Source: Rhodobacter sp. SY28-1
Lineage (GTDB): Bacteria; Pseudomonadota; Alphaproteobacteria; Rhodobacterales; Rhodobacteraceae
Reading direction: 5' to 3'
DNA: 64,000 nt
Assembly: GCF_005222785.1 (NCBI RefSeq)
Contig: NZ_STGH01000002.1
Span: 434,001 to 498,000, forward strand
Positions 1 to 64,000 of this stretch are shown here, one piece after another (positions within the stretch are counted from its first letter, which is position 1; each line of letters begins with the position of its first letter). Position numbers and translations under genes: made by a program. The notes below the pieces were generated by a model. The model was given only the letters and a program-made list of their open reading frames with translations. It was not told the origin of the DNA and did not search any database.

Positions 1-87
1 GTCTACACGCCGAAGGACTTCCAGCTGAACCGGATCATGCTCGACCTCGTGGCACTCGCCGATCCCGCCCCGGTCGCTGCCGAATAG
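1..87 (+). CDS. ecm: C-terminal end of a B12-dependent acyl-CoA mutase, probably ethylmalonyl-CoA mutase (partial)
   Basis: Only the last 28 codons are inside the window, ending at TAG 85-87. The tail begins VYTPKDFQLNRIM and continues to a short acidic/alanine end. A V-Y-T-P-K-D-F stretch followed by a helix matches, as I remember it, the last strand and helix of the cobalamin-binding domain of MeaA/Ecm-type mutases, which convert ethylmalonyl-CoA to methylsuccinyl-CoA. The assignment is supported by context: mesaconyl-CoA hydratase and malyl-CoA thioesterase genes of the same pathway lie downstream, and ecm sits near sdh/suc genes in Rhodobacter. With so little sequence, another B12 mutase is possible. 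Confidence 0.55.
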   Translation, partial: VYTPKDFQLNRIMLDLVALADPAPVAAE

Positions 88-145
88 CGAAACGCGCCAA
101 ATCCCCGGTCTCTCGCAAAGAAGTCCTCGCCGTGGCAGACCGCAC

Positions 146-159
146 TTGACGCAGGTCAA
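146..159. promoter_or_regulatory. FNR/FnrL-type operator TTGACGCAGGTCAA
   Basis: TTGAC-GCAG-GTCAA is a perfect inverted repeat with a 4-bp spacer, extended by one more pair (C145/G160). It fits the FNR/CRP-superfamily half-site pattern TTGAY-N4-RTCAA used by FnrL and related regulators in Rhodobacteraceae. It lies 59 bp upstream of the ATG at 218, a reasonable distance for an activator site near -40. A TTG at 146 could be mistaken for a start codon but is part of this box. Confidence 0.65.
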
Positions 160-217
160 GGCGGTAAGCCTCTTCCTGCCCGACGCTTGGCCATCCTCCC
201 GACGCCAAGGGCTTCCA

Positions 218-577
218 ATGTTCGACCGTATCCGCTCCCTGATCCACCGCCTGCACGAGGTCACCGAGGCCGACACCCTTTCCGACCGCGACCTCCACGA
301 CCTCGGCATCAGCCGCGACCAGCTCCTCGATTTCCTCCGCATGCCGCAGGACATCACTGAACGGGTGACCGCGATGGCCGCCATCTTCGGCGTGCCCTTG
401 GCCGACCTCAAGCGCAACTATCCGCAATGGATCGACCTTCTGACCACCTGCGGCCATTGCGCCGACCGCGGCGCCTGCCGCAAGGTCCTCGACAAGGGTT
501 CGGCGGCGCGGCCGGATGAGGCAGGCTTCTGCGGCAACCGCGCCGTCTTTGCCGACTTGTCACACCAGATGGTCTGA
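218..577 (+). CDS. DUF6455-like small protein with a four-cysteine motif
   Basis: A 119-residue protein. The N-terminal half is helical and acidic; the C-terminal half carries C78-x2-C81-x5-C87 and C105, a spacing that could bind a metal or Fe-S cluster. The general plan fits DUF6455 proteins of Rhodobacterales, whose function is unknown to me. I chose ATG 218 because AAGGG precedes it and because the longer TTG frame would start inside the FNR-type box. The upstream box suggests induction at low oxygen. It stands alone, with the minus-strand gene at 584-1324 converging on it. Confidence 0.7.
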   Translation: MFDRIRSLIHRLHEVTEADTLSDRDLHDLGISRDQLLDFLRMPQDITERVTAMAAIFGVPLADLKRNYPQWIDLLTTCGHCADRGACRKVLDKGSAARPDEAGFCGNRAVFADLSHQMV

Positions 578-583
578 GACCAT

Positions 584-1324
584 TCAGCCCTCTGGCGCGG
601 GGTCTGCCTTGCGCCAGACCGAGGCGCCGTTTTCATACAGCTTCACCAGCCCCACATCCGCCCGGGCCTGCCGCCCGATGTCCTGCACCAGCTCGCGGTG
701 CGTGCTGCCCCGCAGGAACATGCAGCGCCGCGGCAGGGCATGCGCCTCAAGGTCCGGATTGATCTGCCGGTAGAACTGCTTTTCCGGGTCGAGCCCCGGC
801 TTCATCCGCCGTGCCGCCTCGCGCAGGAAATCCCCCTCGAACACGCCCGGAGAGGTGGAGAACGCGTTGACCAGGGTATCCTCGACGATACGGCGCCCCT
901 TCTTCACCACCCGGCGTGAGGTCTGGTGGTACAGCCCCCGTGTGTGCTTGTTCACGCACATGAAGGTCACCGCGCCCACGTCCGGCTCGAACAGGGGCTC
1001 GATCCGCTCGGGGCCGAATGGTTCCAGCGCGATCCAGTCGTCCTCCAGATGCAGCACCCGAGGCGCCGTTGTCGCCGCCCAGACCCGCATCACGGCCGAA
1101 GCGAAATCCGGCGTCTCGGGCCGGAAGATCAGCGCATCCGGGAAATGGCTGCGGATCATCGCCTCGCAGCGGTCGCCCTCGGCCTCGTCGCCCATGAAAC
1201 GGTCGATGTTCGCAATCAGCCGGCGGATGTTGAAGTTCGGAAAGACATCCCGCGTGAACGACTCCAGCGTTCGCGCCAGCAGCGCCTCGCGGTGACCTGC
1301 GATCAGCGTAATGTCGTAGTCCAA
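584..1324 (-). CDS. Glycosyltransferase-like protein (unassigned)
   Basis: About 246 residues. It opens with DYDITLIAGHRE, resembling the first beta strand of a GT-A fold, and has HLEDDW about 100 residues in, a candidate for the acidic nucleotide-sugar/metal motif. No signal peptide or membrane segment is seen. I place the start at TTG 1324, with GGGAGG upstream, just before the conserved-looking strand; upstream GTG codons in the same frame are possible. It is one of several sugar-transferase-like genes scattered through this region. Donor and acceptor cannot be told. Confidence 0.55.
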   Translation of the reverse strand: MDYDITLIAGHREALLARTLESFTRDVFPNFNIRRLIANIDRFMGDEAEGDRCEAMIRSHFPDALIFRPETPDFASAVMRVWAATTAPRVLHLEDDWIALEPFGPERIEPLFEPDVGAVTFMCVNKHTRGLYHQTSRRVVKKGRRIVEDTLVNAFSTSPGVFEGDFLREAARRMKPGLDPEKQFYRQINPDLEAHALPRRCMFLRGSTHRELVQDIGRQARADVGLVKLYENGASVWRKADPAPEG

Positions 1325-1535
1325 GCCTCTATGCCCTCCCGCCGCATCCCCATCCGGATAGCGCAGGTCGGACGGGCGGACAAACCGGATTTTGCACCCT
1401 TGCCGGTCAGACCGCTGCACCGCATTAATGGTCAGATCCAGGGACGCTTGACCTTGCCACCCGACCAGACCGGACACCACCGGAAAGCCGCGCAAGCACA
1501 AGGCCTTAGCCGCAGACACGACAGGGAATCGGAAA

Positions 1536-2240
1536 ATGACCTTCCACATCGGCGCCAAGCCCGGCGACATCGCCGAAACCGTGCTTTTGCCCGGCGACCC
1601 CTATCGCGCCCGCTGGGCCGCGCAGACCTTCCTCTCCGACGCAGTGCTGGTGAACGAGGTGCGCGGCATGCTCGGCTATACCGGAACCTGGAACGGCCAC
1701 CGCGTCACCATCCATGGTTCGGGCATGGGGATGCCGTCCCTGTCGATCTACGCCAACGAGCTGATCCGCGACTATGGCGCCAAGACCCTGATCCGCATCG
1801 GGTCCGCCGGTGCGCTGCCGACCCACGTCAAGGTCCGCGACGTGATCCTGGCCCAGACCGCCTCGACTGTCGGCTCGCCCTCCCGCACCATCTTCAAGGA
1901 ACTGAACTTCGCCCCCTGCGCCGATTTCACCCTCCTCCAGAAGGCCCACGCCGCCGCCACGGCCAAGGGCACCCCGGTCCATGTCGGCGGCATCTACTCG
2001 TCCGACACCTTCTACGACGAACGCCCCGACCTGTCGGAGCAGCTCCTCCGCCACGGCTGCCTTGGGGTCGAGATGGAAGCGGCCGAACTCTACATGGTCG
2101 CCGCCCGCCACGGCGCCCGCGCGCTTGCCGTCCTCACCGTCTCCGACCACATCACGACCGGAGAGGCGCTCCCCGCCGACCAGCGCGAACGCAGCTTCGG
2201 GGCGATGGTGGAAATCGCGCTGCACGCCGCCTTCGACTAA
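1536..2240 (+). CDS. deoD: Purine-nucleoside phosphorylase, DeoD type
   Basis: A 234-residue enzyme that phosphorolyses purine (deoxy)nucleosides to the base plus (deoxy)ribose-1-phosphate in the cytosol. The family's key residues are in their standard positions: H4, G20, R24, R43 and R87 for phosphate, the E179-M180-E181 ribose/base motif, and the catalytic Asp as D204 (TVSDH). The length is typical of the hexameric bacterial DeoD. It is divergent from the gene at 584-1324. The next gene, a secreted rhodanese, starts 58 bp downstream and may be co-transcribed. Confidence 0.95.
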
Positions 2241-2298
2241 GCCCTTGCACAAGGTCGCTGCGTCCCCATCTTGGGACAGAATAAACGGGTCCGGTGTC

Positions 2299-2733
2299 AT
2301 GCTCTCACGTCGCCTCGTGCTTTCCCTGCCACTGGCCTTTGTGGCCGCAGGCTCTGCCTATACCCTGATGCAACCGGCTCAGGCGGGGCAGACACTTGAC
2401 GCAGAAACCGCCTTCCAGCGCGCCCAGGCGGGCAATCTCCTTCTCATAGACATCCGTCAGCCCGACGAATGGGCCGATACCGGCAGCCCGGAAGGCGCGC
2501 AGCGGCTGGACCTACGCAGCCCCGACTTCCTCGATCGGCTTTCGGAACTGGCCGAAGGCGACACCGACCGCCCTATCGCACTGATCTGCGCCACAGGCGG
2601 CCGGTCAGCGCGGACGGCCCGGGCCCTCACCGCTGCCGGGTTCACCAATGTCCTCGACGTGTCTGAAGGCATGCTCGGCTCTTCTGCCGGTCCCGGCTGG
2701 CTTGCCCGCGGCCTGCCCACCGTCACCAACTGA
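2299..2733 (+). CDS. Secreted rhodanese-like domain protein
   Basis: A 144-residue protein. Residues 1-29 are a signal peptide (two Arg, hydrophobic core, then PAQAGQ). A single rhodanese domain follows, with DIRQPDEW and the active-site loop C97-A-T-G-G-R-S, so the catalytic Cys is present and a sulfur-transfer or thiosulfate/persulfide role in the periplasm is likely. ATG 2299 is chosen because it gives the signal peptide; the frame stays open upstream inside deoD. The substrate is unknown. Confidence 0.85.
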   Translation: MLSRRLVLSLPLAFVAAGSAYTLMQPAQAGQTLDAETAFQRAQAGNLLLIDIRQPDEWADTGSPEGAQRLDLRSPDFLDRLSELAEGDTDRPIALICATGGRSARTARALTAAGFTNVLDVSEGMLGSSAGPGWLARGLPTVTN

Positions 2734-2797
2734 CCGCTTCCGGCTTGCATCCGCTCTCGCGGACAGGTCATCTTCCCGGACCTGACCGGAGTCCGCC

Positions 2798-4117
2798 ATG
2801 CCCCACCTCGCCCCCCGCCCCTGGGTCCCCGCCGCGTGTGAGACCTACATCCAGCGCCTCGCCACCGATGCCGCCAAACCCTCCGCCCAGGTCGCCGCCC
2901 GCCTTGACGCCCTCATCGCGAAGAACCGCGAGATCCACGATCAGGACTGCTTCAACCTCAACCCCGCGACCAACGTGATGAACCCCCGCGCCGAGGCGGC
3001 GCTGGCCTCCGGCCTCGGCTCGCGCCCCTCGCTCGGCTACCCCGGCGACAAGTACGAAATGGGGCTGGAGGCGATCGAGGAAATCGAGGTCCTCGCCGCC
3101 GAGCTTGCCGCCGAGGTCTTCCACGCCAAGTATGCCGAAATCCGCGTGGCCTCGGGCGCTTTGGCCAACCTTTACGGCTTCATGGCCCTCGCAAAACCCG
3201 GCGACAGCATCATCGCGCCCCCCGGCACCATCGGCGGCCACGTCACTCACCACGCCGCCGGCTGTGCGGGCCTCTATGGGCTGACGACCCACGCGGCCCC
3301 CATCGACGCGGACGGCTATACCCTTGATCTGAAAGGCCTCGAAGACCTCGCCCACGCCGTCCGCCCGAAGATCATCACCGTCGGCGGCAGCCTGAACCTC
3401 TTCCCGCATCCGGTGGCCGAGGTCCGCAAGATCGCCGACCAAGTGGGCGCCAAGGTCCTGTTCGACGCCGCCCACCAATGCGGCATCATCGCCGGGGGTA
3501 CTTGGGCGAACCCCCTGACCGAAGGCGCGCATCTGATGACGATGTCGACCTACAAAAGCCTCGGCGGCCCCGCCGGTGGCCTTATCGTCACCAACGACGC
3601 CGCCATCGCCGAACGCCTCGACGCCATCGCCTTCCCCGGCCTCACCGCCAACTTCGACGCCGCGAAATCGGCTGCCCTCGCCTACACCCTCCTCGACTGG
3701 CGCGACCATGGGCACGCCTACGCCAACGCGATGGCCGACCTCGCCAAGGCCCTCGCCCACGAACTCACCACCCTCGGCCTCCCCGTCTTCGCCGCCGACC
3801 GTGGCGCCACCACCTCGCACCAGTTCGCCATCGAAGCCGCCGCTTTCGGCGGGGGCCAGGCTGTCTCGAAGACACTCCGCAAGGCAGGTTTCCTAGCCTG
3901 CGGCATCGGCCTCCCCCTCCCCGAGGTCCCCGGCGACATGAACGGCCTGAGGATCGGAACGCCCGAGCTTGTCCGCCGCGGCGTCACCCCCGCCGACGCC
4001 CCGGCCCTCGCCGCCCTGATCGCCGAGGGCCTCCGTTCGAACGCCCCCGAATCCGTCGCGCCGCGCACCAAGGCCCTGCGCGCCCGCTTCCAGGGCCTCC
4101 ACTTCATCAACGCTTGA
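2798..4117 (+). CDS. Serine hydroxymethyltransferase-like PLP enzyme (divergent)
   Basis: A 439-residue fold-type I PLP enzyme with the SHMT plan: DCFNLNPATNVM and YPGDKYEMG near residues 50-90, DAAHQCG in the middle and the PLP-lysine loop STYKSLGGPAGG with K253. Canonical SHMT has a T-T-H-K-T-L-R-G-P loop, so Tyr replaces His before the Lys here and sequence drift is clear. It is therefore probably not the housekeeping GlyA. Paracoccus alpha-methylserine hydroxymethyltransferases and related aldolases are members of this branch as I recall, but the substrate is not provable here. An aldo/keto reductase gene follows 49 bp downstream. Confidence 0.75.
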   Translation: MPHLAPRPWVPAACETYIQRLATDAAKPSAQVAARLDALIAKNREIHDQDCFNLNPATNVMNPRAEAALASGLGSRPSLGYPGDKYEMGLEAIEEIEVLAAELAAEVFHAKYAEIRVASGALANLYGFMALAKPGDSIIAPPGTIGGHVTHHAAGCAGLYGLTTHAAPIDADGYTLDLKGLEDLAHAVRPKIITVGGSLNLFPHPVAEVRKIADQVGAKVLFDAAHQCGIIAGGTWANPLTEGAHLMTMSTYKSLGGPAGGLIVTNDAAIAERLDAIAFPGLTANFDAAKSAALAYTLLDWRDHGHAYANAMADLAKALAHELTTLGLPVFAADRGATTSHQFAIEAAAFGGGQAVSKTLRKAGFLACGIGLPLPEVPGDMNGLRIGTPELVRRGVTPADAPALAALIAEGLRSNAPESVAPRTKALRARFQGLHFINA

Positions 4118-4166
4118 CCATCCCCGCCCCGTCCCGTCTTCTGCCGCCAAACGGCAGGAGACGGCG

Positions 4167-5150
4167 ATGAAACAGCGGCAGCTTGGACGGACTGGCCCCA
4201 AAGTCTCGGCTCTCGGCCTCGGCTGCCTCTCCTTCGGCGGCATGTTCGGCCCCACCACGGAAGCCGAAAGCCTCCGCACCCTCGACGCTGCCTGGGACGC
4301 AGGGATCACCTTCCTCGACACCGCCAACCGCTACGGCGAGGGCGTCAGCGAGACCTTCATCGGCAAATGGCTGAAGCAGTCAGGCAAACGCCCGCACATC
4401 GCCACCAAGGCCGCCTTCTCCGACGACCCCGCCCGCCGCATCGACAACCGGCCGGAACACCTGCGCGCCGAACTCGAACGCTCGCTCAAGCGTCTTGGCA
4501 CCGACCACGTCACCCTCTTTTACGCCCACCGCCACGACCCCTTAGTCCCGGCGGAAGATCTCGCAGGCACCATGCAACGCCTTGTCGAAGAAGGCAAAAT
4601 CCTTGGCTATGGCCTGTCCGAAATCGGCCCCTACACGCTGGAACGCTGCCACGCCGTCCACCCGGTCATGGCAGTCCAGAACGAATACTCCCTCTGGACC
4701 CGCACTCCGGAACTCGGCCTCATCCAGCGCTGCGCCCAGCTTGGCGTCGCCTTCGTCCCCTTCTCCCCCCTCGCCCGCGGAGCCTTCGGCACGCCCATGA
4801 CCGACCCCGCGACCTTCCAGCCGAAGGAATTCCGCACCCGCATCCCGCGCTTCCACCCGGAGAACTGGCCGAACAACCGCGCCAAGCTCGACGCCTTCCA
4901 CGCCTTCGCACAGGGCCGAGGCTTCACCCCAGCCGCCCTTGCCCTCGCCTGGCTCCTCGACCGGGGCGTGCACATCCTGCCGATCCCTGGCACCCGCACG
5001 GCCGAGCACCTCCGAGCTTGGGCCATGGCTCCCGAAATCGACCTCGACGACCACGACCGGAACGAGATCGACCGCCTCCTCCCCATCGGCTGGGCCTGGG
5101 GCGACCGCTACGACGACCTTCAGGCACAGACGGTCGAACGCTACTCCTAA
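4167..5150 (+). CDS. Aldo/keto reductase
   Basis: A 327-residue (beta/alpha)8 NADPH-dependent oxidoreductase. The catalytic tetrad is complete: D51 and Y56 in DTANRYGEG, K81 in the ATKAA strand and H121 in YAHRHD. C-terminal cofactor-binding features are present (PIPGTR near residue 275). The length is usual for the family. RBS GGAGACGGCG precedes ATG 4167. It probably forms a pair with the SHMT-like gene upstream. The carbonyl substrate cannot be predicted. The stop codon overlaps that of the convergent gene at 5147-6007 by 3 bp. Confidence 0.88.
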   Translation: MKQRQLGRTGPKVSALGLGCLSFGGMFGPTTEAESLRTLDAAWDAGITFLDTANRYGEGVSETFIGKWLKQSGKRPHIATKAAFSDDPARRIDNRPEHLRAELERSLKRLGTDHVTLFYAHRHDPLVPAEDLAGTMQRLVEEGKILGYGLSEIGPYTLERCHAVHPVMAVQNEYSLWTRTPELGLIQRCAQLGVAFVPFSPLARGAFGTPMTDPATFQPKEFRTRIPRFHPENWPNNRAKLDAFHAFAQGRGFTPAALALAWLLDRGVHILPIPGTRTAEHLRAWAMAPEIDLDDHDRNEIDRLLPIGWAWGDRYDDLQAQTVERYS

Positions 5151-6007
5151 CCGTGGGTCCGGTCATACGGGTTCGGCCCCGACGGTGCCCACCCGACCGG
5201 AGGCGCCTTCGGCTTGAACACCTGCACCAGCAGGGGATGACACGCGGCGACATCGGACGAATGCTCGCTGGAACAATCCCCGCCCGGACAGGCCGACAGC
5301 ACCCCCAGAAGGTCGATCTCGGCCATGAACTCCAGGTAGTCCCCGGGCCGCACGGGCGAGGCCTTCATGAAATACTGCCCGGTGTCGCGGGTGAACCCGG
5401 TGCACATGAAGACGTTCAGCACGTCATGCACATGCAACTCCGCCGCCTTCGCGGGCAGGCCCCAGTGATCCGCAACCGCACGGGTCAGGTTGGAATGGCA
5501 GCAGTGGTGATACTGCTCGCCCCCCGACAACAGCGCATGAGTATAGGGATCGCAGCGCGTACCGATCACGTCATGCACCGACCCGCCAAAGACATCGAAC
5601 CCGTACCAGTCCAGCGTGTCCTCGGTGATCGTTGCCATCGGCCGCAGATAGGGCAAACAGGACCACATCCGGTCCCCCGTCGACAAATGCGTCCCGTGCA
5701 GCGCCCGCGTCTTGCCCGAAAAGAACCGCTCGCCCAGGTTCTCCAGGGCAAACAGGTTCAGGTCACCCACCTGAGGCCCCTCGACACTGACGATCCGGAA
5801 AAACCACCCCGCCGGAACCTCGAAACTGCGGGCCTCACGCGGCGGGACCAGCACCTCGGACACCAGCGTCCACCCCTCCCGCGCCGCGCGGTAGGCGGCA
5901 AGGTCAGGCCGAGGCAGCCCCTCCACCGGATAGCAAATCACGGGGACCACAGCCTTGCGGGCTGCAGCATCGGCGGGGGCGGGGTGTTCGGGATGATCGG
6001 GCTTCAT
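5147..6007 (-). CDS. DUF1989 / urea carboxylase-associated family protein
   Basis: A 286-residue cytosolic protein with the DUF1989 pattern: VPAGWFFRIVSVEGPQVGDLN in the N-terminal half, then HGTHLSTGDRMWS, HDVIGTRCDPY and HHCCHSNL, rich in His and Cys and likely metal-binding. Members are found beside urea carboxylase/allophanate genes, but no such neighbour is present here, so the link to urea or amidine metabolism is only by family. ATG 6007 is chosen because the upstream frame is arginine-rich and unlike the family. Confidence 0.75.
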   Translation of the reverse strand: MKPDHPEHPAPADAAARKAVVPVICYPVEGLPRPDLAAYRAAREGWTLVSEVLVPPREARSFEVPAGWFFRIVSVEGPQVGDLNLFALENLGERFFSGKTRALHGTHLSTGDRMWSCLPYLRPMATITEDTLDWYGFDVFGGSVHDVIGTRCDPYTHALLSGGEQYHHCCHSNLTRAVADHWGLPAKAAELHVHDVLNVFMCTGFTRDTGQYFMKASPVRPGDYLEFMAEIDLLGVLSACPGGDCSSEHSSDVAACHPLLVQVFKPKAPPVGWAPSGPNPYDRTHG

Positions 6008-6122
6008 GGCCGCAAGTCTTCCCGGAACCGCCACCCCCCGCAAGCGCCGATTTCTTGAAAGAAAACGGACCGAAGCCTTCAAGGGCTCCGTCGAGCGGTT
6101 ATCGAAAACGCCGTGCCCAGCC

Positions 6123-6317
6123 CTACCGTTTCTGCCGCAGACAATCCTTCGGCTCCGCCCCCCGCGCCTCGGCCCCGCAGACCGCGCAGCGCCAGAAGTC
6201 CGGCGCCACGCTGCGATCCAGTCGCCAGCGGCACTCCCGCGTCAAGGTCGTGGTCCGCCACTGGTGCCAAAGAAACAGGTAGACCGCGCCCGCCAGAATC
6301 AGCAGTGGCAGCGGCAC
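6123..6317 (-). CDS. Small membrane protein with cysteine pair, last gene of the sdh operon
   Basis: A 64-residue protein. Residues 2-17 form one hydrophobic segment (PLPLLILAGAVYLFLW), followed by a basic stretch TTTLTRECRWR and then CAVCGAE and a final Cys, so four cysteines lie on one side of the membrane. The start is GTG 6317, supported by AAGGG overlapping the sdhB stop codon. The 9-bp gap to sdhB suggests co-transcription. I recall similar short proteins downstream of sdhB in Rhodobacteraceae; an assembly or metal-handling role for the Fe-S subunit is only a guess. Confidence 0.6.
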   Translation of the reverse strand: MPLPLLILAGAVYLFLWHQWRTTTLTRECRWRLDRSVAPDFWRCAVCGAEARGAEPKDCLRQKR

Positions 6318-6326
6318 GGGCGGCCC

Positions 6327-7103
6327 TTAAACCACCCGTTCCACCATCATCTTCTTGATTTCGGCAATCGCCTTGGCCGGGTTCAACCCCTTGGGGCAGG
6401 TCTTCGCGCAGTTCATGATCGTGTGGCAGCGGTACAGCTTGAACGGATCTTCCAGCTGATCCAGCCGCTCGCCCGTGGCTTCATCGCGCGAGTCGATGAT
6501 CCAGCGATAGGCATGCAGCAGCGCCGCAGGCCCCAGATACCGGTCCGAGTTCCACCAGTACGACGGGCAAGAGGTCGAACACGACGCACACATCACGCAT
6601 TCATACAGCCCGTCCAACTTCTTCCGGTCCTCGATCGACTGCCGCCACTCCTTGGCCGGGCGGTTCGTCTTCGTCTCGAGCCACGGCATGATCGACGCAT
6701 GCTGGGCGTAGAAATGTGTCAGGTCCGGGATCAGGTCCTTGATGACCGCCATATGCGGCAGGGGGTAGATCTTCACGTCGCCCTTGATCTCATCGAGGCC
6801 ATAGATGCAGGCCAGCGTGTTGATCCCGTCGATGTTCATCGCGCAGGACCCGCAGATGCCCTCGCGGCAGGACCGCCGGAAGGTCAGGGTCGGGTCGATC
6901 TCGGTCTTGATCTTGATCAGCGCGTCCAGGACCATCGGACCGCAGGTATCCATGTCGACGAAATAGGTGTCGACCCGCGGGTTCTCGCCGTCATCGGGGT
7001 TCCAGCGGTAGATCTGGAACTTGCGCACGTTCCGGCCCTCGGGCTTGGGCCAGGTCTTGCCAGTGCGGATCTTGGAATTCTTCGGCAGGGTGAACTGGAC
7101 CAT
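6327..7103 (-). CDS. sdhB: Succinate dehydrogenase iron-sulfur subunit
   Basis: A 258-residue subunit of complex II that carries electrons from the SdhA flavin to quinone at the SdhCD membrane anchor. The [2Fe-2S] ligands are C79, C84, C87 and C99; the [4Fe-4S]/[3Fe-4S] region has C169-x2-C172-x2-C175-x3-C179 and C226, C232, C236-P. The length is normal. It starts 3 bp after the stop of a methyltransferase gene, with the ribosome site inside that gene's end, so it depends on read-through of the whole block inserted after sdhA. Confidence 0.97.
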
Positions 7104-7106
7104 GGG

Positions 7107-7901
7107 TCAACCTTTCCTGGTCTTGGTCTTCGACTGGGTGGGGGTCGCGGGCTTTGTCAGCTCGTACAACGTCTCGCCGCGCATCAGGGAATAGGTGGAA
7201 ACGTCCGGTTCGACCGAGACGAACTCGTGCAGCTCGAACCCGGCCGCGCGCATGTGATCTTTCACGTCGCGCCCGAAATAGCGGCTGTGGTCCTTCTGGC
7301 CGAAATGCAGCATCCGGTCCCGCGCCGTGGTGATGGCGGGGTTGACGTAAGTCGTCTCCCAGGCCTCGATCACCGGGGTCGTCACCACCAGCCGCCCGCC
7401 AGGCGTCAGCACCCGGAAACATTCGGCAAGCGCCTTGTGGTGATCGACATGTTCCAGGATCTGATGCGCGATGATCAGGTCGAAACTCGCGTTGTCCAGC
7501 TCCAGCGCCTCGATGTTCAGCTTGCGGTCGACCTTCGTCCGCATGAAATCGGCGGTGACATAGGTCCCCGCCATCTCCCGCAGGATCGGCTCGAACACGG
7601 GTTCCGGCGCGAAATGCAGGACCGACATGTCCTTGCCGATCCCGCCCCGCCGGTCGATCCACAGCTTGAACAGCCGATGCCTCTCCCGTGATCGGCACAA
7701 GGGACACAGCCCGTCCAGACGCGGAGGTTCCCCCACCGGAGCAAACTCGCCGACATAGCCGCAGACCGGGCAGGTCCGGGTGAACCCCGTCACCATCATC
7801 GCCTCGAACTCGCGCACGCGCCGCCGCCGGATGCGCTCCAGCGCGCCCTTGGCGAACCGCACCTGCCGCGGATCCGGCGTGGGGATCACATCCTTCGCCA
7901 T
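7107..7901 (-). CDS. Class I SAM-dependent methyltransferase with zinc-ribbon N-terminus
   Basis: About 264 residues. An N-terminal CPVCG...CPLCR pair (roughly residues 43-72) looks like a zinc ribbon; then a Rossmann methyltransferase core follows, with VLHFAPEP and FDLIIAHQILEHVD (motif IV/post-I), GGRLVVTTPV, and a C-terminal YFGRDV stretch. The FAPE motif replaces the usual GxGxG. ATG 7901 overlaps the preceding stop as TGATG. It sits between lipoprotein and sdhB genes in the sdh operon. A role in modifying surface sugars, with the neighbouring glycosyltransferases, is an inference. Confidence 0.72.
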   Translation of the reverse strand: MAKDVIPTPDPRQVRFAKGALERIRRRRVREFEAMMVTGFTRTCPVCGYVGEFAPVGEPPRLDGLCPLCRSRERHRLFKLWIDRRGGIGKDMSVLHFAPEPVFEPILREMAGTYVTADFMRTKVDRKLNIEALELDNASFDLIIAHQILEHVDHHKALAECFRVLTPGGRLVVTTPVIEAWETTYVNPAITTARDRMLHFGQKDHSRYFGRDVKDHMRAAGFELHEFVSVEPDVSTYSLMRGETLYELTKPATPTQSKTKTRKG

Positions 7902-8206
7902 CAGCGCCAATCCGGCCGCGCGTACAAGGGTCGGCTCGGCGGCTCGCCCGCCTTGTTCATCACACAGGTCTCGTAGACCGCCGACGGGTCCTTGCCCAGA
8001 AGGAAGTCCGAACTCACGTTCAACTCCAGCCCCGCCGCTGTTCGCCCGCCCGAACCAACCCCGACCGAGACCTCGCCCCGGGGCTGCTTGGCCAGCCGCG
8101 CGCGCTCAAAGCACTGCCGCTCGGCCTCGGCCAGCGACATCGGCCCGCAGGCGGACAGAACCAGCGGCAGCAGCAGAAGACCCGCCCCGATCACCCGTTT
8201 CATCAT
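7901..8206 (-). CDS. Small putative lipoprotein
   Basis: A 101-residue protein with a type II signal peptide: hydrophobic GLLLLPLVLSAC, lipidation Cys near residue 20 in LSAC. The mature part has two more cysteines (QCFERA, ETCVMN) and no domain I know. AAGGAG precedes twin ATG codons at 8206 and 8203; the first overlaps the upstream stop as ATGA. Short lipoproteins between sdhA and sdhB are, as I recall, seen in other Rhodobacteraceae, so this may be an ancestral operon member. Confidence 0.65.
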   Translation of the reverse strand: MMKRVIGAGLLLLPLVLSACGPMSLAEAERQCFERARLAKQPRGEVSVGVGSGGRTAAGLELNVSSDFLLGKDPSAVYETCVMNKAGEPPSRPLYARPDWR

Positions 8207-9051
8207 GCGCTCCTTGCCTCTGCCGCTTCGGGCCGGATCGTCCCCAGGGGCACCAGCTGGCGCTTGCCCATCGGACCCCGACCCGGGGTAAAATCTTCCA
8301 GCACCTGCAACCCGTTCGACCGCACGCGCGAAGCGCGCAGATGAACCTGCCGCACCCGCTGCCCCTCCAGCGCATATTTCAGGAACCGCTCAGAATGGAG
8401 CCGCTTGCCCCGCGCGCAGTATTCCCCCATCCGGTCCGCCCGCTTGCCATAGGCGGCAATCCCCTCCGCCCCCTTGGCCAGCGCAAACCGGTCGTTCAGC
8501 CCGAACCACTGCGACCAGTCCGGGACCAGCACGAAGGACCGATGCGCCCGCGCGAGGAAGTCCAGAGGCTCGGCCATGCTGTCGTGATACAGCAGGTCCG
8601 GCCGGGCAAAGACCACGATATCCGGCTCGAACGCTTCCGCCAGCAGCGTCGCCCGCTTCAGCGAATGCAGCTGATGCACCAGATTGCGGAACGAGGCGAA
8701 GTCGTCACGCCAGATGTCGCCCTTCGCCTGCATCGCGGCCATCGGATACAGGTCCAGACACGCGCCCGGAGCCTCAAGCTCCACCCCGTCCAGCGCCAGC
8801 AGCCGGTATTCCTCGGGGTCAAGCTGCCCCTCTTCCCCGGACCGCGCGTTCTGGATCGCCGTCTGGGCGAAGAAATGCCCGAACAGCCGCACCTCCCGCG
8901 CGATGGCACGGGCCGGGTCGATCACGTTTTCAAGGATCGCAGGCAAGGTCAGCCGCAGCGCGCGCGTGATGCCGAAGAAGACGACCGCGACCTTCAGGTC
9001 TGGCCTGATGCGCCCCTTCACACCCCCCCGCTCTGTCCCAGCCGCCGCCAT
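8203..9051 (-). CDS. Glycosyltransferase-like protein (unassigned)
   Basis: About 282 residues from ATG 9051. The first strand LKVAVVFFGITRALRLTLP followed by EPDIVVFARPDLLYHD resembles a GT-A-like nucleotide-sugar fold, with the RPDLLYHD stretch a candidate acidic motif. There is no membrane segment. The ribosome site is weak, and translation probably relies on the upstream lipoprotein gene nine bases away. It is similar in style to the protein encoded at 584-1324. No specific substrate can be given. Confidence 0.55.
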   Translation of the reverse strand: MAAAGTERGGVKGRIRPDLKVAVVFFGITRALRLTLPAILENVIDPARAIAREVRLFGHFFAQTAIQNARSGEEGQLDPEEYRLLALDGVELEAPGACLDLYPMAAMQAKGDIWRDDFASFRNLVHQLHSLKRATLLAEAFEPDIVVFARPDLLYHDSMAEPLDFLARAHRSFVLVPDWSQWFGLNDRFALAKGAEGIAAYGKRADRMGEYCARGKRLHSERFLKYALEGQRVRQVHLRASRVRSNGLQVLEDFTPGRGPMGKRQLVPLGTIRPEAAEARSA

Positions 9052-9059
9052 GTCGGGTG

Positions 9060-9410
9060 TCAGCCACCGACCAGAGGCGGAACGCCATTCGCCGCAAAGC
9101 AGCTTTGCGCCGCAGGCCGCAAGGCGATCTCGCGGATCGTGGCCTTGGTCGCCGTCCCCGCTTCCACCCCCACATCCCGCGCCAGAAGCCGCAGCTCGTT
9201 CTCGCTGGCCGCGTCCAGAATGCACTTGGTCGCCTTCCGGGCGGGTTCAGCCGGCATGTCGATGTTCACCACCGGAAACACCACCGTATGCGCCGTGCGC
9301 TTCAGCGTGTCATTGACCAGTTCGGCCGGATCGCAGGCGGCAAGCAGCAGAATGCACAAAGAGATCTGCCCTGACCTCTGAAGCTGTTTCTTGACAATGC
9401 ACTTCTTCAT
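9060..9410 (-). CDS. Small putative lipoprotein
   Basis: A 116-residue protein with an unusual basic n-region (MKKCIVKKQLQRSGQ), then hydrophobic ISLCILLLAAC with the predicted lipidation Cys at LAAC and Asp at +2, which in enterobacteria signals inner-membrane retention. The mature part contains VNDTLKRTAHTVVFPVVN and two more Cys. GAGGGA lies 4 bp before the ATG at 9410; the start overlaps the stop of the upstream gene by 4 bp. The function is unknown; it is part of the block between sdhA and sdhB. Confidence 0.65.
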   Translation of the reverse strand: MKKCIVKKQLQRSGQISLCILLLAACDPAELVNDTLKRTAHTVVFPVVNIDMPAEPARKATKCILDAASENELRLLARDVGVEAGTATKATIREIALRPAAQSCFAANGVPPLVGG

Positions 9411-10189
9411 GCCATCCCTCCCTGCGATTGCACGACCTCGCCGCGACCCGCGACCTTGAACGCGTAGGTCCAAATCTCTTCGGAAACATGCGCGTGGTGA
9501 CGCATGGTAAAGCTATTGTGGATCGACTCATGTCCATAGCGCCCGATCCGCAGCCAGCTTGCATCCCTTGGCAGGCACACTGGCGTGATCCCACGCTCGA
9601 ACGCCCAGCGCGCCAACCTGACATCTACGAACTTGCGGCTGTCGCGCATGAACTCATAGGTCGGGGCATCTGCCCCGCGTATGATCGCCGAGTTCGTGGC
9701 GATCTGGTCAACCACCGTCGCTTGATCCAAGGCGCGGTCACAGGCCCAAACTTTGCGATAGTTTGCGATCCTCTGGCGCGAAAAGGAAAAGTATCGGATC
9801 GGGTGTTTCAGGGTCGGCTTCAGGTAAAGCGACCCATGATACCCGGCCAGCCAGCGACCGGGGCCAAGTGCGTTGAACCGGTCGACAGTGCGCGAGACGA
9901 AGTCAGCACGAGGGTAGATGTCGTCGTCGACATACATCACCAGATCTTCTGCGGCAGGTTGGACGTAGAATTTGCCCACATCCATCGTGTTCTCTTCCGG
10001 AATGACCGGCACCACCCGGTCAATGCTGGCCAGTTCTGCAGGGATCACATCATACTCGTTCAGGACCACATTCAACCTGTCGACCTGCGAAGCAAGCGCT
10101 CGTACGACGTCCAGCATGCCGTCACGACGCGGCGGATAGGTGGCCAAATTCGCGACGATCACGGTTTGCCCTCGGACAGCGTGTCGCAT
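9407..10189 (-). CDS. Glycosyltransferase, family 2-like GT-A fold
   Basis: A 260-residue protein. Strand one is TVIVANLATYPPR; MYVDDDIYP near residue 85 is the DxD-type motif that binds the metal and nucleotide sugar. The C-terminal part has ARWAFERGI and a His/Trp-rich end. It overlaps the 3' end of the upstream methyltransferase by 31 bp if ATG 10189 is used; a GTG (VRGQT) inside is an alternative start that would shorten the overlap. Base composition here is less GC-rich than the sdh genes on either side, hinting at acquisition. Confidence 0.65.
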   Translation of the reverse strand: MRHAVRGQTVIVANLATYPPRRDGMLDVVRALASQVDRLNVVLNEYDVIPAELASIDRVVPVIPEENTMDVGKFYVQPAAEDLVMYVDDDIYPRADFVSRTVDRFNALGPGRWLAGYHGSLYLKPTLKHPIRYFSFSRQRIANYRKVWACDRALDQATVVDQIATNSAIIRGADAPTYEFMRDSRKFVDVRLARWAFERGITPVCLPRDASWLRIGRYGHESIHNSFTMRHHAHVSEEIWTYAFKVAGRGEVVQSQGGMA

Positions 10190-10836
10190 GGGCGCGCAAA
10201 CAGCTTGAAACTGGCAAAGGACGTTGTGCGCGGGTCGCTTCCCGGTCGCATCGGATAGGGTTGTTCGAACGCCTCGACCAAAGCGAAAGCGGGCGCATGC
10301 GCCGCTATCCAATTCGAATAGGATCGGTGCCGGACATGGGTCGCTCTGCTGGGAGTATCTGTATCCGAACTGTAGACCAGCACGAACCGCCTCGAAGCAG
10401 AGAACAGAGTCTCCATATAGCGCTCGAAGATTGCATCCTCGACCAGATGATAGATCACGTCCAAAGACATGGACATGTCGGCTTGCGCTGGATTGACTTG
10501 ATACTCTGCGTCGGTCAAAAACTGCCAGTTCTCTCGTCCAGCAAAACGCTTCCGACAGGCGGTGACGACTGCCGGGCTGATATCTACCCCGGTGTAGTTT
10601 TCAATCGTCAGAAGCGAACACTGATTGCCATCACCGCTGCCAAATTCGATGACGCTTTGCACTTCATGCGTCTTCACCAGATCATTTATGAAGCCGGCTT
10701 TGTATTCGGCCAATCTGCCGTAGGACCCTGCTCCAGAATTCCCCCCAGCTTCATATCGATCACGCCAGTAAGCATCCGAGTGGAACTCGCTAACTTCCTT
10801 CTTGCGTCGAAAAAGCGAGCGCAGCGTGACTGCCAT
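10159..10836 (-). CDS. Class I SAM-dependent methyltransferase
   Basis: A 225-residue protein. It begins with YWRDRYEAGGNSGAGSYGRLAEYK and then motif I VIEFGSGDGNQ, YTGVDIS (post-I) and DMSMSLDVIYHLVED, the order expected for a Rossmann methyltransferase. Its ATG (10836) overlaps the sdhA stop as TGATG, so it is translationally coupled to sdhA. Codon use has more A/T at third positions than sdhA. With the glycosyltransferase after it, a role in O-antigen or glycan modification is plausible but inferred. Confidence 0.75.
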   Translation of the reverse strand: MAVTLRSLFRRKKEVSEFHSDAYWRDRYEAGGNSGAGSYGRLAEYKAGFINDLVKTHEVQSVIEFGSGDGNQCSLLTIENYTGVDISPAVVTACRKRFAGRENWQFLTDAEYQVNPAQADMSMSLDVIYHLVEDAIFERYMETLFSASRRFVLVYSSDTDTPSRATHVRHRSYSNWIAAHAPAFALVEAFEQPYPMRPGSDPRTTSFASFKLFARPCDTLSEGKP

Positions 10837-12638
10837 CAGAACTTCCTTTCCGCCGGGGCGATCTTCGCCAGAGCGATCCCGCCTTGCGCCTCGGTGGTCA
10901 GAGGGTCGGTATGCACCGCCCGGTAGTCAAGCGTGACCTTGTCGCCATCCACCCAGGCCAGCGAATGTTTGCGCCAGTTGACGTCATCGCGCTGCGGGTA
11001 ATCCTCATGCGCATGCGCCCCCCGGCTTTCGGTCCGGGCATGGGCCCCGTAGATCGTCGCCAAGGCGTTCGGCATCAGGTTGGTCAACTCCAGCGTCTCC
11101 ATCAGGTCGCTGTTCCAGACGAGACTCCGGTCGGTGACATGCAGGTCATTCATCTTGCCCGCGATCACCGTCATCTTCTTCTCGCCCGCCGCCAGGGTTT
11201 CCTCGGCACGGAACACCGCCGCATCGGCCTGCATCGTGCGCTGCATCTCCAGCCGCAGTTCCGCCGTCGGAACCGCGCCCTTGGCGTTCCGCAGGTCGTC
11301 GAACCGACCCAAGGCCTTGTCGACCTCGGCCTTGTTGGTGGCAGGCACGGACGCCCCTCGATCCACCACCTGCCCCGCCCGGATCGCCGCAGCGCGACCG
11401 AACACGACGAGGTCAATCAGCGAGTTCGACCCCAGCCGGTTCGCCCCATGCACAGAAGCACACCCAGCTTCACCAACCGCCATCAGGCCCGGGAAGACTG
11501 CATCCGGGTTGTCCTTCGTCGGGTTCAGAACCTCGCCCCAATAGTTCGTCGGGATGCCGCCCATGTTGTAGTGCACCGTCGGCAGCACCGGGATCGGCTC
11601 CTTGTGCAGGTCCACGCCTGCGAAAATCCGCGCGCTTTCCGTGATCCCCGGCAACCGCAACTCCAGCGACTCGCGGGGCAGATGCGACAGGTTCAGGTGG
11701 ATGTGGTCGGCATTCGCCCCCACGCCCCGGCCTTCCCGGATCTCGATCGTCATGCAGCGGCTGACATAGTCGCGTGGCGCCAGGTCCTTGTAGTGCGGCG
11801 CATACCGCTCCATGAACCGCTCGCCCGCGCTGTTCGTCAGATACCCGCCCTCACCCCGCGCGCCCTCGGTGATAAGACAGCCCGAGCCATAGATCCCCGT
11901 CGGGTGAAACTGCACGAACTCCATGTCCTGCAGCGGAAGACCCGCCCGCGCCACCATGCCCCCGCCGTCCCCGGTGCAGGTATGCGCCGAGGTCGCGCTG
12001 AAGTAAGCCCGCCCGTAACCGCCCGTCGCCAAAACCACCATCTTCGCGTTGAAGACATGGATCGTGCCGTCGTCCAGTTTCCAGGCGACAACGCCCGTGC
12101 AGGCCCCGTCGGTGATGATCAGGTCCAGCGCGAAATATTCGATGTAGAACTCCGCGTTGTTCTTCAGCGACTGCCCATACAGGGTATGCAGGATCGCATG
12201 CCCCGTCCGGTCCGCCGCCGCACAGGTCCGCTGCACCGGCGGGCCATTCCCGAACTCGGTTGTGTGCCCGCCAAAGGGCCGCTGGTAGATCTTGCCCTCT
12301 TCGGTGCGCGAAAACGGCACCCCGTAATGCTCCAGCTCGTAGACCGCTTTCGGGGCCTCCCGCGCGAGGTATTCCATCGCGTCGGTGTCGCCCAGCCAGT
12401 CCGACCCCTTCACGGTGTCGTACATGTGCCACTGCCAGTGGTCAGGCCCCATGTTCCCAAGGCTGGCCGCAATCCCCCCCTGCGCCGCCACCGTGTGCGA
12501 CCGCGTCGGGAACACCTTCGTCACGCAGGCCGTCCGCAGCCCCTGCTCGGCCATGCCCAAGGTCGCGCGCAAGCCAGCCCCGCCAGCCCCCACCACGACC
12601 ACGTCATACTCATGCGTCTCATACGGATAGGCAGTCAT
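10836..12638 (-). CDS. sdhA: Succinate dehydrogenase flavoprotein subunit
   Basis: A 600-residue subunit oxidising succinate to fumarate. Seen: FAD-binding [12 protein letters not shown] near residues 14-25, the FAD-attachment His H48 in [11 protein letters not shown], the substrate region FVQFHPTG and [14 protein letters not shown] for the second FAD part. The length fits alphaproteobacterial SdhA. Two adjacent ATGs (12641, 12638) follow AAGGA; I use the second, which gives the better spacing and the usual 600 residues. It follows sdhD closely and is coupled to the methyltransferase downstream. Confidence 0.97.
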
Positions 12639-12649
12639 CATCAGGTCCT

Positions 12650-13021
12650 TCACAGCGCCATGCGGGCCAGGGCGAACAGCCCCGTCGCGGCAATCACCCA
12701 GGAAAGCGAGATCGCGAAGATGATCAGCATCTTCCGCGTCGTGCCCCGGGCGTAGTCCTCGATCATCGTCGTCGCGCCCATCGCGAAATGGCGCATCCCG
12801 ACCACCAGCACCAGCGCCGTCAGGATCGCCGGGAACGGGTGCGAGAAGGTCTCCAGCACCGCCTCGCGGCTCTGGCCCAGCGCCCGGCCGAACACGTACA
12901 GCCAGACCGGCACCAGGAAAGCCAATCCGACGGCCGAGACCGTCATCGACCAGTGATGCTCCGTCCCGGCATGGGCGGCACCCCGACCCTCGGCGCGCTT
13001 GCGGGGAGTGATATAGCGCAT
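12650..13021 (-). CDS. sdhD: Succinate dehydrogenase membrane anchor subunit
   Basis: A 123-residue protein with three hydrophobic segments (about residues 27-46, 63-82 and 97-121). H78 in [14 protein letters not shown] aligns with the heme b ligand of the HxxxGxxxxxxDY pattern in SdhD. It anchors SdhAB to the membrane and forms the quinone site with SdhC. ATG 13021 lies 12 bp after the sdhC stop. It is membrane-located and part of the sdhCDA(x6)B operon. Confidence 0.95.
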
Positions 13022-13032
13022 GGCGGCTTCCC

Positions 13033-13428
13033 TCACTGAACCAGAAGAATTGTGATCACAGTCAGCACGACCGACCCGATGACGCAGGCCCAGCCCAGCT
13101 TTTCCGCCGTGGGCACGTCCAGCCCGTGGCCCGCATCGAAGTAGATGTGCCGCAAGCCCGCCAGGTAGTGATACCATACCGCCCAAAGCGACCCGGTGAA
13201 CACCAGGTCCCCGAACCAGCTGGTCGCCACTGCATTGGCCGTTGCGAAATACGCATCCGACGTCGCCGCGGCCAGCAGCCACCACACCCCCAGCACCACC
13301 CCCGCCACCAGCGCATGTCCGGTGATCCGCGTCAGGATCGAGCTGACCGCCGTCATCTGGATGCGGTAGACCTGCAGATGCGGAGACAGGGGGCGGGATA
13401 CGGGCGCGGCCCGCTTGACGTCTGCCAT
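13033..13428 (-). CDS. sdhC: Succinate dehydrogenase cytochrome b556 subunit
   Basis: A 131-residue protein with the family's N-terminal [11 protein letters not shown] motif, quinone-site SSILTRITG (S30, R34) and heme-ligand H87 in [13 protein letters not shown]. It has three membrane segments. It is the first gene of the operon, with about 200 bp of non-coding DNA upstream carrying two TGTGATCACA-type boxes at -150 to -180. A third copy of the palindrome lies inside the last codons (13051-13060), where it encodes TVIT. Confidence 0.96.
13051..13060. promoter_or_regulatory. Perfect TGTGATCACA palindrome inside the sdhC 3' end
   Basis: An exact copy of the box found in arrays upstream of sdhC and sucC. 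It lies 30 bp upstream of the sdhD start, within codons for T-V-I-T of SdhC. It could be a chance result of codon use or a downstream operator that helps looping with the boxes at 13578-13608, about 530 bp away. Confidence 0.3.
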
Positions 13429-13577
13429 GATCGATCCTCACGTCTGGCGGCGCGGGTCCATCGGGCCAGCGCCAGGCTGTCGTTCGCTGTCCTGCATAGC
13501 GCGGATTTTGCGCGTGTCACGCAGGGATTGCCGCAACTGCAACATGTTGTCGCTATCATGCGCGGATTTCTTTGCTT

Positions 13578-13608
13578 TGTGATCACGACTTTCAGAGGCG
13601 TGATCACA
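13578..13608. promoter_or_regulatory. Two phased TGTGATCACA-type boxes upstream of sdhC
   Basis: Box 1 is TGTGATCACG at 13578-13587 and box 2 is CGTGATCACA at 13599-13608, each one mismatch from the perfect palindrome TGTGATCACA. The start-to-start spacing is 21 bp, two helical turns, and identical to the spacing of the three boxes upstream of sucC. They lie 150-180 bp upstream of the sdhC ATG and 20-50 bp from the end of the convergently placed upstream gene, so they belong to the sdh promoter. The regulator is unknown. Confidence 0.7.
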
Positions 13609-13626
13609 GCACGGGCCAACCGCGAC

Positions 13627-14649
13627 TCAGCGCGGCACCAGCGCCCAGTAGTCCAAGTCCAGAAGCACCTCGGGCAGGTATTTCCCGTCCGTCCCGCGCA
13701 ACTCGCCCACCTTGCCCTTCGTCGCCACCAGCCGCAGCCGCAGCGCCCCCACGGAGGGCACCGCAGTTTCCGCCCGGTCCAGCACCTCCGACCAGGCCCT
13801 GACCGTATCCCCCGCAAAACACGGGTTCGCATGCGCCCCTGCGTTCAGCGCGACGATCATCTGCGCGTTCGCCAGCCCGTTGAACGACAGCGCGCGGGCC
13901 AGCGAGATCACATGCCCGCCATAGATCAGCCGCCGCCCATCCTCGCGCTGGCCCACGTCGAAATGCACCTTTGACGTGTTCTGCCAAAGCCGCGTCGCCA
14001 GCATGTGCTCGGCTTCCTCGATGGTCACCGCATCGACATGGTCGATCACCTCGCCGAAGGCGTAGTCGCCCCAGCGATGCGGCTCCCCCGACAGCCCGAA
14101 ATCATGGCGCGAAAAATCCAGCCCCTCCGGTACCACCAGCGCCTCAGCCGAAACCACCGACGCCAGCTCCGGTACTGCCACCGGCACCACGACCTCCCGC
14201 CGCCGCTTGCGCACCATCACCCAGCGGACATACTCCAATACCGCCTCGCCATGCTGGTTGATCCCGCGCGTCCGCACCCAGACCACCCCCGTCGCGCCCG
14301 ACGAGGTCTCTTTCAACCCGATCACCTCGGACTCCGACCGCAGCGTATCCCCTGGCCAGACCGGCCGCAGCCAGCGCCCCTCGGCATAGCCAAGGTTTGC
14401 CACCGCATTCAGGGAGATGTCCGGTACCGTCTTGCCAAACACCGTATGGAAGGCGATCAGGTCGTCCAGCGGGCTCGCCTTCAGGCCAACCGACCGCGCG
14501 AATTCGTCGGACGAATACAGGGCCCCCCGCGCCGGATACAAAGCGTGGTACAGCGCCCGCTCCCCCGCCCCGACCGTGCGCGGCACCGCATGGGCAATCA
14601 CTTCGCCCAGGGTGTAATCTTCGAAGAACCGCCCCGGATTCGTCTTCAT
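13627..14649 (-). CDS. mch: Mesaconyl-CoA hydratase (MaoC-like double hot-dog)
   Basis: A 340-residue enzyme of the ethylmalonyl-CoA pathway hydrating mesaconyl-C1-CoA to beta-methylmalyl-CoA. It opens with MKTNPGRFFEDYTLGE and has two hot-dog halves; the second carries GGHVISLARALSFNGLANAQ. Length and opening match Rhodobacter Mch as I remember it. Its ATG overlaps the stop of the DUF1737 gene as ATGA. The linkage to mcl2 (15555-16400) and sdh matches the Rhodobacter gene order, which supports the call. A general MaoC dehydratase is the alternative. Confidence 0.88.
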   Translation of the reverse strand: MKTNPGRFFEDYTLGEVIAHAVPRTVGAGERALYHALYPARGALYSSDEFARSVGLKASPLDDLIAFHTVFGKTVPDISLNAVANLGYAEGRWLRPVWPGDTLRSESEVIGLKETSSGATGVVWVRTRGINQHGEAVLEYVRWVMVRKRRREVVVPVAVPELASVVSAEALVVPEGLDFSRHDFGLSGEPHRWGDYAFGEVIDHVDAVTIEEAEHMLATRLWQNTSKVHFDVGQREDGRRLIYGGHVISLARALSFNGLANAQMIVALNAGAHANPCFAGDTVRAWSEVLDRAETAVPSVGALRLRLVATKGKVGELRGTDGKYLPEVLLDLDYWALVPR

Positions 14650-14849
14650 TGCTCGCCCAACTTCACATCCGGGTGGTACTCGCCCTCCACCTCCTTCACC
14701 ACCGCCTGCCCGCAGCGCATCACGCCATTGGCCGCGTCAAAGGCATAGGTGGGTCCGCCATGCAGCTCCCATCCCTTGTTCAAGGCCGCCGTCACCTTGT
14801 GACAGAAGGCCGATGTGTCATCCGCACTCAGAAACCGATAGAGCTTCAT
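14646..14849 (-). CDS. DUF1737 domain protein
   Basis: A 67-residue protein, MKLYRFLSADD..., with a central LNKGWELHGGPTYAFD motif typical of DUF1737: a short cytosolic alpha/beta domain of unknown function whose members are often fused or adjacent to metabolic enzymes. GGGGAAG precedes ATG 14849 directly. It overlaps mch by 4 bp (ATGA), so the two are translated together. A 7-bp inverted repeat lies 16 bp upstream of the start. Confidence 0.75.
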   Translation of the reverse strand: MKLYRFLSADDTSAFCHKVTAALNKGWELHGGPTYAFDAANGVMRCGQAVVKEVEGEYHPDVKLGEQ

Positions 14850-14864
14850 CTTCCCCAAACCTCA

Positions 14865-14885
14865 GACAATTCGACTAAAATTGTC
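14865..14885. promoter_or_regulatory. Inverted repeat GACAATT-N7-AATTGTC upstream of the DUF1737-mch pair
   Basis: Perfect 7-bp arms separated by 7 bp, AT-rich inside a GC-rich setting. It is 16-36 bp upstream of the DUF1737 start, where it could act as an operator, or as an RNA hairpin controlling translation of mch. Confidence 0.4.
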
Positions 14886-14886
14886 T

Positions 14887-14946
14887 TGCCCATGCCTCAA
14901 ATACTCCGCGGGGGGTTTGGGGGGCGCGAAGCCCCCCAATACTCCG
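14887..14946 (+). repeat. Dispersed repeat, variant copy with G-rich arm
   Basis: Starts TTGCCCATGCCTCAAATACTCC, like the copies near 46778, 50127 and 59762, but continues with a GCGGGGGG-TTT-GGGGGG arm and a CCCCCC partner instead of CGCCGGAGGC. The copy at 38731-38790 has the same layout. It lies between nnrU and the DUF1737 gene. Confidence 0.6.
14917..14939 (-). terminator. Strong hairpin after nnrU (possible terminator)
   Basis: A perfect 9-bp stem TTGGGGGGC/GCCCCCCAA with a 5-base loop begins 8 bp after the nnrU stop on the minus strand. No clear U-run follows on that strand. It is part of a wider repeat (14887-14946) that also includes the AAATACTCCGCGGGGG motif seen again near 38741. 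Confidence 0.5.
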
Positions 14947-15516
14947 TCAGCCCCAGGGCGGCACCCCCAGCCAGTTGTGCACCAGCATCACCACGCCCAT
15001 CACCACGACTGCACCCACCACGGCCCCGATCTCCTTGCCCACTGGCGCGGGCTCCGGCAGCGGCCCCCTCGGCTCGGCCTTGTTGATCAGGATCACCGAC
15101 ACCACGGCCCAGGCCAGGATCCCGCCAAACAGTACGATCGAGGCAAGGTCGCCGTTCACCAGCAGATGCGCGACAGCCCAGGTCTTCACCGCCGTCAGCT
15201 GCGGATGCCGGATGACCCGGGTGATCCGCGTTTTCATGCCCGATGCCGCGTACAGGTAGAAGGCGAACAGCATCAACAGGTTGTTCACATGCACCAGAAA
15301 CCGTGGCGGGTCCCAGACCGGCACGAACTCCGCCCCGTCGATCCCCAGCCAGACGCTGCCGCGGAAGCCGACCACCATCAGCACCACGCCCGCCAGCACC
15401 AGCGCCGTGACGATCCCCTTCCCCGGCTCGCCAAAGCGCGCCCGCGATGCCGGAGCCATCCGCTTCCACAGATGCGCCGCCCACCACAGCGCCAAACCCA
15501 GTACGATCAGTGTCAT
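14947..15516 (-). CDS. nnrU: NnrU family membrane protein
   Basis: A 189-residue integral membrane protein with about five or six hydrophobic segments. Family marks are RFLVHVNNLLMLFAFYLYAASG, RHPQL and AHLLVNGDLASIVLFGG, matching the NnrU domain. NnrU was named for a gene required for nitrite/nitric oxide reduction in Rhodobacter, but many homologues, this one included, lie outside denitrification clusters. GGAGG precedes ATG 15516. It lies between mcl2 and the DUF1737-mch pair, all on the minus strand. Confidence 0.85.
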   Translation of the reverse strand: MTLIVLGLALWWAAHLWKRMAPASRARFGEPGKGIVTALVLAGVVLMVVGFRGSVWLGIDGAEFVPVWDPPRFLVHVNNLLMLFAFYLYAASGMKTRITRVIRHPQLTAVKTWAVAHLLVNGDLASIVLFGGILAWAVVSVILINKAEPRGPLPEPAPVGKEIGAVVGAVVVMGVVMLVHNWLGVPPWG

Positions 15517-15554
15517 CGAAGGCCTCCAGCCGGTTCATCGGCCGCACCCTGCCC

Positions 15555-16400
15555 CTAAACCGCAAACGCCGCAATTGCCTCGGCCTTGCGGATCAGGGCC
15601 TGCGCTGTCGCCGCATGCAGGTTCTCGACGATCTTCCCGTCGACGACCGCAACCCCCTGCCCACGCATCCGCGCCTCGGAATAGGCCGCGATCTGACGAC
15701 GGGCCAGCGCAACCTCTTCCTCAGACGGAGCGAACACCGCGTTCGCGACCTCCAGCTGCGCCGGGTGGATCAGCGTCTTGCCGTCGAAACCCATGTCGCG
15801 CCCCTGCTCACATTCGGCCCGCAGACCCGCCTCGTCCTTGAACGCGTTGAAAACGCCATCCACGATGACCTTGCCTTCGGCCCGCGCCGCCAGCACGCAA
15901 GTGCCCAGACCCGCCATCAGCGGCAACCGGTCGGCCCGGAACCGCGCGCCCAGCTCCTTGGCCAGGTCATTGGTCCCCATGACCATCCCCTCCAGCCGGG
16001 GATGCGCCGCAATCTCCCCGGCATTCAGGCATCCTTTCGCCGTCTCCAGCATCGCCCATAGCGGAGCCTTGACCTTCCCCGCCACCGCATCCAGATCGGC
16101 CGCCGAATTCACCTTCGGCAGCAAGACCGCATCCACCCCCGGATGCCCCCCGAAGGCCGCGAGGTCCCCCTCAGCCCACTCGGTCCCAAGGCCATTGACC
16201 CGCACGATCCGCGCCCGCGGCCCATAGTCGGTGTCGCCGAGGCCCGAGGCCAGCACCTCCCGCGCCCGCACCTTCTCCTCGGGCGACACCGCATCTTCCA
16301 GATCGAAGATGATCGCATCAGCAGCCAACTCCCGCGCCTTCTCCAGAGCCCGCTCACGCGAGGCGGGAATATACAGGACAGACCGATAGGGACGCGCCAC
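15555..16400 (-). CDS. mcl2: HpcH/HpaI-family malyl-CoA thioesterase
   Basis: A 281-residue TIM-barrel enzyme of the CitE/malyl-CoA lyase family. Seen: YRSVLYIPASR at the start, metal/substrate FDLEDAV near residue 35, ARIVRVNGLGT, LETAKG and GMVMGTNDLAKEL. In Rhodobacter sphaeroides Mcl2 is the (3S)-malyl-CoA thioesterase that releases malate in the ethylmalonyl-CoA pathway, and it lies next to mch and mdh, as here. Start GTG 16400 has GGAGGTGAG upstream. A malyl-CoA lyase (Mcl1) activity is the alternative, but Mcl1 proteins are longer. Confidence 0.85.
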   Translation of the reverse strand: MARPYRSVLYIPASRERALEKARELAADAIIFDLEDAVSPEEKVRAREVLASGLGDTDYGPRARIVRVNGLGTEWAEGDLAAFGGHPGVDAVLLPKVNSAADLDAVAGKVKAPLWAMLETAKGCLNAGEIAAHPRLEGMVMGTNDLAKELGARFRADRLPLMAGLGTCVLAARAEGKVIVDGVFNAFKDEAGLRAECEQGRDMGFDGKTLIHPAQLEVANAVFAPSEEEVALARRQIAAYSEARMRGQGVAVVDGKIVENLHAATAQALIRKAEAIAAFAV

Positions 16401-16580
16401 GACTCACCTCCGCGCAACATTCTTGCGCTTGAAAGCACGGATCGGACACAAACGGCAAGCCCAATTTCGCCGCAATGCAGAAACTCCTTGGCACCCGCAG
16501 CGCCGACTCGCCCCGTTAACCGCCTGTCAGCCTGATCCCGGCAGCCTTTCCTGCATCCCGAACGCCAGAAAGGCCCGCCC

Positions 16581-16892
16581 ATGACCCAGCAAATGTTCAC
16601 CCTCTCCTTCGGCCTCGCTGCCGTCCTTGCCGTCCCCCAGATCGTCCACTCCGCCCCGCAATGCGACAGCCGCGAGGCGGTCATCTCGCTTCTTGCCGAC
16701 CGCTACGGCGAAACCCGTCGCTCGGTCGGGATCGCCGGTCAGGCCGCCGTGATGGAGCTTTTCGCTTCCCAAGAAACCGGCACCTGGTCGATCACCATGA
16801 CGCTCCCCCACGGCATGATGTGCCTGATGGCTTCGGGCTCGAACTACGAGACGGTGACCGAAGAACTGCCCGCCAGGGGCGACCCGGCCTGA
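16581..16892 (+). CDS. Small secreted protein of unknown function
   Basis: A 103-residue protein with a signal peptide (residues 1-24, cleavage near HSA-PQ). The mature part has two Cys (QCDSRE, MMCLMAS) that could form a disulfide in the periplasm, and the central motif SLLADRYGETRRSVGIAG; I recall this type as a conserved hypothetical of Rhodobacterales. AAAGG precedes ATG 16581. Its 3' end overlaps the end of the convergent Ada-domain gene by about 49 bp. Confidence 0.65.
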   Translation: MTQQMFTLSFGLAAVLAVPQIVHSAPQCDSREAVISLLADRYGETRRSVGIAGQAAVMELFASQETGTWSITMTLPHGMMCLMASGSNYETVTEELPARGDPA

Positions 16893-17098
16893 TCTGGCTC
16901 GCAGCGCTTGCAGGCCCGGAACCCCGCCGCCTCACACGCGTCGACCGTCGCCCGGAACTCCACGTTCTTCTGGAGCGGCGTCCGCGCCGGGCAGGTCATC
17001 CGGCAGAAGATCCCGGTGGTCTTCACACAGACCAGGACCCCGAGAAACCGACCGTCCCGCGCCACCAGCGACGCATAAAGCTCATCCGCATCCGGCAT
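16844..17098 (-). CDS. Stand-alone Ada-type zinc-binding domain protein
   Basis: 84 residues covering just the N-terminal Ada domain: FLGVLVCVKTTGIFCRMTCPARTP and ACKRCEPD. The first and last pairs supply the four zinc-binding Cys, one of which accepts methyl groups from methylphosphotriesters in Ada. There is no AraC or methyltransferase domain after it. It may sense DNA methylation damage or be a degraded ada. GAGAGG lies just before ATG 17098. The gene overlaps the convergent neighbour. Confidence 0.7.
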   Translation of the reverse strand: MPDADELYASLVARDGRFLGVLVCVKTTGIFCRMTCPARTPLQKNVEFRATVDACEAAGFRACKRCEPDQAGSPLAGSSSVTVS

Positions 17099-17140
17099 CC
17101 TCTCGACCTCCGCAATCCTGGCGTACCGCCTGCCACCCCG

Positions 17141-17184
17141 CGTCCCCTCTCCCCACCGGGGGAGAGGGCCAGGGTGAGGGGGCA
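17141..17184. repeat. Dispersed repeat CCCCTCTCCC...GAGGGGG (copy 1)
   Basis: C/T-rich arm CCCCTCTCCCC followed by GGGGGAGAGGGCC and a second GTGAGGGGG arm, able to fold as a hairpin. A near copy lies at 47758-47800. This class is common between genes in many proteobacteria. Confidence 0.6.
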
Positions 17185-17253
17185 GACCGGCAAAGCATGG
17201 CAGGATCGCACGGGAACGTCAGCACCCGCAGACTGGAACCCGCAAGAACCGGG

Positions 17254-18003
17254 TCAGATCACCGCCCGTGCCCCGTCCCAGATCAGCTTCAGCGAAATCA
17301 GGAACAGCGCCCAGGTCACCAGCCGGTAGAACAGCTTCTCCGGCATCCGCCGCACCATCCGCACCCCAGCGAATACCGCAATCACCGCCGGGATGCTCAG
17401 CACCGCCGCGACCTTCAGATTGCCGAGGTTCAACTGACCCAAGGCGTAATAGGGCACCAGCTTCACCGCGTTGATGATCGCGAAGGCAATCGTCGAGGTC
17501 CCGGCGAACACCGCCTTCGGCATGCCCAGGGGCAGCGTGTAGACCTGATAGGGCGGTGCACCGGCATGGCTGACGAAACTCGTGAACCCTGCCACGCCGC
17601 CCCAGAACATCCCCGGCGCCACCTCCGCCCGCTTCGGTTCCCCCCCCACCGGGCGCCGCAGGACCAGGTTCAGCGCAAAGGCCAGCCCGATCACCCCCAC
17701 CAACAGCGTGACCGCCGCCTCCGACACGATCGAGGCCGTAGCCCAGCCTACGCCCACCCCGACGATCGCCGCCGGCACCACGATGCCCAGCACCCGCCGG
17801 TCGAACTCATGGCGGTAGGCGTACAGCCCGAACATGTCGGACACGACAAAGACAGGAAGCAGCATCCCCGCCGCGACCACCGGGTTCATCACCAGCGCCA
17901 TCACCGGCACCGCCAGCATGCCAACGATGGGAATCCCGCCCTTGCCCATCCCCACCATCGCGGCAGCCGCCACGGCCGCCACCCAGAACCAGACTTCTTC
18001 CAT
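17254..18003 (-). CDS. TauE/SafE family sulfite/organic-anion exporter
   Basis: A 249-residue membrane protein with about eight hydrophobic segments. Seen: GMGKGGIPIVGML near the N-terminus, a family hallmark, and GGVAGFTSFVSHAGAPPYQVY in the middle. It probably exports an anion such as sulfite or sulfoacetate; the family is broad, so the substrate is unknown. GGAGGG precedes ATG 18003. The upstream region carries a GntR-like palindrome (about 18074-18083). It is divergent from mdh. Confidence 0.85.
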   Translation of the reverse strand: MEEVWFWVAAVAAAAMVGMGKGGIPIVGMLAVPVMALVMNPVVAAGMLLPVFVVSDMFGLYAYRHEFDRRVLGIVVPAAIVGVGVGWATASIVSEAAVTLLVGVIGLAFALNLVLRRPVGGEPKRAEVAPGMFWGGVAGFTSFVSHAGAPPYQVYTLPLGMPKAVFAGTSTIAFAIINAVKLVPYYALGQLNLGNLKVAAVLSIPAVIAVFAGVRMVRRMPEKLFYRLVTWALFLISLKLIWDGARAVI

Positions 18004-18073
18004 CGCGCCCTCCACCGGCGTTACCGCTAACCCCTCCGACCTCCGACCGAAAGCGCGATTTTTTAGCATACAA

Positions 18074-18083
18074 TGGTATACAA
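18074..18083. promoter_or_regulatory. Possible GntR-type operator TGGTATACAA
   Basis: TGGTATACAA is centred on the palindrome GTATAC and sits in the AT-rich stretch between the TauE/SafE gene (start 18003) and mdh (start 18160). ATACaatgGTAT overlaps it as a second inverted repeat. GntR-family operators often contain such TGGTATACCA-like cores; no GntR gene is nearby. Confidence 0.35.
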
Positions 18084-18117
18084 CGCGCCGCCCAAGGCTG
18101 GACAGCCGCCCGATTAG

Positions 18118-19122
<1,005 letters not shown>

Positions 19123-19138
19123 GGCCGAACCTGTGCCA

Positions 19139-19170
19139 AAGGACGCGCGGCCAGTGTGCCCCGCGTCCTT
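19139..19170. terminator. Bidirectional terminator hairpin between mdh and the anti-sigma gene
   Basis: A perfect 9-bp stem AAGGACGCG/CGCGTCCTT with a 14-base loop, 17 bp after the mdh stop and 7 bp after the stop of the convergent gene (19177). Confidence 0.7.
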
Positions 19171-19176
19171 CGGTCT

Positions 19177-19503
19177 TCATCCCAGCAGCTGCGCCCAGAA
19201 CGCCACCTTCGTGACCAGGGCCACCGCAAACGCTCCCACCAGCAGCCAGAACAGCCGTGTGCGCTTGCGACGGGCGGCGAAAAGCTGACGGTCAAGCGCG
19301 GGCCACACATCCGGGGCTTCGACCGAAACGAATTCCGCATTCAGATCGGCAAGCCTGTCCTCCCACTGCTCGGCCAACAGCCGCATTGTCCCATTTCCCT
19401 CGACCAGCGCAGCCGCAGCACGTCGCGCCTCAGCATCAAGAAGACCCAGGACATATTCCGCAGCCAGAAGGTCCAGGTCGTCGCGCGGGATCGCTTCAGC
19501 CAT
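19177..19503 (-). CDS. Anti-sigma factor (RskA/zinc-less type)
   Basis: A 108-residue protein. The cytosolic N-terminus DDLDLLAAEYVLGLLDAEARR is the standard anti-sigma opening, followed by LAEQWEDRLADLN and one membrane helix near residues 84-104 ending the protein. Compared with full RskA proteins the periplasmic domain is missing. Its ATG (19503) overlaps the sigma-factor stop by 8 bp, so it is the cognate partner of the upstream ECF sigma gene. Confidence 0.85.
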   Translation of the reverse strand: MAEAIPRDDLDLLAAEYVLGLLDAEARRAAAALVEGNGTMRLLAEQWEDRLADLNAEFVSVEAPDVWPALDRQLFAARRKRTRLFWLLVGAFAVALVTKVAFWAQLLG

Positions 19504-20050
19504 CGACGCAGTCCTTCAGCGCGCTCAACCCCCTCCGCAGCCAGGTGCGGATCGTGTTCAGGGGCGTGCTCATCCGCTCGGCAAGGTCCTCGTAGCTCGC
19601 ACCCTCCAGATAGGCCATCCGGATCGCCTGCGCGCGTTTCGGGTCAAGCTTTTCCAGACAGGACATCAGCTTTCGAACTTCCCCTCCGATGATTGCCCGG
19701 CGCTCTGGCGTCGGTGCACGGTCGCGAATTTCCGGTAGATCATCTGTCACCACTTCGGCCCGGCGTTTGCGGGCCCGCATCAGGTCTATCGCGTGGTTCC
19801 GGGCGATCGAGATCATCCAGACTTCTGCCGGTCCCCGGTCCGGATCAAAGCTCTTCGCCCGCAGCCAGACCCGTGCGAACGTCACCTGCAATGCATCCCG
19901 CGCCTGATCCCGGTCCCGCAGCATGGCCAGCAACACTCCGTAAAGCCTTGCACTGCTCGCATCGACCAACCTCTTGAAATCCCGCTGACTTCCCCGCTTC
20001 GTCGCCAGCATTAGCGCATCAAGATCAGAGGGTGATGCAATTTTCTGCAT
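19496..20050 (-). CDS. ECF-family RNA polymerase sigma factor
   Basis: A 184-residue sigma-70 family protein with region 2 (LYGVLLAMLRDRDQARDALQ, then FDPDRGPAEVWMISIARNHAID) and region 4 (LDPKRAQAIRMAYLEGASYEDLAERMSTPLNTIRTWLRRG), separated by a short linker. Region 4 keeps the helix-turn-helix. It is co-transcribed with the anti-sigma gene. The trigger is unknown; sigma/anti-sigma pairs of this shape usually answer oxidative or envelope stress. A small membrane protein gene lies divergently. Confidence 0.92.
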   Translation of the reverse strand: MQKIASPSDLDALMLATKRGSQRDFKRLVDASSARLYGVLLAMLRDRDQARDALQVTFARVWLRAKSFDPDRGPAEVWMISIARNHAIDLMRARKRRAEVVTDDLPEIRDRAPTPERRAIIGGEVRKLMSCLEKLDPKRAQAIRMAYLEGASYEDLAERMSTPLNTIRTWLRRGLSALKDCVDG

Positions 20051-20155
20051 TTATGCCCGGTTCAGGTCAACTTTACGCTGCAATCGTCAGCAAGTTTCAC
20101 CCTGTGGGAGAAATTATCAAGGACACGTCTCTGCAATCTGACTTGTTGGAGGAAG

Positions 20156-20389
20156 ATGATGAACGAAGACCTCTTCACGAAGTACGGCACGATCCTGAAA
20201 GTTGTCGGCGTGATCTTTGTCGGAATGCACATTCCCCTGATCCTCGCGGCCTTGGTATGGCTTGGCATCGGCCAGTCAGAGCCCAAGATCCTGATGCTCT
20301 CCGTCCTCGGTGGCACTGTTGCAGGCCTGCTGATCTCGGTTGCGGGAATACTGTCAGTCTTGCGGTCGCGCGGGCTGGTTCTCGCCTGA
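20156..20389 (+). CDS. Small membrane protein divergent from an ECF sigma gene
   Basis: A 77-residue protein with two membrane segments (about residues 14-35 and 46-68), MMNEDLFTKYG at the start and an Arg-containing end (SVLRSRG). GGAGGAAG precedes twin ATG codons. It lies 105 bp from the sigma gene in the opposite direction, so it is a plausible member of that sigma factor's regulon. I do not recognise a family. Confidence 0.6.
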   Translation: MMNEDLFTKYGTILKVVGVIFVGMHIPLILAALVWLGIGQSEPKILMLSVLGGTVAGLLISVAGILSVLRSRGLVLA

Positions 20390-20812
20390 AATCGGGTGGA
20401 CAGATCGGCATTCGGCTGGACAAGCCGCAATCGGAACTCAAGCGCCGGACAATGCTGTCGTTCCTGAAGGCTATCACGGCCTGATCTGCAAATCCATCTC
20501 AGCGACCAGAGGCTGAAGCCGCTCCACACGGACCGCCCGCCGGGTGTTTGCTTGGGACGCGCAATCGCGCTGAAAGCCCTCAAATGCCCTTACGGGATTC
20601 AAAGCCTTTGGCTTTCGGGGCACAGCATTTGATCCACTCCTCAATGCTGGCAGTCCTCAGCCAATACTTCCCAACTCCTTAATTCATTCGCCTAATCCCC
20701 TGAAATCTCTCACTCCCCGCTTCTGTCCACCGTGGACACTCCCACACCCCCTTGCCCCCCGCCCGCAAATCCGGCATCCCACCCCTCAAACCCCACTCCC
20801 CGGAGGCCCCCG
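20390..20812. other. Gene-poor stretch with nested inverted repeats
   Basis: About 420 bp without a gene I can support. TCAAATGC (20580-20587) pairs with GCATTTGA (20625-20632), enclosing a second hairpin AAAGCC-TTT-GGCTTT (20601-20615). On the minus strand the reading frame across the hairpin gives a peptide ending KAKGFESRKGI that looks protein-like but has a stop close upstream, so a decayed gene is possible. The palindrome TGTCCACCGTGGACA lies at 20724-20738. Confidence 0.5.
20724..20738. repeat. 15-bp palindrome TGTCCACCGTGGACA (copy 1)
   Basis: Perfect palindrome with a single central base. A second exact copy is at 47868-47882, and similar flanking words are seen at both sites (CCCCTAA/CCTAATCCCC, TGAAATC, TCACTCC). 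It lies 75 bp upstream of the small gene at 20813. Confidence 0.6.
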
Positions 20813-20980
20813 ATGGACTACTCGAAATCCGGCAACCCCAAGGGCGCCCGCAGCACTCTTCGCGGCCCCGACCACGCCCAGAAGGGCGCTCCCAAGGCAG
20901 TGAAGCCCCCGCGCGAGACGCCGGAACAGCTCCTCGCCCGCATGAAGGCCGCCGCCGCGAAGAAGGACGACAAGGCCTGA
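20813..20980 (+). CDS. Small basic protein of unknown function
   Basis: A 55-residue, lysine/proline-rich protein: MDYSKSGNPKGARS at the start, PPRETPEQLLARMKAAAAKK near the end. It looks unfolded apart from a short C-terminal helix. CGGAGG is 6 bp before ATG 20813. The gene is followed at once by a methyltransferase frame that overlaps its stop codon. I recall short proteins opening with MDYSKxGNP in other Rhodobacterales. Confidence 0.6.
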   Translation: MDYSKSGNPKGARSTLRGPDHAQKGAPKAVKPPRETPEQLLARMKAAAAKKDDKA

Positions 20981-21642
20981 CCCGGCTCAAGTCCCCCTAC
21001 CTCGCCCCCGGCTTCTATGACGAGGCCATCGCGAAGGGCCGCCATCGCGACATCGTCGGCGGCCGCTGGGACGAGACGGGGCGCGTCCAGATGACCGCCC
21101 TCCTCGACCACGGGATGACCCCCGACGACTTCCTTCTCGACATCGGATGCGGCGCGCTCAGGCTCGGCCACAAGGCCGTCCCCTACCTGAAACCCGGACA
21201 CTACTGGGGTACCGACGCCTCCCTCGCCCTGATGCGGCACGGGCGGCTCACCGAACTCCCCGACCCCGCGCGCCTCCCCGAAGACCACCTGGTTCAGGAC
21301 GCCACCTTCGCCTTCCCGACCGTCCCCGATACCATCACGCTGGCCATCGCCTTCGGCGTCTTCACCCATCTCCCCCACGCCGACCTGCAGACCGCGCTGA
21401 CCAACCTCCGCCGCTTCCCCAATCTCCGCAGCGTGCTTTTCACGGTGTTTCTCTCTGACGACCCCTGCCCCACACGCCAGCCCGACGGCGTCGTCACCCA
21501 CCCCGACCGCCCGCCCTACCATGTCGCCGAAGAACGCATCGTCCAGACCGTAGCCGAGGCTGGCTTCACCGCCAGCCGCTCCGCCCAGCTTCTGCCCCGA
21601 GGTCAGGTGCTCTGGGCCGCCGTGCCGCCCCAGATTCCATAG
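20977..21642 (+). CDS. Class I SAM-dependent methyltransferase, apparent CTG start
   Basis: About 221 residues: LDIGCGALRLGHKAVPYL (motif I), YWGTDASLALM, then ITLAIAFGVFTHLPHADLQTAL (motif IV region). The family-like sequence begins right after the stop of the 55-residue gene, but there is no ATG, GTG or TTG until well inside the fold. CTG 20977 overlaps that stop as CTGA, mirroring the usual ATGA coupling. The only ATG upstream (20752) would give a Pro/Arg-rich leader antisense in character to a real protein. The 3' end overlaps a convergent gene by 40 bp. Confidence 0.65.
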   Translation: MTRLKSPYLAPGFYDEAIAKGRHRDIVGGRWDETGRVQMTALLDHGMTPDDFLLDIGCGALRLGHKAVPYLKPGHYWGTDASLALMRHGRLTELPDPARLPEDHLVQDATFAFPTVPDTITLAIAFGVFTHLPHADLQTALTNLRRFPNLRSVLFTVFLSDDPCPTRQPDGVVTHPDRPPYHVAEERIVQTVAEAGFTASRSAQLLPRGQVLWAAVPPQIP

Positions 21643-22478
21643 GTTTTCCGCATGTAGTCGACGCAGGCGGTGTTGGCCTGCGGCCGGTTGCTGCCTTCGA
21701 TCACCGCCGAATACAGCGGCGCCGTACGGGACAACGGCAGGATCGCCTGCGCCAGGTTCAACCGCTGATCCGCCCAGATCGGCACTCCGCGGCGGGCGAG
21801 GTGGCCCGACAGCCAGACATCGTCGACCGACCAGATCACCGGCGGAATGTCGAACGCCGCATCGTCCAGCATTTCGGGACTAAGCGCGACGCCCGCATAC
21901 CCCTCGGCAATGTCGACAAAGCCCGATGCGTCCAGCTTGCGGAACTTCGGCAGCAGCTTGACCCTGCCGGGCCGTGCCGGAACGATACCTTCGACAATCG
22001 CCCTGCCCAGACGGCGCAGGTGAAAGCCGATCTGCTCCTGATAGCCCGGCGCGATCCGGGCGGTCGGCGTCGGCCGCGGTGCAGACCACGGCCGCCCCAT
22101 CCGCTCGACCGTGGTCGCCGCCGCACAAACCGCCGCCTCGGGATGTTCGCGCCGAACGTCCAGGAACCGCTGCGCCCAGTTCTTGGCGTAATGGTGGTCA
22201 TCGTCGGCGTACAAGAGGTCCACTCCCTGCCCACTCCACTTCCGCGCGGCGGGCAGCACCTTGGTTGCGGGTCCATGGTCCGCCTCTATCCGTACGATGG
22301 TCACCCCCTCGGGCACTTCGGGCAGTCCGCCGCCCCATTCGGGAAACCGGCGATAACTGGCGGGAATGTAAAGCTCGACCGCCTCTGGCCGCGAGGTCTG
22401 CCGCACCAGCGAGGCCAGGGTGGGGCCGATCTGGGTAAAACGCGGCGGGATCGTCGACAAGGTGATGACATGGCGCAT
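21603..22478 (-). CDS. Glycosyltransferase, GT-A-like
   Basis: A 291-residue protein. First strand HVITLSTIPPRFTQIGPTLASLVRQT; DLLYADDDHHYAKNW near residue 90 carries the DxD motif; VIWSVDDVWLSGHLARRG further on is the type of second acidic motif seen in polysaccharide GTs. There is no signal or membrane helix. ATG 22478 follows AGAAGT. It overlaps the end of the methyltransferase gene that converges on it. Sugar specificity is unknown. Confidence 0.72.
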   Translation of the reverse strand: MRHVITLSTIPPRFTQIGPTLASLVRQTSRPEAVELYIPASYRRFPEWGGGLPEVPEGVTIVRIEADHGPATKVLPAARKWSGQGVDLLYADDDHHYAKNWAQRFLDVRREHPEAAVCAAATTVERMGRPWSAPRPTPTARIAPGYQEQIGFHLRRLGRAIVEGIVPARPGRVKLLPKFRKLDASGFVDIAEGYAGVALSPEMLDDAAFDIPPVIWSVDDVWLSGHLARRGVPIWADQRLNLAQAILPLSRTAPLYSAVIEGSNRPQANTACVDYMRKTYGIWGGTAAQST

Positions 22479-22595
22479 GCGGGACTTCTAGCCAGCAGGT
22501 TGGTGGGGGTAAAGCCCACCGGACCCCTGCGGCGAACCTGACTTGCGCCCGGCACCATTGCCCCCCAGACTCAACCCATCTGCACAGGAGTCCCC

Positions 22596-23783
22596 ATGCG
22601 CACCCTCGCCCTCGCCCTCGCCCTCCTCCTCGCCACGCCCGTCGCAGCCGAGACCTTGTCCGAGGAAATCGCCCGCACCGGTCTTGCGCCCACCGAAGCC
22701 CGCCTCGCTGCCCTCACCGCCCCCACCAACGAAGACCTCTTCGCCCTCGCGGGCTTGCGCTTCCTCGGCGGTGTCGAACAGGCGCTGCAACTGCGCTGGA
22801 AGACCGGGGTCAAGGCCGACTGGTCGGAACTCCCGATCCTCCGCCTGCCGATCCCGGAAAACCCGAACGCCATCCCCTTCCAGGCTGCCGACTTCACCGC
22901 CCTGATCCGCAACCTCGACGCGGACATGGACGCCTCACGTGAAGCCTTGGCGCAACTCGGCGACAAGCCCTTCTCGCTCCCGATCCGCGTTGCCGACCTC
23001 TGGTTCGACATCAACGCGAATGGCACCCGCGAGGAAGGCGAAAGCCTGGCCGAAGTCACCGGCATGGCGCTTGGCGGCGGGCGCGGCATGGGCGTCGCCG
23101 TCGAAGACCCGGTCATCACCTTCGACACCGCCGACGCCGCCTGGCTCTCGGCCTACACCCATTTCCTGTCCGGTTTCGCCTCCACCGCGCTCGCCTACGA
23201 CCCCGAACCGGCGATCCAGCGCGTGATCGACTCGTCCAGGGAAATCTACGCCCTCTGGGGCCCCACCCCGCCCCACAACGCGATGGACATGATGTTCGGC
23301 CGCCAGGTCGACCGCGCCGCGATGGTCCTCATCGCCCTCTCCAAGACCCCCGACAAGAGCCTCGCGCAGGACGCCTACGGCCATTTCCTGTCGATGATCG
23401 AAGAGAACCGCCGCTTCTGGTCGCTCGTCGCCCTGGAAACCGACAACACGGGCGAATGGGTACCGAACGATACCCAGGTCTCCGGCCTTGGCCTCAGGAT
23501 GCCCCCCGGCACCGGCGAACGCTGGCAGGCGGTCCTTGCCGACGCCGAAAAGGCGCTGAATGGCGAACTCCTCATCCCCCATTGGCGCTTTGGGGCCGAG
23601 GCCGGGATCAACCTGAAAAAGGCCTTCGAGAACCCGCCCGCCGTCGACCTCGTCACCTGGATTCAGGGCGAAGGCCTCCTGCCCTACGCCGAGAAAGGCC
23701 CGCAGATGGGCGGCCAAGCCTGGCGCGACTTCGAGGACATCGTCCAGGGCGACGCGATGCTCTTCGCCGTCTTCCTGAACTAA
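22596..23783 (+). CDS. Secreted protein of unknown function
   Basis: A 395-residue protein with a signal peptide (MRTLALALALLLATPVAAE, cleavage after AAA/AE). The mature part is mainly helical with LWFDINANGTREEGE (calcium-loop-like D-x-N-x-N-G), WLSAYTHFLSGF and a C-terminal WRDFEDIVQGDAMLFAVFLN. I recognise no enzyme motif. It is predicted periplasmic. It stands alone on the plus strand and ends facing the aminotransferase gene, with a strong hairpin between them. Confidence 0.7.
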   Translation: MRTLALALALLLATPVAAETLSEEIARTGLAPTEARLAALTAPTNEDLFALAGLRFLGGVEQALQLRWKTGVKADWSELPILRLPIPENPNAIPFQAADFTALIRNLDADMDASREALAQLGDKPFSLPIRVADLWFDINANGTREEGESLAEVTGMALGGGRGMGVAVEDPVITFDTADAAWLSAYTHFLSGFASTALAYDPEPAIQRVIDSSREIYALWGPTPPHNAMDMMFGRQVDRAAMVLIALSKTPDKSLAQDAYGHFLSMIEENRRFWSLVALETDNTGEWVPNDTQVSGLGLRMPPGTGERWQAVLADAEKALNGELLIPHWRFGAEAGINLKKAFENPPAVDLVTWIQGEGLLPYAEKGPQMGGQAWRDFEDIVQGDAMLFAVFLN

Positions 23784-23800
23784 AGCCATTCACCTGTTCA

Positions 23801-23820
23801 CAAATATCCCCGCCGGAGGC
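23801..23820 (+). repeat. Dispersed repeat, CAAATATCCCCGCCGGAGGC copy
   Basis: One mismatch from the consensus CAAATACTCCCGCCGGAGGC found at 46151, 46778, 50127 and 59762. It lies 17 bp after the stop of the preceding gene. Confidence 0.65.
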
Positions 23821-23829
23821 AAATCCCGA

Positions 23830-23858
23830 GGCTCTGTGCGTCCTTCACGCGCAGAGCC
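23830..23858. terminator. Strong hairpin between convergent genes
   Basis: A 12-bp stem, GGCTCTGTGCGT pairing with ACGCGCAGAGCC through one G-U pair, with a 5-base loop. It lies between genes ending at 23783 (+) and 23922 (-), so it probably ends transcription in both directions. Confidence 0.65.
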
Positions 23859-23921
23859 GAGACAGAAGGTCTTCGCGCCGCAAGGCGCTCAATTTGACAA
23901 CCGCCCCAACCCGCGCGGCGC

Positions 23922-25244
23922 TCACAGCCCGGCGATCACCGTCTCCAGCGTCGCCACCAGCTTGTCGGCGATCTCGTCCAACTCGGCATCCGTCGCATTG
24001 AACGGCGGCGCGAGGATCACCGTATCCCCCGCCGCCCCATCGACATGCCCGCCCGAAGGATAACAGATCAACCCGCGCCGCAAGCCTTCCGCCCGGATGC
24101 GCCCATTCACCCCCAGGCTCGCATCAAACGGGGCCTTCGTCTCCGGGTCCGCCACCAGCTCGACCCCGATGAAATACCCCCGCCCCCGCACATCGCCGAC
24201 CTGCTGCAGATGCGCCATCCTCGCGCGCAGATCAGCCTGCCAGCGTGGCCCCTTGTCCCGGATACGCGCCAGCAGGCCCTCCTCGGCCACGATCTTCTGC
24301 ACCGCCACGCCCGCTGCGAGACAGGCCGTGTGCCCGGTATAGGTATGCCCGGTCAGCGGCCCGCCATGCCCCGCCGCCATCACATCCGCGATCTCCTGGG
24401 TGTAGACCGCTGCCCCCAAGGGCAGGTAGCCCCCCGACAGCGACTTCGCCACCGTGATGATGTCCGCCGTGATCCCGTCCTCTTCGGAGGCGCGCCAGAC
24501 CCCGGTCCGGCCCGAGCCACACATCACCTCATCGCAGATCACCAGCACCCCGTGCCGCCGACAAACCTCCGCCACCGCGCGGCCATACCCCTCCGGCGCA
24601 GGCAACGCCCCCCCGGCCGCCCCGACAACCGGCTCGAAGATGAACGCCGCCACCGTCTCGGGCCCCAGCCGGACGATCTCCGCCTCCAGCTCGGCCGCCA
24701 GATGGGCCACCAGCCCCTCCCGCGTGACGCCCGAAGGCAGCCGATAGGCATTCGCCGCACTCACCCGCCCGACCGAGGGCAAGGCCCCCGCAAAGGCGCG
24801 CTGCCGGTCCTCGAACCCCGAAAGCGCCGTCGCCATCAGCGTGTTCCCATGCCAGGACCGCTTCCGCGCGATGAACTTCACCCGCCCCGGCTCACCCCGG
24901 TCAAAGTGATACTGCAACGCGATCTTCACCGCACTTTCCACCGCCTCCGACCCGCTGGTCGTGTAGACCATGTCGGCCAGCCCCGTGGCCTTGCAGATGA
25001 TCTCGCTCATCTCCTCCAGCGGATCCGTGGTGAACAGATAGCGATAGCCATAGGCCACCTTCTCCATCTGCCGCGCCACCGCCTCGTTCACCCTTGGGTC
25101 GCCATGCCCAATGGAAAACACCGCCGGCCCGCCCGAGCCGTCGATGTACTGCCGCCCGTCCACATCCCACAGATAGACCCCCCGCCCGTGGCTGATCTTC
25201 GGCAGGGTGCCTTGAGTGATGTCGTTCGCACTGGGGCGCGGCAT
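23922..25244 (-). CDS. Class III PLP-dependent aminotransferase
   Basis: A 440-residue fold-type I enzyme. Seen: [19 protein letters not shown] near residue 30, [13 protein letters not shown] (phosphate loop) near 93, [13 protein letters not shown] with the PLP-pyridine Asp, and [14 protein letters not shown] with the PLP Lys. The amino donor could be omega-amino acids, beta-alanine or taurine; the sequence does not decide. ATG 25244 is chosen over an in-frame upstream start because AAGGAG lies 6 bp before it. It is divergent from the suc operon, with the phased boxes in between. Confidence 0.88.
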
Positions 25245-25349
25245 GGCGGTCTCCTTCTCTTCCGCTACAGCCTTCGCAATCCCCTCGAACCTTGTCAATC
25301 TGGCCACCTGCAGGGTGATTCGGCGGCGAGTCTGGCGTTACCGCAACCA

Positions 25350-25401
25350 TGTGATCACAATTTTCCGTCGTGTGATCACAGCCTCAAAGCCTGTGATCAC
25401 A
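25350..25401. promoter_or_regulatory. Three phased TGTGATCACA boxes upstream of sucC
   Basis: Perfect copies of TGTGATCACA at 25350-25359, 25371-25380 and 25392-25401. Successive starts are exactly 21 bp apart, so all three face the same side of the helix. They lie 112-163 bp before the sucC ATG and about 106 bp before the divergent aminotransferase start. Two boxes with the same spacing lie upstream of sdhC. A cooperative DNA-binding dimer controlling TCA-cycle genes is the simplest reading. Confidence 0.75.
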
Positions 25402-25512
25402 TCCGTCACTTTCCCGGCATTTCCTGCGCATTTCAGGCATTTGGCGTTTGGCCTGTTCGCCAACCCATGCCAGAACGCCCCTGACCAATCCCGGCCGTCA
25501 AAGGGGCGCTCC

Positions 25513-26706
<1,194 letters not shown>

Positions 26707-26711
26707 AGCTC

Positions 26712-27596
26712 ATGTCCGTTCTCGTCAACAAGAACACCCGCGTCATCTGCCAGGGCTTCACCGGCTCGCAGGGTACCTTCCACTCCGAACAGGCCATCGC
26801 CTACGGGACGCAAATGGTCGGCGGCGTGACCCCCGGCAAGGGCGGGACCGAGCATCTCGGCCTCCCCGTCTTCGACAGCGTCCATGAGGCTGTGGCCAAG
26901 ACCCAAGCCGATGCCACTGCGATCTACGTCCCCCCGCCCTTCGCCGCCGACTCGATCCTGGAAGCCATCGACGCCGAGATCCCGCTGATCGTCTGCATCA
27001 CCGAAGGCATCCCGGTCCTCGACATGATGAAGGTCAAGCGAGCCCTCATCAACTCGAAGTCCCGCCTGATCGGCCCGAACTGCCCCGGCGTCCTGACCCC
27101 CGGCGAATGCAAGATCGGCATCATGCCGGGCTCGATCTTCTCCAAGGGCTCGGTCGGGGTTGTGTCGCGCTCCGGCACCCTTACCTATGAGGCCGTGAAA
27201 CAGACCACCGACGTCGGCCTCGGCCAATCCACCGCCGTTGGCATCGGCGGCGACCCGATCAAGGGCACCGAACACATCGACGTGCTCGAGATGTTCCTGG
27301 CCGACCCCGACACCCACTCGATCATCATGATCGGCGAGATCGGCGGTTCGGCGGAAGAGGACGCCGCCCAGTTCCTCGCGGACGAAAAGAAGAAGGGCCG
27401 CTGGAAGCCCACCGCCGGTTTCATCGCCGGCCGCACCGCCCCCCCCGGTCGCCGCATGGGCCACGCCGGGGCCATCGTCGCCGGCGGCAAGGGTGACGCG
27501 GAATCGAAGATCCAGGCCATGCTCAGCGCCGGGATCGTGGTGGCCGACAGCCCGGCGGGCCTCGGTGAAGCCGTGCTGAAGGCGATCAAGGGCTAG
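26712..27596 (+). CDS. sucD: Succinyl-CoA synthetase alpha subunit
   Basis: A 294-residue subunit with the CoA-binding Rossmann half ([17 protein letters not shown]) and the phosphorylated catalytic His H251 in [29 protein letters not shown] and SRSGTLTYE are also conserved. It pairs with SucC in the cytosol. A glycosyltransferase ATG begins one base after the stop, so in this genome the sucCD message continues into a sugar-transferase gene rather than sucAB. Confidence 0.97.
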
Positions 27597-27597
27597 C

Positions 27598-28725
27598 ATG
27601 GGACAGGACGGACAGATTGGGGTCGTGACCGGAACGCTCACTTGGGCGCTTTGTGTCTCGACCTACAACCGCGTCGACCTGCTCGAGGTCTGCGTGCGCC
27701 ATGCGCTTGCCCAGACCCGCCTGCCCTCCGAGATCGTCATCGTGGATGCCAGCCCAGACTGGGACGGCAACAGCCGCCGGATCGTCCCCATGGCCGAGGC
27801 TGCCGGCGTGCCTATCCAATACCTGCCCGCCCCGAAGAAGTCGCTTCCCGCCCAGCGCAACCATGGCATCAAGGCCGCCTCGGCCGATATCCTGTTCCTG
27901 ATCGACGACGACGCCTTCCTGCACAGCGATTGCGCCGAAGCCATCATGGCGGTCTACGAGGCCGACCGCGACCAGCGCGTCGCGGCGGTCTCGGCCAGCG
28001 ATGCCCCGCTGACAGGCGCCGATGGCCCAGCCGCGGGCGTGGCCGCCGCCGGAAAGACCGGCGCGTCCAAGGCCCGGCTGACCGAAGTCATCCTGTCGCG
28101 CTCAAGTCTGGCGCGCTTTCTCTGGGTCGAGCTTCTGATGATGTCGGCCGACCGCGTGTTCATTCCTTACGATGGCCGCTGGCACGTCCCGGACGAAGCA
28201 ACCGTGGCCGCCAGCGGCCTGGGTCCGATCCATGCGGTGAAGACAATCGGTGGCTATCGCATGACGGTCCGCCGCGCGATGGCGCTGGCGGAACCCTTCG
28301 ACAACGACCTGCTCGCCTATGCCTCGGCGGAAGACCTGGATGCGACCTATCGCTTCTCCCGCCATGGCTGGATCGTTCAGGCGCAGGACGCCAGAATCTA
28401 CCATCACGAGGCGATGGCCGGGCGGCTGAAGCGTGAACAATCGACCATGCTGGGCGTTCTGAACGTAGCCTTCCTGCTGCGAAAGCACTCGAACACGCCA
28501 GTCAGAAGCATGATCCAGTTCTACGTGATGCTCCTGCGCCGCCTGAACGCCGAGTTTCTCAAAGACCTGTTGTCGCGGCGCTGGGCGTTCCGGCAGTTCC
28601 GTACCATGTGTGCGGCGGTCCCGGTCACGTTGGGCATCATGCGCCAGGACCGGTCCACCCTTGGCCCATACTATGCCCCAATCCAGCGCCGGGTGCTGGG
28701 CCTCCCGCCACTCTCGCAGCCATGA
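27598..28725 (+). CDS. Glycosyltransferase family 2
   Basis: A 375-residue GT-A enzyme: WALCVSTYNRVDLLEVCVRHALAQT as the nucleotide-binding start, EIVIVDASPDW, KSLPAQRNHGI and FLIDDDAF with the DxD motif near residue 104. YASAEDLDATYRFSRHGW is the typical acceptor-side ED motif. No transmembrane helix is obvious. It follows sucD by one base, with the ribosome site inside sucD, so expression follows the suc promoter. Possible role: O-antigen or capsule synthesis (inference). Confidence 0.82.
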   Translation: MGQDGQIGVVTGTLTWALCVSTYNRVDLLEVCVRHALAQTRLPSEIVIVDASPDWDGNSRRIVPMAEAAGVPIQYLPAPKKSLPAQRNHGIKAASADILFLIDDDAFLHSDCAEAIMAVYEADRDQRVAAVSASDAPLTGADGPAAGVAAAGKTGASKARLTEVILSRSSLARFLWVELLMMSADRVFIPYDGRWHVPDEATVAASGLGPIHAVKTIGGYRMTVRRAMALAEPFDNDLLAYASAEDLDATYRFSRHGWIVQAQDARIYHHEAMAGRLKREQSTMLGVLNVAFLLRKHSNTPVRSMIQFYVMLLRRLNAEFLKDLLSRRWAFRQFRTMCAAVPVTLGIMRQDRSTLGPYYAPIQRRVLGLPPLSQP

Positions 28726-28841
28726 CCCGCCCCTCAACCCTCTGACGTCCGCAACCCGCCTCTTCCGTTCCTCAACTCCGGCGAATTTCCTCATGATCGA
28801 CCAATCGCCCATCGCCGCCATCGCCGCACCTCGCGGCGGCG

Positions 28842-28860
28842 GATCCGGCAGCGCCGGATC
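28842..28860. terminator. Hairpin between convergent glycosyltransferase genes
   Basis: Perfect 8-bp stem GATCCGGC/GCCGGATC with a 3-base loop, between genes ending at 28725 (+) and 28958 (-). The rest of the 230-bp gap shows no gene. Confidence 0.55.
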
Positions 28861-28957
28861 GGCCGGGTCGGTCTGTGAGGTTCCTGCCGGTCCGCCGCAG
28901 CTCTGCTGCCAGCGCCTCACGATTGTCGGCGGCAGCGACAGTCCCTCCTGCTCCGCC

Positions 28958-30142
28958 TCAGTCGGTCGCAAGCGCCTCGTAGACCCGCGCCGTGAGCTTG
29001 GCCGAGTCGAAGTCATCGACTGCCTTTTGCCGCGCCGCCAAGCGTATGCCCGCAGCCAGCCCCAGCGTCCCGACCAACCGGCGCAGCGCGTCGGTCAGCG
29101 CCGTGATATCGCCGGGCGGGACCAGAAGGCCCTGCTTGCCGTCCTCGATCATGTCGGGCGTCCCGCCGACGCGCGAGCAGATCACCGGCAGGCCAGTTGC
29201 CATGGCCTCCATGACCGACACCGGCGCGGCCTCGCCCAGGCTTGCCAGTACCTTGATGTCGCACCTCTGCATCAGCGCCGCCACCTCGTCCCCGGAAAGC
29301 GGGCCGAGCAGCTGCACCGCATCCTCCAGCTGCAACCGGGCGATTGCCTCGCGGATCTCGGTTTCGGCTTGTCCGCTACCGGCGATCAGGTAGCGCAGGT
29401 CATAGCCTTCGTCGCGCAGGCGGCGGACAGCTTCCAGAACCTGGACATGGCCCTTTCCGGGATGCAGCCGCGCGATCGTGCAGAGGGTCCAGGTATCGCC
29501 CGGTGCGCGATCCGGGCGCTCCACCCAGCCGAACCGGTCGATGTCGATGCCCATGGACAACGCCGAGACGGGACGCCCCGGACAAAGATCGGCAATTTCC
29601 GCGGCCAGGGCCCGGGTCACCGCAAAGATATGACGGGCGTTCTCGCCCTTGAGGGTGATGTCCCCGCCCCAGTCCTGGGTCGCACCATGGAGGGTCAGGC
29701 TGTAGGGCAGCGCGCAGGCGCGTTCGGCGATGGCGGCGACATGGGCAGCGTCGCCGAAGGAATGCAGATGGACCAGATCCGCGTTGCGCGCCTTGGCCAG
29801 CCTGATCAGCCGCGCGGCGCTGGGCAACAGGACCAGACGGCGCAACCAGCCGCGCATCCCGCCAGCCCTGGCACGCGCCAAGTAGCGCAGCATCCTCAGC
29901 GTTTGCACCGGATGCAGCACGAGATAGCCAAGATCACCAGCGGCGGGCGGGAACAGCGTCTCGAACTCACCGCCGGCGCGTGTCAGGATCGCCTCGGAAA
30001 AGTATTGCGGCGCCGGGCGGCGCGTGGAGACAAAGCCGACCCTCACGCCAAGCGCGGCAAAATCGCGTCCCTGGTCAACGATATAGGTCTGCCACGGCGC
30101 CGGAAACTCGGCGGAAAGGACAAGCAGGCTTTTTATCGGCAT
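28958..30142 (-). CDS. Glycosyltransferase family 4 (GT-B)
   Basis: A 394-residue GT-B protein: LLVLSAEFPAPWQTYIVDQ start, HLHSFGDAAHVAAIAERA in the acceptor half, CTIARLHPGKGHVQVLEAVRRL at the domain hinge, and the C-terminal E-x7-E signature EAAPVSVMEAMATGLPVICSRVGG that binds the nucleotide sugar. This is typical of exopolysaccharide glycosyltransferases. It is oriented against sucCD and sucAB, and so separates them into two transcription units. Confidence 0.88.
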   Translation of the reverse strand: MPIKSLLVLSAEFPAPWQTYIVDQGRDFAALGVRVGFVSTRRPAPQYFSEAILTRAGGEFETLFPPAAGDLGYLVLHPVQTLRMLRYLARARAGGMRGWLRRLVLLPSAARLIRLAKARNADLVHLHSFGDAAHVAAIAERACALPYSLTLHGATQDWGGDITLKGENARHIFAVTRALAAEIADLCPGRPVSALSMGIDIDRFGWVERPDRAPGDTWTLCTIARLHPGKGHVQVLEAVRRLRDEGYDLRYLIAGSGQAETEIREAIARLQLEDAVQLLGPLSGDEVAALMQRCDIKVLASLGEAAPVSVMEAMATGLPVICSRVGGTPDMIEDGKQGLLVPPGDITALTDALRRLVGTLGLAAGIRLAARQKAVDDFDSAKLTARVYEALATD

Positions 30143-30312
30143 GAGAACGACCTGAAAAAAGGAATCCGCAGTGGTATGGCCCGTAGATCAAATGGCGCCT
30201 ACCACATTGAAACACTTCTGTTAAGCAGCGATTTCCCTGTCGGGGCGCTGCTCGTCAAGACGTCAGAAAGTCCCCAGCCGGCCCGCGATTGCCAGAGGAA
30301 TGGAGCCAGAGC

Positions 30313-33282
30313 ATGACCGATCAATCCCCGAACGCCCAGTTCCAGGCATCCTCCTTCATGGATGGCGCCAATGCCGATTACATAGACCAGCTCGCGGCGC
30401 GCCATGCCGCCGATCCGGCTTCGGTCGATCCGCAATGGGCCGAATTCTTCCGCGCCCTCGGCGACAGCGAGCTTGACGCCAAGCGCGCCGCTTCCGGCCC
30501 CTCCTGGGCGCGTGCCGACTGGCCGCCCCAGCCGGCCGACGACCTGACCGCCGCGCTGACCGGCGAATGGGCCGCACCCCCTCCGGCCAAGGAAGCCAAA
30601 GCCGCCGGCGCGAAGATCGCCGCCAAGGCCGCCGAGGCGGGCGTCCAGCTGTCCGACGAACAGATCCAGCGCGCCGTCCTCGATTCCATCCGCGCCCTGA
30701 TGATCATCCGCGCCTACCGGATCCGTGGCCACCTCGCCGCCGATCTCGACCCGCTCGGCCTGGCCGAGCGCGGCAGCCACCCGGAACTCGATCCGGCCTC
30801 CTACGGCTTTGCCGAAGCTGACATGGACCGCCCGATCTTCATCGACAACGTGCTGGGCCTGACCCACGCCTCGATGCGCCAGATCATCGACATCGTCCGG
30901 CGCACCTACTGCGGCACCTTCGCGCTGCAGTACATGCACATCTCCGACCCCGAGCAGGCCGCCTGGCTGAAGGAACGGATCGAAGGTTACGGCAAGGAAA
31001 TCGCCTTCACGCGCGAAGGCCGCAAGGCGATCCTCAACAAGCTGGTCGAGGCCGAGGGCTACGAAAAGTTCCTTCATGTCAAATACATGGGCACCAAACG
31101 CTTTGGCCTTGACGGGGCCGAGGCGGTGATCCCCGCAATGGAACAGATCATCAAGCGCGGCGGCGCGCTGGGGGTGAAGGAAATCATCATCGGCATGCCG
31201 CACCGGGGCCGCCTGAACATCCTCGCCAACGTGATGCAAAAGCCCTACCGGGCGATCTTCCACGAATTCCAGGGCGGCAGCTACAAGCCCGAGGACGTCG
31301 ATGGCTCCGGCGACGTGAAGTACCACCTCGGCGCCTCCAGCGACCGGGAGTTTGACGGCAACAAGGTCCACCTGTCGCTGACCGCCAACCCCTCGCACCT
31401 TGAAGCGGTGAACCCGGTGGTGCTGGGCAAGGTCCGCGCCAAGCAGGACCAGCTGAACGACACGGCTGAACGCATCGCGGTCCTGCCGATCCTCCTGCAT
31501 GGTGACGCGGCCTTCGCCGGTCAGGGCGTCGTCGCGGAATGCCTGCAACTGTCGGGCATCAAGGGCCACCGCACCGGCGGCTGCATCCACATCATCGTCA
31601 ACAACCAGATCGGCTTCACCACCGCCCCGGCCTTCAGCCGCAGCTCTCCGTATCCCACGGACATCGCCCTGATGGTCGAGGCGCCGATCTTCCACGTCAA
31701 CGGCGACGACCCCGAGGCCGTGGTCCACGCCGCCAAGGTCGCGACCGAGTTCCGCCAGAAGTTCCACAAGGACGTGGTCATCGACATCTTCTGCTACCGC
31801 CGCTTCGGTCACAACGAAGGCGACGAGCCGATGTTCACCAACCCGGCGATGTACAACCGCATCCGCAAGCAGAAGACCACGCTGCAGCTCTACACCGACC
31901 GCCTCGTCGCCGACGGCCTCATCCCCGAAGGCGAAATCGAAGACATGAAGGCCGCCTTCCAGGCCCGCCTGAACGAGGAATTCGAGGCTGGCAAGGCCTT
32001 CCTGCCGAACAAGGCCGACTGGCTGGATGGCCGCTGGAAGAACCTCCAGACCAAGGACCTGAACAACTACCAGCGCGGCGAAACCTGGATCAAGCCCGAG
32101 ACCCTGGCCGAGATCGGTGCCGCGCTGACCCGCGTCCCGGACGGCTTCGACATGCACAAGACCGTCGCGCGCCAGCTGGACGCCAAGAAGGAAATGTTCG
32201 CCAAGGGCCAGGGCTTCGACTGGGCCACGGCCGAGGCGCTGGCCTTCGGCTCGCTCCAGACCGAAGGCTTTGCCGTGCGCCTTTCGGGGCAGGATTGCAC
32301 CCGTGGCACCTTCTCGCAGCGCCACTCCGGCTGGATCGACCAGACGACCGAGGAACGCCACTATCCCCTGAACCACATCCGCCCCGGCCAGGCGCGGTAT
32401 GAGGTCATCGACTCGATGCTGTCCGAATACGCCGTCCTCGGCTTCGAATACGGCTACTCGCTGTCCGAACCGAACGCGCTGACCCTCTGGGAAGCCCAGT
32501 TCGGCGACTTCGCCAACGGCGCGCAGATCATGATCGACCAGTTCATCAACTCGTCGGAATCGAAGTGGCTGCGGATGTCGGGCCTCGTGATGCTCCTGCC
32601 GCACGGCTACGAAGGCCAGGGCCCGGAGCACTCCTCCGCCCGTCTGGAACGCTTCCTGCAACTCAGCGCCGAGGACAACTGGATCGTCGCCAACTGCACG
32701 ACCCCGGCGAACTACTTCCACATCCTGCGCCGCCAGCTGCATCGGACCTACCGCAAACCGCTGGTCCTGATGACGCCCAAGTCGCTCCTGCGGCATCCGA
32801 TGGCGATCAGCCGGGCCGAGGATTTCACCGACGGTTCCACCTTCCACCGCGTTCTCTGGGACGATGCGCAGAAGGGCAACTCGACCCTGAAGCTGAAGGC
32901 CGACGACAAGATCAAGCGCGTCGTCCTCTGTTCCGGCAAGGTCTACTACGACCTTCTCGCCGAACGCGACGCGCAAGGGCTGGAGGACACCTACCTCCTC
33001 CGCGTCGAACAACTGTACCCGGTGCCCACGATCTCGCTGACCCAGGAACTCGGCCGCTTCCCCAAGGCCGATTTCGTCTGGTGCCAGGAGGAACCCAAGA
33101 ACCAGGGCGCCTGGTCCTTCATCGAGCCCGAGATGGAGGTGATCCTGACCAAGCTGCGCGGCAAGGCCACCCGGATGTCCTACGCCGGCCGCAAGGCCAG
33201 CGCCTCGCCCGCCACCGGCCTCGCCTCCCGCCACAAATACGAACAGCAACAACTCGTCGCCCAGGCCCTGGGCCTGAACTGA
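30313..33282 (+). CDS. sucA: 2-oxoglutarate dehydrogenase E1 component
   Basis: A 989-residue thiamine-diphosphate enzyme decarboxylating 2-oxoglutarate. Domain order: N-terminal SucB-binding segment ([19 protein letters not shown]), a short linker rich in Ala/Lys, then the ThDP core with [23 protein letters not shown], the [14 protein letters not shown] and [10 protein letters not shown] motifs, and the C-terminal transketolase-like half ([27 protein letters not shown]-type region). ATG 30313 is chosen because GGAG lies 7 bp before it and the N-terminus then matches the family. SucB follows 22 bp downstream. Confidence 0.97.
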
Positions 33283-33304
33283 CCTCGAAGACCGGAGAAG
33301 ACAA

Positions 33305-34561
<1,257 letters not shown>

Positions 34562-34605
34562 GGGACAACCTAGTCAGAGGTTTACAGGCATTTTTGGAGA
34601 AGAGA

Positions 34606-34953
34606 ATGCGACTACGATTAGCGCTCACCTTCACTCTGGTTCTTGTGTCCAGCGTGAACGCGCAAACACTAACTTGTTCAACCGACTCCTTGGGCATCAC
34701 GCGGTGCAGTGATGGGACGACGTACTCGACTGATAGTTTAGGTATAACCCGTGATAACCACGGCAATACTTGGTCGACGGATTCCCTAGGCATAACCAGG
34801 GGCAGCGACGGAAGCACCTATTCAACAGATAGCCTCGGCATCACGCGGGACAATCAGGGCAATAGTTGGAGCACAGATTCCCTAGGTATCACGCGAGGCA
34901 GCAACGGAACGACCTGCTCAACAGATTCCCTTGGAATCATGCGCTGCTACTAG
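34606..34953 (+). CDS. Secreted protein built from six 16-residue tandem repeats
   Basis: A 115-residue protein. Residues 1-19 form a signal peptide (MRLRLALTFTLVLVSSVNA). The mature part is six copies of [CYW]STDSLGITR followed by a variable xxxGxx segment: five full 16-residue units and a last one ending in RCY. Cys occur only in the first and final units, which suggests a disulfide closing the array. GGAG lies 6 bp before ATG 34606. The DNA is clearly less GC-rich than its neighbours, so it may be acquired. The function is unknown to me. Confidence 0.8.
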   Translation: MRLRLALTFTLVLVSSVNAQTLTCSTDSLGITRCSDGTTYSTDSLGITRDNHGNTWSTDSLGITRGSDGSTYSTDSLGITRDNQGNSWSTDSLGITRGSNGTTCSTDSLGIMRCY

Positions 34954-34975
34954 CTGCCAGAAAGTCACCTCTCCT

Positions 34976-34992
34976 CCCCTCGCTGCGAGGGG
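34976..34992. terminator. Hairpin after the repeat-protein gene
   Basis: Perfect 7-bp stem CCCCTCG/CGAGGGG with a 3-base loop, 23 bp after the stop at 34953 and 38 bp before the next start. Possibly a terminator that insulates the inserted gene. Confidence 0.5.
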
Positions 34993-35029
34993 CGGGGAGC
35001 AACCGGCCTAACCCAGCAGGAGCCCCCAA

Positions 35030-35269
35030 ATGACCCAACTCCTGATCCAGACCTCCGCCCCCGACTACGCCGCCTGGAAATCCGCCTTCGACGCCGAGGC
35101 CGAGAACATCGCCGCCGCCAGCCTCAACACACTGCAAATCTGGAAGGGCGACCAGAACGCCATCCTCGTCCTCTTCGAGGTCCACAACCGCAAGAACGCC
35201 GAAGCCTGGCTCGCCAAGCAATCCGCCCTCGGCCACGCCCTCACCGCGCAATTCCTGCAAACCGCATGA
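35030..35269 (+). CDS. Small alpha/beta-barrel-type protein (ABM-like)
   Basis: A 79-residue protein: MTQLLIQTSAPDYAAWKSAFDA, then LQIWKGDQNAILVLFEVHNRKNAEAWL. The pattern strand-helix-strand-strand-helix resembles dimeric ferredoxin-like barrel proteins (antibiotic-biosynthesis monooxygenase-like). No catalytic residues can be pointed out. CAGGAG precedes ATG 35030. Its stop overlaps the next start as ATGA. Confidence 0.6.
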   Translation: MTQLLIQTSAPDYAAWKSAFDAEAENIAAASLNTLQIWKGDQNAILVLFEVHNRKNAEAWLAKQSALGHALTAQFLQTA

Positions 35270-35727
35270 CCCACCGCGCCGCCCTCACGACCCCCGTAGG
35301 GTGCGCCACAGCGCACCGTCCGACCCTGCGCCTCCTCGCCGCCCTCCTCCTCCTCGCCACCCCCGCCGCCGCCCAGGTCATCCCCACCGGCACCCCCGCC
35401 GCCGACATCCTTCTCTCCCAGGCCATCGCCGAACACCGCGTGTTCCTGACCTGCTCCGCGCTCGACCCCGCCACCCACGCCCAGATCGCGGAAAACTGGC
35501 AGCGCGACGTCACCGCCGCCGCCGCAATCCTGACGGCGAACCAGGTCCCGCCCGAGGCCGTCACCGCCTTCACCACCGCCGCGCAGCCGGAGAACTTGAT
35601 GCCCGCCCCCGACACCCCCTGGGCCCAGGTCAAGACCCTCTGCGAGACCCAGCCCGACTGGCAGCAGCGCTACTACCAGTTCAACCTCACCATCCTCGAA
35701 CTCAAGCTTCCGGCGGCCTTCGAATGA
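35266..35727 (+). CDS. Small secreted protein of unknown function
   Basis: A 153-residue protein. The hydrophobic LRLLAALLLLATPAAAQ (about residues 21-37) is a signal peptide, preceded by an unusually long n-region. That n-region (VGCATAHRP) is encoded by a copy of the dispersed GTAGGGTGCGC-CACA-GCGCACC repeat, so the repeat may have inserted in the gene's 5' end. Mature part: two Cys, LLSQAIAEHRVFLTCSALDP and a C-terminal YYQFNLTILELKLP helix. The ATGA overlap with the upstream gene supports this start. Confidence 0.6.
   Translation: MTHRAALTTPVGCATAHRPTLRLLAALLLLATPAAAQVIPTGTPAADILLSQAIAEHRVFLTCSALDPATHAQIAENWQRDVTAAAAILTANQVPPEAVTAFTTAAQPENLMPAPDTPWAQVKTLCETQPDWQQRYYQFNLTILELKLPAAFE
35296..35317. 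repeat. Dispersed inverted repeat GTAGGGTGCGC...GCGCACC (copy 1, inside a CDS)
   Basis: GGGTGCGC and GCGCACC form a stem around a short CACA-type loop. A related copy is at 47681-47700 in an intergenic region. This one sits in frame in the 5' part of the gene at 35266. Confidence 0.55.
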
Positions 35728-35803
35728 CCCGCACAGCCCCGCTCTTGACATGTGTCCCGCTCCGCCCTCCGGTAGCCGGGACCCAAACGACCCGGAGAGC
35801 CTG

Positions 35804-37372
35804 ATGTTCATCCCCGCCAAGGGCCTCGACTATCGCGAATTCCTCGACGCCCTGCACGCGCAACTGCGCTTTGACTGGTATCTTGAGATTGGCTCGCAGA
35901 CCGGCCGGTCGCTGGCGAAATCCCGCAGCCCCTCCATCGCCGTGGACCCGCAGTTCCGCATCAAGTACGACGTCGCCGGCAACAAGTCGCAGCTGCACCT
36001 CTACCAGCAAACCAGCGACGACTTCTTCGCCGACGGCCACCTGAAGACCCTGAAAGCCAGGCCCGGCTTCAGCTTCCTCGACGGGATGCACCTCTACGAA
36101 TACCTCCTGCGCGACTTCATCAATGCCGAGGCCGCAGGCACCCCCAAATCGGTCATCGCGCTGCACGACTGCTGCCCCTTCGGCCACGGCATGACCACGC
36201 GCGACCTCGACAACATCCCGCGCGGCGCCTGGACGGGTGACGTCTGGAAACTGATCCCGATCCTGCAGGAATACCGCCCTGACCTCACGATCCAGGTCCT
36301 CGACTGCGCGCCCACCGGGTTGGTCGTCGTCTCGAACCTCGACCCGAAGAACAAGGCGCTGACCAAGGCCTATGACGAAATCCTGAGCCGCTTCACCGAC
36401 CTGACCCTGGCCGACTATGGGGTCGAAAAGTTCTACGCCAGCTTCACCTACGTCGACCCGGTGAAACTCGCCAACGACGGTTTCCAGACCTTCCGCCCCG
36501 CCGCACGGGAATACATCCCGGCCGAAAAGCCCCTCGTCGCCGCAACGACCCTCGCTCCCGCGGAACCGGTGAACACCCAGAAAACCACCGTCCACAACGT
36601 CGACCTCTACTCCGGCCACCGCGTGCTGCGCGACTTCGGCAACGACCTTGCGCGCTGCATCTCTGCGCCCCTGTCGGAACCCGTCGACGTCTATGTCGGC
36701 GTCCATGTCATTGACCGCCCGCTGGATACCGGGCGCTTCAGGATCGGCATCCAGACCGAGCAATACCTCGACAAGACCGGCCAGCCGATGTGGCGCATCC
36801 CCAAGGAACGCTTCCGGCAAAGGCACGCGACCTTCTACGATGTCCTCCTCGACTTCAGCGCCGACAACGCCCCCGCCTATGACTTCCTGCCCGAAGATCT
36901 GCGCGCCAAGGTCCTGTTCGGCCCGCACATCTTCCCCGAAGCCCCCATCACCCCCGATTTCCAACCCACCCCGCCGGTCTTCTTCGGCGCGCTGAACGAC
37001 CGCCGCCGGACGCTCCTCGCGGACCTCCAGGCGAAAGGCCCCATTGAGGTCGCCCCCCACGGCACCTTCGGCCGTCCGCTGGATGCGCTGATCGCGAAAC
37101 AGGGTGCCGTCCTGAACCTGCACTTCCGCGAGGGCACCTATTCCGAATACCCCCGCTTCCTGAAAGCCTACCTGCGCGGCAAGCCCGTGGTCTCGGAACC
37201 GCTCGCCCCACCACTGCAGTCTGACTTGCACTATTTCAACCTTGAAGCCCAGCTTACGGCCCAGAAGACCGAGAAGATTTTCGAGAATCTTGCATCCTTC
37301 GCCGCCCAGCACAGCTTCCAGGCCTTCCTGCAAGCCGCCCTCGATCGCGCCCGGATGCGCAAGGCGGGCTGA
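35804..37372 (+). CDS. Methyltransferase-like / glycosyltransferase-like two-part protein
   Basis: A 522-residue protein. Residues 1-200 look like a class I methyltransferase of the Methyltransf_24 style: YLEIGSQTGRSLA (motif I), SIAVDPQF, FSFLDGMHLYEYLLRDF and VIALHDCCPFG. The second half, from about residue 250, contains CISAPLSEPVDVYVGVHVID and FFGALNDRRRTLLADLQ, and FREGTYSEYPRFLKAYLRGKPVVSEPL near the end, reminiscent of GT-B C-terminal domains. GGAG precedes ATG 35804. It is likely a fused glycan-modifying enzyme. A glycosyltransferase gene follows 3 bp later. Confidence 0.65.
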   Translation: MFIPAKGLDYREFLDALHAQLRFDWYLEIGSQTGRSLAKSRSPSIAVDPQFRIKYDVAGNKSQLHLYQQTSDDFFADGHLKTLKARPGFSFLDGMHLYEYLLRDFINAEAAGTPKSVIALHDCCPFGHGMTTRDLDNIPRGAWTGDVWKLIPILQEYRPDLTIQVLDCAPTGLVVVSNLDPKNKALTKAYDEILSRFTDLTLADYGVEKFYASFTYVDPVKLANDGFQTFRPAAREYIPAEKPLVAATTLAPAEPVNTQKTTVHNVDLYSGHRVLRDFGNDLARCISAPLSEPVDVYVGVHVIDRPLDTGRFRIGIQTEQYLDKTGQPMWRIPKERFRQRHATFYDVLLDFSADNAPAYDFLPEDLRAKVLFGPHIFPEAPITPDFQPTPPVFFGALNDRRRTLLADLQAKGPIEVAPHGTFGRPLDALIAKQGAVLNLHFREGTYSEYPRFLKAYLRGKPVVSEPLAPPLQSDLHYFNLEAQLTAQKTEKIFENLASFAAQHSFQAFLQAALDRARMRKAG

Positions 37373-37375
37373 CGG

Positions 37376-38335
37376 ATGGGCCGCATCGCACTGGTCAGTT
37401 GCATGCGGAACGAGGGGATCCATCTCCTCGAATGGCTCGCCTATCACCGCGTGATCGGCTTCGGCCCGGTGGTGATCTGCACCAACGATTGCGACGACGG
37501 CTCCGACACCCTCCTCGACCGCCTCGCCACCCAGGGCGAGGTGACCCACCTGCCGAACCCCCTCCCCCCCGGCACCCCACCCCAGGCCGCAGGCATCCCC
37601 CGCGCCATGGCGCACCTGGCCCAGACCGATGCCGAATGGCTCGCCCATCTCGACAGCGACGAATTCCTGACCATCTCCCCCGGTGCCGCCCCCGTCCAGA
37701 CCCTGATCGACCGCGCAAAAGACGCCCACACCATCGCGCTTCCCTGGCGCATGTTCGGCGACAACGGCCACCGCGACTGGCCCGGCGAAACCCTCCGCGC
37801 CTTCACCGCCTGCGAACCCGCCCCCGACCCCACCACCGTCAAGTTCAAGTCGCTCTTCCGCTTTCGCGCCTTCGCCTCGGCCTCCGACCACATGCCGACG
37901 CAGCCCCTGATCGACGCCCCCCTCGCTGTCAACGCCGCCGGAGAGCCCCTCTCCTCCGCCCCCCTCCACGGCGCCCCGCGCTCACGCTACCAGCCAGTGG
38001 AAACCGCCCTCAGGGGCGGCGCGCAGATCAACCACTACGCCACTCGGTCGACCGACGTCTTCCTCTTGAAGAACGACCGCGGCCGCGGCATGGGCCCGCC
38101 GTCCGACAAATACCACCTCGGCTCGAAATGGCACCGCATCGCCAACCGGAACGACACGCAGGACCGCTCCATCCTCGCCCGCTGGCCCGAAACCGCGGCC
38201 GAGCTTTCTCGCCTCCGCGCCCTTCCCGGCATCACTGACGCCGAAGCTCGTTGCCGCGACTGGTTCGCCGCCACCAAGGCCGCCCGCCTCACCCCCGACA
38301 ATCTGACCCGCTGGACGAAAAGGGCCGCCGCATGA
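37376..38335 (+). CDS. Glycosyltransferase family 2/GT92-like
   Basis: A 319-residue protein starting RIALVSCMRNEGIHLLEWLAYHRVIGF, a hallmark of the Glyco_tranf_2_4/GT92 group; ICTNDCDDGSD and WLAHLDSDEFL (DxD, near residue 95) follow. C-terminal QINHYATRSTDVFLLKNDRG is also family-typical. It begins right after the upstream two-part protein, and its stop overlaps the next start as ATGA. The acceptor is unknown. Confidence 0.82.
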   Translation: MGRIALVSCMRNEGIHLLEWLAYHRVIGFGPVVICTNDCDDGSDTLLDRLATQGEVTHLPNPLPPGTPPQAAGIPRAMAHLAQTDAEWLAHLDSDEFLTISPGAAPVQTLIDRAKDAHTIALPWRMFGDNGHRDWPGETLRAFTACEPAPDPTTVKFKSLFRFRAFASASDHMPTQPLIDAPLAVNAAGEPLSSAPLHGAPRSRYQPVETALRGGAQINHYATRSTDVFLLKNDRGRGMGPPSDKYHLGSKWHRIANRNDTQDRSILARWPETAAELSRLRALPGITDAEARCRDWFAATKAARLTPDNLTRWTKRAAA

Positions 38336-38727
38336 CCCCCGAACTGACCGTCCTCGCCCTTGCCGGCCTGCTCCAGGCCCTCCAGTTCGTCCTCTTCGCC
38401 GTCCGCGCGAACGTCGAGCTGGGCACCGGCTACACCTCCAGCCCCCGCGACCGCCCCCCCTCGCGCGAGATGTCCATCCTGACCGGCCGCTTGCAGCGCG
38501 CGCTGAACAACCACTTCGAAGGGCTGATCCTGTTCACCCTCGCCGTTGTGGTCGTTACCCTCGGCAACCAGTCCACCGTCACCACGCAATATGCCGCCTG
38601 GACCTACCTCGTGGCCCGCCTCCTCTACATCCCCGCCTATGCCTTCGGCTGGCGCCCTTGGCGCTCGGCCATCTGGGGCGTAGGCTTCTTTGCAACCCTG
38701 ACGATGATCGTGGCCGCCCTTATCTGA
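38332..38727 (+). CDS. MAPEG family membrane protein
   Basis: A 131-residue protein with four hydrophobic segments. The MAPEG signature [21 protein letters not shown] (residues 46-66) is present, then [26 protein letters not shown]. Eukaryotic members are glutathione-dependent; bacterial roles are unknown. ATG 38332 overlaps the glycosyltransferase stop by 4 bp. Confidence 0.85.
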
Positions 38728-38730
38728 CCC

Positions 38731-38790
38731 TTTCATCTGTCCGAAAATATCCTGCGGGGGTCCGGGGGTGCAAAACCCCCCGCTCCGACA
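38731..38790 (+). repeat. Dispersed repeat, G-rich variant upstream of lpd
   Basis: GAAAATATCCTGCGGGGG followed by a GGGGGT-N5-ACCCCC hairpin (38764-38780). It has the same layout as the copy at 14887-14946. It lies 4 bp after the MAPEG stop and 23 bp before the lpd start, so it may end the upstream transcript. Confidence 0.55.
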
Positions 38791-38812
38791 CGAACCACAA
38801 GGAACCGACCAA

Positions 38813-40201
38813 ATGGCAGATTTCGACACCATCATCATCGGCGCCGGCCCCGGCGGTTACGTCGCCGCGATCCGGGCCGCGCAACTGGGGCAAAAGGTCG
38901 CCTGCGTCGAGGGACGCGAGACCCTCGGCGGCACCTGCCTCAACGTCGGTTGCATCCCGTCGAAGGCCATGCTCCACGCCACCCACATGCTGCACGAAAC
39001 GCATGAGAACTTCGAGAAGATGGGCCTGATCGGCGCCTCCCCGAAAGTCGACTGGGCCAAGATGCAGGCCTACAAGGATGATGTCGTCACGGGCAACACC
39101 AAGGGGATCGAGTTCCTGTTCAAGAAGAACAAGGTCACCTCGCTGAAAGGCTGGGCGACGATCCCCGCCCCGGGCCAGGTGAAGGTCGGCGACGACCTCC
39201 ACACCGCGAAGAACATCGTCATCGCCACCGGGTCCGAGGCCTCCTCTCTCCCCGGCGTGACCGTGGACGAGGAAACCATCGTCACCTCCACCGGCGCCCT
39301 CACTCTGGCGAAGCCCCCGAAGACCATGGTCGTCATCGGTGCCGGCGTCATCGGGCTTGAGATGGGCTCCGTCTACGCCCGCCTCGGCACCGAGGTCACC
39401 GTGGTCGAATACCTCGACGCCATCACCCCCGGCATGGACGCCGAGGTCGCCAAGACCTTCCAGCGCATCCTAACCAAGCAAGGCCTGAAGTTCGTCCTTG
39501 GGGCCGCCGTCCAGTCCGTCACCAAGACCAAGAAGGGCGCGACCGTCACCTACAAGCTTAAGAAGAACGACGCTGAGGCCACCCTCGACGCCGACATCGT
39601 TCTCGTCGCCACCGGCCGCAAACCCTATACCACAGGCCTCGGCCTCGAAGCCCTGGGCGTCGAAATGGGCCCCCGTGGCACGATCAAGACCGACGCCCAC
39701 TGGCAGACCAACATCCCCGGCCTCTTCGCCATCGGCGACGCCATCGCCGGGCCGATGCTGGCCCACAAGGCGGAAGACGAGGGCATGGCCGTGGCCGAGG
39801 TCCTGTCCGGCAAGCACGGCCACGTCAACTATGGCGTCATCCCCGGCGTGATCTACACCACGCCCGAGGTCGCCAACGTCGGCCAGACCGAGGAGCAGCT
39901 CAAAGCCGAAGGCCGCGCCTACAAGGTCGGCAAGTTCCCCTTCATGGGCAACGCCCGCGCCAAGGCCGTCTTCCAGGCCGAAGGCTTCGTCAAGCTGATC
40001 GCCGACGCCGCCACCGACCGCATCCTCGGCTGCCACATCATCGGCCCGGCCGCAGGCGACCTGATCCACGAGGTCTGCGTCGCGATGGAGTTCGGCGCCA
40101 GCGCGCAGGACCTCGCGCTCACCTGCCACGCGCACCCGACCTGGTCCGAAGCCGTGCGCGAAGCCGCCCTTGCCTGCGGCGACGGGGCAATTCACGCGTG
40201 A
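38813..40201 (+). CDS. lpd: Dihydrolipoyl dehydrogenase (E3)
   Basis: A 462-residue flavoenzyme re-oxidising lipoyl groups. Seen: FAD site [14 protein letters not shown] (residues 6-19), redox disulfide [13 protein letters not shown] (C42, C47), NAD site [21 protein letters not shown], the [20 protein letters not shown] region, and interface motif HAHPTWSE with catalytic H441 and E446. AAGGA precedes ATG 38813. It serves 2-oxoglutarate dehydrogenase by location. A long hairpin follows its stop. Confidence 0.97.
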
Positions 40202-40218
40202 GTGGCCACGCCTGACCA

Positions 40219-40300
40219 GACGGCTCCTCGTTCGACTTCGTCTCCTCCCCGCAAGGCCACCCGAGCGAGGAGGAACGAAGTCCCCGACGAGCCGCTCCGC
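40219..40300. terminator. Long imperfect hairpin after lpd
   Basis: CGGCTC near 40220 pairs with GAGCCG near 40298, and GACTTCG, CTCCTC pair with CGAAGTC, GAGGAG inside, giving a roughly 30-bp imperfect stem. It separates lpd from the convergent gene at 40300. Confidence 0.65.
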
Positions 40301-41055
40301 TAAAGCCGCCGCAGCCGTCCCAGCGTCAGCCCCACCGCCCGCAGTTCCCGGCTTCCCGGCCTGATCCGCGACAGTCCCGCGGCCAGCCATCTCACCGGCG
40401 TCAGCCAGCGCACCAACCGCCGCACGGCCGCCGTCGCGCCCTCCGGGGCCGAGATCGCATAGGCCCCCAGCGCCGCCTCCAGCCAGCGGCCATCCTCGGG
40501 CCACTGCGTGAAGGCCGTCTGCGCGAACATCACCACATCCGCCGCCTGCCAGACGCCTGCGCGCTGTGCCCGCCGGAACCGCTCCAGGTCGATGAACCGC
40601 GCGGCGCTGCCGTCCCAGCAGACATCGCGCACCGCAGGCCGCCCGTGCGCCATCCCGGCCCAGTGCAGCCGCCCCAGCGACCTGCCCGCTTCGGTAAAGG
40701 CGCGCAGCTTTTCCGCCTCATCGCGCCCCGGATCGGCGGCCACATCCGGCAAGGTCGGCCCCGCGTCCGGCATCAGCAGCCAGTCCAGCCCCTCTTGCGC
40801 CACCCCTGCCACCGGCAACCCTGCCGCCGCCAGCGCCCGCAGACCCTCCCGTTCCGCCGCGAAAGCCTTGGCCGGATCGCCCTTCTGCAGCCGCAGCCGC
40901 CCCGACAGCCGCTCGACCCGCTTCAGCCAGAAGCGCCGCCCGTCGGGCAGGTCCAGCCGCCGCACCCGGCGCGGGGGGTCGGTTAACGCCTTCGACAGGG
41001 CCGCATCAAGATCAGGATCGGGCACCAGCGCGCTCCGGGAATGAACGCAGCCCAT
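40300..41055 (-). CDS. Protein-kinase-like / lipopolysaccharide kinase-like protein
   Basis: A 251-residue protein with a minimal kinase fold: FWLKRVERLSGR with a candidate ATP Lys, AAEREGLRALAAAGLPV (helix C-like), WLLMPDAG hinge, GRLHWAGMAHGRPAVRDVCW in place of the HxD catalytic loop (H-G-R-P), and AARFIDLERFRR as the D-x-E metal loop. Such proteins include KdkA/WaaP and RIO-like kinases. Given the many sugar-transferase genes nearby, a glycan or lipid kinase is plausible. A phosphotransferase (APH-like) is the alternative. Confidence 0.65.
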   Translation of the reverse strand: MGCVHSRSALVPDPDLDAALSKALTDPPRRVRRLDLPDGRRFWLKRVERLSGRLRLQKGDPAKAFAAEREGLRALAAAGLPVAGVAQEGLDWLLMPDAGPTLPDVAADPGRDEAEKLRAFTEAGRSLGRLHWAGMAHGRPAVRDVCWDGSAARFIDLERFRRAQRAGVWQAADVVMFAQTAFTQWPEDGRWLEAALGAYAISAPEGATAAVRRLVRWLTPVRWLAAGLSRIRPGSRELRAVGLTLGRLRRL

Positions 41056-41097
41056 GTAACGCCTGGACGACAGGATTGCAAAAGCCCCGCGGCCCCG

Positions 41098-41790
41098 TCA
41101 GGCGACGCGCCGCTCGACCGGGGCGAACACGCTCAGCTTCAGCCATTTCTGCATTGATCGCCGGATCGCTGGGTCCCCGTCCAGCCGGACCCGGCCCGCA
41201 TCGACCTCCGGCCCCAGCCGCGCCAGCCCCATCCAGATCGCCGTCATCGTCTTCAACGAGCTGGTGACCAAGAGGTCCACCTCATACCCCGGGTCAAAGC
41301 TGCACAGGTCGACCTCGCCCGATTCCACCACCAGCCAGTAGTTCCGCCGGTCCTGTGGCAACTCGGGATACAGAAACTGTATCGTGCAGCGCCGCTCGGG
41401 CAGCGGGTCCGGGCTGAGGTTGCGGCGCATGTCCCACATCAGCAGCGTCGGGTCCAGATTGCGCAGCGACAGCCGCGATTCCACCCATCGCTGGCCCCAG
41501 TTTCCGATCCCGATGACGATGGGCCGCAATTCTTCGCCTGCCTCGGTCAAGTGATACTCGAACCCACCCCCAGCAATGGGCGTGGTACGGATCACGCCGG
41601 AAACCTCCAGCTCTTTCAACCGCTTGGACAACAGCGTCGGCGACATCCGCGGCAAGCCCCGTCGCAGATCGTTGAACCTTGTGCTGCCACACAACATTTC
41701 GCGCAGGATCACGACCGTCCAGCGCGAACACAGGATTTCGGCCGCCATCGAGACGGGGCAGAACTGGCCATAACTTGCGGTCTCGGTCAT
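41098..41790 (-). CDS. HxlR family transcriptional regulator
   Basis: A 230-residue protein. The HxlR winged helix is at residues 8-100: YGQFCPVSMAAEILCSRWTVVILREMLCGSTRFNDLRRGLPRMSPTLLSKRLKELE, cited here by its ends; C11 is the family's conserved Cys that may sense redox or aldehydes. About 130 further residues form a C-terminal domain (SCP2-like, NYWLVVESGEVDLCSF) that may bind a ligand. GGAGGG precedes ATG 41790. It is divergent from an acyl-CoA dehydrogenase gene, its probable target. Confidence 0.88.
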   Translation of the reverse strand: MTETASYGQFCPVSMAAEILCSRWTVVILREMLCGSTRFNDLRRGLPRMSPTLLSKRLKELEVSGVIRTTPIAGGGFEYHLTEAGEELRPIVIGIGNWGQRWVESRLSLRNLDPTLLMWDMRRNLSPDPLPERRCTIQFLYPELPQDRRNYWLVVESGEVDLCSFDPGYEVDLLVTSSLKTMTAIWMGLARLGPEVDAGRVRLDGDPAIRRSMQKWLKLSVFAPVERRVA

Positions 41791-41913
41791 CGGGAACCCT
41801 CCATTTCCAGGCAAGGGTAACAGCCCCGAAGAGTCGCACCTAGTACAGTTCATGGACTGGCCGAAACACCACCCGGCGCGCAGTCTAAAGGCATTCGCAG
41901 AACAGACTGGAGA

Positions 41914-43074
41914 ATGACCATGACATTGCAGGACGAAATCACCAAAACCACCGCCGACCGGGTCGGCTGCGTCGAGATTGCCGAGGGTTTGGCCGACCGG
42001 ATCGCCGCCGGGGCGGAACGGGCCGATGCGGAAGACCGCTTCGTCGCCGAAAACTACGCCCTCCTGCGCGAGTCCGGCCTGGTTGAGGCGGGCGTTCCCC
42101 ATGACCTCGGTGGCGGCGGCGCGGATGTGCGAGAGCTGTCGTCGATGCTCCGCGTCCTCGGCCGGGCCTGCGGGTCCACAGCGCTCGCCTTCGCGATGCA
42201 TACGCATCAGGTGGCGATCCCGGCCTGGCGCTGGCAGCACCAGAAGGTTGCCGCCGTCGAGCCCCTGTTGAAACGCATCGCGGCCGAGCGCATCATCCTC
42301 CTCTCCAGCGGCGGATCAGACTGGATCGCCGGTTCAGGCGAGGCCCGTCCCGTCGAAGGCGGCTACCGCATCCATGGCCGCAAGGTCTTCACCTCGGGCG
42401 CCGCTGCCGGGAACATCCTGATGACCGGCGCGGTGCTGGACCAGGGCGGCGAACGCCATGTCCTCCATTTCGGTGTCGCGATGAAGGGCGAAGGCGTCCG
42501 GATCGAGGACACCTGGCACACCCTTGGCATGCGCGGCACCGGGTCGAACGACGTGGTCCTGGACGGCTACTTCGTCCCCGACGCTGCCGTCGCGCTGAAA
42601 CGCAAGGCCGGGGAATGGCACCCGCTGTTCCAGATCATCGGCACCATCGCCTTCCCGCTGATCTACGCGGCCTACCTTGGCGTCGCCGAAAGCGCCTGCG
42701 ACATTGCGCTGAAGCTGGCGCGCAAGCGACCCCTGACCCACGACCTCCGCGCGCTGGCCGGGCGGATGATGACCGAACTCCGCGGCGCGGAACTGGCCCA
42801 AGAGTCCATGATGGCCGCGGCCGAACGCAATGCCCCTTCGGCCGACACGATCAACGCCGTGATGATGGCCAAGTCCCTGATGGCCGACCATGCCATCCGC
42901 GCGGTGGAGCTGGCGATGGAACTCGCAGGCGGCGCGGGCTTCTACCGCTCGGTGGGCCTGGAGCGGCGCTTCCGCGACATCCAGGGTGCGCGCTACCACC
43001 CGATGCAGCGCGGCGCGCAGGCGCAATATTCCGGCGCGATGGCCTTGGGCGAACCCGTCACGACGGTGTTCTAG
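41914..43074 (+). CDS. Acyl-CoA dehydrogenase family protein
   Basis: A 386-residue flavoprotein: N-terminal helical domain (FVAENYALLRESGLVEAGVPHDLGGGGADV), middle beta domain (ILLSSGGSDWIAGSGEARPVEGGYRIHGRKVFTSGAAAGN, residues about 125-165) and C-terminal helices ending GGAGFYRSVGLERRFRDIQGARYHPM. The position equivalent to the catalytic Glu is not obvious, so it may be a monooxygenase- or desulfurisation-type member (DszC-like) rather than a beta-oxidation enzyme. It is divergent from the HxlR regulator, about 120 bp away. Confidence 0.8.
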   Translation: MTMTLQDEITKTTADRVGCVEIAEGLADRIAAGAERADAEDRFVAENYALLRESGLVEAGVPHDLGGGGADVRELSSMLRVLGRACGSTALAFAMHTHQVAIPAWRWQHQKVAAVEPLLKRIAAERIILLSSGGSDWIAGSGEARPVEGGYRIHGRKVFTSGAAAGNILMTGAVLDQGGERHVLHFGVAMKGEGVRIEDTWHTLGMRGTGSNDVVLDGYFVPDAAVALKRKAGEWHPLFQIIGTIAFPLIYAAYLGVAESACDIALKLARKRPLTHDLRALAGRMMTELRGAELAQESMMAAAERNAPSADTINAVMMAKSLMADHAIRAVELAMELAGGAGFYRSVGLERRFRDIQGARYHPMQRGAQAQYSGAMALGEPVTTVF

Positions 43075-43113
43075 GATCGAAAGGGGCGGTCGACACAGGC
43101 CGCCCCACCCCCC

Positions 43114-44007
43114 TTACGGCTGGCTCTGCAAAAGAAGCATCACGCCCAGCATGATCACCGCCATCCCGACCACCTGCCGGGGCCGCACCGCCTGACCCAT
43201 CACCACGACCGACACCGCCAGCGCCATGATCACCTCGACCAGCGCCAGCGTGCGGACATTCGCGGCCGAGGTCAGCGAAAACCCGATGAACCAGAACTGC
43301 GAGGCAAAGGCCCCCAGAAACCCCGCACCAAGCGAGGCCCGCCAGACCCGCAGAGACCCGAACAGCGCCGCCCGGTCAAAGGCCATCAGCCACAGGGACA
43401 GAACCCCGGCCTGCAGGACAAGACTGACCACCAGGATCGTCGTCGCCCGGATCAGGAACTCGCCCGAGGGCAGCGCCAGAATGCCACCCCGGAATCCGAT
43501 CGCCGCCAGGCCGAACAGCGCCCCGGCGACCAGCCCGGTTAGGACCGACCCCCCGTCCCGCCACAGCGCCAGACCCATCCCCGGCTTTACCGACATCAGG
43601 ACCACCCCGACCGTGGCGATCACGATGGCCGCCAGCATCGGCAGGCTCAGATGGTCGCCCAGCACCACCGCCCCGATCAGCGCGACCAGCACCGGCTCGG
43701 TCTTGATCCAGGCCGTGGTCACGGCAAAGCTCTGCGACTTCATCGTGTACAGCATCAGGGCCGTCGCCGCGATCTGCGACAGGGCTCCCAGCAGGGTGAA
43801 CCCAAGCGCTTCGGCCGTCACAGACGGCACCGACCCGCCACCGAACCCAACGACCAGCCCCAGGAACAGCACCGCAAACGGCAACCCGAACAGGAACCGG
43901 ACCTGGGTCGCACCCAGCGTGCCGATGGCCCGGGTCAGGCTCGCCTGCGTCGCGTTGCGGGCGGTCTGAGCGGCGGCCGCGATCAGCGTCGCCAGCACCC
44001 AGCCCAT
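43114..44007 (-). CDS. DMT/EamA family exporter
   Basis: A 297-residue protein with ten hydrophobic segments in two EamA halves; GTLGATQVRFLFGLPFAVLF and AWIKTEPVLVALIGAVVLGDHLSLPM in the first, VIMALAVSVVVMGQAVRPRQVVGMAVIMLGV at the end of the second. It probably exports amino acids or other small metabolites across the inner membrane. The gene starts 4 bp after the hemE stop, so it is co-transcribed with hemE. Confidence 0.88.
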   Translation of the reverse strand: MGWVLATLIAAAAQTARNATQASLTRAIGTLGATQVRFLFGLPFAVLFLGLVVGFGGGSVPSVTAEALGFTLLGALSQIAATALMLYTMKSQSFAVTTAWIKTEPVLVALIGAVVLGDHLSLPMLAAIVIATVGVVLMSVKPGMGLALWRDGGSVLTGLVAGALFGLAAIGFRGGILALPSGEFLIRATTILVVSLVLQAGVLSLWLMAFDRAALFGSLRVWRASLGAGFLGAFASQFWFIGFSLTSAANVRTLALVEVIMALAVSVVVMGQAVRPRQVVGMAVIMLGVMLLLQSQP

Positions 44008-44011
44008 CGGC

Positions 44012-45052
44012 TCAACCGCCGCCCGGTGTGCCCCGGATCGTGTCGATCATCAGTTGCACATTGTCCGGATGCGCATCCGGCGTGATCCCGTGGCCGAGGT
44101 TGAAGATATGCGGCCCCTTGGAAAACGCCCGCACGACATGCTGCGTCGCTGCGATCAGCGCCTGCCCTCCCGTCACCATATGCTCAGGCGCAAGGTTGCC
44201 CTGCACGCAACCGTCGATCTGCACATTCGCCGCCGCCCATTCCGGGCTGACCGAGTTATCAATCGCCACGCAGTCCGCACCTGTCCGGTGCGCAAACCCT
44301 ATGTACCCCTGTCCCGCCTCACGCGGGAAGGCGATGACCGGAATCCCCGGATGCCGCGCCTTCAGGGCCGCGATGATCTTGGCGGTCGGCGCCTCGGCGA
44401 AGTCCTTGAAATCCTGCCCCTTCAGCGACCCGGCCCAGCTGTCGAACAGCTTGACGACCTCGGCCCCCGCCTCGATCTGCGCCGAGAGGTATTCCACCGT
44501 CGCGTCCGAAATCTTGTCGATCAGCGCCTGGAACGTCGCGCGGTCCCCGGCCTTCAACGCATGCGCCGCCGCCTGATCCTTCGACCCCTTCCCCGCGATC
44601 ATGTAGGTCGCCACCGTCCAGGGCGCGCCCGCAAAGCCGATCAGCGTCGTCTCCTTCGGCAAAGCCCGCGCCAGGATCTTCACCGTCTCATACACGGGCG
44701 AAAGCGTCTCGTGGATCGCCTCGACGGGCTTCAGGTTCGCCACCTGCGACGCCGTGTCCGTCGTCTCCATCCGGGGGCCTTCGCCCGTCTCGAACCACAG
44801 CTTCGGCCCCAGTGCCTGCGGCAGCAGCAGGATGTCGGCAAACAGGATCGCCGCATCGAACCCATAGCGCCGGATCGGCTGCAGCGTCACCTCGGCGGCC
44901 AGCTCCGGATTGTAGCACAGCGACAGGAAATCCCCCGCCTTCGCTCTCGTCTCGCGGTACTCCGGCAGATAGCGTCCCGCCTGTCGCATCATCCAGATCG
45001 GCGGGGTCGGCAGCACCTCGCCCTTCAGCGCGCGCAGGATCGTCTTGGTCAT
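44012..45052 (-). CDS. hemE: Uroporphyrinogen decarboxylase
   Basis: A 346-residue cytosolic enzyme converting uroporphyrinogen III to coproporphyrinogen III in heme and bacteriochlorophyll synthesis. Signatures: [17 protein letters not shown] near residue 17, with the substrate-binding Arg, [13 protein letters not shown] with the catalytic Asp, [20 protein letters not shown] and NLGHGI near the C-terminus. ATG 45052 follows AAAAGGAC. It is divergent from hemC with only 93 bp between, so both heme genes probably share a regulatory region. Confidence 0.97.
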
Positions 45053-45145
45053 GTCCAGTCCTTTTCGTCTTGCCCCATGGGTCGGCTGCCCCGCCCGGCT
45101 TGTCAAGAGTTGTCAGCCGCGCCTGACACCGTTAAGCCTTGGCGC

Positions 45146-46084
45146 ATGAGCGATGATCTGCCCACCCCCGTGAAGCCCCTCAAGATCGGCACCCGAGGCT
45201 CCCCCCTCGCCCTCTGGCAAGCGCACGAGACACGGCGCAGCCTGATGGAGGCCTTCGCGCTGCCCGAGGCCGCCTTCGAAATCGTGGTCATTAAGGTCAC
45301 CGGCGACCAGATCCAGGACAAGGCCCTGCGCGAGATCGGCGGCAAGGGCCTCTTTACCCGCGAGATCGAAGAGGCGCTGCTCGACGCCAGCATCGACATC
45401 GCCGTCCATTCGATGAAGGACATGCCGACGCAGCAGCCCGAGGGCTTGATCCTCGACTGCTACCTCCCCCGCGCCGACGTCCGCGATGCCTTCGTCTCCC
45501 CCCGCTACGCCAGCATCCGTGACTTGCCGCAGGGCGCGACCGTCGGCTCCTCCTCCCTCCGCCGCCGCGCCCAACTCGCCCTCCGCCGCCCCGACCTCCA
45601 GCTCGTGGAATTCCGCGGCAACGTGCAAACCCGGATGCGGAAACTCGACGAATGCGTGGCCCACGCCACCTTCCTCGCCATGGCAGGCCTCACGCGCCTT
45701 GGCATGACCCATGTCGCCCGCTCTGCCATAGCACCCGAAGAAATGCTCCCCGCCGTCGCCCAGGGTGCCATCGGAATCGAACGTCGCGTGGCTGACCCCC
45801 GCACCGCCGCCATGCTCGCCCGCATCCACGACCAAGACACCGGCCTCCGCCTTGCCGCCGAGCGCAGCTTCCTCGCCACCCTCGACGGCTCCTGCGAAAC
45901 CCCCATCGCGGGCCTAGCGGTTCTGGAAGGTGATACCCTCTGGCTCCGCGGCGAACTCCTCCGCCCCGACGGCTCCGCCAACGTCGCAGGCGAACGCCGC
46001 GGCCCAGTCGGACAAGGCTCCGACATCGGTCGCGCCCTCGCAAAAGAGCTCCTCTCCAAGGCGGGGCCAAACTTCTTCCACTAA
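45146..46084 (+). CDS. hemC: Hydroxymethylbilane synthase (porphobilinogen deaminase)
   Basis: A 312-residue enzyme joining four porphobilinogens. Seen: KIGTRGSPLALWQA at the start, VHSMKDMPT with the catalytic Asp, VGSSSLRRRAQL for cofactor binding, EFRGNVQTRMRKL and the dipyrromethane-cofactor Cys C250 in LDGSCETPIAG. The length is normal. ATG 45146 lacks a strong ribosome site. The repeat CAAATACTCCCGCCGGAGGC lies 66 bp after its stop. Confidence 0.96.
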   Translation: MSDDLPTPVKPLKIGTRGSPLALWQAHETRRSLMEAFALPEAAFEIVVIKVTGDQIQDKALREIGGKGLFTREIEEALLDASIDIAVHSMKDMPTQQPEGLILDCYLPRADVRDAFVSPRYASIRDLPQGATVGSSSLRRRAQLALRRPDLQLVEFRGNVQTRMRKLDECVAHATFLAMAGLTRLGMTHVARSAIAPEEMLPAVAQGAIGIERRVADPRTAAMLARIHDQDTGLRLAAERSFLATLDGSCETPIAGLAVLEGDTLWLRGELLRPDGSANVAGERRGPVGQGSDIGRALAKELLSKAGPNFFH

Positions 46085-46150
46085 GGTCGCGCCCGCGCCT
46101 GCCTCCGCCACCCCGCAAGCGAAGGCCGACCCGCAGTCTTGCCCACGACC

Positions 46151-46170
46151 CAAATACTCCCGCCGGAGGC
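46151..46170 (+). repeat. Dispersed repeat CAAATACTCCCGCCGGAGGC, copy after hemC
   Basis: Exact consensus copy, preceded by CTTGCCCACGACC, like the TTTGCCCATGT lead of other copies. CTCC and GGAG can pair around CGCC to make a small hairpin, and on the minus strand it reads as a hairpin followed by TATTTG. Confidence 0.7.
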
Positions 46171-46304
46171 ACCGCCGCCTGCCCAAGGCGCTGCTCCCGA
46201 CGATGGCAACCCGCAGCCCGTCCCGCTCCCTCGTCCCGCTTGCGGCCCCGTCCCGCCCTTGTCTAATCTCAAGGTCGCTCACCCCGTGCAAAGGTTCGTC
46301 TTCC

Positions 46305-46676
46305 GTGCTCCGTTTCCTTCTCTTCCCCGCCCTCGCCGCCTCCAACCTTGCCCTTCCCCAGCCCTCCCTCGCCCAGGACGACGCAACGCTTGGCGCAGCT
46401 GAATTCGGCGCCGAGATCGCGGCCGAGATCGAAACCGTCCGCAACCTCTGCGCGCAGTTCTTCTTCGTGAATCCCCGCGTCGCCGATGACATCCAGGCCG
46501 AGGGGTTCGCTATGCTGTCCCAGGTCCCCGAGGCCAAGGCGAAACAGCTTCTCGACGAGAAGATCAAGGCCTCGTTGAACGAGGTGTCCGCATCCGATCC
46601 CGAAACCTGGTGCCAGTCCACGCGCGACCGCATGAGCCAGACCGGCGGCCCCTTCGCCGCCCTCTACGCCGAATAG
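46305..46676 (+). CDS. Small secreted protein of unknown function
   Basis: About 123 residues from GTG 46305 (AAAGG 10 bp upstream). Residues 1-21 form a signal peptide (VLRFLLFPALAASNLALPQPSLA). The mature helical part has two Cys (VRNLCAQFF, ETWCQST) and LSQVPEAKAKQLLDEKIKASLNEV. No family is recognised. An ATG start is not available near the signal sequence. Predicted periplasmic. Confidence 0.6.
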   Translation: MLRFLLFPALAASNLALPQPSLAQDDATLGAAEFGAEIAAEIETVRNLCAQFFFVNPRVADDIQAEGFAMLSQVPEAKAKQLLDEKIKASLNEVSASDPETWCQSTRDRMSQTGGPFAALYAE

Positions 46677-46777
46677 CCTCACGCCCACAGCGCAGCACCT
46701 GCCGGAGGGATGCGACGAAGGGCAGGCCACAGTCGGCCTCCGCCCTGCATCAACGTGCCCGGCATTTGCCCATGTTC

Positions 46778-46797
46778 CAAATACTCCCGCCGGAGGC
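46778..46797 (+). repeat. Dispersed repeat CAAATACTCCCGCCGGAGGC
   Basis: Exact copy preceded by ATTTGCCCATGTTC. It lies 102 bp after the stop of the gene at 46305-46676; the rest of the gap to 46903 shows no gene. Confidence 0.7.
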
Positions 46798-46902
46798 AGC
46801 GCCCTCAGCCTCTCCAGCGTCGCGGTTCGTCCCTGCGCCCAGCCCCGCGACTGCCGCGCAGCAAACCCGACCCCTCAGGCCGGATCGAACACCTCCGCCT
46901 GG

Positions 46903-47655
46903 TCACCCCTGCAGCGCCAGCCGCGTCTCCACCAGCCGCACCAGATGCGCCGCTGCGGCCTCGACATTCGACGGGGTCAGCAGGTCCCACTGCGCTGGCA
47001 ACAGCCACAGCGCCTCATAGGTCGTCGGCACCATCCGCACCCCGTCCAGATCGGCCCAAAGACTGTAATCGAGCTGCCGCGACATCGCTCCCCAGCCCTT
47101 GCTCGCAAATCCCAGGTTCAACACCATCCGCCCGCGCGGCACCTCGACACGCAGCTGATCGAGATCCGCGCACTCTTTCATCACCTTGCCGCCGAACCGC
47201 GCCTCCAGCGCGCCGCTGACCGCCTTGCGCAGTTTCGCAGGCGTCACCGGCACCGCCTCGGCAAAGCTCGTCACATGTGGAGCGGGCGGGCCCGCAGACT
47301 CCCCTTCCAGCCCCTGCAGTCGAATGAACCCCTCGATGCCGCCCGGGTCCGCCGCCAGCCGCGCCAGGTTCTTGACGTTCTGGAACCGAAGGTCCGGTCG
47401 CGCAGCCCCGGACCCTTCCACTTCCGCCACGACGGGCAGCCGTTTCACCAGGGCCGCCCGCTCATCATGGCTCAGGGCTCCCCCTGCCTGCGCCTCGGCC
47501 AGCTCCGACAACTGGTCGGCATAGTCCTCACGGTCGCGCTCGGTCATCCGGTCCAACGCGGCCAGACGGCGTAGCACAAAGGTCGACGGGCACCCCCGAA
47601 GCAGCGGAAACCCCTTGGCCGCCTCCTCCCGCCGATGCGCCCGAACCCCGTCCAT
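46903..47655 (-). CDS. Conserved-looking protein of unknown function
   Basis: A 250-residue cytosolic protein without signal or membrane segments. An Arg/Glu-rich N-terminus (AALDRMTERDREDYADQLSELAEA) is followed by FRFQNVKNLARL-like and VLNLGFASKGWGAMSRQLDYSLW. I do not recognise a domain. ATG 47655 follows a GGGGGG stretch; a GTG four codons upstream is the alternative. The 5' region carries three repeats (47681-47700, 47758-47800 and 47868-47882). Confidence 0.55.
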   Translation of the reverse strand: MDGVRAHRREEAAKGFPLLRGCPSTFVLRRLAALDRMTERDREDYADQLSELAEAQAGGALSHDERAALVKRLPVVAEVEGSGAARPDLRFQNVKNLARLAADPGGIEGFIRLQGLEGESAGPPAPHVTSFAEAVPVTPAKLRKAVSGALEARFGGKVMKECADLDQLRVEVPRGRMVLNLGFASKGWGAMSRQLDYSLWADLDGVRMVPTTYEALWLLPAQWDLLTPSNVEAAAAHLVRLVETRLALQG

Positions 47656-47680
47656 GTCGCCCCCCACGTCTCACCAGCGC

Positions 47681-47700
47681 AGGGTGCGCTACAGCGCACC
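47681..47700. repeat. Dispersed inverted repeat AGGGTGCGC...GCGCACC (copy 2)
   Basis: AGGGTGCGC-TACA-GCGCACC, matching the copy at 35296-35317. It lies 26 bp upstream of the start at 47655 and could fold near the ribosome site. Confidence 0.55.
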
Positions 47701-47757
47701 GCCCGTCAAACCCAACCCGCGCCGGGCGGGCAAACCACGCGCCGCTCGCTCACCTTG

Positions 47758-47800
47758 CGTCCCCTCTCCCTCCCGGGGGTGAGGGCCGGGGTGAGGGGCA
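47758..47800. repeat. Dispersed repeat CCCCTCTCCC...GTGAGGGGC (copy 2)
   Basis: CGTCCCCTCTCCCTCCCGGG followed by GGTGAGGGCCGGGGTGAGGGG, the same class as 17141-17184. Confidence 0.6.
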
Positions 47801-47867
47801 ATCCCGCAGATTAACAATCCCCTAACGCCCGCGACCAACTCCTTGAAATCAAATCACTCCCAGCGTT

Positions 47868-47882
47868 TGTCCACCGTGGACA
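47868..47882. repeat. 15-bp palindrome TGTCCACCGTGGACA (copy 2)
   Basis: Identical to the palindrome at 20724-20738, with similar flanking words. It lies 2 bp after the stop of the photolyase gene on the minus strand and about 210 bp upstream of the next minus-strand gene. Confidence 0.6.
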
Positions 47883-47884
47883 CC

Positions 47885-49405
47885 TCACACCAGTTCCCCT
47901 CGATCCAGCCGCGAAAGCACCCCCTCTGCCCCCGCCAGCACCGCCTCCCGGTGGCCCGCGTCCATCCCGTCCCAGACCCGGTACATCTGCCCCATCCGGG
48001 GGTTCCCCCTGAACCGCTCCCGGTGCCGCACCAGGAAGTGCCAGTACAGAAGGTTGAACGGACAGGCCCGCTCCCCCACCTTCTCCTTCACCCGGTAGGC
48101 ACAGCCCCCGCAGTGATCCGACATCCGGTCGATATAGGCGCCCGAGGACACATAGGGCTTCGACCCCAGCACCCCCCCATCGGCAAACTGGCTCATCCCC
48201 AGCGTATTCGGCGCCTCCACCCATTCGAAGGCATCAACATAGACCGACAGATACCATTCATGCACCGCTGCAGGGTCCACCCCAGCCAGCAGCGCGAAAT
48301 TCCCCGTCACCATCAGCCGCTGAATGTGGTGGGCATAGGCGAGGTCCCGCGTCTGCCCGACGGCAGCCTCCATGCAGGCCATCCCCGTCTCGCCCCCCCA
48401 GTAGACCCCCGGCAAAGCCCGGGAGTGCCCCAAGGCATTCCCCTCCAGATACGCAGGCCCCTTCAGCGCCCAGATCCCCCGCAAATATTCCCGCCAACCG
48501 ATCACCTGCCGGATGAACCCCTCCGCCGCCGCGATCGGCACCCGACCCGCCTTCCAAGCTGCCTGCACGGCAAGGCAAACCTCCATCGGCCCCAGAAGCC
48601 CGATGTTGAGATACGGAGAAATCACCGCGTGGCTGAGGTAAGCCTCCCTCTCCAGCATCGCATCCTGCTCCTCGCCAAAGCGCGGCAACCGCTCCTCGAC
48701 GAACTCGGCCAGCGCCGCAAGGGCCCCGGCCCGATCCGTCGCCCAGCGGAACGGCTTAAGCCGCCCGAAATGGGAAAACCTGACCTCCACCAGCCCGAGC
48801 ACCTCCTCCACCACCGCATCCGGCGCAAAGTCCCGTGGCCGCGCCCGCAGCAAATCAGCCTTCGCCGGCTTCCGGTTGTCGTGGTCAAAGTTCCACTGCC
48901 CACCCGCAGGCTGGTCCCCCTCCATCATCAACCCGGTCTTCCGCCGCATGTCGCGGTAGAACCATTCCATCCGCAGCTGCTTGCGCCCCTCGGCCCAGCA
49001 CGCGAACTCGGCTTCCGAGCACAGGAACCGGTCATCCTCCAGCACCCGTACCGGCAGCGGCAGGTCCTCCAGGTCCCGCAAAACCCGCCACTCCCCCGGC
49101 TTTGTCGCGATCACCTCAGCGGCCCCGAACTCCGCAGCCCGCCGCAACACCTCCCCGGACAAAGTCTGTGCGTTCTCTGGATCATCCAGCCTGGAATAGG
49201 CGACCCGCCACCCCTCTGCCCGCAACCCAGCGGCAAACTTCCGCATCGCCGCCAGGATCAGCGCGATCTTCTGCGGATGGTGGGGGACGCTCTCGCCCTC
49301 CTCCATCACCTCCGCCATGACCACCACATCCCGCGCCTTGTCCGCCGCCCGCAGGGCAGCCACCGAGGGCGTCAGCTGATCCCCCAGGACCAGGACCAGC
49401 CTCAC
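47885..49405 (-). CDS. phrB: FeS-BCP type (6-4) photolyase / cryptochrome (PhrB/CryB class)
   Basis: A 506-residue photolyase-related protein. It begins LVLVLGDQLT, the class signature, and has MEGDQPAGGQWNFDHDNRK, QVIGWREYLRGIW and AYAHHIQRLMVTGNFALLAGV (FAD region). C344, C432, C435 and C448 have the spacing of the four [4Fe-4S] ligands of Agrobacterium PhrB as I recall (350, 438, 441, 454). Start GTG 49405 overlaps the stop of the SDR gene as GTGA. It repairs (6-4) photoproducts or senses blue light; Rhodobacter CryB is a known regulator. Confidence 0.9.
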   Translation of the reverse strand: MRLVLVLGDQLTPSVAALRAADKARDVVVMAEVMEEGESVPHHPQKIALILAAMRKFAAGLRAEGWRVAYSRLDDPENAQTLSGEVLRRAAEFGAAEVIATKPGEWRVLRDLEDLPLPVRVLEDDRFLCSEAEFACWAEGRKQLRMEWFYRDMRRKTGLMMEGDQPAGGQWNFDHDNRKPAKADLLRARPRDFAPDAVVEEVLGLVEVRFSHFGRLKPFRWATDRAGALAALAEFVEERLPRFGEEQDAMLEREAYLSHAVISPYLNIGLLGPMEVCLAVQAAWKAGRVPIAAAEGFIRQVIGWREYLRGIWALKGPAYLEGNALGHSRALPGVYWGGETGMACMEAAVGQTRDLAYAHHIQRLMVTGNFALLAGVDPAAVHEWYLSVYVDAFEWVEAPNTLGMSQFADGGVLGSKPYVSSGAYIDRMSDHCGGCAYRVKEKVGERACPFNLLYWHFLVRHRERFRGNPRMGQMYRVWDGMDAGHREAVLAGAEGVLSRLDRGELV

Positions 49406-50061
49406 CACGGCACGACCTCGCCCTTCCAGTCGTAGAACCCGCCCGAAGCCTCCGGCCCCAACCACTCCAGCACCCGCAACAGGTTCCCCGCCGCCACCTC
49501 CGCAGACACCGACGGATGCCCTGCCCGCAAGCTTGGGGCCAAGCCCGTCTCTACCGTCCCCGGATGCAGGCTGACAAACACCGACAACGGATGCGTCCGC
49601 CGCGCCTCCACCGCCGCCGTCCGCACCAACTGGTTCAACGCCGCCTTCGCCGCCCGGTAGCCATACCAGCCGCCCAAGCCGTTATCCCCGATCGACCCCA
49701 CCCGCGCCGACAGCACCGCCAGCCGCGACACCCGATCCCGCGGCAACAACCGCAACGCATGTTTCATCACCAGCGCAGGACCCACCGCGTTCACCGCAAA
49801 CTGCGCCGCCAGCCCCTCTGCCGTCACCGCCCGCAGGGTCTTCTCCGGCCCGACGCCACCGATGACCAACGCCCCCGTCGCCACCACCACCAGGTCGAAC
49901 CCCGGCTCCAGGCCCGAGAACGCCGCTGCAACCGACGCCTCCTCCGTCACGTCCAGCCCATCGCCCGACCGAGACAGCCCGACAACCTCGCCCCGCCCCC
50001 GCAACTCCGTCACCAGCGCCCGACCGATCCCGCCCGACGCCCCCACCACCAATGCCCGCAT
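49402..50061 (-). CDS. Short-chain dehydrogenase/reductase (C-factor-like)
   Basis: A 219-residue SDR: nucleotide loop LVVGASGGIGRAL, VVVATGALVIGG replacing NNAG, YGYRAAKAALN with the catalytic Tyr-Lys pair, and LHPGTVETGL near the end, a mark of C-factor-like SDRs. The gene is translationally coupled to the photolyase gene (GTGA overlap); this SDR-photolyase pairing recurs in Rhodobacteraceae as I recall. The substrate is unknown. Confidence 0.85.
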   Translation of the reverse strand: MRALVVGASGGIGRALVTELRGRGEVVGLSRSGDGLDVTEEASVAAAFSGLEPGFDLVVVATGALVIGGVGPEKTLRAVTAEGLAAQFAVNAVGPALVMKHALRLLPRDRVSRLAVLSARVGSIGDNGLGGWYGYRAAKAALNQLVRTAAVEARRTHPLSVFVSLHPGTVETGLAPSLRAGHPSVSAEVAAGNLLRVLEWLGPEASGGFYDWKGEVVPW

Positions 50062-50126
50062 CTCGCCTCCAGCCTAGACGCCGGACATAGCGCGGCCGGG
50101 ACTCGCGACCATATTTGCCCATGTCA

Positions 50127-50146
50127 CAAATACTCCCGCCGGAGGC
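50127..50146 (+). repeat. Dispersed repeat CAAATACTCCCGCCGGAGGC
   Basis: Exact copy preceded by ATATTTGCCCATGTCA, in the 263-bp gap between the SDR and the SixA-type phosphatase genes. The rest of that gap shows no gene. Confidence 0.7.
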
Positions 50147-50324
50147 TCCGCACCCTCCACCCCCGGCAACGCTTTGGACAGGTCCGCGGCAGCGCCGCCG
50201 AGCGGGGGCTCGATGCCCCCCGAGGCGGCTCCCCCGTTCAAGCAATCGTCAAGCCCGCGCCAACGCGCCAGCCCAACACCTTGATTTGGTTGACTTGCTC
50301 GAGATGTCCTGCCTGGACGGCCCG

Positions 50325-50828
50325 TCAGGCGACGATCTCGCTCGGGACGATGAAATCCACCGTCACGCCCATCCCGAAACCGACTTCCGCCCAGTCTGCC
50401 ACATCGAAATCCGCCACCAGCGTCGCCCCGGTCGGATAGCGCCCGAACTCCGGGTTCGACGGAGGATGCGCCACCAGCCGGGCCGCGAAATCGGCGATTC
50501 CGGGATTGTGCCCGATCATCATCACCACATCCGCCTTGGCATGGCGCAGGACTGCCAGCATCACGTCCGGCCCCGCATGATACAGCGCCGGTTTAAGCTC
50601 CAGCACCGGTGCCCCCGGCAAGGCTGGCGCGATCCCCGAAAACGTCTTCCGCGTCCGAACCGCGTCGGAGCACAACACCTCGCCCGGCACATAGTCGCGG
50701 CTCGCCAGCCACTGCCCCAGATCCGCGGCAGCCGCCTTGCCGCGCTCGTTCAGGGGGCGGTCATGGTCGGGGGTCATCGGGTCGTCCCAGGAGGATTTCG
50801 CATGCCGCGTCAGGATCAACCGCTTCAT
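50325..50828 (-). CDS. Histidine phosphatase, SixA type
   Basis: A 167-residue phosphoglycerate-mutase-like phosphatase: LILTRHAKSSW with the phosphorylated His and Arg, DHDRPLNERGKAAA, VLCSDAVRTRKT and VMMIGHNPGI with the second His. In E. coli SixA removes phosphate from phosphohistidine proteins. Its ATG (50828) overlaps the stop of the upstream ferredoxin-like gene by 4 bp. Confidence 0.85.
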   Translation of the reverse strand: MKRLILTRHAKSSWDDPMTPDHDRPLNERGKAAAADLGQWLASRDYVPGEVLCSDAVRTRKTFSGIAPALPGAPVLELKPALYHAGPDVMLAVLRHAKADVVMMIGHNPGIADFAARLVAHPPSNPEFGRYPTGATLVADFDVADWAEVGFGMGVTVDFIVPSEIVA

Positions 50829-51481
50829 CTGTGGAACTGCCTCATGTGATAGGCCGACTGTTCGGGCAGTCTTGCATAGCTTTGCGACACCGGGCAAGCG
50901 CGGCGCACAAGGCAGGCGCCCGACAGGCACTCCGCCCCCTCTGCCCGGTCCAGCCAGGCATGGCACGCAGGCACGTCATACCCTGTGCCGGTCAGCGCCC
51001 CAGCGGGGCAGGCGGTCAGGCAAGGGGCCGCGCAGGCTTCACACGGTTTCGCCACTGGCGGCGGCACCTCGACCACTTCCTTCAGCGCCAATGCCCCACG
51101 AAAGCTGACCATCAACCCCTGCCCGGCATGGACCAGCAGCCGCACCGGACTGTCCCAGACCCGGCCCGTTCGCACCGCCCATTGGTAGAACGGATGATAC
51201 GGCGGCCCGCCGAAGGGAAACAGCGCCTTGGCCGCAAGATCACAGGCAATCCGCCCGATCACCCGCCGCGACCAGCGGTCGACGGGGTCAGGCCCCCCCC
51301 ATTCGGGCTGGGTCTTCAGATGCGTCCAGAACCCCGGCTCCTTCGGCCCAAGCAGCAGCAACGTCCGCGTGCCCGCCGGAAAGCCCTCCTCCCCCGGGCG
51401 CAGCGCAAAGCCGCCCAGCACCTCCAGCCGCTCTTCGGCCAGCAGCGCCTCTAGCGCCGGAAGGGTAACCCCAGCGCCCAT
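50825..51481 (-). CDS. Ferredoxin-like protein with two Fe-S motifs
   Basis: A 218-residue protein. The C-terminal part has CEACAAPCLTACPAGAL and later CLSGACLVRRACPVS, which read as two cysteine-rich cluster sites. The N-terminus contains RTLLLLGPKEPGFW and WSRRVIGRIACDLAAKALFPFGGPPYHPFYQWA, like the 4Fe-4S proteins related to QueG/epoxyqueuosine reductase but lacking their B12 region. Start ATG 51481 has GAGG before it; it overlaps the upstream gene by 31 bp. Confidence 0.7.
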   Translation of the reverse strand: MGAGVTLPALEALLAEERLEVLGGFALRPGEEGFPAGTRTLLLLGPKEPGFWTHLKTQPEWGGPDPVDRWSRRVIGRIACDLAAKALFPFGGPPYHPFYQWAVRTGRVWDSPVRLLVHAGQGLMVSFRGALALKEVVEVPPPVAKPCEACAAPCLTACPAGALTGTGYDVPACHAWLDRAEGAECLSGACLVRRACPVSQSYARLPEQSAYHMRQFHR

Positions 51482-52242
51482 GAAAGCCTCGCCGGTCTCT
51501 CGTCCTGCCATTCCAGCCCCACGGTCATCGCGTCATGCCCTGCCTTCGGTTGTGGCACATGGGTGCGGAAAATCCGGTCCCAGACCGACAGGCAGAAGCC
51601 GTAATTGCTGTCATGCTCCTCGCGGTGGATGGAATGGTGCACCCGGTGCATATCCGGCGTCACCAGCACCAGCCGCACCACCCGGTCCAACCCCCCCGGC
51701 AGGGCGAGGTTGGAATGGTTGAACAGCGCCGTCCCGCTCAAGAGGATCTCGAACACCAGTACCGCAAGCGCAGACGGCCCCAGCAGGTAAACCAGCCCGA
51801 TCTTCAGCCCCATCGAGGCGAGGATCTCGACCGGGTGGAACCGGAAGCCCGTCGTCACGTCCATGTCGCGGTCGGCATGGTGGACCCGGTGGAACCGCCA
51901 GAACAGGGGCACCTTGTGCGTCACCAGATGCTGCGCCCAGATCGCAAGGTCCAGGATCAGGACAGCCAGCACCAGGTCGACCCAGCCCGGCCAATCCACG
52001 CGGTTCAACAGCCCCCAACCCTGCGCCTCGGCATCCAGCGCCGCGCCGATGGCGAGAAGCGGCAGGACGATGGCAAGCCCGCGCAGCGCCAGTGTGTTTA
52101 GAAGCGTGATGCCCAGGTTCGTCGGCCAGCGCCGCCCGCGGGACAGGCTGCGGGCGCGGCGCGGCGCCAGCGGCTCCAGCCCCGCGAACAGGGCGAAGAG
52201 GCCGAGGAAAACCCCGCCGCGCCAGAGAAGGTCCTGCTCCAT
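51451..52242 (-). CDS. Sterol desaturase / fatty acid hydroxylase family protein
   Basis: A 263-residue membrane protein with four hydrophobic segments and the family's His clusters: HLVTH, HRVHH and HRVHHS, plus HSNLALPGG, which bind a di-iron centre. It likely hydroxylates or desaturates a membrane lipid or carotenoid. AGGAG precedes ATG 52242. It is first in a three-gene minus-strand run (this gene, ferredoxin-like, SixA); the ferredoxin-like protein could supply electrons. Confidence 0.85.
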   Translation of the reverse strand: MEQDLLWRGGVFLGLFALFAGLEPLAPRRARSLSRGRRWPTNLGITLLNTLALRGLAIVLPLLAIGAALDAEAQGWGLLNRVDWPGWVDLVLAVLILDLAIWAQHLVTHKVPLFWRFHRVHHADRDMDVTTGFRFHPVEILASMGLKIGLVYLLGPSALAVLVFEILLSGTALFNHSNLALPGGLDRVVRLVLVTPDMHRVHHSIHREEHDSNYGFCLSVWDRIFRTHVPQPKAGHDAMTVGLEWQDERPARLSWALGLPFRR

Positions 52243-52394
52243 ATGGCACTCCTGCACCCGATTCGCTGGGCAAGGTTAACAGGGCGAGGCGCGTGTTGCC
52301 GCCAGACAGGATGCCCGACGGATGCCAGACAGATAGCCGACACCTTACAGACCGATAAAATGCTGCTCTTTCAGCCGGTTAATCTACCGACCGC

Positions 52395-53294
52395 TCAGCG
52401 CCGGACATGCGGCTTCACCCGCGGCTCGGTGCTTCGGATCTGGCTCCCGGCGCCGTGGTCGGTGAACAGCTCCAGCAGGCAGGCGTTCGGCACCTTGCCG
52501 TCCAAGATCGTCACCGCCCGCGTCCCCTGCTCGATCGCCATCAGCGCGGTCTCGGTCTTCGGGATCATCCCGCCCGAGATCACCCCCTCCTCGGTCATCC
52601 GGCGGATTTCCTCGGGCGTGATCTGGGTCATCACCTGGCCACTCGCGTCCTTCACCCCCGGAACGTCGGTCAGCAGAAGCAACCGGTCCGCCTGCAAGGC
52701 GCCCGCGATGGCCCCCGCCGCCGTGTCGCCGTTCACGTTGAAGGTCTCGTTGTCCTTCATCCCCGTCGCCACCGGGGCCACCACCGGGATGATGCCAGCG
52801 TTGTAAAGGTCGCGCAGCACCTGCACGTTCATCTCGACCGGGCGGCCGACATAGCCCAGTTCCGGGTCGTCGGCCTCGCAGACCATCAGGTCGTCGTCCT
52901 TGCCGGAAATCCCCACGGCCCGACCGCCCGCATCCATGATCGCCTGCACAATCCGCTTGTTCACCAATCCCGACAGGATCATCTCGACCACCTGCACCGT
53001 GGCCTTGTCGGTGACCCGCTTGCCACGGACGAAGGTGGATTTTATCCCAAGCTTTTCAAGCATCTCGTTGATCATCGGCCCGCCGCCGTGGACCACCACG
53101 GGATGCACGCCGACCTGCTTCATCAGGACGATGTCGCGGGCGAATTCCGCCATCGCCGCATCGTCGCCCATCGCGTTGCCGCCGAACTTGACGACGACCA
53201 CAGCCCCCTCGAACCGCTGCAGATAGGGCAGCGCCTCGGACAGCATCTTCGCGGTGGTGATTGCGTCTTTCATGGTCAGGGTCTGCTGTTTCAT
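52395..53294 (-). CDS. argB: Acetylglutamate kinase
   Basis: A 299-residue enzyme phosphorylating N-acetylglutamate in arginine synthesis. Seen: [12 protein letters not shown] (phosphate-binding Lys), [51 protein letters not shown] and the N-terminal [22 protein letters not shown] helix that in hexameric enzymes mediates arginine feedback. GGAGG precedes ATG 53294. It is alone, not with other arg genes. Confidence 0.96.
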
Positions 53295-53398
53295 CGGGAC
53301 CTCCATCTTGACGCGCCGCATACGGCTTTTCCACCCCTCTGCCAAGCCTTGCCTTCCCCGTGCGCAAGCGTAGCCTGTGCCCTCAAAGGAGACATGAG

Positions 53399-54130
53399 AT
53401 GTCCGAGCAGAAAACCCTCGTCCTGACTGGCGCAAGCCGCGGGATCGGCCATGCCACCGTCAAGCGGTTTGGCGCCGAGGGGTGGCGCGTCCTCACCTGC
53501 TCGCGTCAGCCCTTCGACCCGCGCTGCCCCTGGCCAGGGGGCGAGGAGAACCACATCGAGATCGACCTTGCCGACCCCAACAAGACCATCGCCGCCATCG
53601 AGACGATCAAGGCCAAGGTCGGCGGCCGCATCCATGCCCTTGTAAACAATGCCGGAATCAGCCCCAAGGGGCCGGGCGGGGCACGGCTGAACACCATGAC
53701 GACCGACCTTCGCACCTGGGGCCATGTCTTCCACGTCAACTTCTTCGCCCCCGTCATCCTGGCGCGCGGGCTGAAGGACGAGTTGACGGCCACCAAGGGC
53801 TCCATCGTCAACGTCACCTCCATCGCCGGGGTCCGGGTCCACCCCTTCGCCGGGGCGGCCTATGCGACGTCGAAGGCGGCCCTCGCGGCATTGACCCGGG
53901 AAATGGCGCATGATTTCGGGCCCCTGGGCGTCCGCGTCAACGCCATCGCGCCGGGAGAGGTGGAAACCGCGATCCTCTCGCCCGGCACCGACAAGATCGT
54001 GGAACAACTGCCGATGCGCCGCCTGGGCCAGCCCAAGGAAGTCGCCGACGCGATCTGGTTCCTGTGCTCCGACCAGTCGAGCTACATCTCGGGCGCCGAA
54101 ATCGAGGTCAACGGCGGCCAGCACGTCTAG
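53399..54130 (+). CDS. Short-chain dehydrogenase/reductase
   Basis: A 243-residue classical [22 protein letters not shown] (cofactor loop), [49 protein letters not shown] with catalytic Ser, Tyr and Lys, and [12 protein letters not shown]. The substrate is unknown. AAGGAG precedes ATG 53399. It is divergent from argB, about 100 bp away, and convergent with the pentapeptide gene, whose stop is 4 bp beyond. Confidence 0.88.
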
Positions 54131-54134
54131 CGGC

Positions 54135-55799
54135 TCAGGGGCCGAAGTCGCCGATCCGGGTGATGCGGTAGGCCTTCCCATCAGGCGCGCGGGCGGCAAG
54201 GTCTTCGGCCTCGATGGAATTGTAGACGACCATGATCTCCAGCAGCGAGTTCAGGTCGACCGGCTCCATTGTGTAAAGCTCTGACCGGAACGTCTCCGGG
54301 GCGACCGAGGCGGCAAGCTTGGTCAGAAACTCGGGGTCGATGACCAGCGCCCCGTCGAAATCCGTCCGCTTCACGAAGGTCCCGCCGAAGTCAGCCGCAA
54401 GGATCACAGTCCCCCGCAGCGTCGCCGCCGACAGATCCGCATCGCCGAAGTCCACGCCGTCCAGAAGCGCGCCGTCAAAGCTTGCTCCGGCCAGTTCGGT
54501 GGCCGAAAAGTCGCTGGCAAGGATCGTCGCACGGCTGAAATCCGCCCCCGACATCCGCGTCGGGGTCAGCCCGTCCTGCGCCGGAAGGGGTGCCAGAACC
54601 TGATCGGGCGGCAGGGCGGCAAAGCGTGTGCTCTGGATATTGGCCAGCCGGAACCGGCTGTTTTCCAGGATCGCCGTCCCGAAGTCGCACTCGACCAGAT
54701 AACTGCCCGAGAAGTCCGCGAAGGAAAGCCGCGCTTGCTGGCCTGTCACCAGTTGCATGTCGGTCGCGCGCAGCACTGCGAAATCCAGATCCAGCCCGGC
54801 ATAGGTGAGATACTCCAGATTGCGGACACCGCTGGCCATCAGGACGCGCAGCAGTTGGCCGCGCTCGGGGCTTGCCGGCCGGTCGGTCAGATAGGTGCCC
54901 TCGGGCCGCTCGCTCCAGCCGAAATAGGCGCTTGCCTTGGCATAGCTGTCGCCCAGCACCTCGCGCCGCCCGGCCAGCGCCACGCGCCTGCCGTCGGACT
55001 GGTCCTCGGGCCGGAACCCATGATCCAGGAACCTGTAGGGCAAAAGCGCCCGCGAGATCGAGGTGATGCGCAACACAAGGCTGCGGTCCAGGTCGGCCAC
55101 CGGGTCCAGCACGTTGACCGGGTTGATCGTTCCATCGCCGTTCACCCGGTCCACCACCCGGCCCAGTTCCGCCGCGATCTCGGTGATCTCGACCGCCAGT
55201 TGCGCATTCCGCGCGGCTTCCGCCAGTTGCACATCGGTCTGGATCAGCTTGGTCTGCTCTTCGATACGCAGGTTCTGTTCGCGCAAAAGCTCGGTCTGGG
55301 TGGAAATCAGCTCGTTCTGCTTGAACAGAAGCGCCGTCCCCGCCAGTGCCGCCATCGCCGCGATCAGCGCCGTCAGGGACGCGATCACCCAGCGCCGGGT
55401 CGCGATCCAGGAATAGCGCGCCAGCACCATCGCCACCAGGTCCCGCGCCGCAGAAGTCGCCCCTGCGGGGTCACGCTCGATGGCCCGGTCCGCAATCCGT
55501 GCAAGGGGACTCGCGATCTCTTCCAGGGCCACTTCGGCATGGCCGAAAAGCTTCGTCAGCAGCGTCTTGCGCAGGGCGAGGATCAGGACGCCAAGGACTA
55601 GCACCACGATCAGCGCGGCCAGGAAGACCGACAGGATCAGCCCGGCGCTGTCGGCCAGGAACCCAACCGCCACATAGGCACCCAGCACTCCGGCGGCGAG
55701 CCCGAAGGCAAAGAACACCAGCCCCATGCCGCCAGCCGCAAGGCCGCCGCCTCCTGACGCCCGCGCTGGCGGCCCGGGCTCTGTGCCTGGCGTCGTCAC
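54135..55799 (-). CDS. Membrane protein with coiled coil and pentapeptide repeats
   Basis: About 554 residues from GTG 55799 (AAAGGGG 8 bp upstream). Two or three hydrophobic segments lie near residues 24-75 and 140-160, then a coiled coil ([28 protein letters not shown] region), then a globular part, then pentapeptide repeats of A(D/S)FS-type from about residue 375 to 495 ([39 protein letters not shown]). The final segment has [23 protein letters not shown]. It is probably an inner-membrane scaffold. It is divergent from ttcA. Confidence 0.75.
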
Positions 55800-55882
55800 C
55801 CCGTCCACCCCTTTCCACGGGATTGACGATGACAAAGCGCAGCCTTTATGGCAATCGGCTTGCCATGCTGCAGGGGACGCCC

Positions 55883-56749
55883 ATGCTTGACGACGCCGAC
55901 GACATCCACCCGCTGTTCCACGGCGCGCCGAAGGGGCTGGAGTTCCGCAAGCTGCGGAAACGCCTGGTGCAACAGGTGCGCGAGGCGATCGACACCTACG
56001 GCATGGCGCGCGCGGGCGACCGCTGGCTGGTCTGCCTGTCCGGGGGCAAGGACAGCTATACCCTTCTCGCCATCCTCACCGAGCTGAAATGGCGCGGGCT
56101 TCTGCCGGTGGACCTTCTCGCCTGCAACCTTGACCAGGGCCAGCCGAACTTCCCCGCGACCGTGCTGCCTGAGTTCCTGACCCGGATGGGCGTGCCGCAC
56201 CGGATCGAATACCAGGACACCTATTCGGTGGTCATCGACAAGATCAAGCCCGGCGGGACGATGTGCTCGCTCTGCTCCCGCCTCCGGCGCGGCAACCTCT
56301 ACCGCATCGCCCGCGAGGAAGGCTGTTCGACGGTCGTCCTCGGCCACCATCGCGACGACATCCTTGAGACGTTCTTCATGAACCTCTTCCACGGCGGACG
56401 GCTTGCCAGCATGCCGCCGCGCTTACTGAACGAGGACGGCGACCTCTTCGTCGCCCGCCCCCTCGCCTTTGTCTCCGAGGAAGACTGCGGCAAGTTCGCC
56501 AGCGCGATGAACTATCCGATCATCCCCTGCGACCTTTGCGGCAGCCAGGAAGGGTTGCAGCGCGCCCAGGTGAAAAGGCTCCTCGACGAATGGGAGACCC
56601 GGACCCCTGGCCGCAGGCAGGTCATGTTCCGGTCCTTGATGAACGTGCGGCCCTCGCACCTTGCCGACCCGACGCTGTTTGACTTTGCGGCACTCTTTGC
56701 CGCCACGGGAGATCGTGAGAATTTTCCGCAACTTTCGGGTGAGCGTTAA
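55883..56749 (+). CDS. ttcA: tRNA 2-thiocytidine biosynthesis protein
   Basis: A 288-residue PP-loop enzyme that thiolates C32 of certain tRNAs. PP-loop SGGKDS at residues 53-58; C128-x2-C131 and C216-x2-C219 bind the [4Fe-4S] cluster; [27 protein letters not shown] is the core family motif. I use ATG 55883 (MLDDADD...), with CAGGGGA 5 bp upstream, as in Rhodobacter TtcA; the frame is open back to ATG 55829 close to the divergent gene's start. Confidence 0.93.
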
Positions 56750-56825
56750 GGAACTGATCAGGAACATCCGCCTAGCCTGACCTCGAACCGCGGGCATCAG
56801 GCCCGCCTTTTCGGGGGCGACTGGC

Positions 56826-58313
56826 ATGACTTTGGCGCTGCAACGGCTGGCACGGCATGCGTGGCAGATTCTTGCCCTGGTGCCCCTCTTCGCGCTCTCG
56901 ACCTACTGGATCGCCGGGGAACTGGCGCTTGTCGCGCTGGCGGCGGCGCTGCCGGTTGTCGTGCTGGCCTTCGGCCGTCCACGGGCTGTGGACGAAACCG
57001 GTGCGACCAGCGACCGGGTGATCGCCCGGCTGGACGACATGCTGACGGAGGCCGGGGCCCGCGGCGGGGCGACCGGCTGCCTGGTGATCCAGTTCGAAGA
57101 TGCTGCCCACCTGTGCGACCGCCTGGGCCGCGTCCGTCAAAGCGAGGTGCTGTCGGCCTGTGTCGCCCGGCTGCGCGGGGCTCTCCGCCCGCGTGATCTT
57201 CTCTACACGCTGGAGGACGGCAGTCTCGCCGTGGTCCTTGCCACTTCGCCCCGGCTGGACCTGGAGATCATGGTCCGCATCGCGGCAAGACTGCAACTCG
57301 TGGTGCAGCAGCCGGTCACGCTGTCGTCAGGGCCGGTGCAGGTGACCTGTTCCGTGGGGTTCTGTTCTTCGATGCAATTGGCCCGGCCCAGCGGCTTGGC
57401 CCTCCTCGATGCCGCTCAGGTCGCCGGGGATGAGGCAGCCTCGTGCCGTCCGGGCGCGATCCGCGGCTATTCCGCCGATCTGGCCCGCGCCCGGGCCGAC
57501 CGGGACGCCCTGCGCGCCGGCTTTTCCGCGGCGGTCCAGCGTGGCGAAGTACGGGCCTGGTTCCAGCCGCAGGTCTCGACCGACAGCGGTGAGGTCACGG
57601 GGGTTGAGGCTCTGGTGCGCTGGCTTCATCCCGAACGCGGCTGCCTCGCCCCGGGGACCTTCCTTCCGGCCATCGACGGCTCTGACCTGATGGAGCTTCT
57701 GGGCCAGACCATGCTGACCCAGTCCATGGCCGCCCTGGCCGAGTTCGACCGCAAGGGCCTGCGCATTCCGACCGTGGCGGTGAACTTCTCGCAGCAGGAA
57801 CTGCGCGACCCTCATCTGCCGGAACGGCTCGGCTGGACGCTGGACCACTTTGGCCTCGATCCGTCGCGACTGACCGTCGAGGTGCTGGAATCGGTCGTTG
57901 CGGGCGACGGCGACGATGTCCTTGCCGCAAACATCGGCCGGATTGCCGCCATGGGCTGCGGCGTCGACCTGGACGACTTCGGTGCCGGTCACGCCTCGAT
58001 CACCGCGATCCGCCGGTTCGCGCTGAACCGCTTGAAGATCGACCGCAGTTTTGTCCAGAACGTCGACCAGAACCGCGACCAGCAGAACCTGATTACCGCG
58101 ATCCTGTCGCTGGCAGAGCGTCTGGGGCTCGAGACCCTGGCCGAAGGCGTCGAGACGCCCGGCGAACACGCGCTTCTGGCGCAACTTGGCTGCGGCCATG
58201 TGCAGGGCTACGTCATCGCGAAACCGATGCCGGTGGAAGAGCTTGCGGGCTGGCTTGCCGCGCATCGCGAGAAACGCGCCCAGGCGCTGCGGATCGGCGT
58301 CCGGGCGCGATAG
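56826..58313 (+). CDS. EAL-domain cyclic-di-GMP phosphodiesterase with degenerate GGDEF
   Basis: A 495-residue protein. Two hydrophobic segments (residues 12-50) anchor the N-terminus, then a GGDEF-like domain (about 60-210) whose active-site loop reads LEDGSLAVVL, so it should not make c-di-GMP. The EAL domain (about 230-485) has EALVRW, VAVNFSQQELRD, DDFGAGHASI, LKIDRSFV, EGVET and QGYVIAKPM, so the metal and catalytic residues appear intact. It should hydrolyse c-di-GMP. It is 76 bp after ttcA. Confidence 0.9.
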   Translation: MTLALQRLARHAWQILALVPLFALSTYWIAGELALVALAAALPVVVLAFGRPRAVDETGATSDRVIARLDDMLTEAGARGGATGCLVIQFEDAAHLCDRLGRVRQSEVLSACVARLRGALRPRDLLYTLEDGSLAVVLATSPRLDLEIMVRIAARLQLVVQQPVTLSSGPVQVTCSVGFCSSMQLARPSGLALLDAAQVAGDEAASCRPGAIRGYSADLARARADRDALRAGFSAAVQRGEVRAWFQPQVSTDSGEVTGVEALVRWLHPERGCLAPGTFLPAIDGSDLMELLGQTMLTQSMAALAEFDRKGLRIPTVAVNFSQQELRDPHLPERLGWTLDHFGLDPSRLTVEVLESVVAGDGDDVLAANIGRIAAMGCGVDLDDFGAGHASITAIRRFALNRLKIDRSFVQNVDQNRDQQNLITAILSLAERLGLETLAEGVETPGEHALLAQLGCGHVQGYVIAKPMPVEELAGWLAAHREKRAQALRIGVRAR

Positions 58314-58431
58314 GCGGGAACTGACTGGAAGGCCGCCCGGCTTCGGATCGGCGCAGCACCGCCCCGCCATCCCGGCTGCACAGCCAGCACATTGCACAGC
58401 GACAGGCACGCGCCGTGGTCATGGTCACGGG

Positions 58432-58680
58432 TCACTCCAGTCGGAACAGCTTGTCCCGTGAAGCAGCACCGCGCAGCAGGACGAGGCGGGTCTTCGCCAC
58501 GCCCAGCGCCTTCGCCAGACTTGCGCGGGCCGCTTCCGTCGCCCGTCCGGCCTCGGGCACCTCGGTCACGCTGATCCGGACCACCCCGTCCACCAGTTCC
58601 AGCGCCGCCCGCCGCGCATTCGGGGTGACCCGCACCGCGAAAGTCGTCCCTTCCACTGCCATGTGCGAAAGATCGGTCAT
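58432..58680 (-). CDS. DUF167 / YggU family protein
   Basis: An 82-residue protein with FAVRVTPNARRAALELVDGVVRISVTEVPEAGRATEAARASLAKALGVAKTRLVLLRG, named here only by its start and end; the family fold is alpha/beta and of unknown role. ATG 58680 lacks a strong ribosome site. It lies 80 bp downstream of bhcD on the same strand, so it may be at the tail of the bhc transcript, though it is a housekeeping-type gene. Confidence 0.85.
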   Translation of the reverse strand: MTDLSHMAVEGTTFAVRVTPNARRAALELVDGVVRISVTEVPEAGRATEAARASLAKALGVAKTRLVLLRGAASRDKLFRLE

Positions 58681-58759
58681 GTCCGGGGCATGCACCACGC
58701 CGGTCTGCCTGGCAAGTCTCTCTCCCGGGCCTGCACGGGCCGGGCCTTTCTCGCTGCGC

Positions 58760-59719
58760 TCAGACCCCGACCTCGATCCCCAATCCCCGCTCCCGGGCAC
58801 GGGTCACGGCGACCGACGCAACCGCAAGGTCCTGCAGGCCTACCCCCGTCCCGTCGAAAAGCGTGATTTCATTCATGGCTTTCCGGCCCTCGTGCCTGCC
58901 GATCAGCACATCGCCCAGCGGCACTATTCCGGCTGCGTCCAGAAGTCCTGCGCCCACTGCATGCTGCGCCTCGCCGATGGTCACCGATTGGGCTACCTCG
59001 TCGGTGAAGACCGAAGCCCCCGCCACCAGCGCGGGCTCCACCTCCTGCTTGCCTGCCGTGTCAGTCCCCATGCAGCTCAGATGCGTGCCGGGCGCGACAT
59101 GCTCGGCAAGAAGGCTCGCCGCAGGGGAGGACGTGATCGTCACGATCACCTCGGCCTCTCGCATCCGGGGCAGATCCACCGCCTCGAACGGCAGGCCCAG
59201 CTCTGCCGCCACCGCGCCAAGCTTTGGCAGCATCTCGGGATGCAGGTTCCAGGCAATCACCCGCTCGAACCGCCGCACCCGTGCGGCTGCGCGCAACTGG
59301 AACCCCGCCTGATGTCCCGCACCGACGATGCCCAGCACATGTGCCTCTGGCCGCGCGAGGCGGTCGATGGCGATCGCCGATGCCGCCGCCGTCCGCAGCG
59401 CCGTCAACAGGTTCCCCCCCACCATCGCCACCGGCCGCCCGGTGTCGGGATCAAACAGGAAGACCGAGGACTGGTGATTGATCAGCCCCTTCGCAGCGTT
59501 CCCCGGGAAGTACCCGCCGGCCTTCACCCCAAGCTGGCCTGCCGCCCGATCGAGGCCGGACTTGAAGCCATACTGCCGCCCTTCGCCCAGCGCCTCGCGC
59601 ACCACGGGGAAGTTGTATGCCTCTCCGCGCACCATCGCGGCAAAACAGGCCTCGACCGCGCGAAAGGCATCCTCGGCGGTGACAAGCGACGCGATCAGCG
59701 CCTCGGGAACGATCAGCAT
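58760..59719 (-). CDS. bhcD: Iminosuccinate reductase (ornithine cyclodeaminase family)
   Basis: A 319-residue Rossmann protein: MLIVPEALIASLVTAEDAF at the start, YGFKSGLDRAAGQLGVKAGGYFPGN (substrate side), IVGAGHQAGFQLRAAARVR (NAD loop) and TDTAGKQEVEP. It matches BhcD of the Paracoccus beta-hydroxyaspartate cycle, which reduces iminosuccinate to aspartate so that the amino group can be recycled. It lies last of the four bhc genes, 87 bp after bhcC, with a dispersed hairpin repeat in the gap. Confidence 0.93.
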   Translation of the reverse strand: MLIVPEALIASLVTAEDAFRAVEACFAAMVRGEAYNFPVVREALGEGRQYGFKSGLDRAAGQLGVKAGGYFPGNAAKGLINHQSSVFLFDPDTGRPVAMVGGNLLTALRTAAASAIAIDRLARPEAHVLGIVGAGHQAGFQLRAAARVRRFERVIAWNLHPEMLPKLGAVAAELGLPFEAVDLPRMREAEVIVTITSSPAASLLAEHVAPGTHLSCMGTDTAGKQEVEPALVAGASVFTDEVAQSVTIGEAQHAVGAGLLDAAGIVPLGDVLIGRHEGRKAMNEITLFDGTGVGLQDLAVASVAVTRARERGLGIEVGV

Positions 59720-59761
59720 GCGTGCCTTCCCAGGGACCTATGCCCTGATTTGCTCATGTCG

Positions 59762-59781
59762 AAAATACTCCCGCCGGAGGC
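59762..59781 (+). repeat. Dispersed repeat inside the bhcC-bhcD gap
   Basis: AAAATACTCCCGCCGGAGGC, one base from consensus, preceded by GATTTGCTCATGTC. In the direction of bhc transcription it reads GCCTCCGGCGGGAGTATTTT, i.e. a short hairpin followed by a T-rich stretch, 26 bp after the bhcC stop. Confidence 0.7.
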
Positions 59782-59806
59782 TCCGCCGGGAGGGCCGGGC
59801 GCAGGT

Positions 59807-60970
59807 TCAATACGCCTTGCCCCGGGCCGAGACCGGCCAGACGCATTCAACCTTGCCGCCCCGGACACCGACATACCAGTCATGCACATTGCATGTCGGG
59901 TCGCAGTGGCCGGGGATCAGCTTCAGCTTGACGCCGACCTTCAAGACGCCCGCTGGGTCGTCGATCACCCCGTGCTCGTCGCTGCACTTGACGTATTTCA
60001 CGTCGTCGCGCCCGAAGATCACCGGCAAGCCACTATCCACCGACTGAGCCTTCAGCCCTGCATCGCAGATCGCCTTGTCGGCCTTCACATGGCTCATCAC
60101 CGAGGTCAGGATGAACAGCGCATTCTCCCACTCACCCCGGTCAATCCGGTTGCCATCCTTGTCGAGGATTCGGCCGTAGTCCGCGTCCATGAAAGCGTAC
60201 GACCCGCACTGAAGCTCGTTGTAGACCCCGGAATTGCTTTCGAAATAGTAGGACCCCGTGCCCCCGCCCGACACCAGCTCCGGCTTTAGCCCCGCCGCCT
60301 CCAGCGCGTCGACACACCCCTTCACCTGGGCAATTGCCGCATCCAGCTTGGCCTTCCGGTCCTCATAGCGATCCATGTGCTGCATCGCGCCCTGATAGGC
60401 CTGGATGCCGGTGAACTTCAGCCCGGGTGCTGCGGCCGCGGCTTTAGCAATCGCCACCACCTCCTCGGGCGTCTTCACCCCGCAGCGACCCGCGCCGCAG
60501 TCGATTTCGACGAAGACCTCGATTTCCGTCCCGTGGCGAACCGCCGCCGCCGACAGGTCGGCCACGTTCGCCACGTCGTCGACGCAGACAATGGTCCGCG
60601 CCCCCAGTTTCGGCAGCCGCGCCAGCCGGTCGATCTTGGCCAGGTCGCGCACCTGGTTCGACACCAGCACATCCTTGATCCCACCGCGGGCGAAGACTTC
60701 GGCCTCCGACACCTTCTGGCAGCAGACCCCCACCGCGCCGCCCAGCCGCTCCTGCAGCTTGGCCACGTCCACCGACTTGTGCATCTTGCCATGCACCCGG
60801 TGCCGCATCCCGTGCGCGCGAGCATAGTCGCCCATCTTGACGATGTTGCGCTCCAGCGCATCGAGGTCGAGGATCAGGCAGGGCGTCTGGATGTCCGCCT
60901 CGTCCATCCCCGGCAGGGCCGGAATGTCGTAACCCACCTCAAGCCCTTGAAAATCCGTGTACTTGTTCAT
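59807..60970 (-). CDS. bhcC: beta-Hydroxyaspartate aldolase
   Basis: A 387-residue fold-type III PLP enzyme of the D-threonine-aldolase/alanine-racemase-like class: TPCLILDLDALERNI, then HRVHGKMHKS with the candidate PLP Lys K62, EIDCGAGRCGV, SGGGTGSYYFE and the C-terminal metal site GHCDPTCNVHDW. It condenses glyoxylate and glycine to (2R,3S)-beta-hydroxyaspartate. The length equals that of Paracoccus BhcC. It follows bhcB by 5 bp. In isolation it could be called a D-threonine aldolase, but the operon decides. Confidence 0.94.
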   Translation of the reverse strand: MNKYTDFQGLEVGYDIPALPGMDEADIQTPCLILDLDALERNIVKMGDYARAHGMRHRVHGKMHKSVDVAKLQERLGGAVGVCCQKVSEAEVFARGGIKDVLVSNQVRDLAKIDRLARLPKLGARTIVCVDDVANVADLSAAAVRHGTEIEVFVEIDCGAGRCGVKTPEEVVAIAKAAAAAPGLKFTGIQAYQGAMQHMDRYEDRKAKLDAAIAQVKGCVDALEAAGLKPELVSGGGTGSYYFESNSGVYNELQCGSYAFMDADYGRILDKDGNRIDRGEWENALFILTSVMSHVKADKAICDAGLKAQSVDSGLPVIFGRDDVKYVKCSDEHGVIDDPAGVLKVGVKLKLIPGHCDPTCNVHDWYVGVRGGKVECVWPVSARGKAY

Positions 60971-60975
60971 GGTCT

Positions 60976-61947
60976 TCAACCTTTCATCCAGGGGAGTTGG
61001 TCCAGATCGACGTTGCCGCCGGTGATGATGATGCCGACGCGCTTGCCCCGGAAGGCCGCACGGTTCTTCAGGACCACGGCCAGCGGCACGGCGCTGGAGG
61101 GTTCCATCACGACCCGCAGATGCTTCCAAGTCAGCTTCATCGCGTCGATGATCTCCTGTTCAGAGGCCGTGTAGATTTCGCTGACGTGGTTCGACACGAA
61201 ATGCCAGGTCAGGTCCTTCAGCGGGACCAGCAACCCGTCGGCGATGGTCTTCGGCGCGTCATCGGCGATGATACGCCCGGCCTTGAAGCTGCGATAGGCG
61301 TCGTCGGCCTGTTCCGGCTCCGCCGCGATGACCTTGGTTACCGGGGCAAGCGTCGACAGCGTCAGGCAAGTGCCCGAGATCATGCCGCCGCCACCGATGG
61401 GGGCCACGACCATGTCCAATCCGCCGGTCTGCTCCATGAACTCGCGTGAGCAGGTGCCCTGCCCGGCGATCACGCGGGGGTCGTTGTAGGGGTGGACGAA
61501 GTCGCCGCCGGTGCGGGCCTGCACTTCGGCAAAGGTCGCCTCGCGGCTGCTGGTCGAGGGTTCGCATTCGGTGATGACACCCCCATAGCGCCGCACAGTG
61601 TCCTTCTTTGCCTGCGGGGCCGTGCGCGGCATGACCACATTGCAGGGGATGCCCCGCAGCATGGCGGCGTAGGACAGACAGGACGCGTGGTTTCCGGAGG
61701 AGTGGGTGGCGACACCAAGCCTGGCCTGGTCGTCCGTCAACCCGAAGACGGCGTTGGCCGCGCCGCGCACCTTGAAGGCCCCCGGCTCCTGGAAGTTCTC
61801 GCATTTGAAGAAGAGTTCGCACCCGGCAAGCTCGTTCAGGTAGTCCGAGCTGCGGACCGGGGTCTGGCGGATATGCGGGCGGATGCGGTCATGTGCGGCC
61901 AGCATGTCGTCGTAGGTGGGGATCTGCAATCCGTTCATGTCCTTCAT
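60976..61947 (-). CDS. bhcB: beta-Hydroxyaspartate dehydratase (iminosuccinate-forming)
   Basis: A 323-residue fold-type II PLP enzyme of the serine/threonine dehydratase family: NFQEPGAFKVRGAANAV with PLP Lys K59, THSSGNHASCLSYAA, the glycine-rich PIGGGGMISG phosphate loop and EPSSAVPLAVV. In the cycle it dehydrates beta-hydroxyaspartate to iminosuccinate. Start ATG 61947 is preceded by AAAGGG. The 78-bp gap from bhcA holds two strong hairpins. Confidence 0.93.
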   Translation of the reverse strand: MKDMNGLQIPTYDDMLAAHDRIRPHIRQTPVRSSDYLNELAGCELFFKCENFQEPGAFKVRGAANAVFGLTDDQARLGVATHSSGNHASCLSYAAMLRGIPCNVVMPRTAPQAKKDTVRRYGGVITECEPSTSSREATFAEVQARTGGDFVHPYNDPRVIAGQGTCSREFMEQTGGLDMVVAPIGGGGMISGTCLTLSTLAPVTKVIAAEPEQADDAYRSFKAGRIIADDAPKTIADGLLVPLKDLTWHFVSNHVSEIYTASEQEIIDAMKLTWKHLRVVMEPSSAVPLAVVLKNRAAFRGKRVGIIITGGNVDLDQLPWMKG

Positions 61948-61967
61948 TTTCCTGCCCTTTCCGCTGG

Positions 61968-62027
61968 GGCCCAAATTTCTTGAGCAAGAAACTTGTCAAA
62001 ATCCTTGCTTGAGGATTTTGGCCCCTT
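61968..62027 (-). other. Double hairpin in the bhcA-bhcB intercistronic gap
   Basis: CAAAATCCT (61997-62005) pairs with AGGATTTTG (62012-62020), a perfect 9-bp stem; TTTCTTG (61976-61982) pairs with CAAGAAA (61985-61991). Outer GGGGCC and GGCCCC ends could close both into one three-way structure. AT-rich stems in a GC-rich genome point to RNA processing or differential expression of bhcA versus bhcBCD. It may also be a copy of a genomic repeat. Confidence 0.6.
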
Positions 62028-63216
62028 ACTCCGCCGCCATCGCCATCGCAGGAACCGTCCCGCGATAATACTCCTGCGCCGCCGCCACGCCCGATCCAAG
62101 TTTCACCGGCCAACCCAGATCGGCCATGCACATCTCGGCCACGCAAAGCCCTGACAGCACCATCGCTTCGGTCAGCATGCCAAGGTGACCGATGCGGAAG
62201 ACCTTTCCAGCGACCTCACCCAGACCCACGCCGAAGGCCATGCCGTATTTGCTGGCCGCAAGCTGAACCAGCGCGGTCCCGTCGCACCCGGCAGGCACCT
62301 TTACCGCCGTCACCGTATCCGAATACAAGTCTGCCGACACCGCATAGGGCGTCATCCCCCAGGCAAAGACCGCCCGGCGCACGCCTTCGGCGAGCCGGTG
62401 GTGGCGAGCGTAGACATTCTCCAGCCCCTCCGTCTCCAGAAGGTCGATGGAATGCGCCAGCCCGGCAATCAGGCCCACAGCGGGAGTATAGGGGTAGCCG
62501 CCGCGCGCGTAAGCACCCAGCATGTCCTTGAAATCGAAGAAGGTCCGTGGCAGTCGTGCCGTCTCCATCGCCGCAATCGCTTTCGGCGAAACCCCCAGGA
62601 TCGCCAGCCCCGCCGGCAGCATGAAGCCCTTCTGACTGCCCGCCACCGCGATATCGACGCCCCAGCCCGCAAAGTCGAAGGGCATCGAGGCGATCGAGGA
62701 CACCCCGTCCACGAACAGCATCGCCGCATGTCCCGCCGCGTCCATCGCCGCCCGGATCCCCGCGATGTGCGACTTCACCCCCGTCGCCGTCTCGTTATGG
62801 GTCGCCAGGACCGCCTTGATATGCCCTGCCTTGTCCGCGCGCAGGACCCTCTCGATGGCCTCAAGCGGCGCTCCCTGCCCCCAGGGCGTTTCGATGATCT
62901 CGACGTCCAGCTTGTGGCGCTGGCACAGGTCGATCCAGCGGTGGCTGAACATCCCGAACCGGGCGGCAAGAACGGTATCTCCGGGTGACAGCGTGTTCGT
63001 CACTGCCGCTTCCCAACCCCCCGTGCCGGTCGACGGGATGACGATGACCTCGCCCTGTTCCATGCGCAAAACCCGCCGAACACCTTCCACCGCCGGCTTG
63101 AACAGCCGTGAAAAGGCCGGGCTCCGGTGGTCCAGCGTGCCCATGTCGCAGGCCTTGCGCACCGAATCCGGAATGTTCGTCGGGCCCGGGATGAAGACGG
63201 GGTTCTGCATGGACAT
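62026..63216 (-). CDS. bhcA: Aspartate-glyoxylate aminotransferase
   Basis: A 396-residue fold-type I PLP enzyme: QNPVFIPGPTNIPDSVRKA, PSTGTGGWEAAVTNTLSPGD, LFVDGVSSIASMPFDF (D170 to the PLP pyridine N) and AVAGSQKGFMLPAG with PLP Lys K196. It transaminates glyoxylate to glycine using aspartate, regenerating oxaloacetate. Same length as Paracoccus BhcA. CAGGGAG lies 7 bp before ATG 63216. It is the first gene of the operon; a serine-glyoxylate aminotransferase is what this would be called without the context. Confidence 0.94.
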   Translation of the reverse strand: MSMQNPVFIPGPTNIPDSVRKACDMGTLDHRSPAFSRLFKPAVEGVRRVLRMEQGEVIVIPSTGTGGWEAAVTNTLSPGDTVLAARFGMFSHRWIDLCQRHKLDVEIIETPWGQGAPLEAIERVLRADKAGHIKAVLATHNETATGVKSHIAGIRAAMDAAGHAAMLFVDGVSSIASMPFDFAGWGVDIAVAGSQKGFMLPAGLAILGVSPKAIAAMETARLPRTFFDFKDMLGAYARGGYPYTPAVGLIAGLAHSIDLLETEGLENVYARHHRLAEGVRRAVFAWGMTPYAVSADLYSDTVTAVKVPAGCDGTALVQLAASKYGMAFGVGLGEVAGKVFRIGHLGMLTEAMVLSGLCVAEMCMADLGWPVKLGSGVAAAQEYYRGTVPAMAMAAE

Positions 63217-63365
63217 CGGGCAACTCCCTGAAAGATCGCCCAGAAAAGCTACGCCCTGCGGCGAATGCGCACAATTTTTTCGAAAAGATTTTTCACTGTC
63301 ACATATCCATGCTATTCCCCAATCCATCCAATGACTTGTGCTTTTTCACAAACAGGAGGCCCCCG
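63217..63365. promoter_or_regulatory. bhcA/bhcR divergent promoter region
   Basis: The 149-bp gap is clearly AT-rich in its centre (63270-63300 and 63325-63350). Two inverted repeats stand out: TTTTCGAAAA at 63277-63286 and TTGTG-N6-CACAA at 63336-63351, the latter just before the bhcR ribosome site. BhcR binds the bhc promoter in Paracoccus and responds to glyoxylate, so its operator is expected here; which repeat serves is not shown. Confidence 0.6.
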
Positions 63366-64000
63366 ATGGCCCAGAAACCCCGCGGCCGCCCGAAGGCGTT
63401 CAACGAAAAGACGGACCAGAACACCGTGCAGGCCTTGGACCGGGGCATGGACATCCTGACCCATGTCGCCCTGAACCCGGGCCGGACCCTGTCCGAGATT
63501 GCCGAGGATACCGGCGAGGCCATCGCCACCGTCTTCCGCGCCCTTGTCACCCTGCAAGGCCACGGCATGGTCGAGGTAGATGAGCCCGGCCAGTTCTGGC
63601 ACATCGGCCCCGGTGCCTTCCGCGTCGGCTCGGCCTTTCTGCGCCGCACCAAGGTCGTCGAACGCGCCCGCCAGCCGATGGACGCGCTGATGCGCGAAAC
63701 CGGCGAAACCGCGAACCTCGGCATCGAGGTCAAGGACGAGGTCTTCTTCGTCGCCCAGGTTGAAACCTACGAAGCGATCCGCGCCTTCTTCCCCCCCGGC
63801 ACCCGCGCGCCGATGCACTCCAGCGGGATCGGCAAGGCGCTGCTGGCCTGGTACCCCGAGGAAAAGACGCGCGGCATCCTGGCCCGCAAGGGGCTGGAAA
63901 AGTTCACCTCCCTGACCCTCACCAGCGACAGCGCCCTCCTCCGCGACCTGAACCGCACCCGCGACCGGGGCTTTTCCATCGACGATCAGGAACGCGCCGA
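63366..64000 (+). CDS. bhcR: IclR-family regulator of the bhc operon (partial, runs off the window end)
   Basis: First 211 codons of an IclR protein. Winged helix: VQALDRGMDILTHVALNPGRTLSEIAEDTGEAIATVFRALVTL region, residues about 20-65. Ligand-binding GAF-like domain: RQPMDALMRETGETANLGIEVKDEVFFVAQVE, then GTRAPMHSSGIGKALLAW, where IclR proteins bind small carboxylic acids; in Paracoccus BhcR binds glyoxylate. AGGAGG precedes ATG 63366. Divergent from bhcA. The stop codon lies outside the window. Confidence 0.93.
   Translation, partial: MAQKPRGRPKAFNEKTDQNTVQALDRGMDILTHVALNPGRTLSEIAEDTGEAIATVFRALVTLQGHGMVEVDEPGQFWHIGPGAFRVGSAFLRRTKVVERARQPMDALMRETGETANLGIEVKDEVFFVAQVETYEAIRAFFPPGTRAPMHSSGIGKALLAWYPEEKTRGILARKGLEKFTSLTLTSDSALLRDLNRTRDRGFSIDDQERA

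Follow-up and report, generated by a model that had tools for sequence, protein, structure and literature searches.

Putative AkgR-type operator arrays with 21-bp phasing upstream of sucC and sdhC in Rhodobacter sp. SY28-1 and its family

In Rhodobacter sphaeroides, the GntR-family regulator RSP_0981 is taken here to be AkgR, an identity reportedly given by Imam et al. in 2015, and the LacI-family regulator GapR (RSP_1663) is presumably the same protein as CceR. AkgR is an activator of the tricarboxylic acid (TCA) cycle whose binding sites are stated, in the passages of PMC6365646 that mention it, to contain GTGATCAC, and the part of PMC4344238 that deals with RSP_0981 gives its predicted control of sucCD, sdh and the 2-oxoglutarate dehydrogenase genes. 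Another GntR protein, PS417_07240 from the deoxyribonate cluster of Pseudomonas simiae, is proposed to bind GTGATCAC as well and is reported to be 32% identical to AkgR, but it belongs to a different pathway, and its single box lies between −47 and −40 relative to the start codon of its own gene; no phased array is described in the section of PMC6365646 that is devoted to it. The LacI-family regulators CceR/GapR and PckR likewise govern TCA genes, in this order or in others of the class, but their main targets, in the portions of PMC4052901 and PMC11323563 that cover them, are glycolysis and gluconeogenesis, and the palindrome of GapR measures 20 bp.

Here, we analyzed a stretch of 64,000 nucleotides from Rhodobacter sp. 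SY28-1 (the window), in which repeated 10-bp boxes stand upstream of sucC and sdhC, genes of succinyl-CoA synthetase and succinate dehydrogenase (Table 1). We read these boxes as arrays of operators for AkgR, a TCA-cycle regulator of the GntR family (FCD type), and put forward the gene at G000:C1:1133071-1133715 as the candidate regulator gene, with a probability of about 0.86. The likeness to the AkgR (RSP_0981) regulon of R. sphaeroides lies in the core GTGATCAC, in a regulator of the GntR family and in the predicted sucCD, sdh and 2-oxoglutarate dehydrogenase targets; the features of that regulon found here are the exact core, boxes upstream of both sucCD and sdh, and a GntR/FCD gene that tracks the boxes. 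The present arrays differ in belonging to another genus and in having three sucC boxes at 21/21 bp, and a further difference noted is that the regulator gene lies on a separate contig from the suc cluster and has no box of its own. We regard them as one more case of an already known regulon, the AkgR type, in a species new to it, and not as a new kind of system, the less familiar parts being the rigid phasing, the lineage-specific third box and the lost autoregulatory box. A tandem layout at 21 bp had no description in the literature searched, a body of text that did not include the main AkgR paper, and TGTGATCACA used as a literature search string returned nothing related.

An earlier note on this DNA had claimed three perfect TGTGATCACA boxes before sucC, two copies with one mismatch each before sdhC and an exact 21-bp spacing throughout. 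The sucC boxes match base for base, the two sdhC boxes read CGTGATCACA and TGTGATCACG, and the period is exact in all three intervals (two at sucC, one at sdhC); the distances to the start codons are likewise as given there, 112–163 bp for the sucC boxes (ATG at 25513) and 150–180 bp for those of sdhC (ATG at 13428, minus strand). TGTGATCACA is a 10-bp palindrome whose half-sites TGTGA and TCACA abut directly, and its 8-bp core, GTGATCAC, is intact in all five promoter boxes, those with a mismatch included. The window holds six sites with at most one mismatch, whereas 100 shuffles gave a mean of 1.00 and a maximum of 3, with none at 6. Neither of the two conditions that the note had set for its refutation arose. 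Across the genome the motif is not frequent: the 4.28-Mb assembly (11 contigs) contains four perfect copies, all within the window, versus none for the reversed control, and 25 places with at most one mismatch versus eight for that control. Exact GTGATCAC pairs with starts 11–41 bp apart occur three times in the whole genome, twice overlapping at sucC and once at sdhC, and nowhere else. The repeated boxes are real, conserved docking sites, at which binding in Rhodobacter sp. SY28-1 is predicted from the DNA sequence.

Table 1. TCA-cycle genes, AkgR-type boxes and candidate promoter elements, in window coordinates
Feature	Coordinates	Strand	Remark
sucC, succinyl-CoA synthetase beta chain	25513..26706	+	ATP-grasp_2, Ligase_CoA
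sucD, succinyl-CoA synthetase alpha chain	26712..27596	+	
sucA, 2-oxoglutarate dehydrogenase E1	30289..33282	+	
sucB, dihydrolipoyl acyltransferase E2	33305..34561	+	
lpd, dihydrolipoyl dehydrogenase	38768..40201	+	
sdhC	13033..13428	-	
sdhD	12650..13021	-	
sdhA	10836..12653	-	
sdhB	6327..7103	-	
AkgR-type box 1, distal, before sucC	25350..25359	.	TGTGATCACA
AkgR-type box 2 before sucC	25371..25380	.	TGTGATCACA
AkgR-type box 3, proximal, before sucC	25392..25401	.	TGTGATCACA
AkgR-type box, distal, before sdhC	13599..13608	.	CGTGATCACA
AkgR-type box, proximal, before sdhC	13578..13587	.	TGTGATCACG
Candidate -35 of sdhC, GTGACA	13515..13520	-	read by eye; GTGAC recurs in many sdhC alignment rows
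Candidate -10 of sdhC, TATGCA	13493..13498	-	read by eye; 16 bp after candidate -35
Fourth perfect TGTGATCACA, inside sdhC	13051..13060	.	probably incidental

The fourth perfect copy, which the earlier note omitted, overlaps the codons for T-V-I-T within a fairly conserved C-terminal stretch of sdhC and is perfect at the same place in two of the 37 relatives examined (G191 and G115). Because of this overlap with a coding stretch and its perfect form in so few relatives, the copy is probably incidental, and on the same grounds a role as a looping site was set aside. Apart from the sdhC boxes, there are 19 places in the genome with one mismatch, and among the nine that were inspected (L005-L011, L014 and L015), three lie within genes and the rest beside, for example, genes for a rhamnosyltransferase, a transposase, an EF-hand protein and a sulfur-transport protein; none of these nine is a convincing extra target of the regulon.

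Conservation was assessed in 295 family genomes, almost every one from a genus of its own, with a pair defined as two exact GTGATCAC cores 11–41 bp apart. Such pairs are present in 268 genomes and lacking in 27, compared with one genome of the 295 for the reversed control, and the full 21-bp pattern with up to three mismatches was found in 258 genomes versus three for its control; the usual number is two pairs per genome. Across the sample this is a clean, almost mismatch-free operator code in 267 of 294 genera of the family. Close relatives also carry the arrangement, since pairs precede both sucC and sdhC in the relatives that were fetched, including the genus mate G191. Among the 75 pairs listed, which come from 37 of the 268 pair-bearing genomes, 65 have a spacing of 21 bp and five of 20 bp, and the other five are spaced by 13, 18, 18, 27 and 31 bp. 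The pair at 13 bp is situated directly before akgR in genome G187. An alignment of the arrays has the letters of the boxes kept nearly unchanged, a variable spacer and weakly conserved flanks.

Loci taken from pair-bearing genomes contain an exact pair in 41 of 41 sucC upstream regions, each from a different genome, and in 38 of 40 sdhC upstream regions, figures that speak for the identity of the genes and the position of the boxes and not for their frequency, because the genomes were chosen for having pairs; the sucC set is likewise unusable for counting spacings, because it was drawn mostly from a fixed 21-bp search. The sdhC exceptions are G154, with one exact core, and G090, with no box at sdhC and with both the akgR-group gene and the sucC pair present. 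Rows L016-L045, L243 and L252 were left out of these counts as repeats of genomes present in other loci, although one of them, L043 (G033; sucC pair at 21 bp, proximal core at −104), is no repeat and is missing from the 41. The proximal sucC core lies 107–162 bp before the ATG in the 41 loci, and 114–122 bp before it in 29 of them; the position of the proximal sdhC core is looser (115–263 bp, G090 and G154 set aside). Outside the family but within the same class, pairs of any spacing (11–41 bp) were found in 21 of 332 genomes, versus two for the reversed control, and pairs at 21 bp in only two. In one of these two, the 21-bp pair (L255; G440:C189, 992-1020) precedes a GntR/FCD gene whose product is 32% identical to the candidate AkgR.

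Triple arrays with at most two mismatches occur in eight of the 295 family genomes and exact triples in four (Rhodobacter sp. SY28-1, its genus mate G191, G285 and G135), and in the first three of these the triple stands before sucC. Among named loci, exact sucC triples stand in two Pseudotabrizicola species, P. formosa (L162, whose genome is probably that of G135) and P. sediminis (L164), and in two MAGs, one of Pseudotabrizicola (L174) and one of Gemmobacter (L159), the latter with a fourth box 26 bp further. Since triples recur in several genomes, the third box is shared by related genomes and is not an accident of a single assembly, and we regard it as lineage-specific.

Whole-genome domain searches placed no GntR or FCD regulator gene in the window; elsewhere in the genome they gave 23 FCD and 33 GntR matches. 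The candidate was sought among the FCD genes of 16 small box-bearing genomes, which hold few such genes. FCD genes close to boxes there led to one GntR/FCD group, which has a member in 14 of the 16 genomes, the other two having strong matches in the search of the 295 genomes. The members in the 13 genomes other than G090 are 55–67% identical to that of G090, and the member from Rhodobacter sp. SY28-1 is 63% identical to it; other GntR proteins reach at most 38% over long alignments (short local alignments reach 47%, over 45 residues). The Rhodobacter sp. SY28-1 member has GntR and FCD domains, is 98% identical to proteins of Rhodobacter calidifons and Tabrizicola thermarum, has McbR (4p9f) as its closest solved relative by sequence, and may be regarded as the AkgR of this species.

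The gene and the boxes go together across the family. With orthologs defined by E ≤ 1e-70, a cut-off within a gap in the matches between 5e-78 and 2e-58, the 295 genomes divide into 261 with both gene and pair, seven with the pair only, four with the gene only (G040, G147, G155 and G291) and 23 with neither (Fisher p 3e-24, kinship ignored); for the 260 genomes of good quality, the corresponding numbers are 236, 3, 3 and 18 (Fisher p 7e-22, kinship again ignored). Four of the seven pair-only genomes are less than 80% complete, and the remaining three, G114, G256 and G019, are 100%, 93% and 91% complete. At the same cut-off, the class-wide search recovered the ortholog in five of five family genomes and in none of 332 others, two of which have weaker matches (2e-41 and 1e-44, 38–41% identity). 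Both the ortholog group and the 21-bp pairs are nearly confined to the family.

Of the 25 loci mapped, all selected for their boxes, 13 have the ortholog next to lpd where the suc cluster ends; in none of the remaining 12 stretches are both genes seen. RSP_0981 is linked to the TCA cluster as well, but the locus numbers given in PMC4344238 place it on the side of sdh, whereas the group found here is on the lpd side where mapped; the 80 named ortholog loci listed include no R. sphaeroides record. A GTGATCAC core lies 17–49 bp before the start of the gene in 12 of 14 divergent orthologs (from loci L099-L116, with the start placed by alignment), a position for akgR's own box that would suit a repressor site. 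Between −250 and +60, no such box was found in Rhodobacter sp. SY28-1 (L102) or in the 79 nearest orthologs (from L117-L196, with L146 outside the count for too little upstream sequence), and the autoregulatory box appears to have been lost in this species and its near kin.

The earlier note had proposed a cooperative regulator of the TCA cycle and named CceR and AkgR, leaving open whether the motif is theirs. The present results support a TCA-cycle regulator, and AkgR is the better fit of the two. The case for another carbon-metabolism regulator, above all the LacI-family CceR/GapR, comes from R. sphaeroides, where the CceR regulon, in the portion of PMC11323563 that treats it, includes succinate dehydrogenase, 2-oxoglutarate dehydrogenase and fumarase, and thus gene kinds that bear boxes here, and where GapR is predicted to control mdh in the corresponding part of PMC4052901; this overlap means that another regulator acts on the same genes. 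The same TCA enzymes, however, fall outside the CceR regulon in Paracoccus denitrificans (PMC11323563, same portion), the conserved element here is a 10-bp one with weak flanks, and the distribution of the boxes follows that of a single GntR orthologous group. AkgR is preferred because GTGATCAC is recorded among its sites and GapR is described with a 20-bp palindrome, and we hold sites of CceR/GapR or a similar regulator to be quite unlikely. A GntR/FCD paralog of AkgR may be thought of instead, given that GntR proteins of about 32% identity can share this palindrome: PS417_07240 is proposed to bind it, the pair of L255 stands before a gene that is equally distant, and Rhodobacter sp. SY28-1 itself has a 39%-identical paralog at C6:85878. 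Such an assignment is nevertheless unlikely, as many box-bearing genomes have a single match at E ≤ 1e-25, which is the ortholog, and among the 11 genomes with a weak best match (5e-28 to 2e-58), seven lack exact pairs and four have them.

The letters of the half-site also match the CRP consensus, and a CRP/FNR-type regulator would have to read the box as a half-site TGTGA joined directly to its complement. In a CRP operator, TGTGA and TCACA are separated by 6 bp; the abutting half-sites of the present boxes leave no such gap, which makes this reading very improbable. That the repeats are structural DNA, curved or nucleoid-binding, or arose by chance could draw on the AT-rich tracts that recur about every 10 bp downstream of the sucC boxes and on the AT-rich middle of the spacer. 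The box, however, is constant almost letter for letter while the spacer varies, pairs are conserved far above the control level, and their presence tracks one regulator gene, so that the chance of this explanation is close to negligible.

A GntR dimer reads one palindrome. If the boxes are AkgR operators, every palindrome of 10 bp would be occupied by a single AkgR dimer, and, because 21 bp corresponds to two helical turns, the dimers would be aligned along the same face of the helix, upstream of the promoter, within reach of each other and of RNA polymerase, and might touch both. The activator would work from about −90 and beyond, the arrays lying upstream of the expected promoter, and would turn on sdh and suc expression whenever the cell requires flux through 2-oxoglutarate or succinate. 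We infer cooperativity from the fixed two-turn spacing, and the contact with RNA polymerase and the signal likewise belong to the proposed part of the mechanism. Scanning the upstream regions of sucC and sdhC gave no sigma-70 consensus promoter; GTGAC recurs at about equal distance in many rows of the sdhC upstream alignment. AT-rich tracts downstream of the sucC boxes have a peak period of 9.75 bp in 41 regions, a strength reached by none of 1000 within-row shuffles, a control that ignores relatedness, and the AT content of the mid-spacer is 72%, compared with 41% in the upstream flank (74 arrays). Such AT-rich DNA may aid bending or contacts with RNA polymerase.

More tentatively, and with the odds rather against so broad a reading, the arrays could represent a family-wide, helically phased, cooperative multi-dimer complex, in which the 20–21 bp period is strictly selected, AT-rich DNA with about half that period links the boxes to the promoter and the gain depends on how many boxes there are. 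A lineage resembling Tabrizicola and Pseudotabrizicola would then have been rewired by gaining the third sucC box and losing the box of the regulator gene, which in Rhodobacter sp. SY28-1 would also have moved out of the cluster. Natural variants with one, two, three and four boxes form a series in which helical phasing and box number can be related to the output of a GntR activator, and the array architecture deserves experiment.

The TCA genes of the window are interrupted by other reading frames. About 3.7 kb with methyltransferase-like ORFs split sdhA from sdhB (window 6327-13428), glycosyltransferase genes split sucD from sucA (window 25513-40201), and sucB is separated from lpd by ORFs that match a methyltransferase (weakly) and a glycosyltransferase. 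Pfam scans covered 50 ORFs from part of the window, most of them picked by length and codon-position GC, and the sole transcription-factor-like protein among these 50 has an HxlR helix-turn-helix (HTH) domain (41098-42240).

Pairs in other settings were seen in two further genomes. The small genome G265 has 11 GTGATCAC pairs with mixed spacings on several contigs, two of the 11 at 21 bp. In G042 (L234; G042:C16, boxes at 2794 and 2815), a 21-bp pair is located 153 and 132 bp before the ATG of fumarase C, which would add a third TCA enzyme to the predicted targets there.
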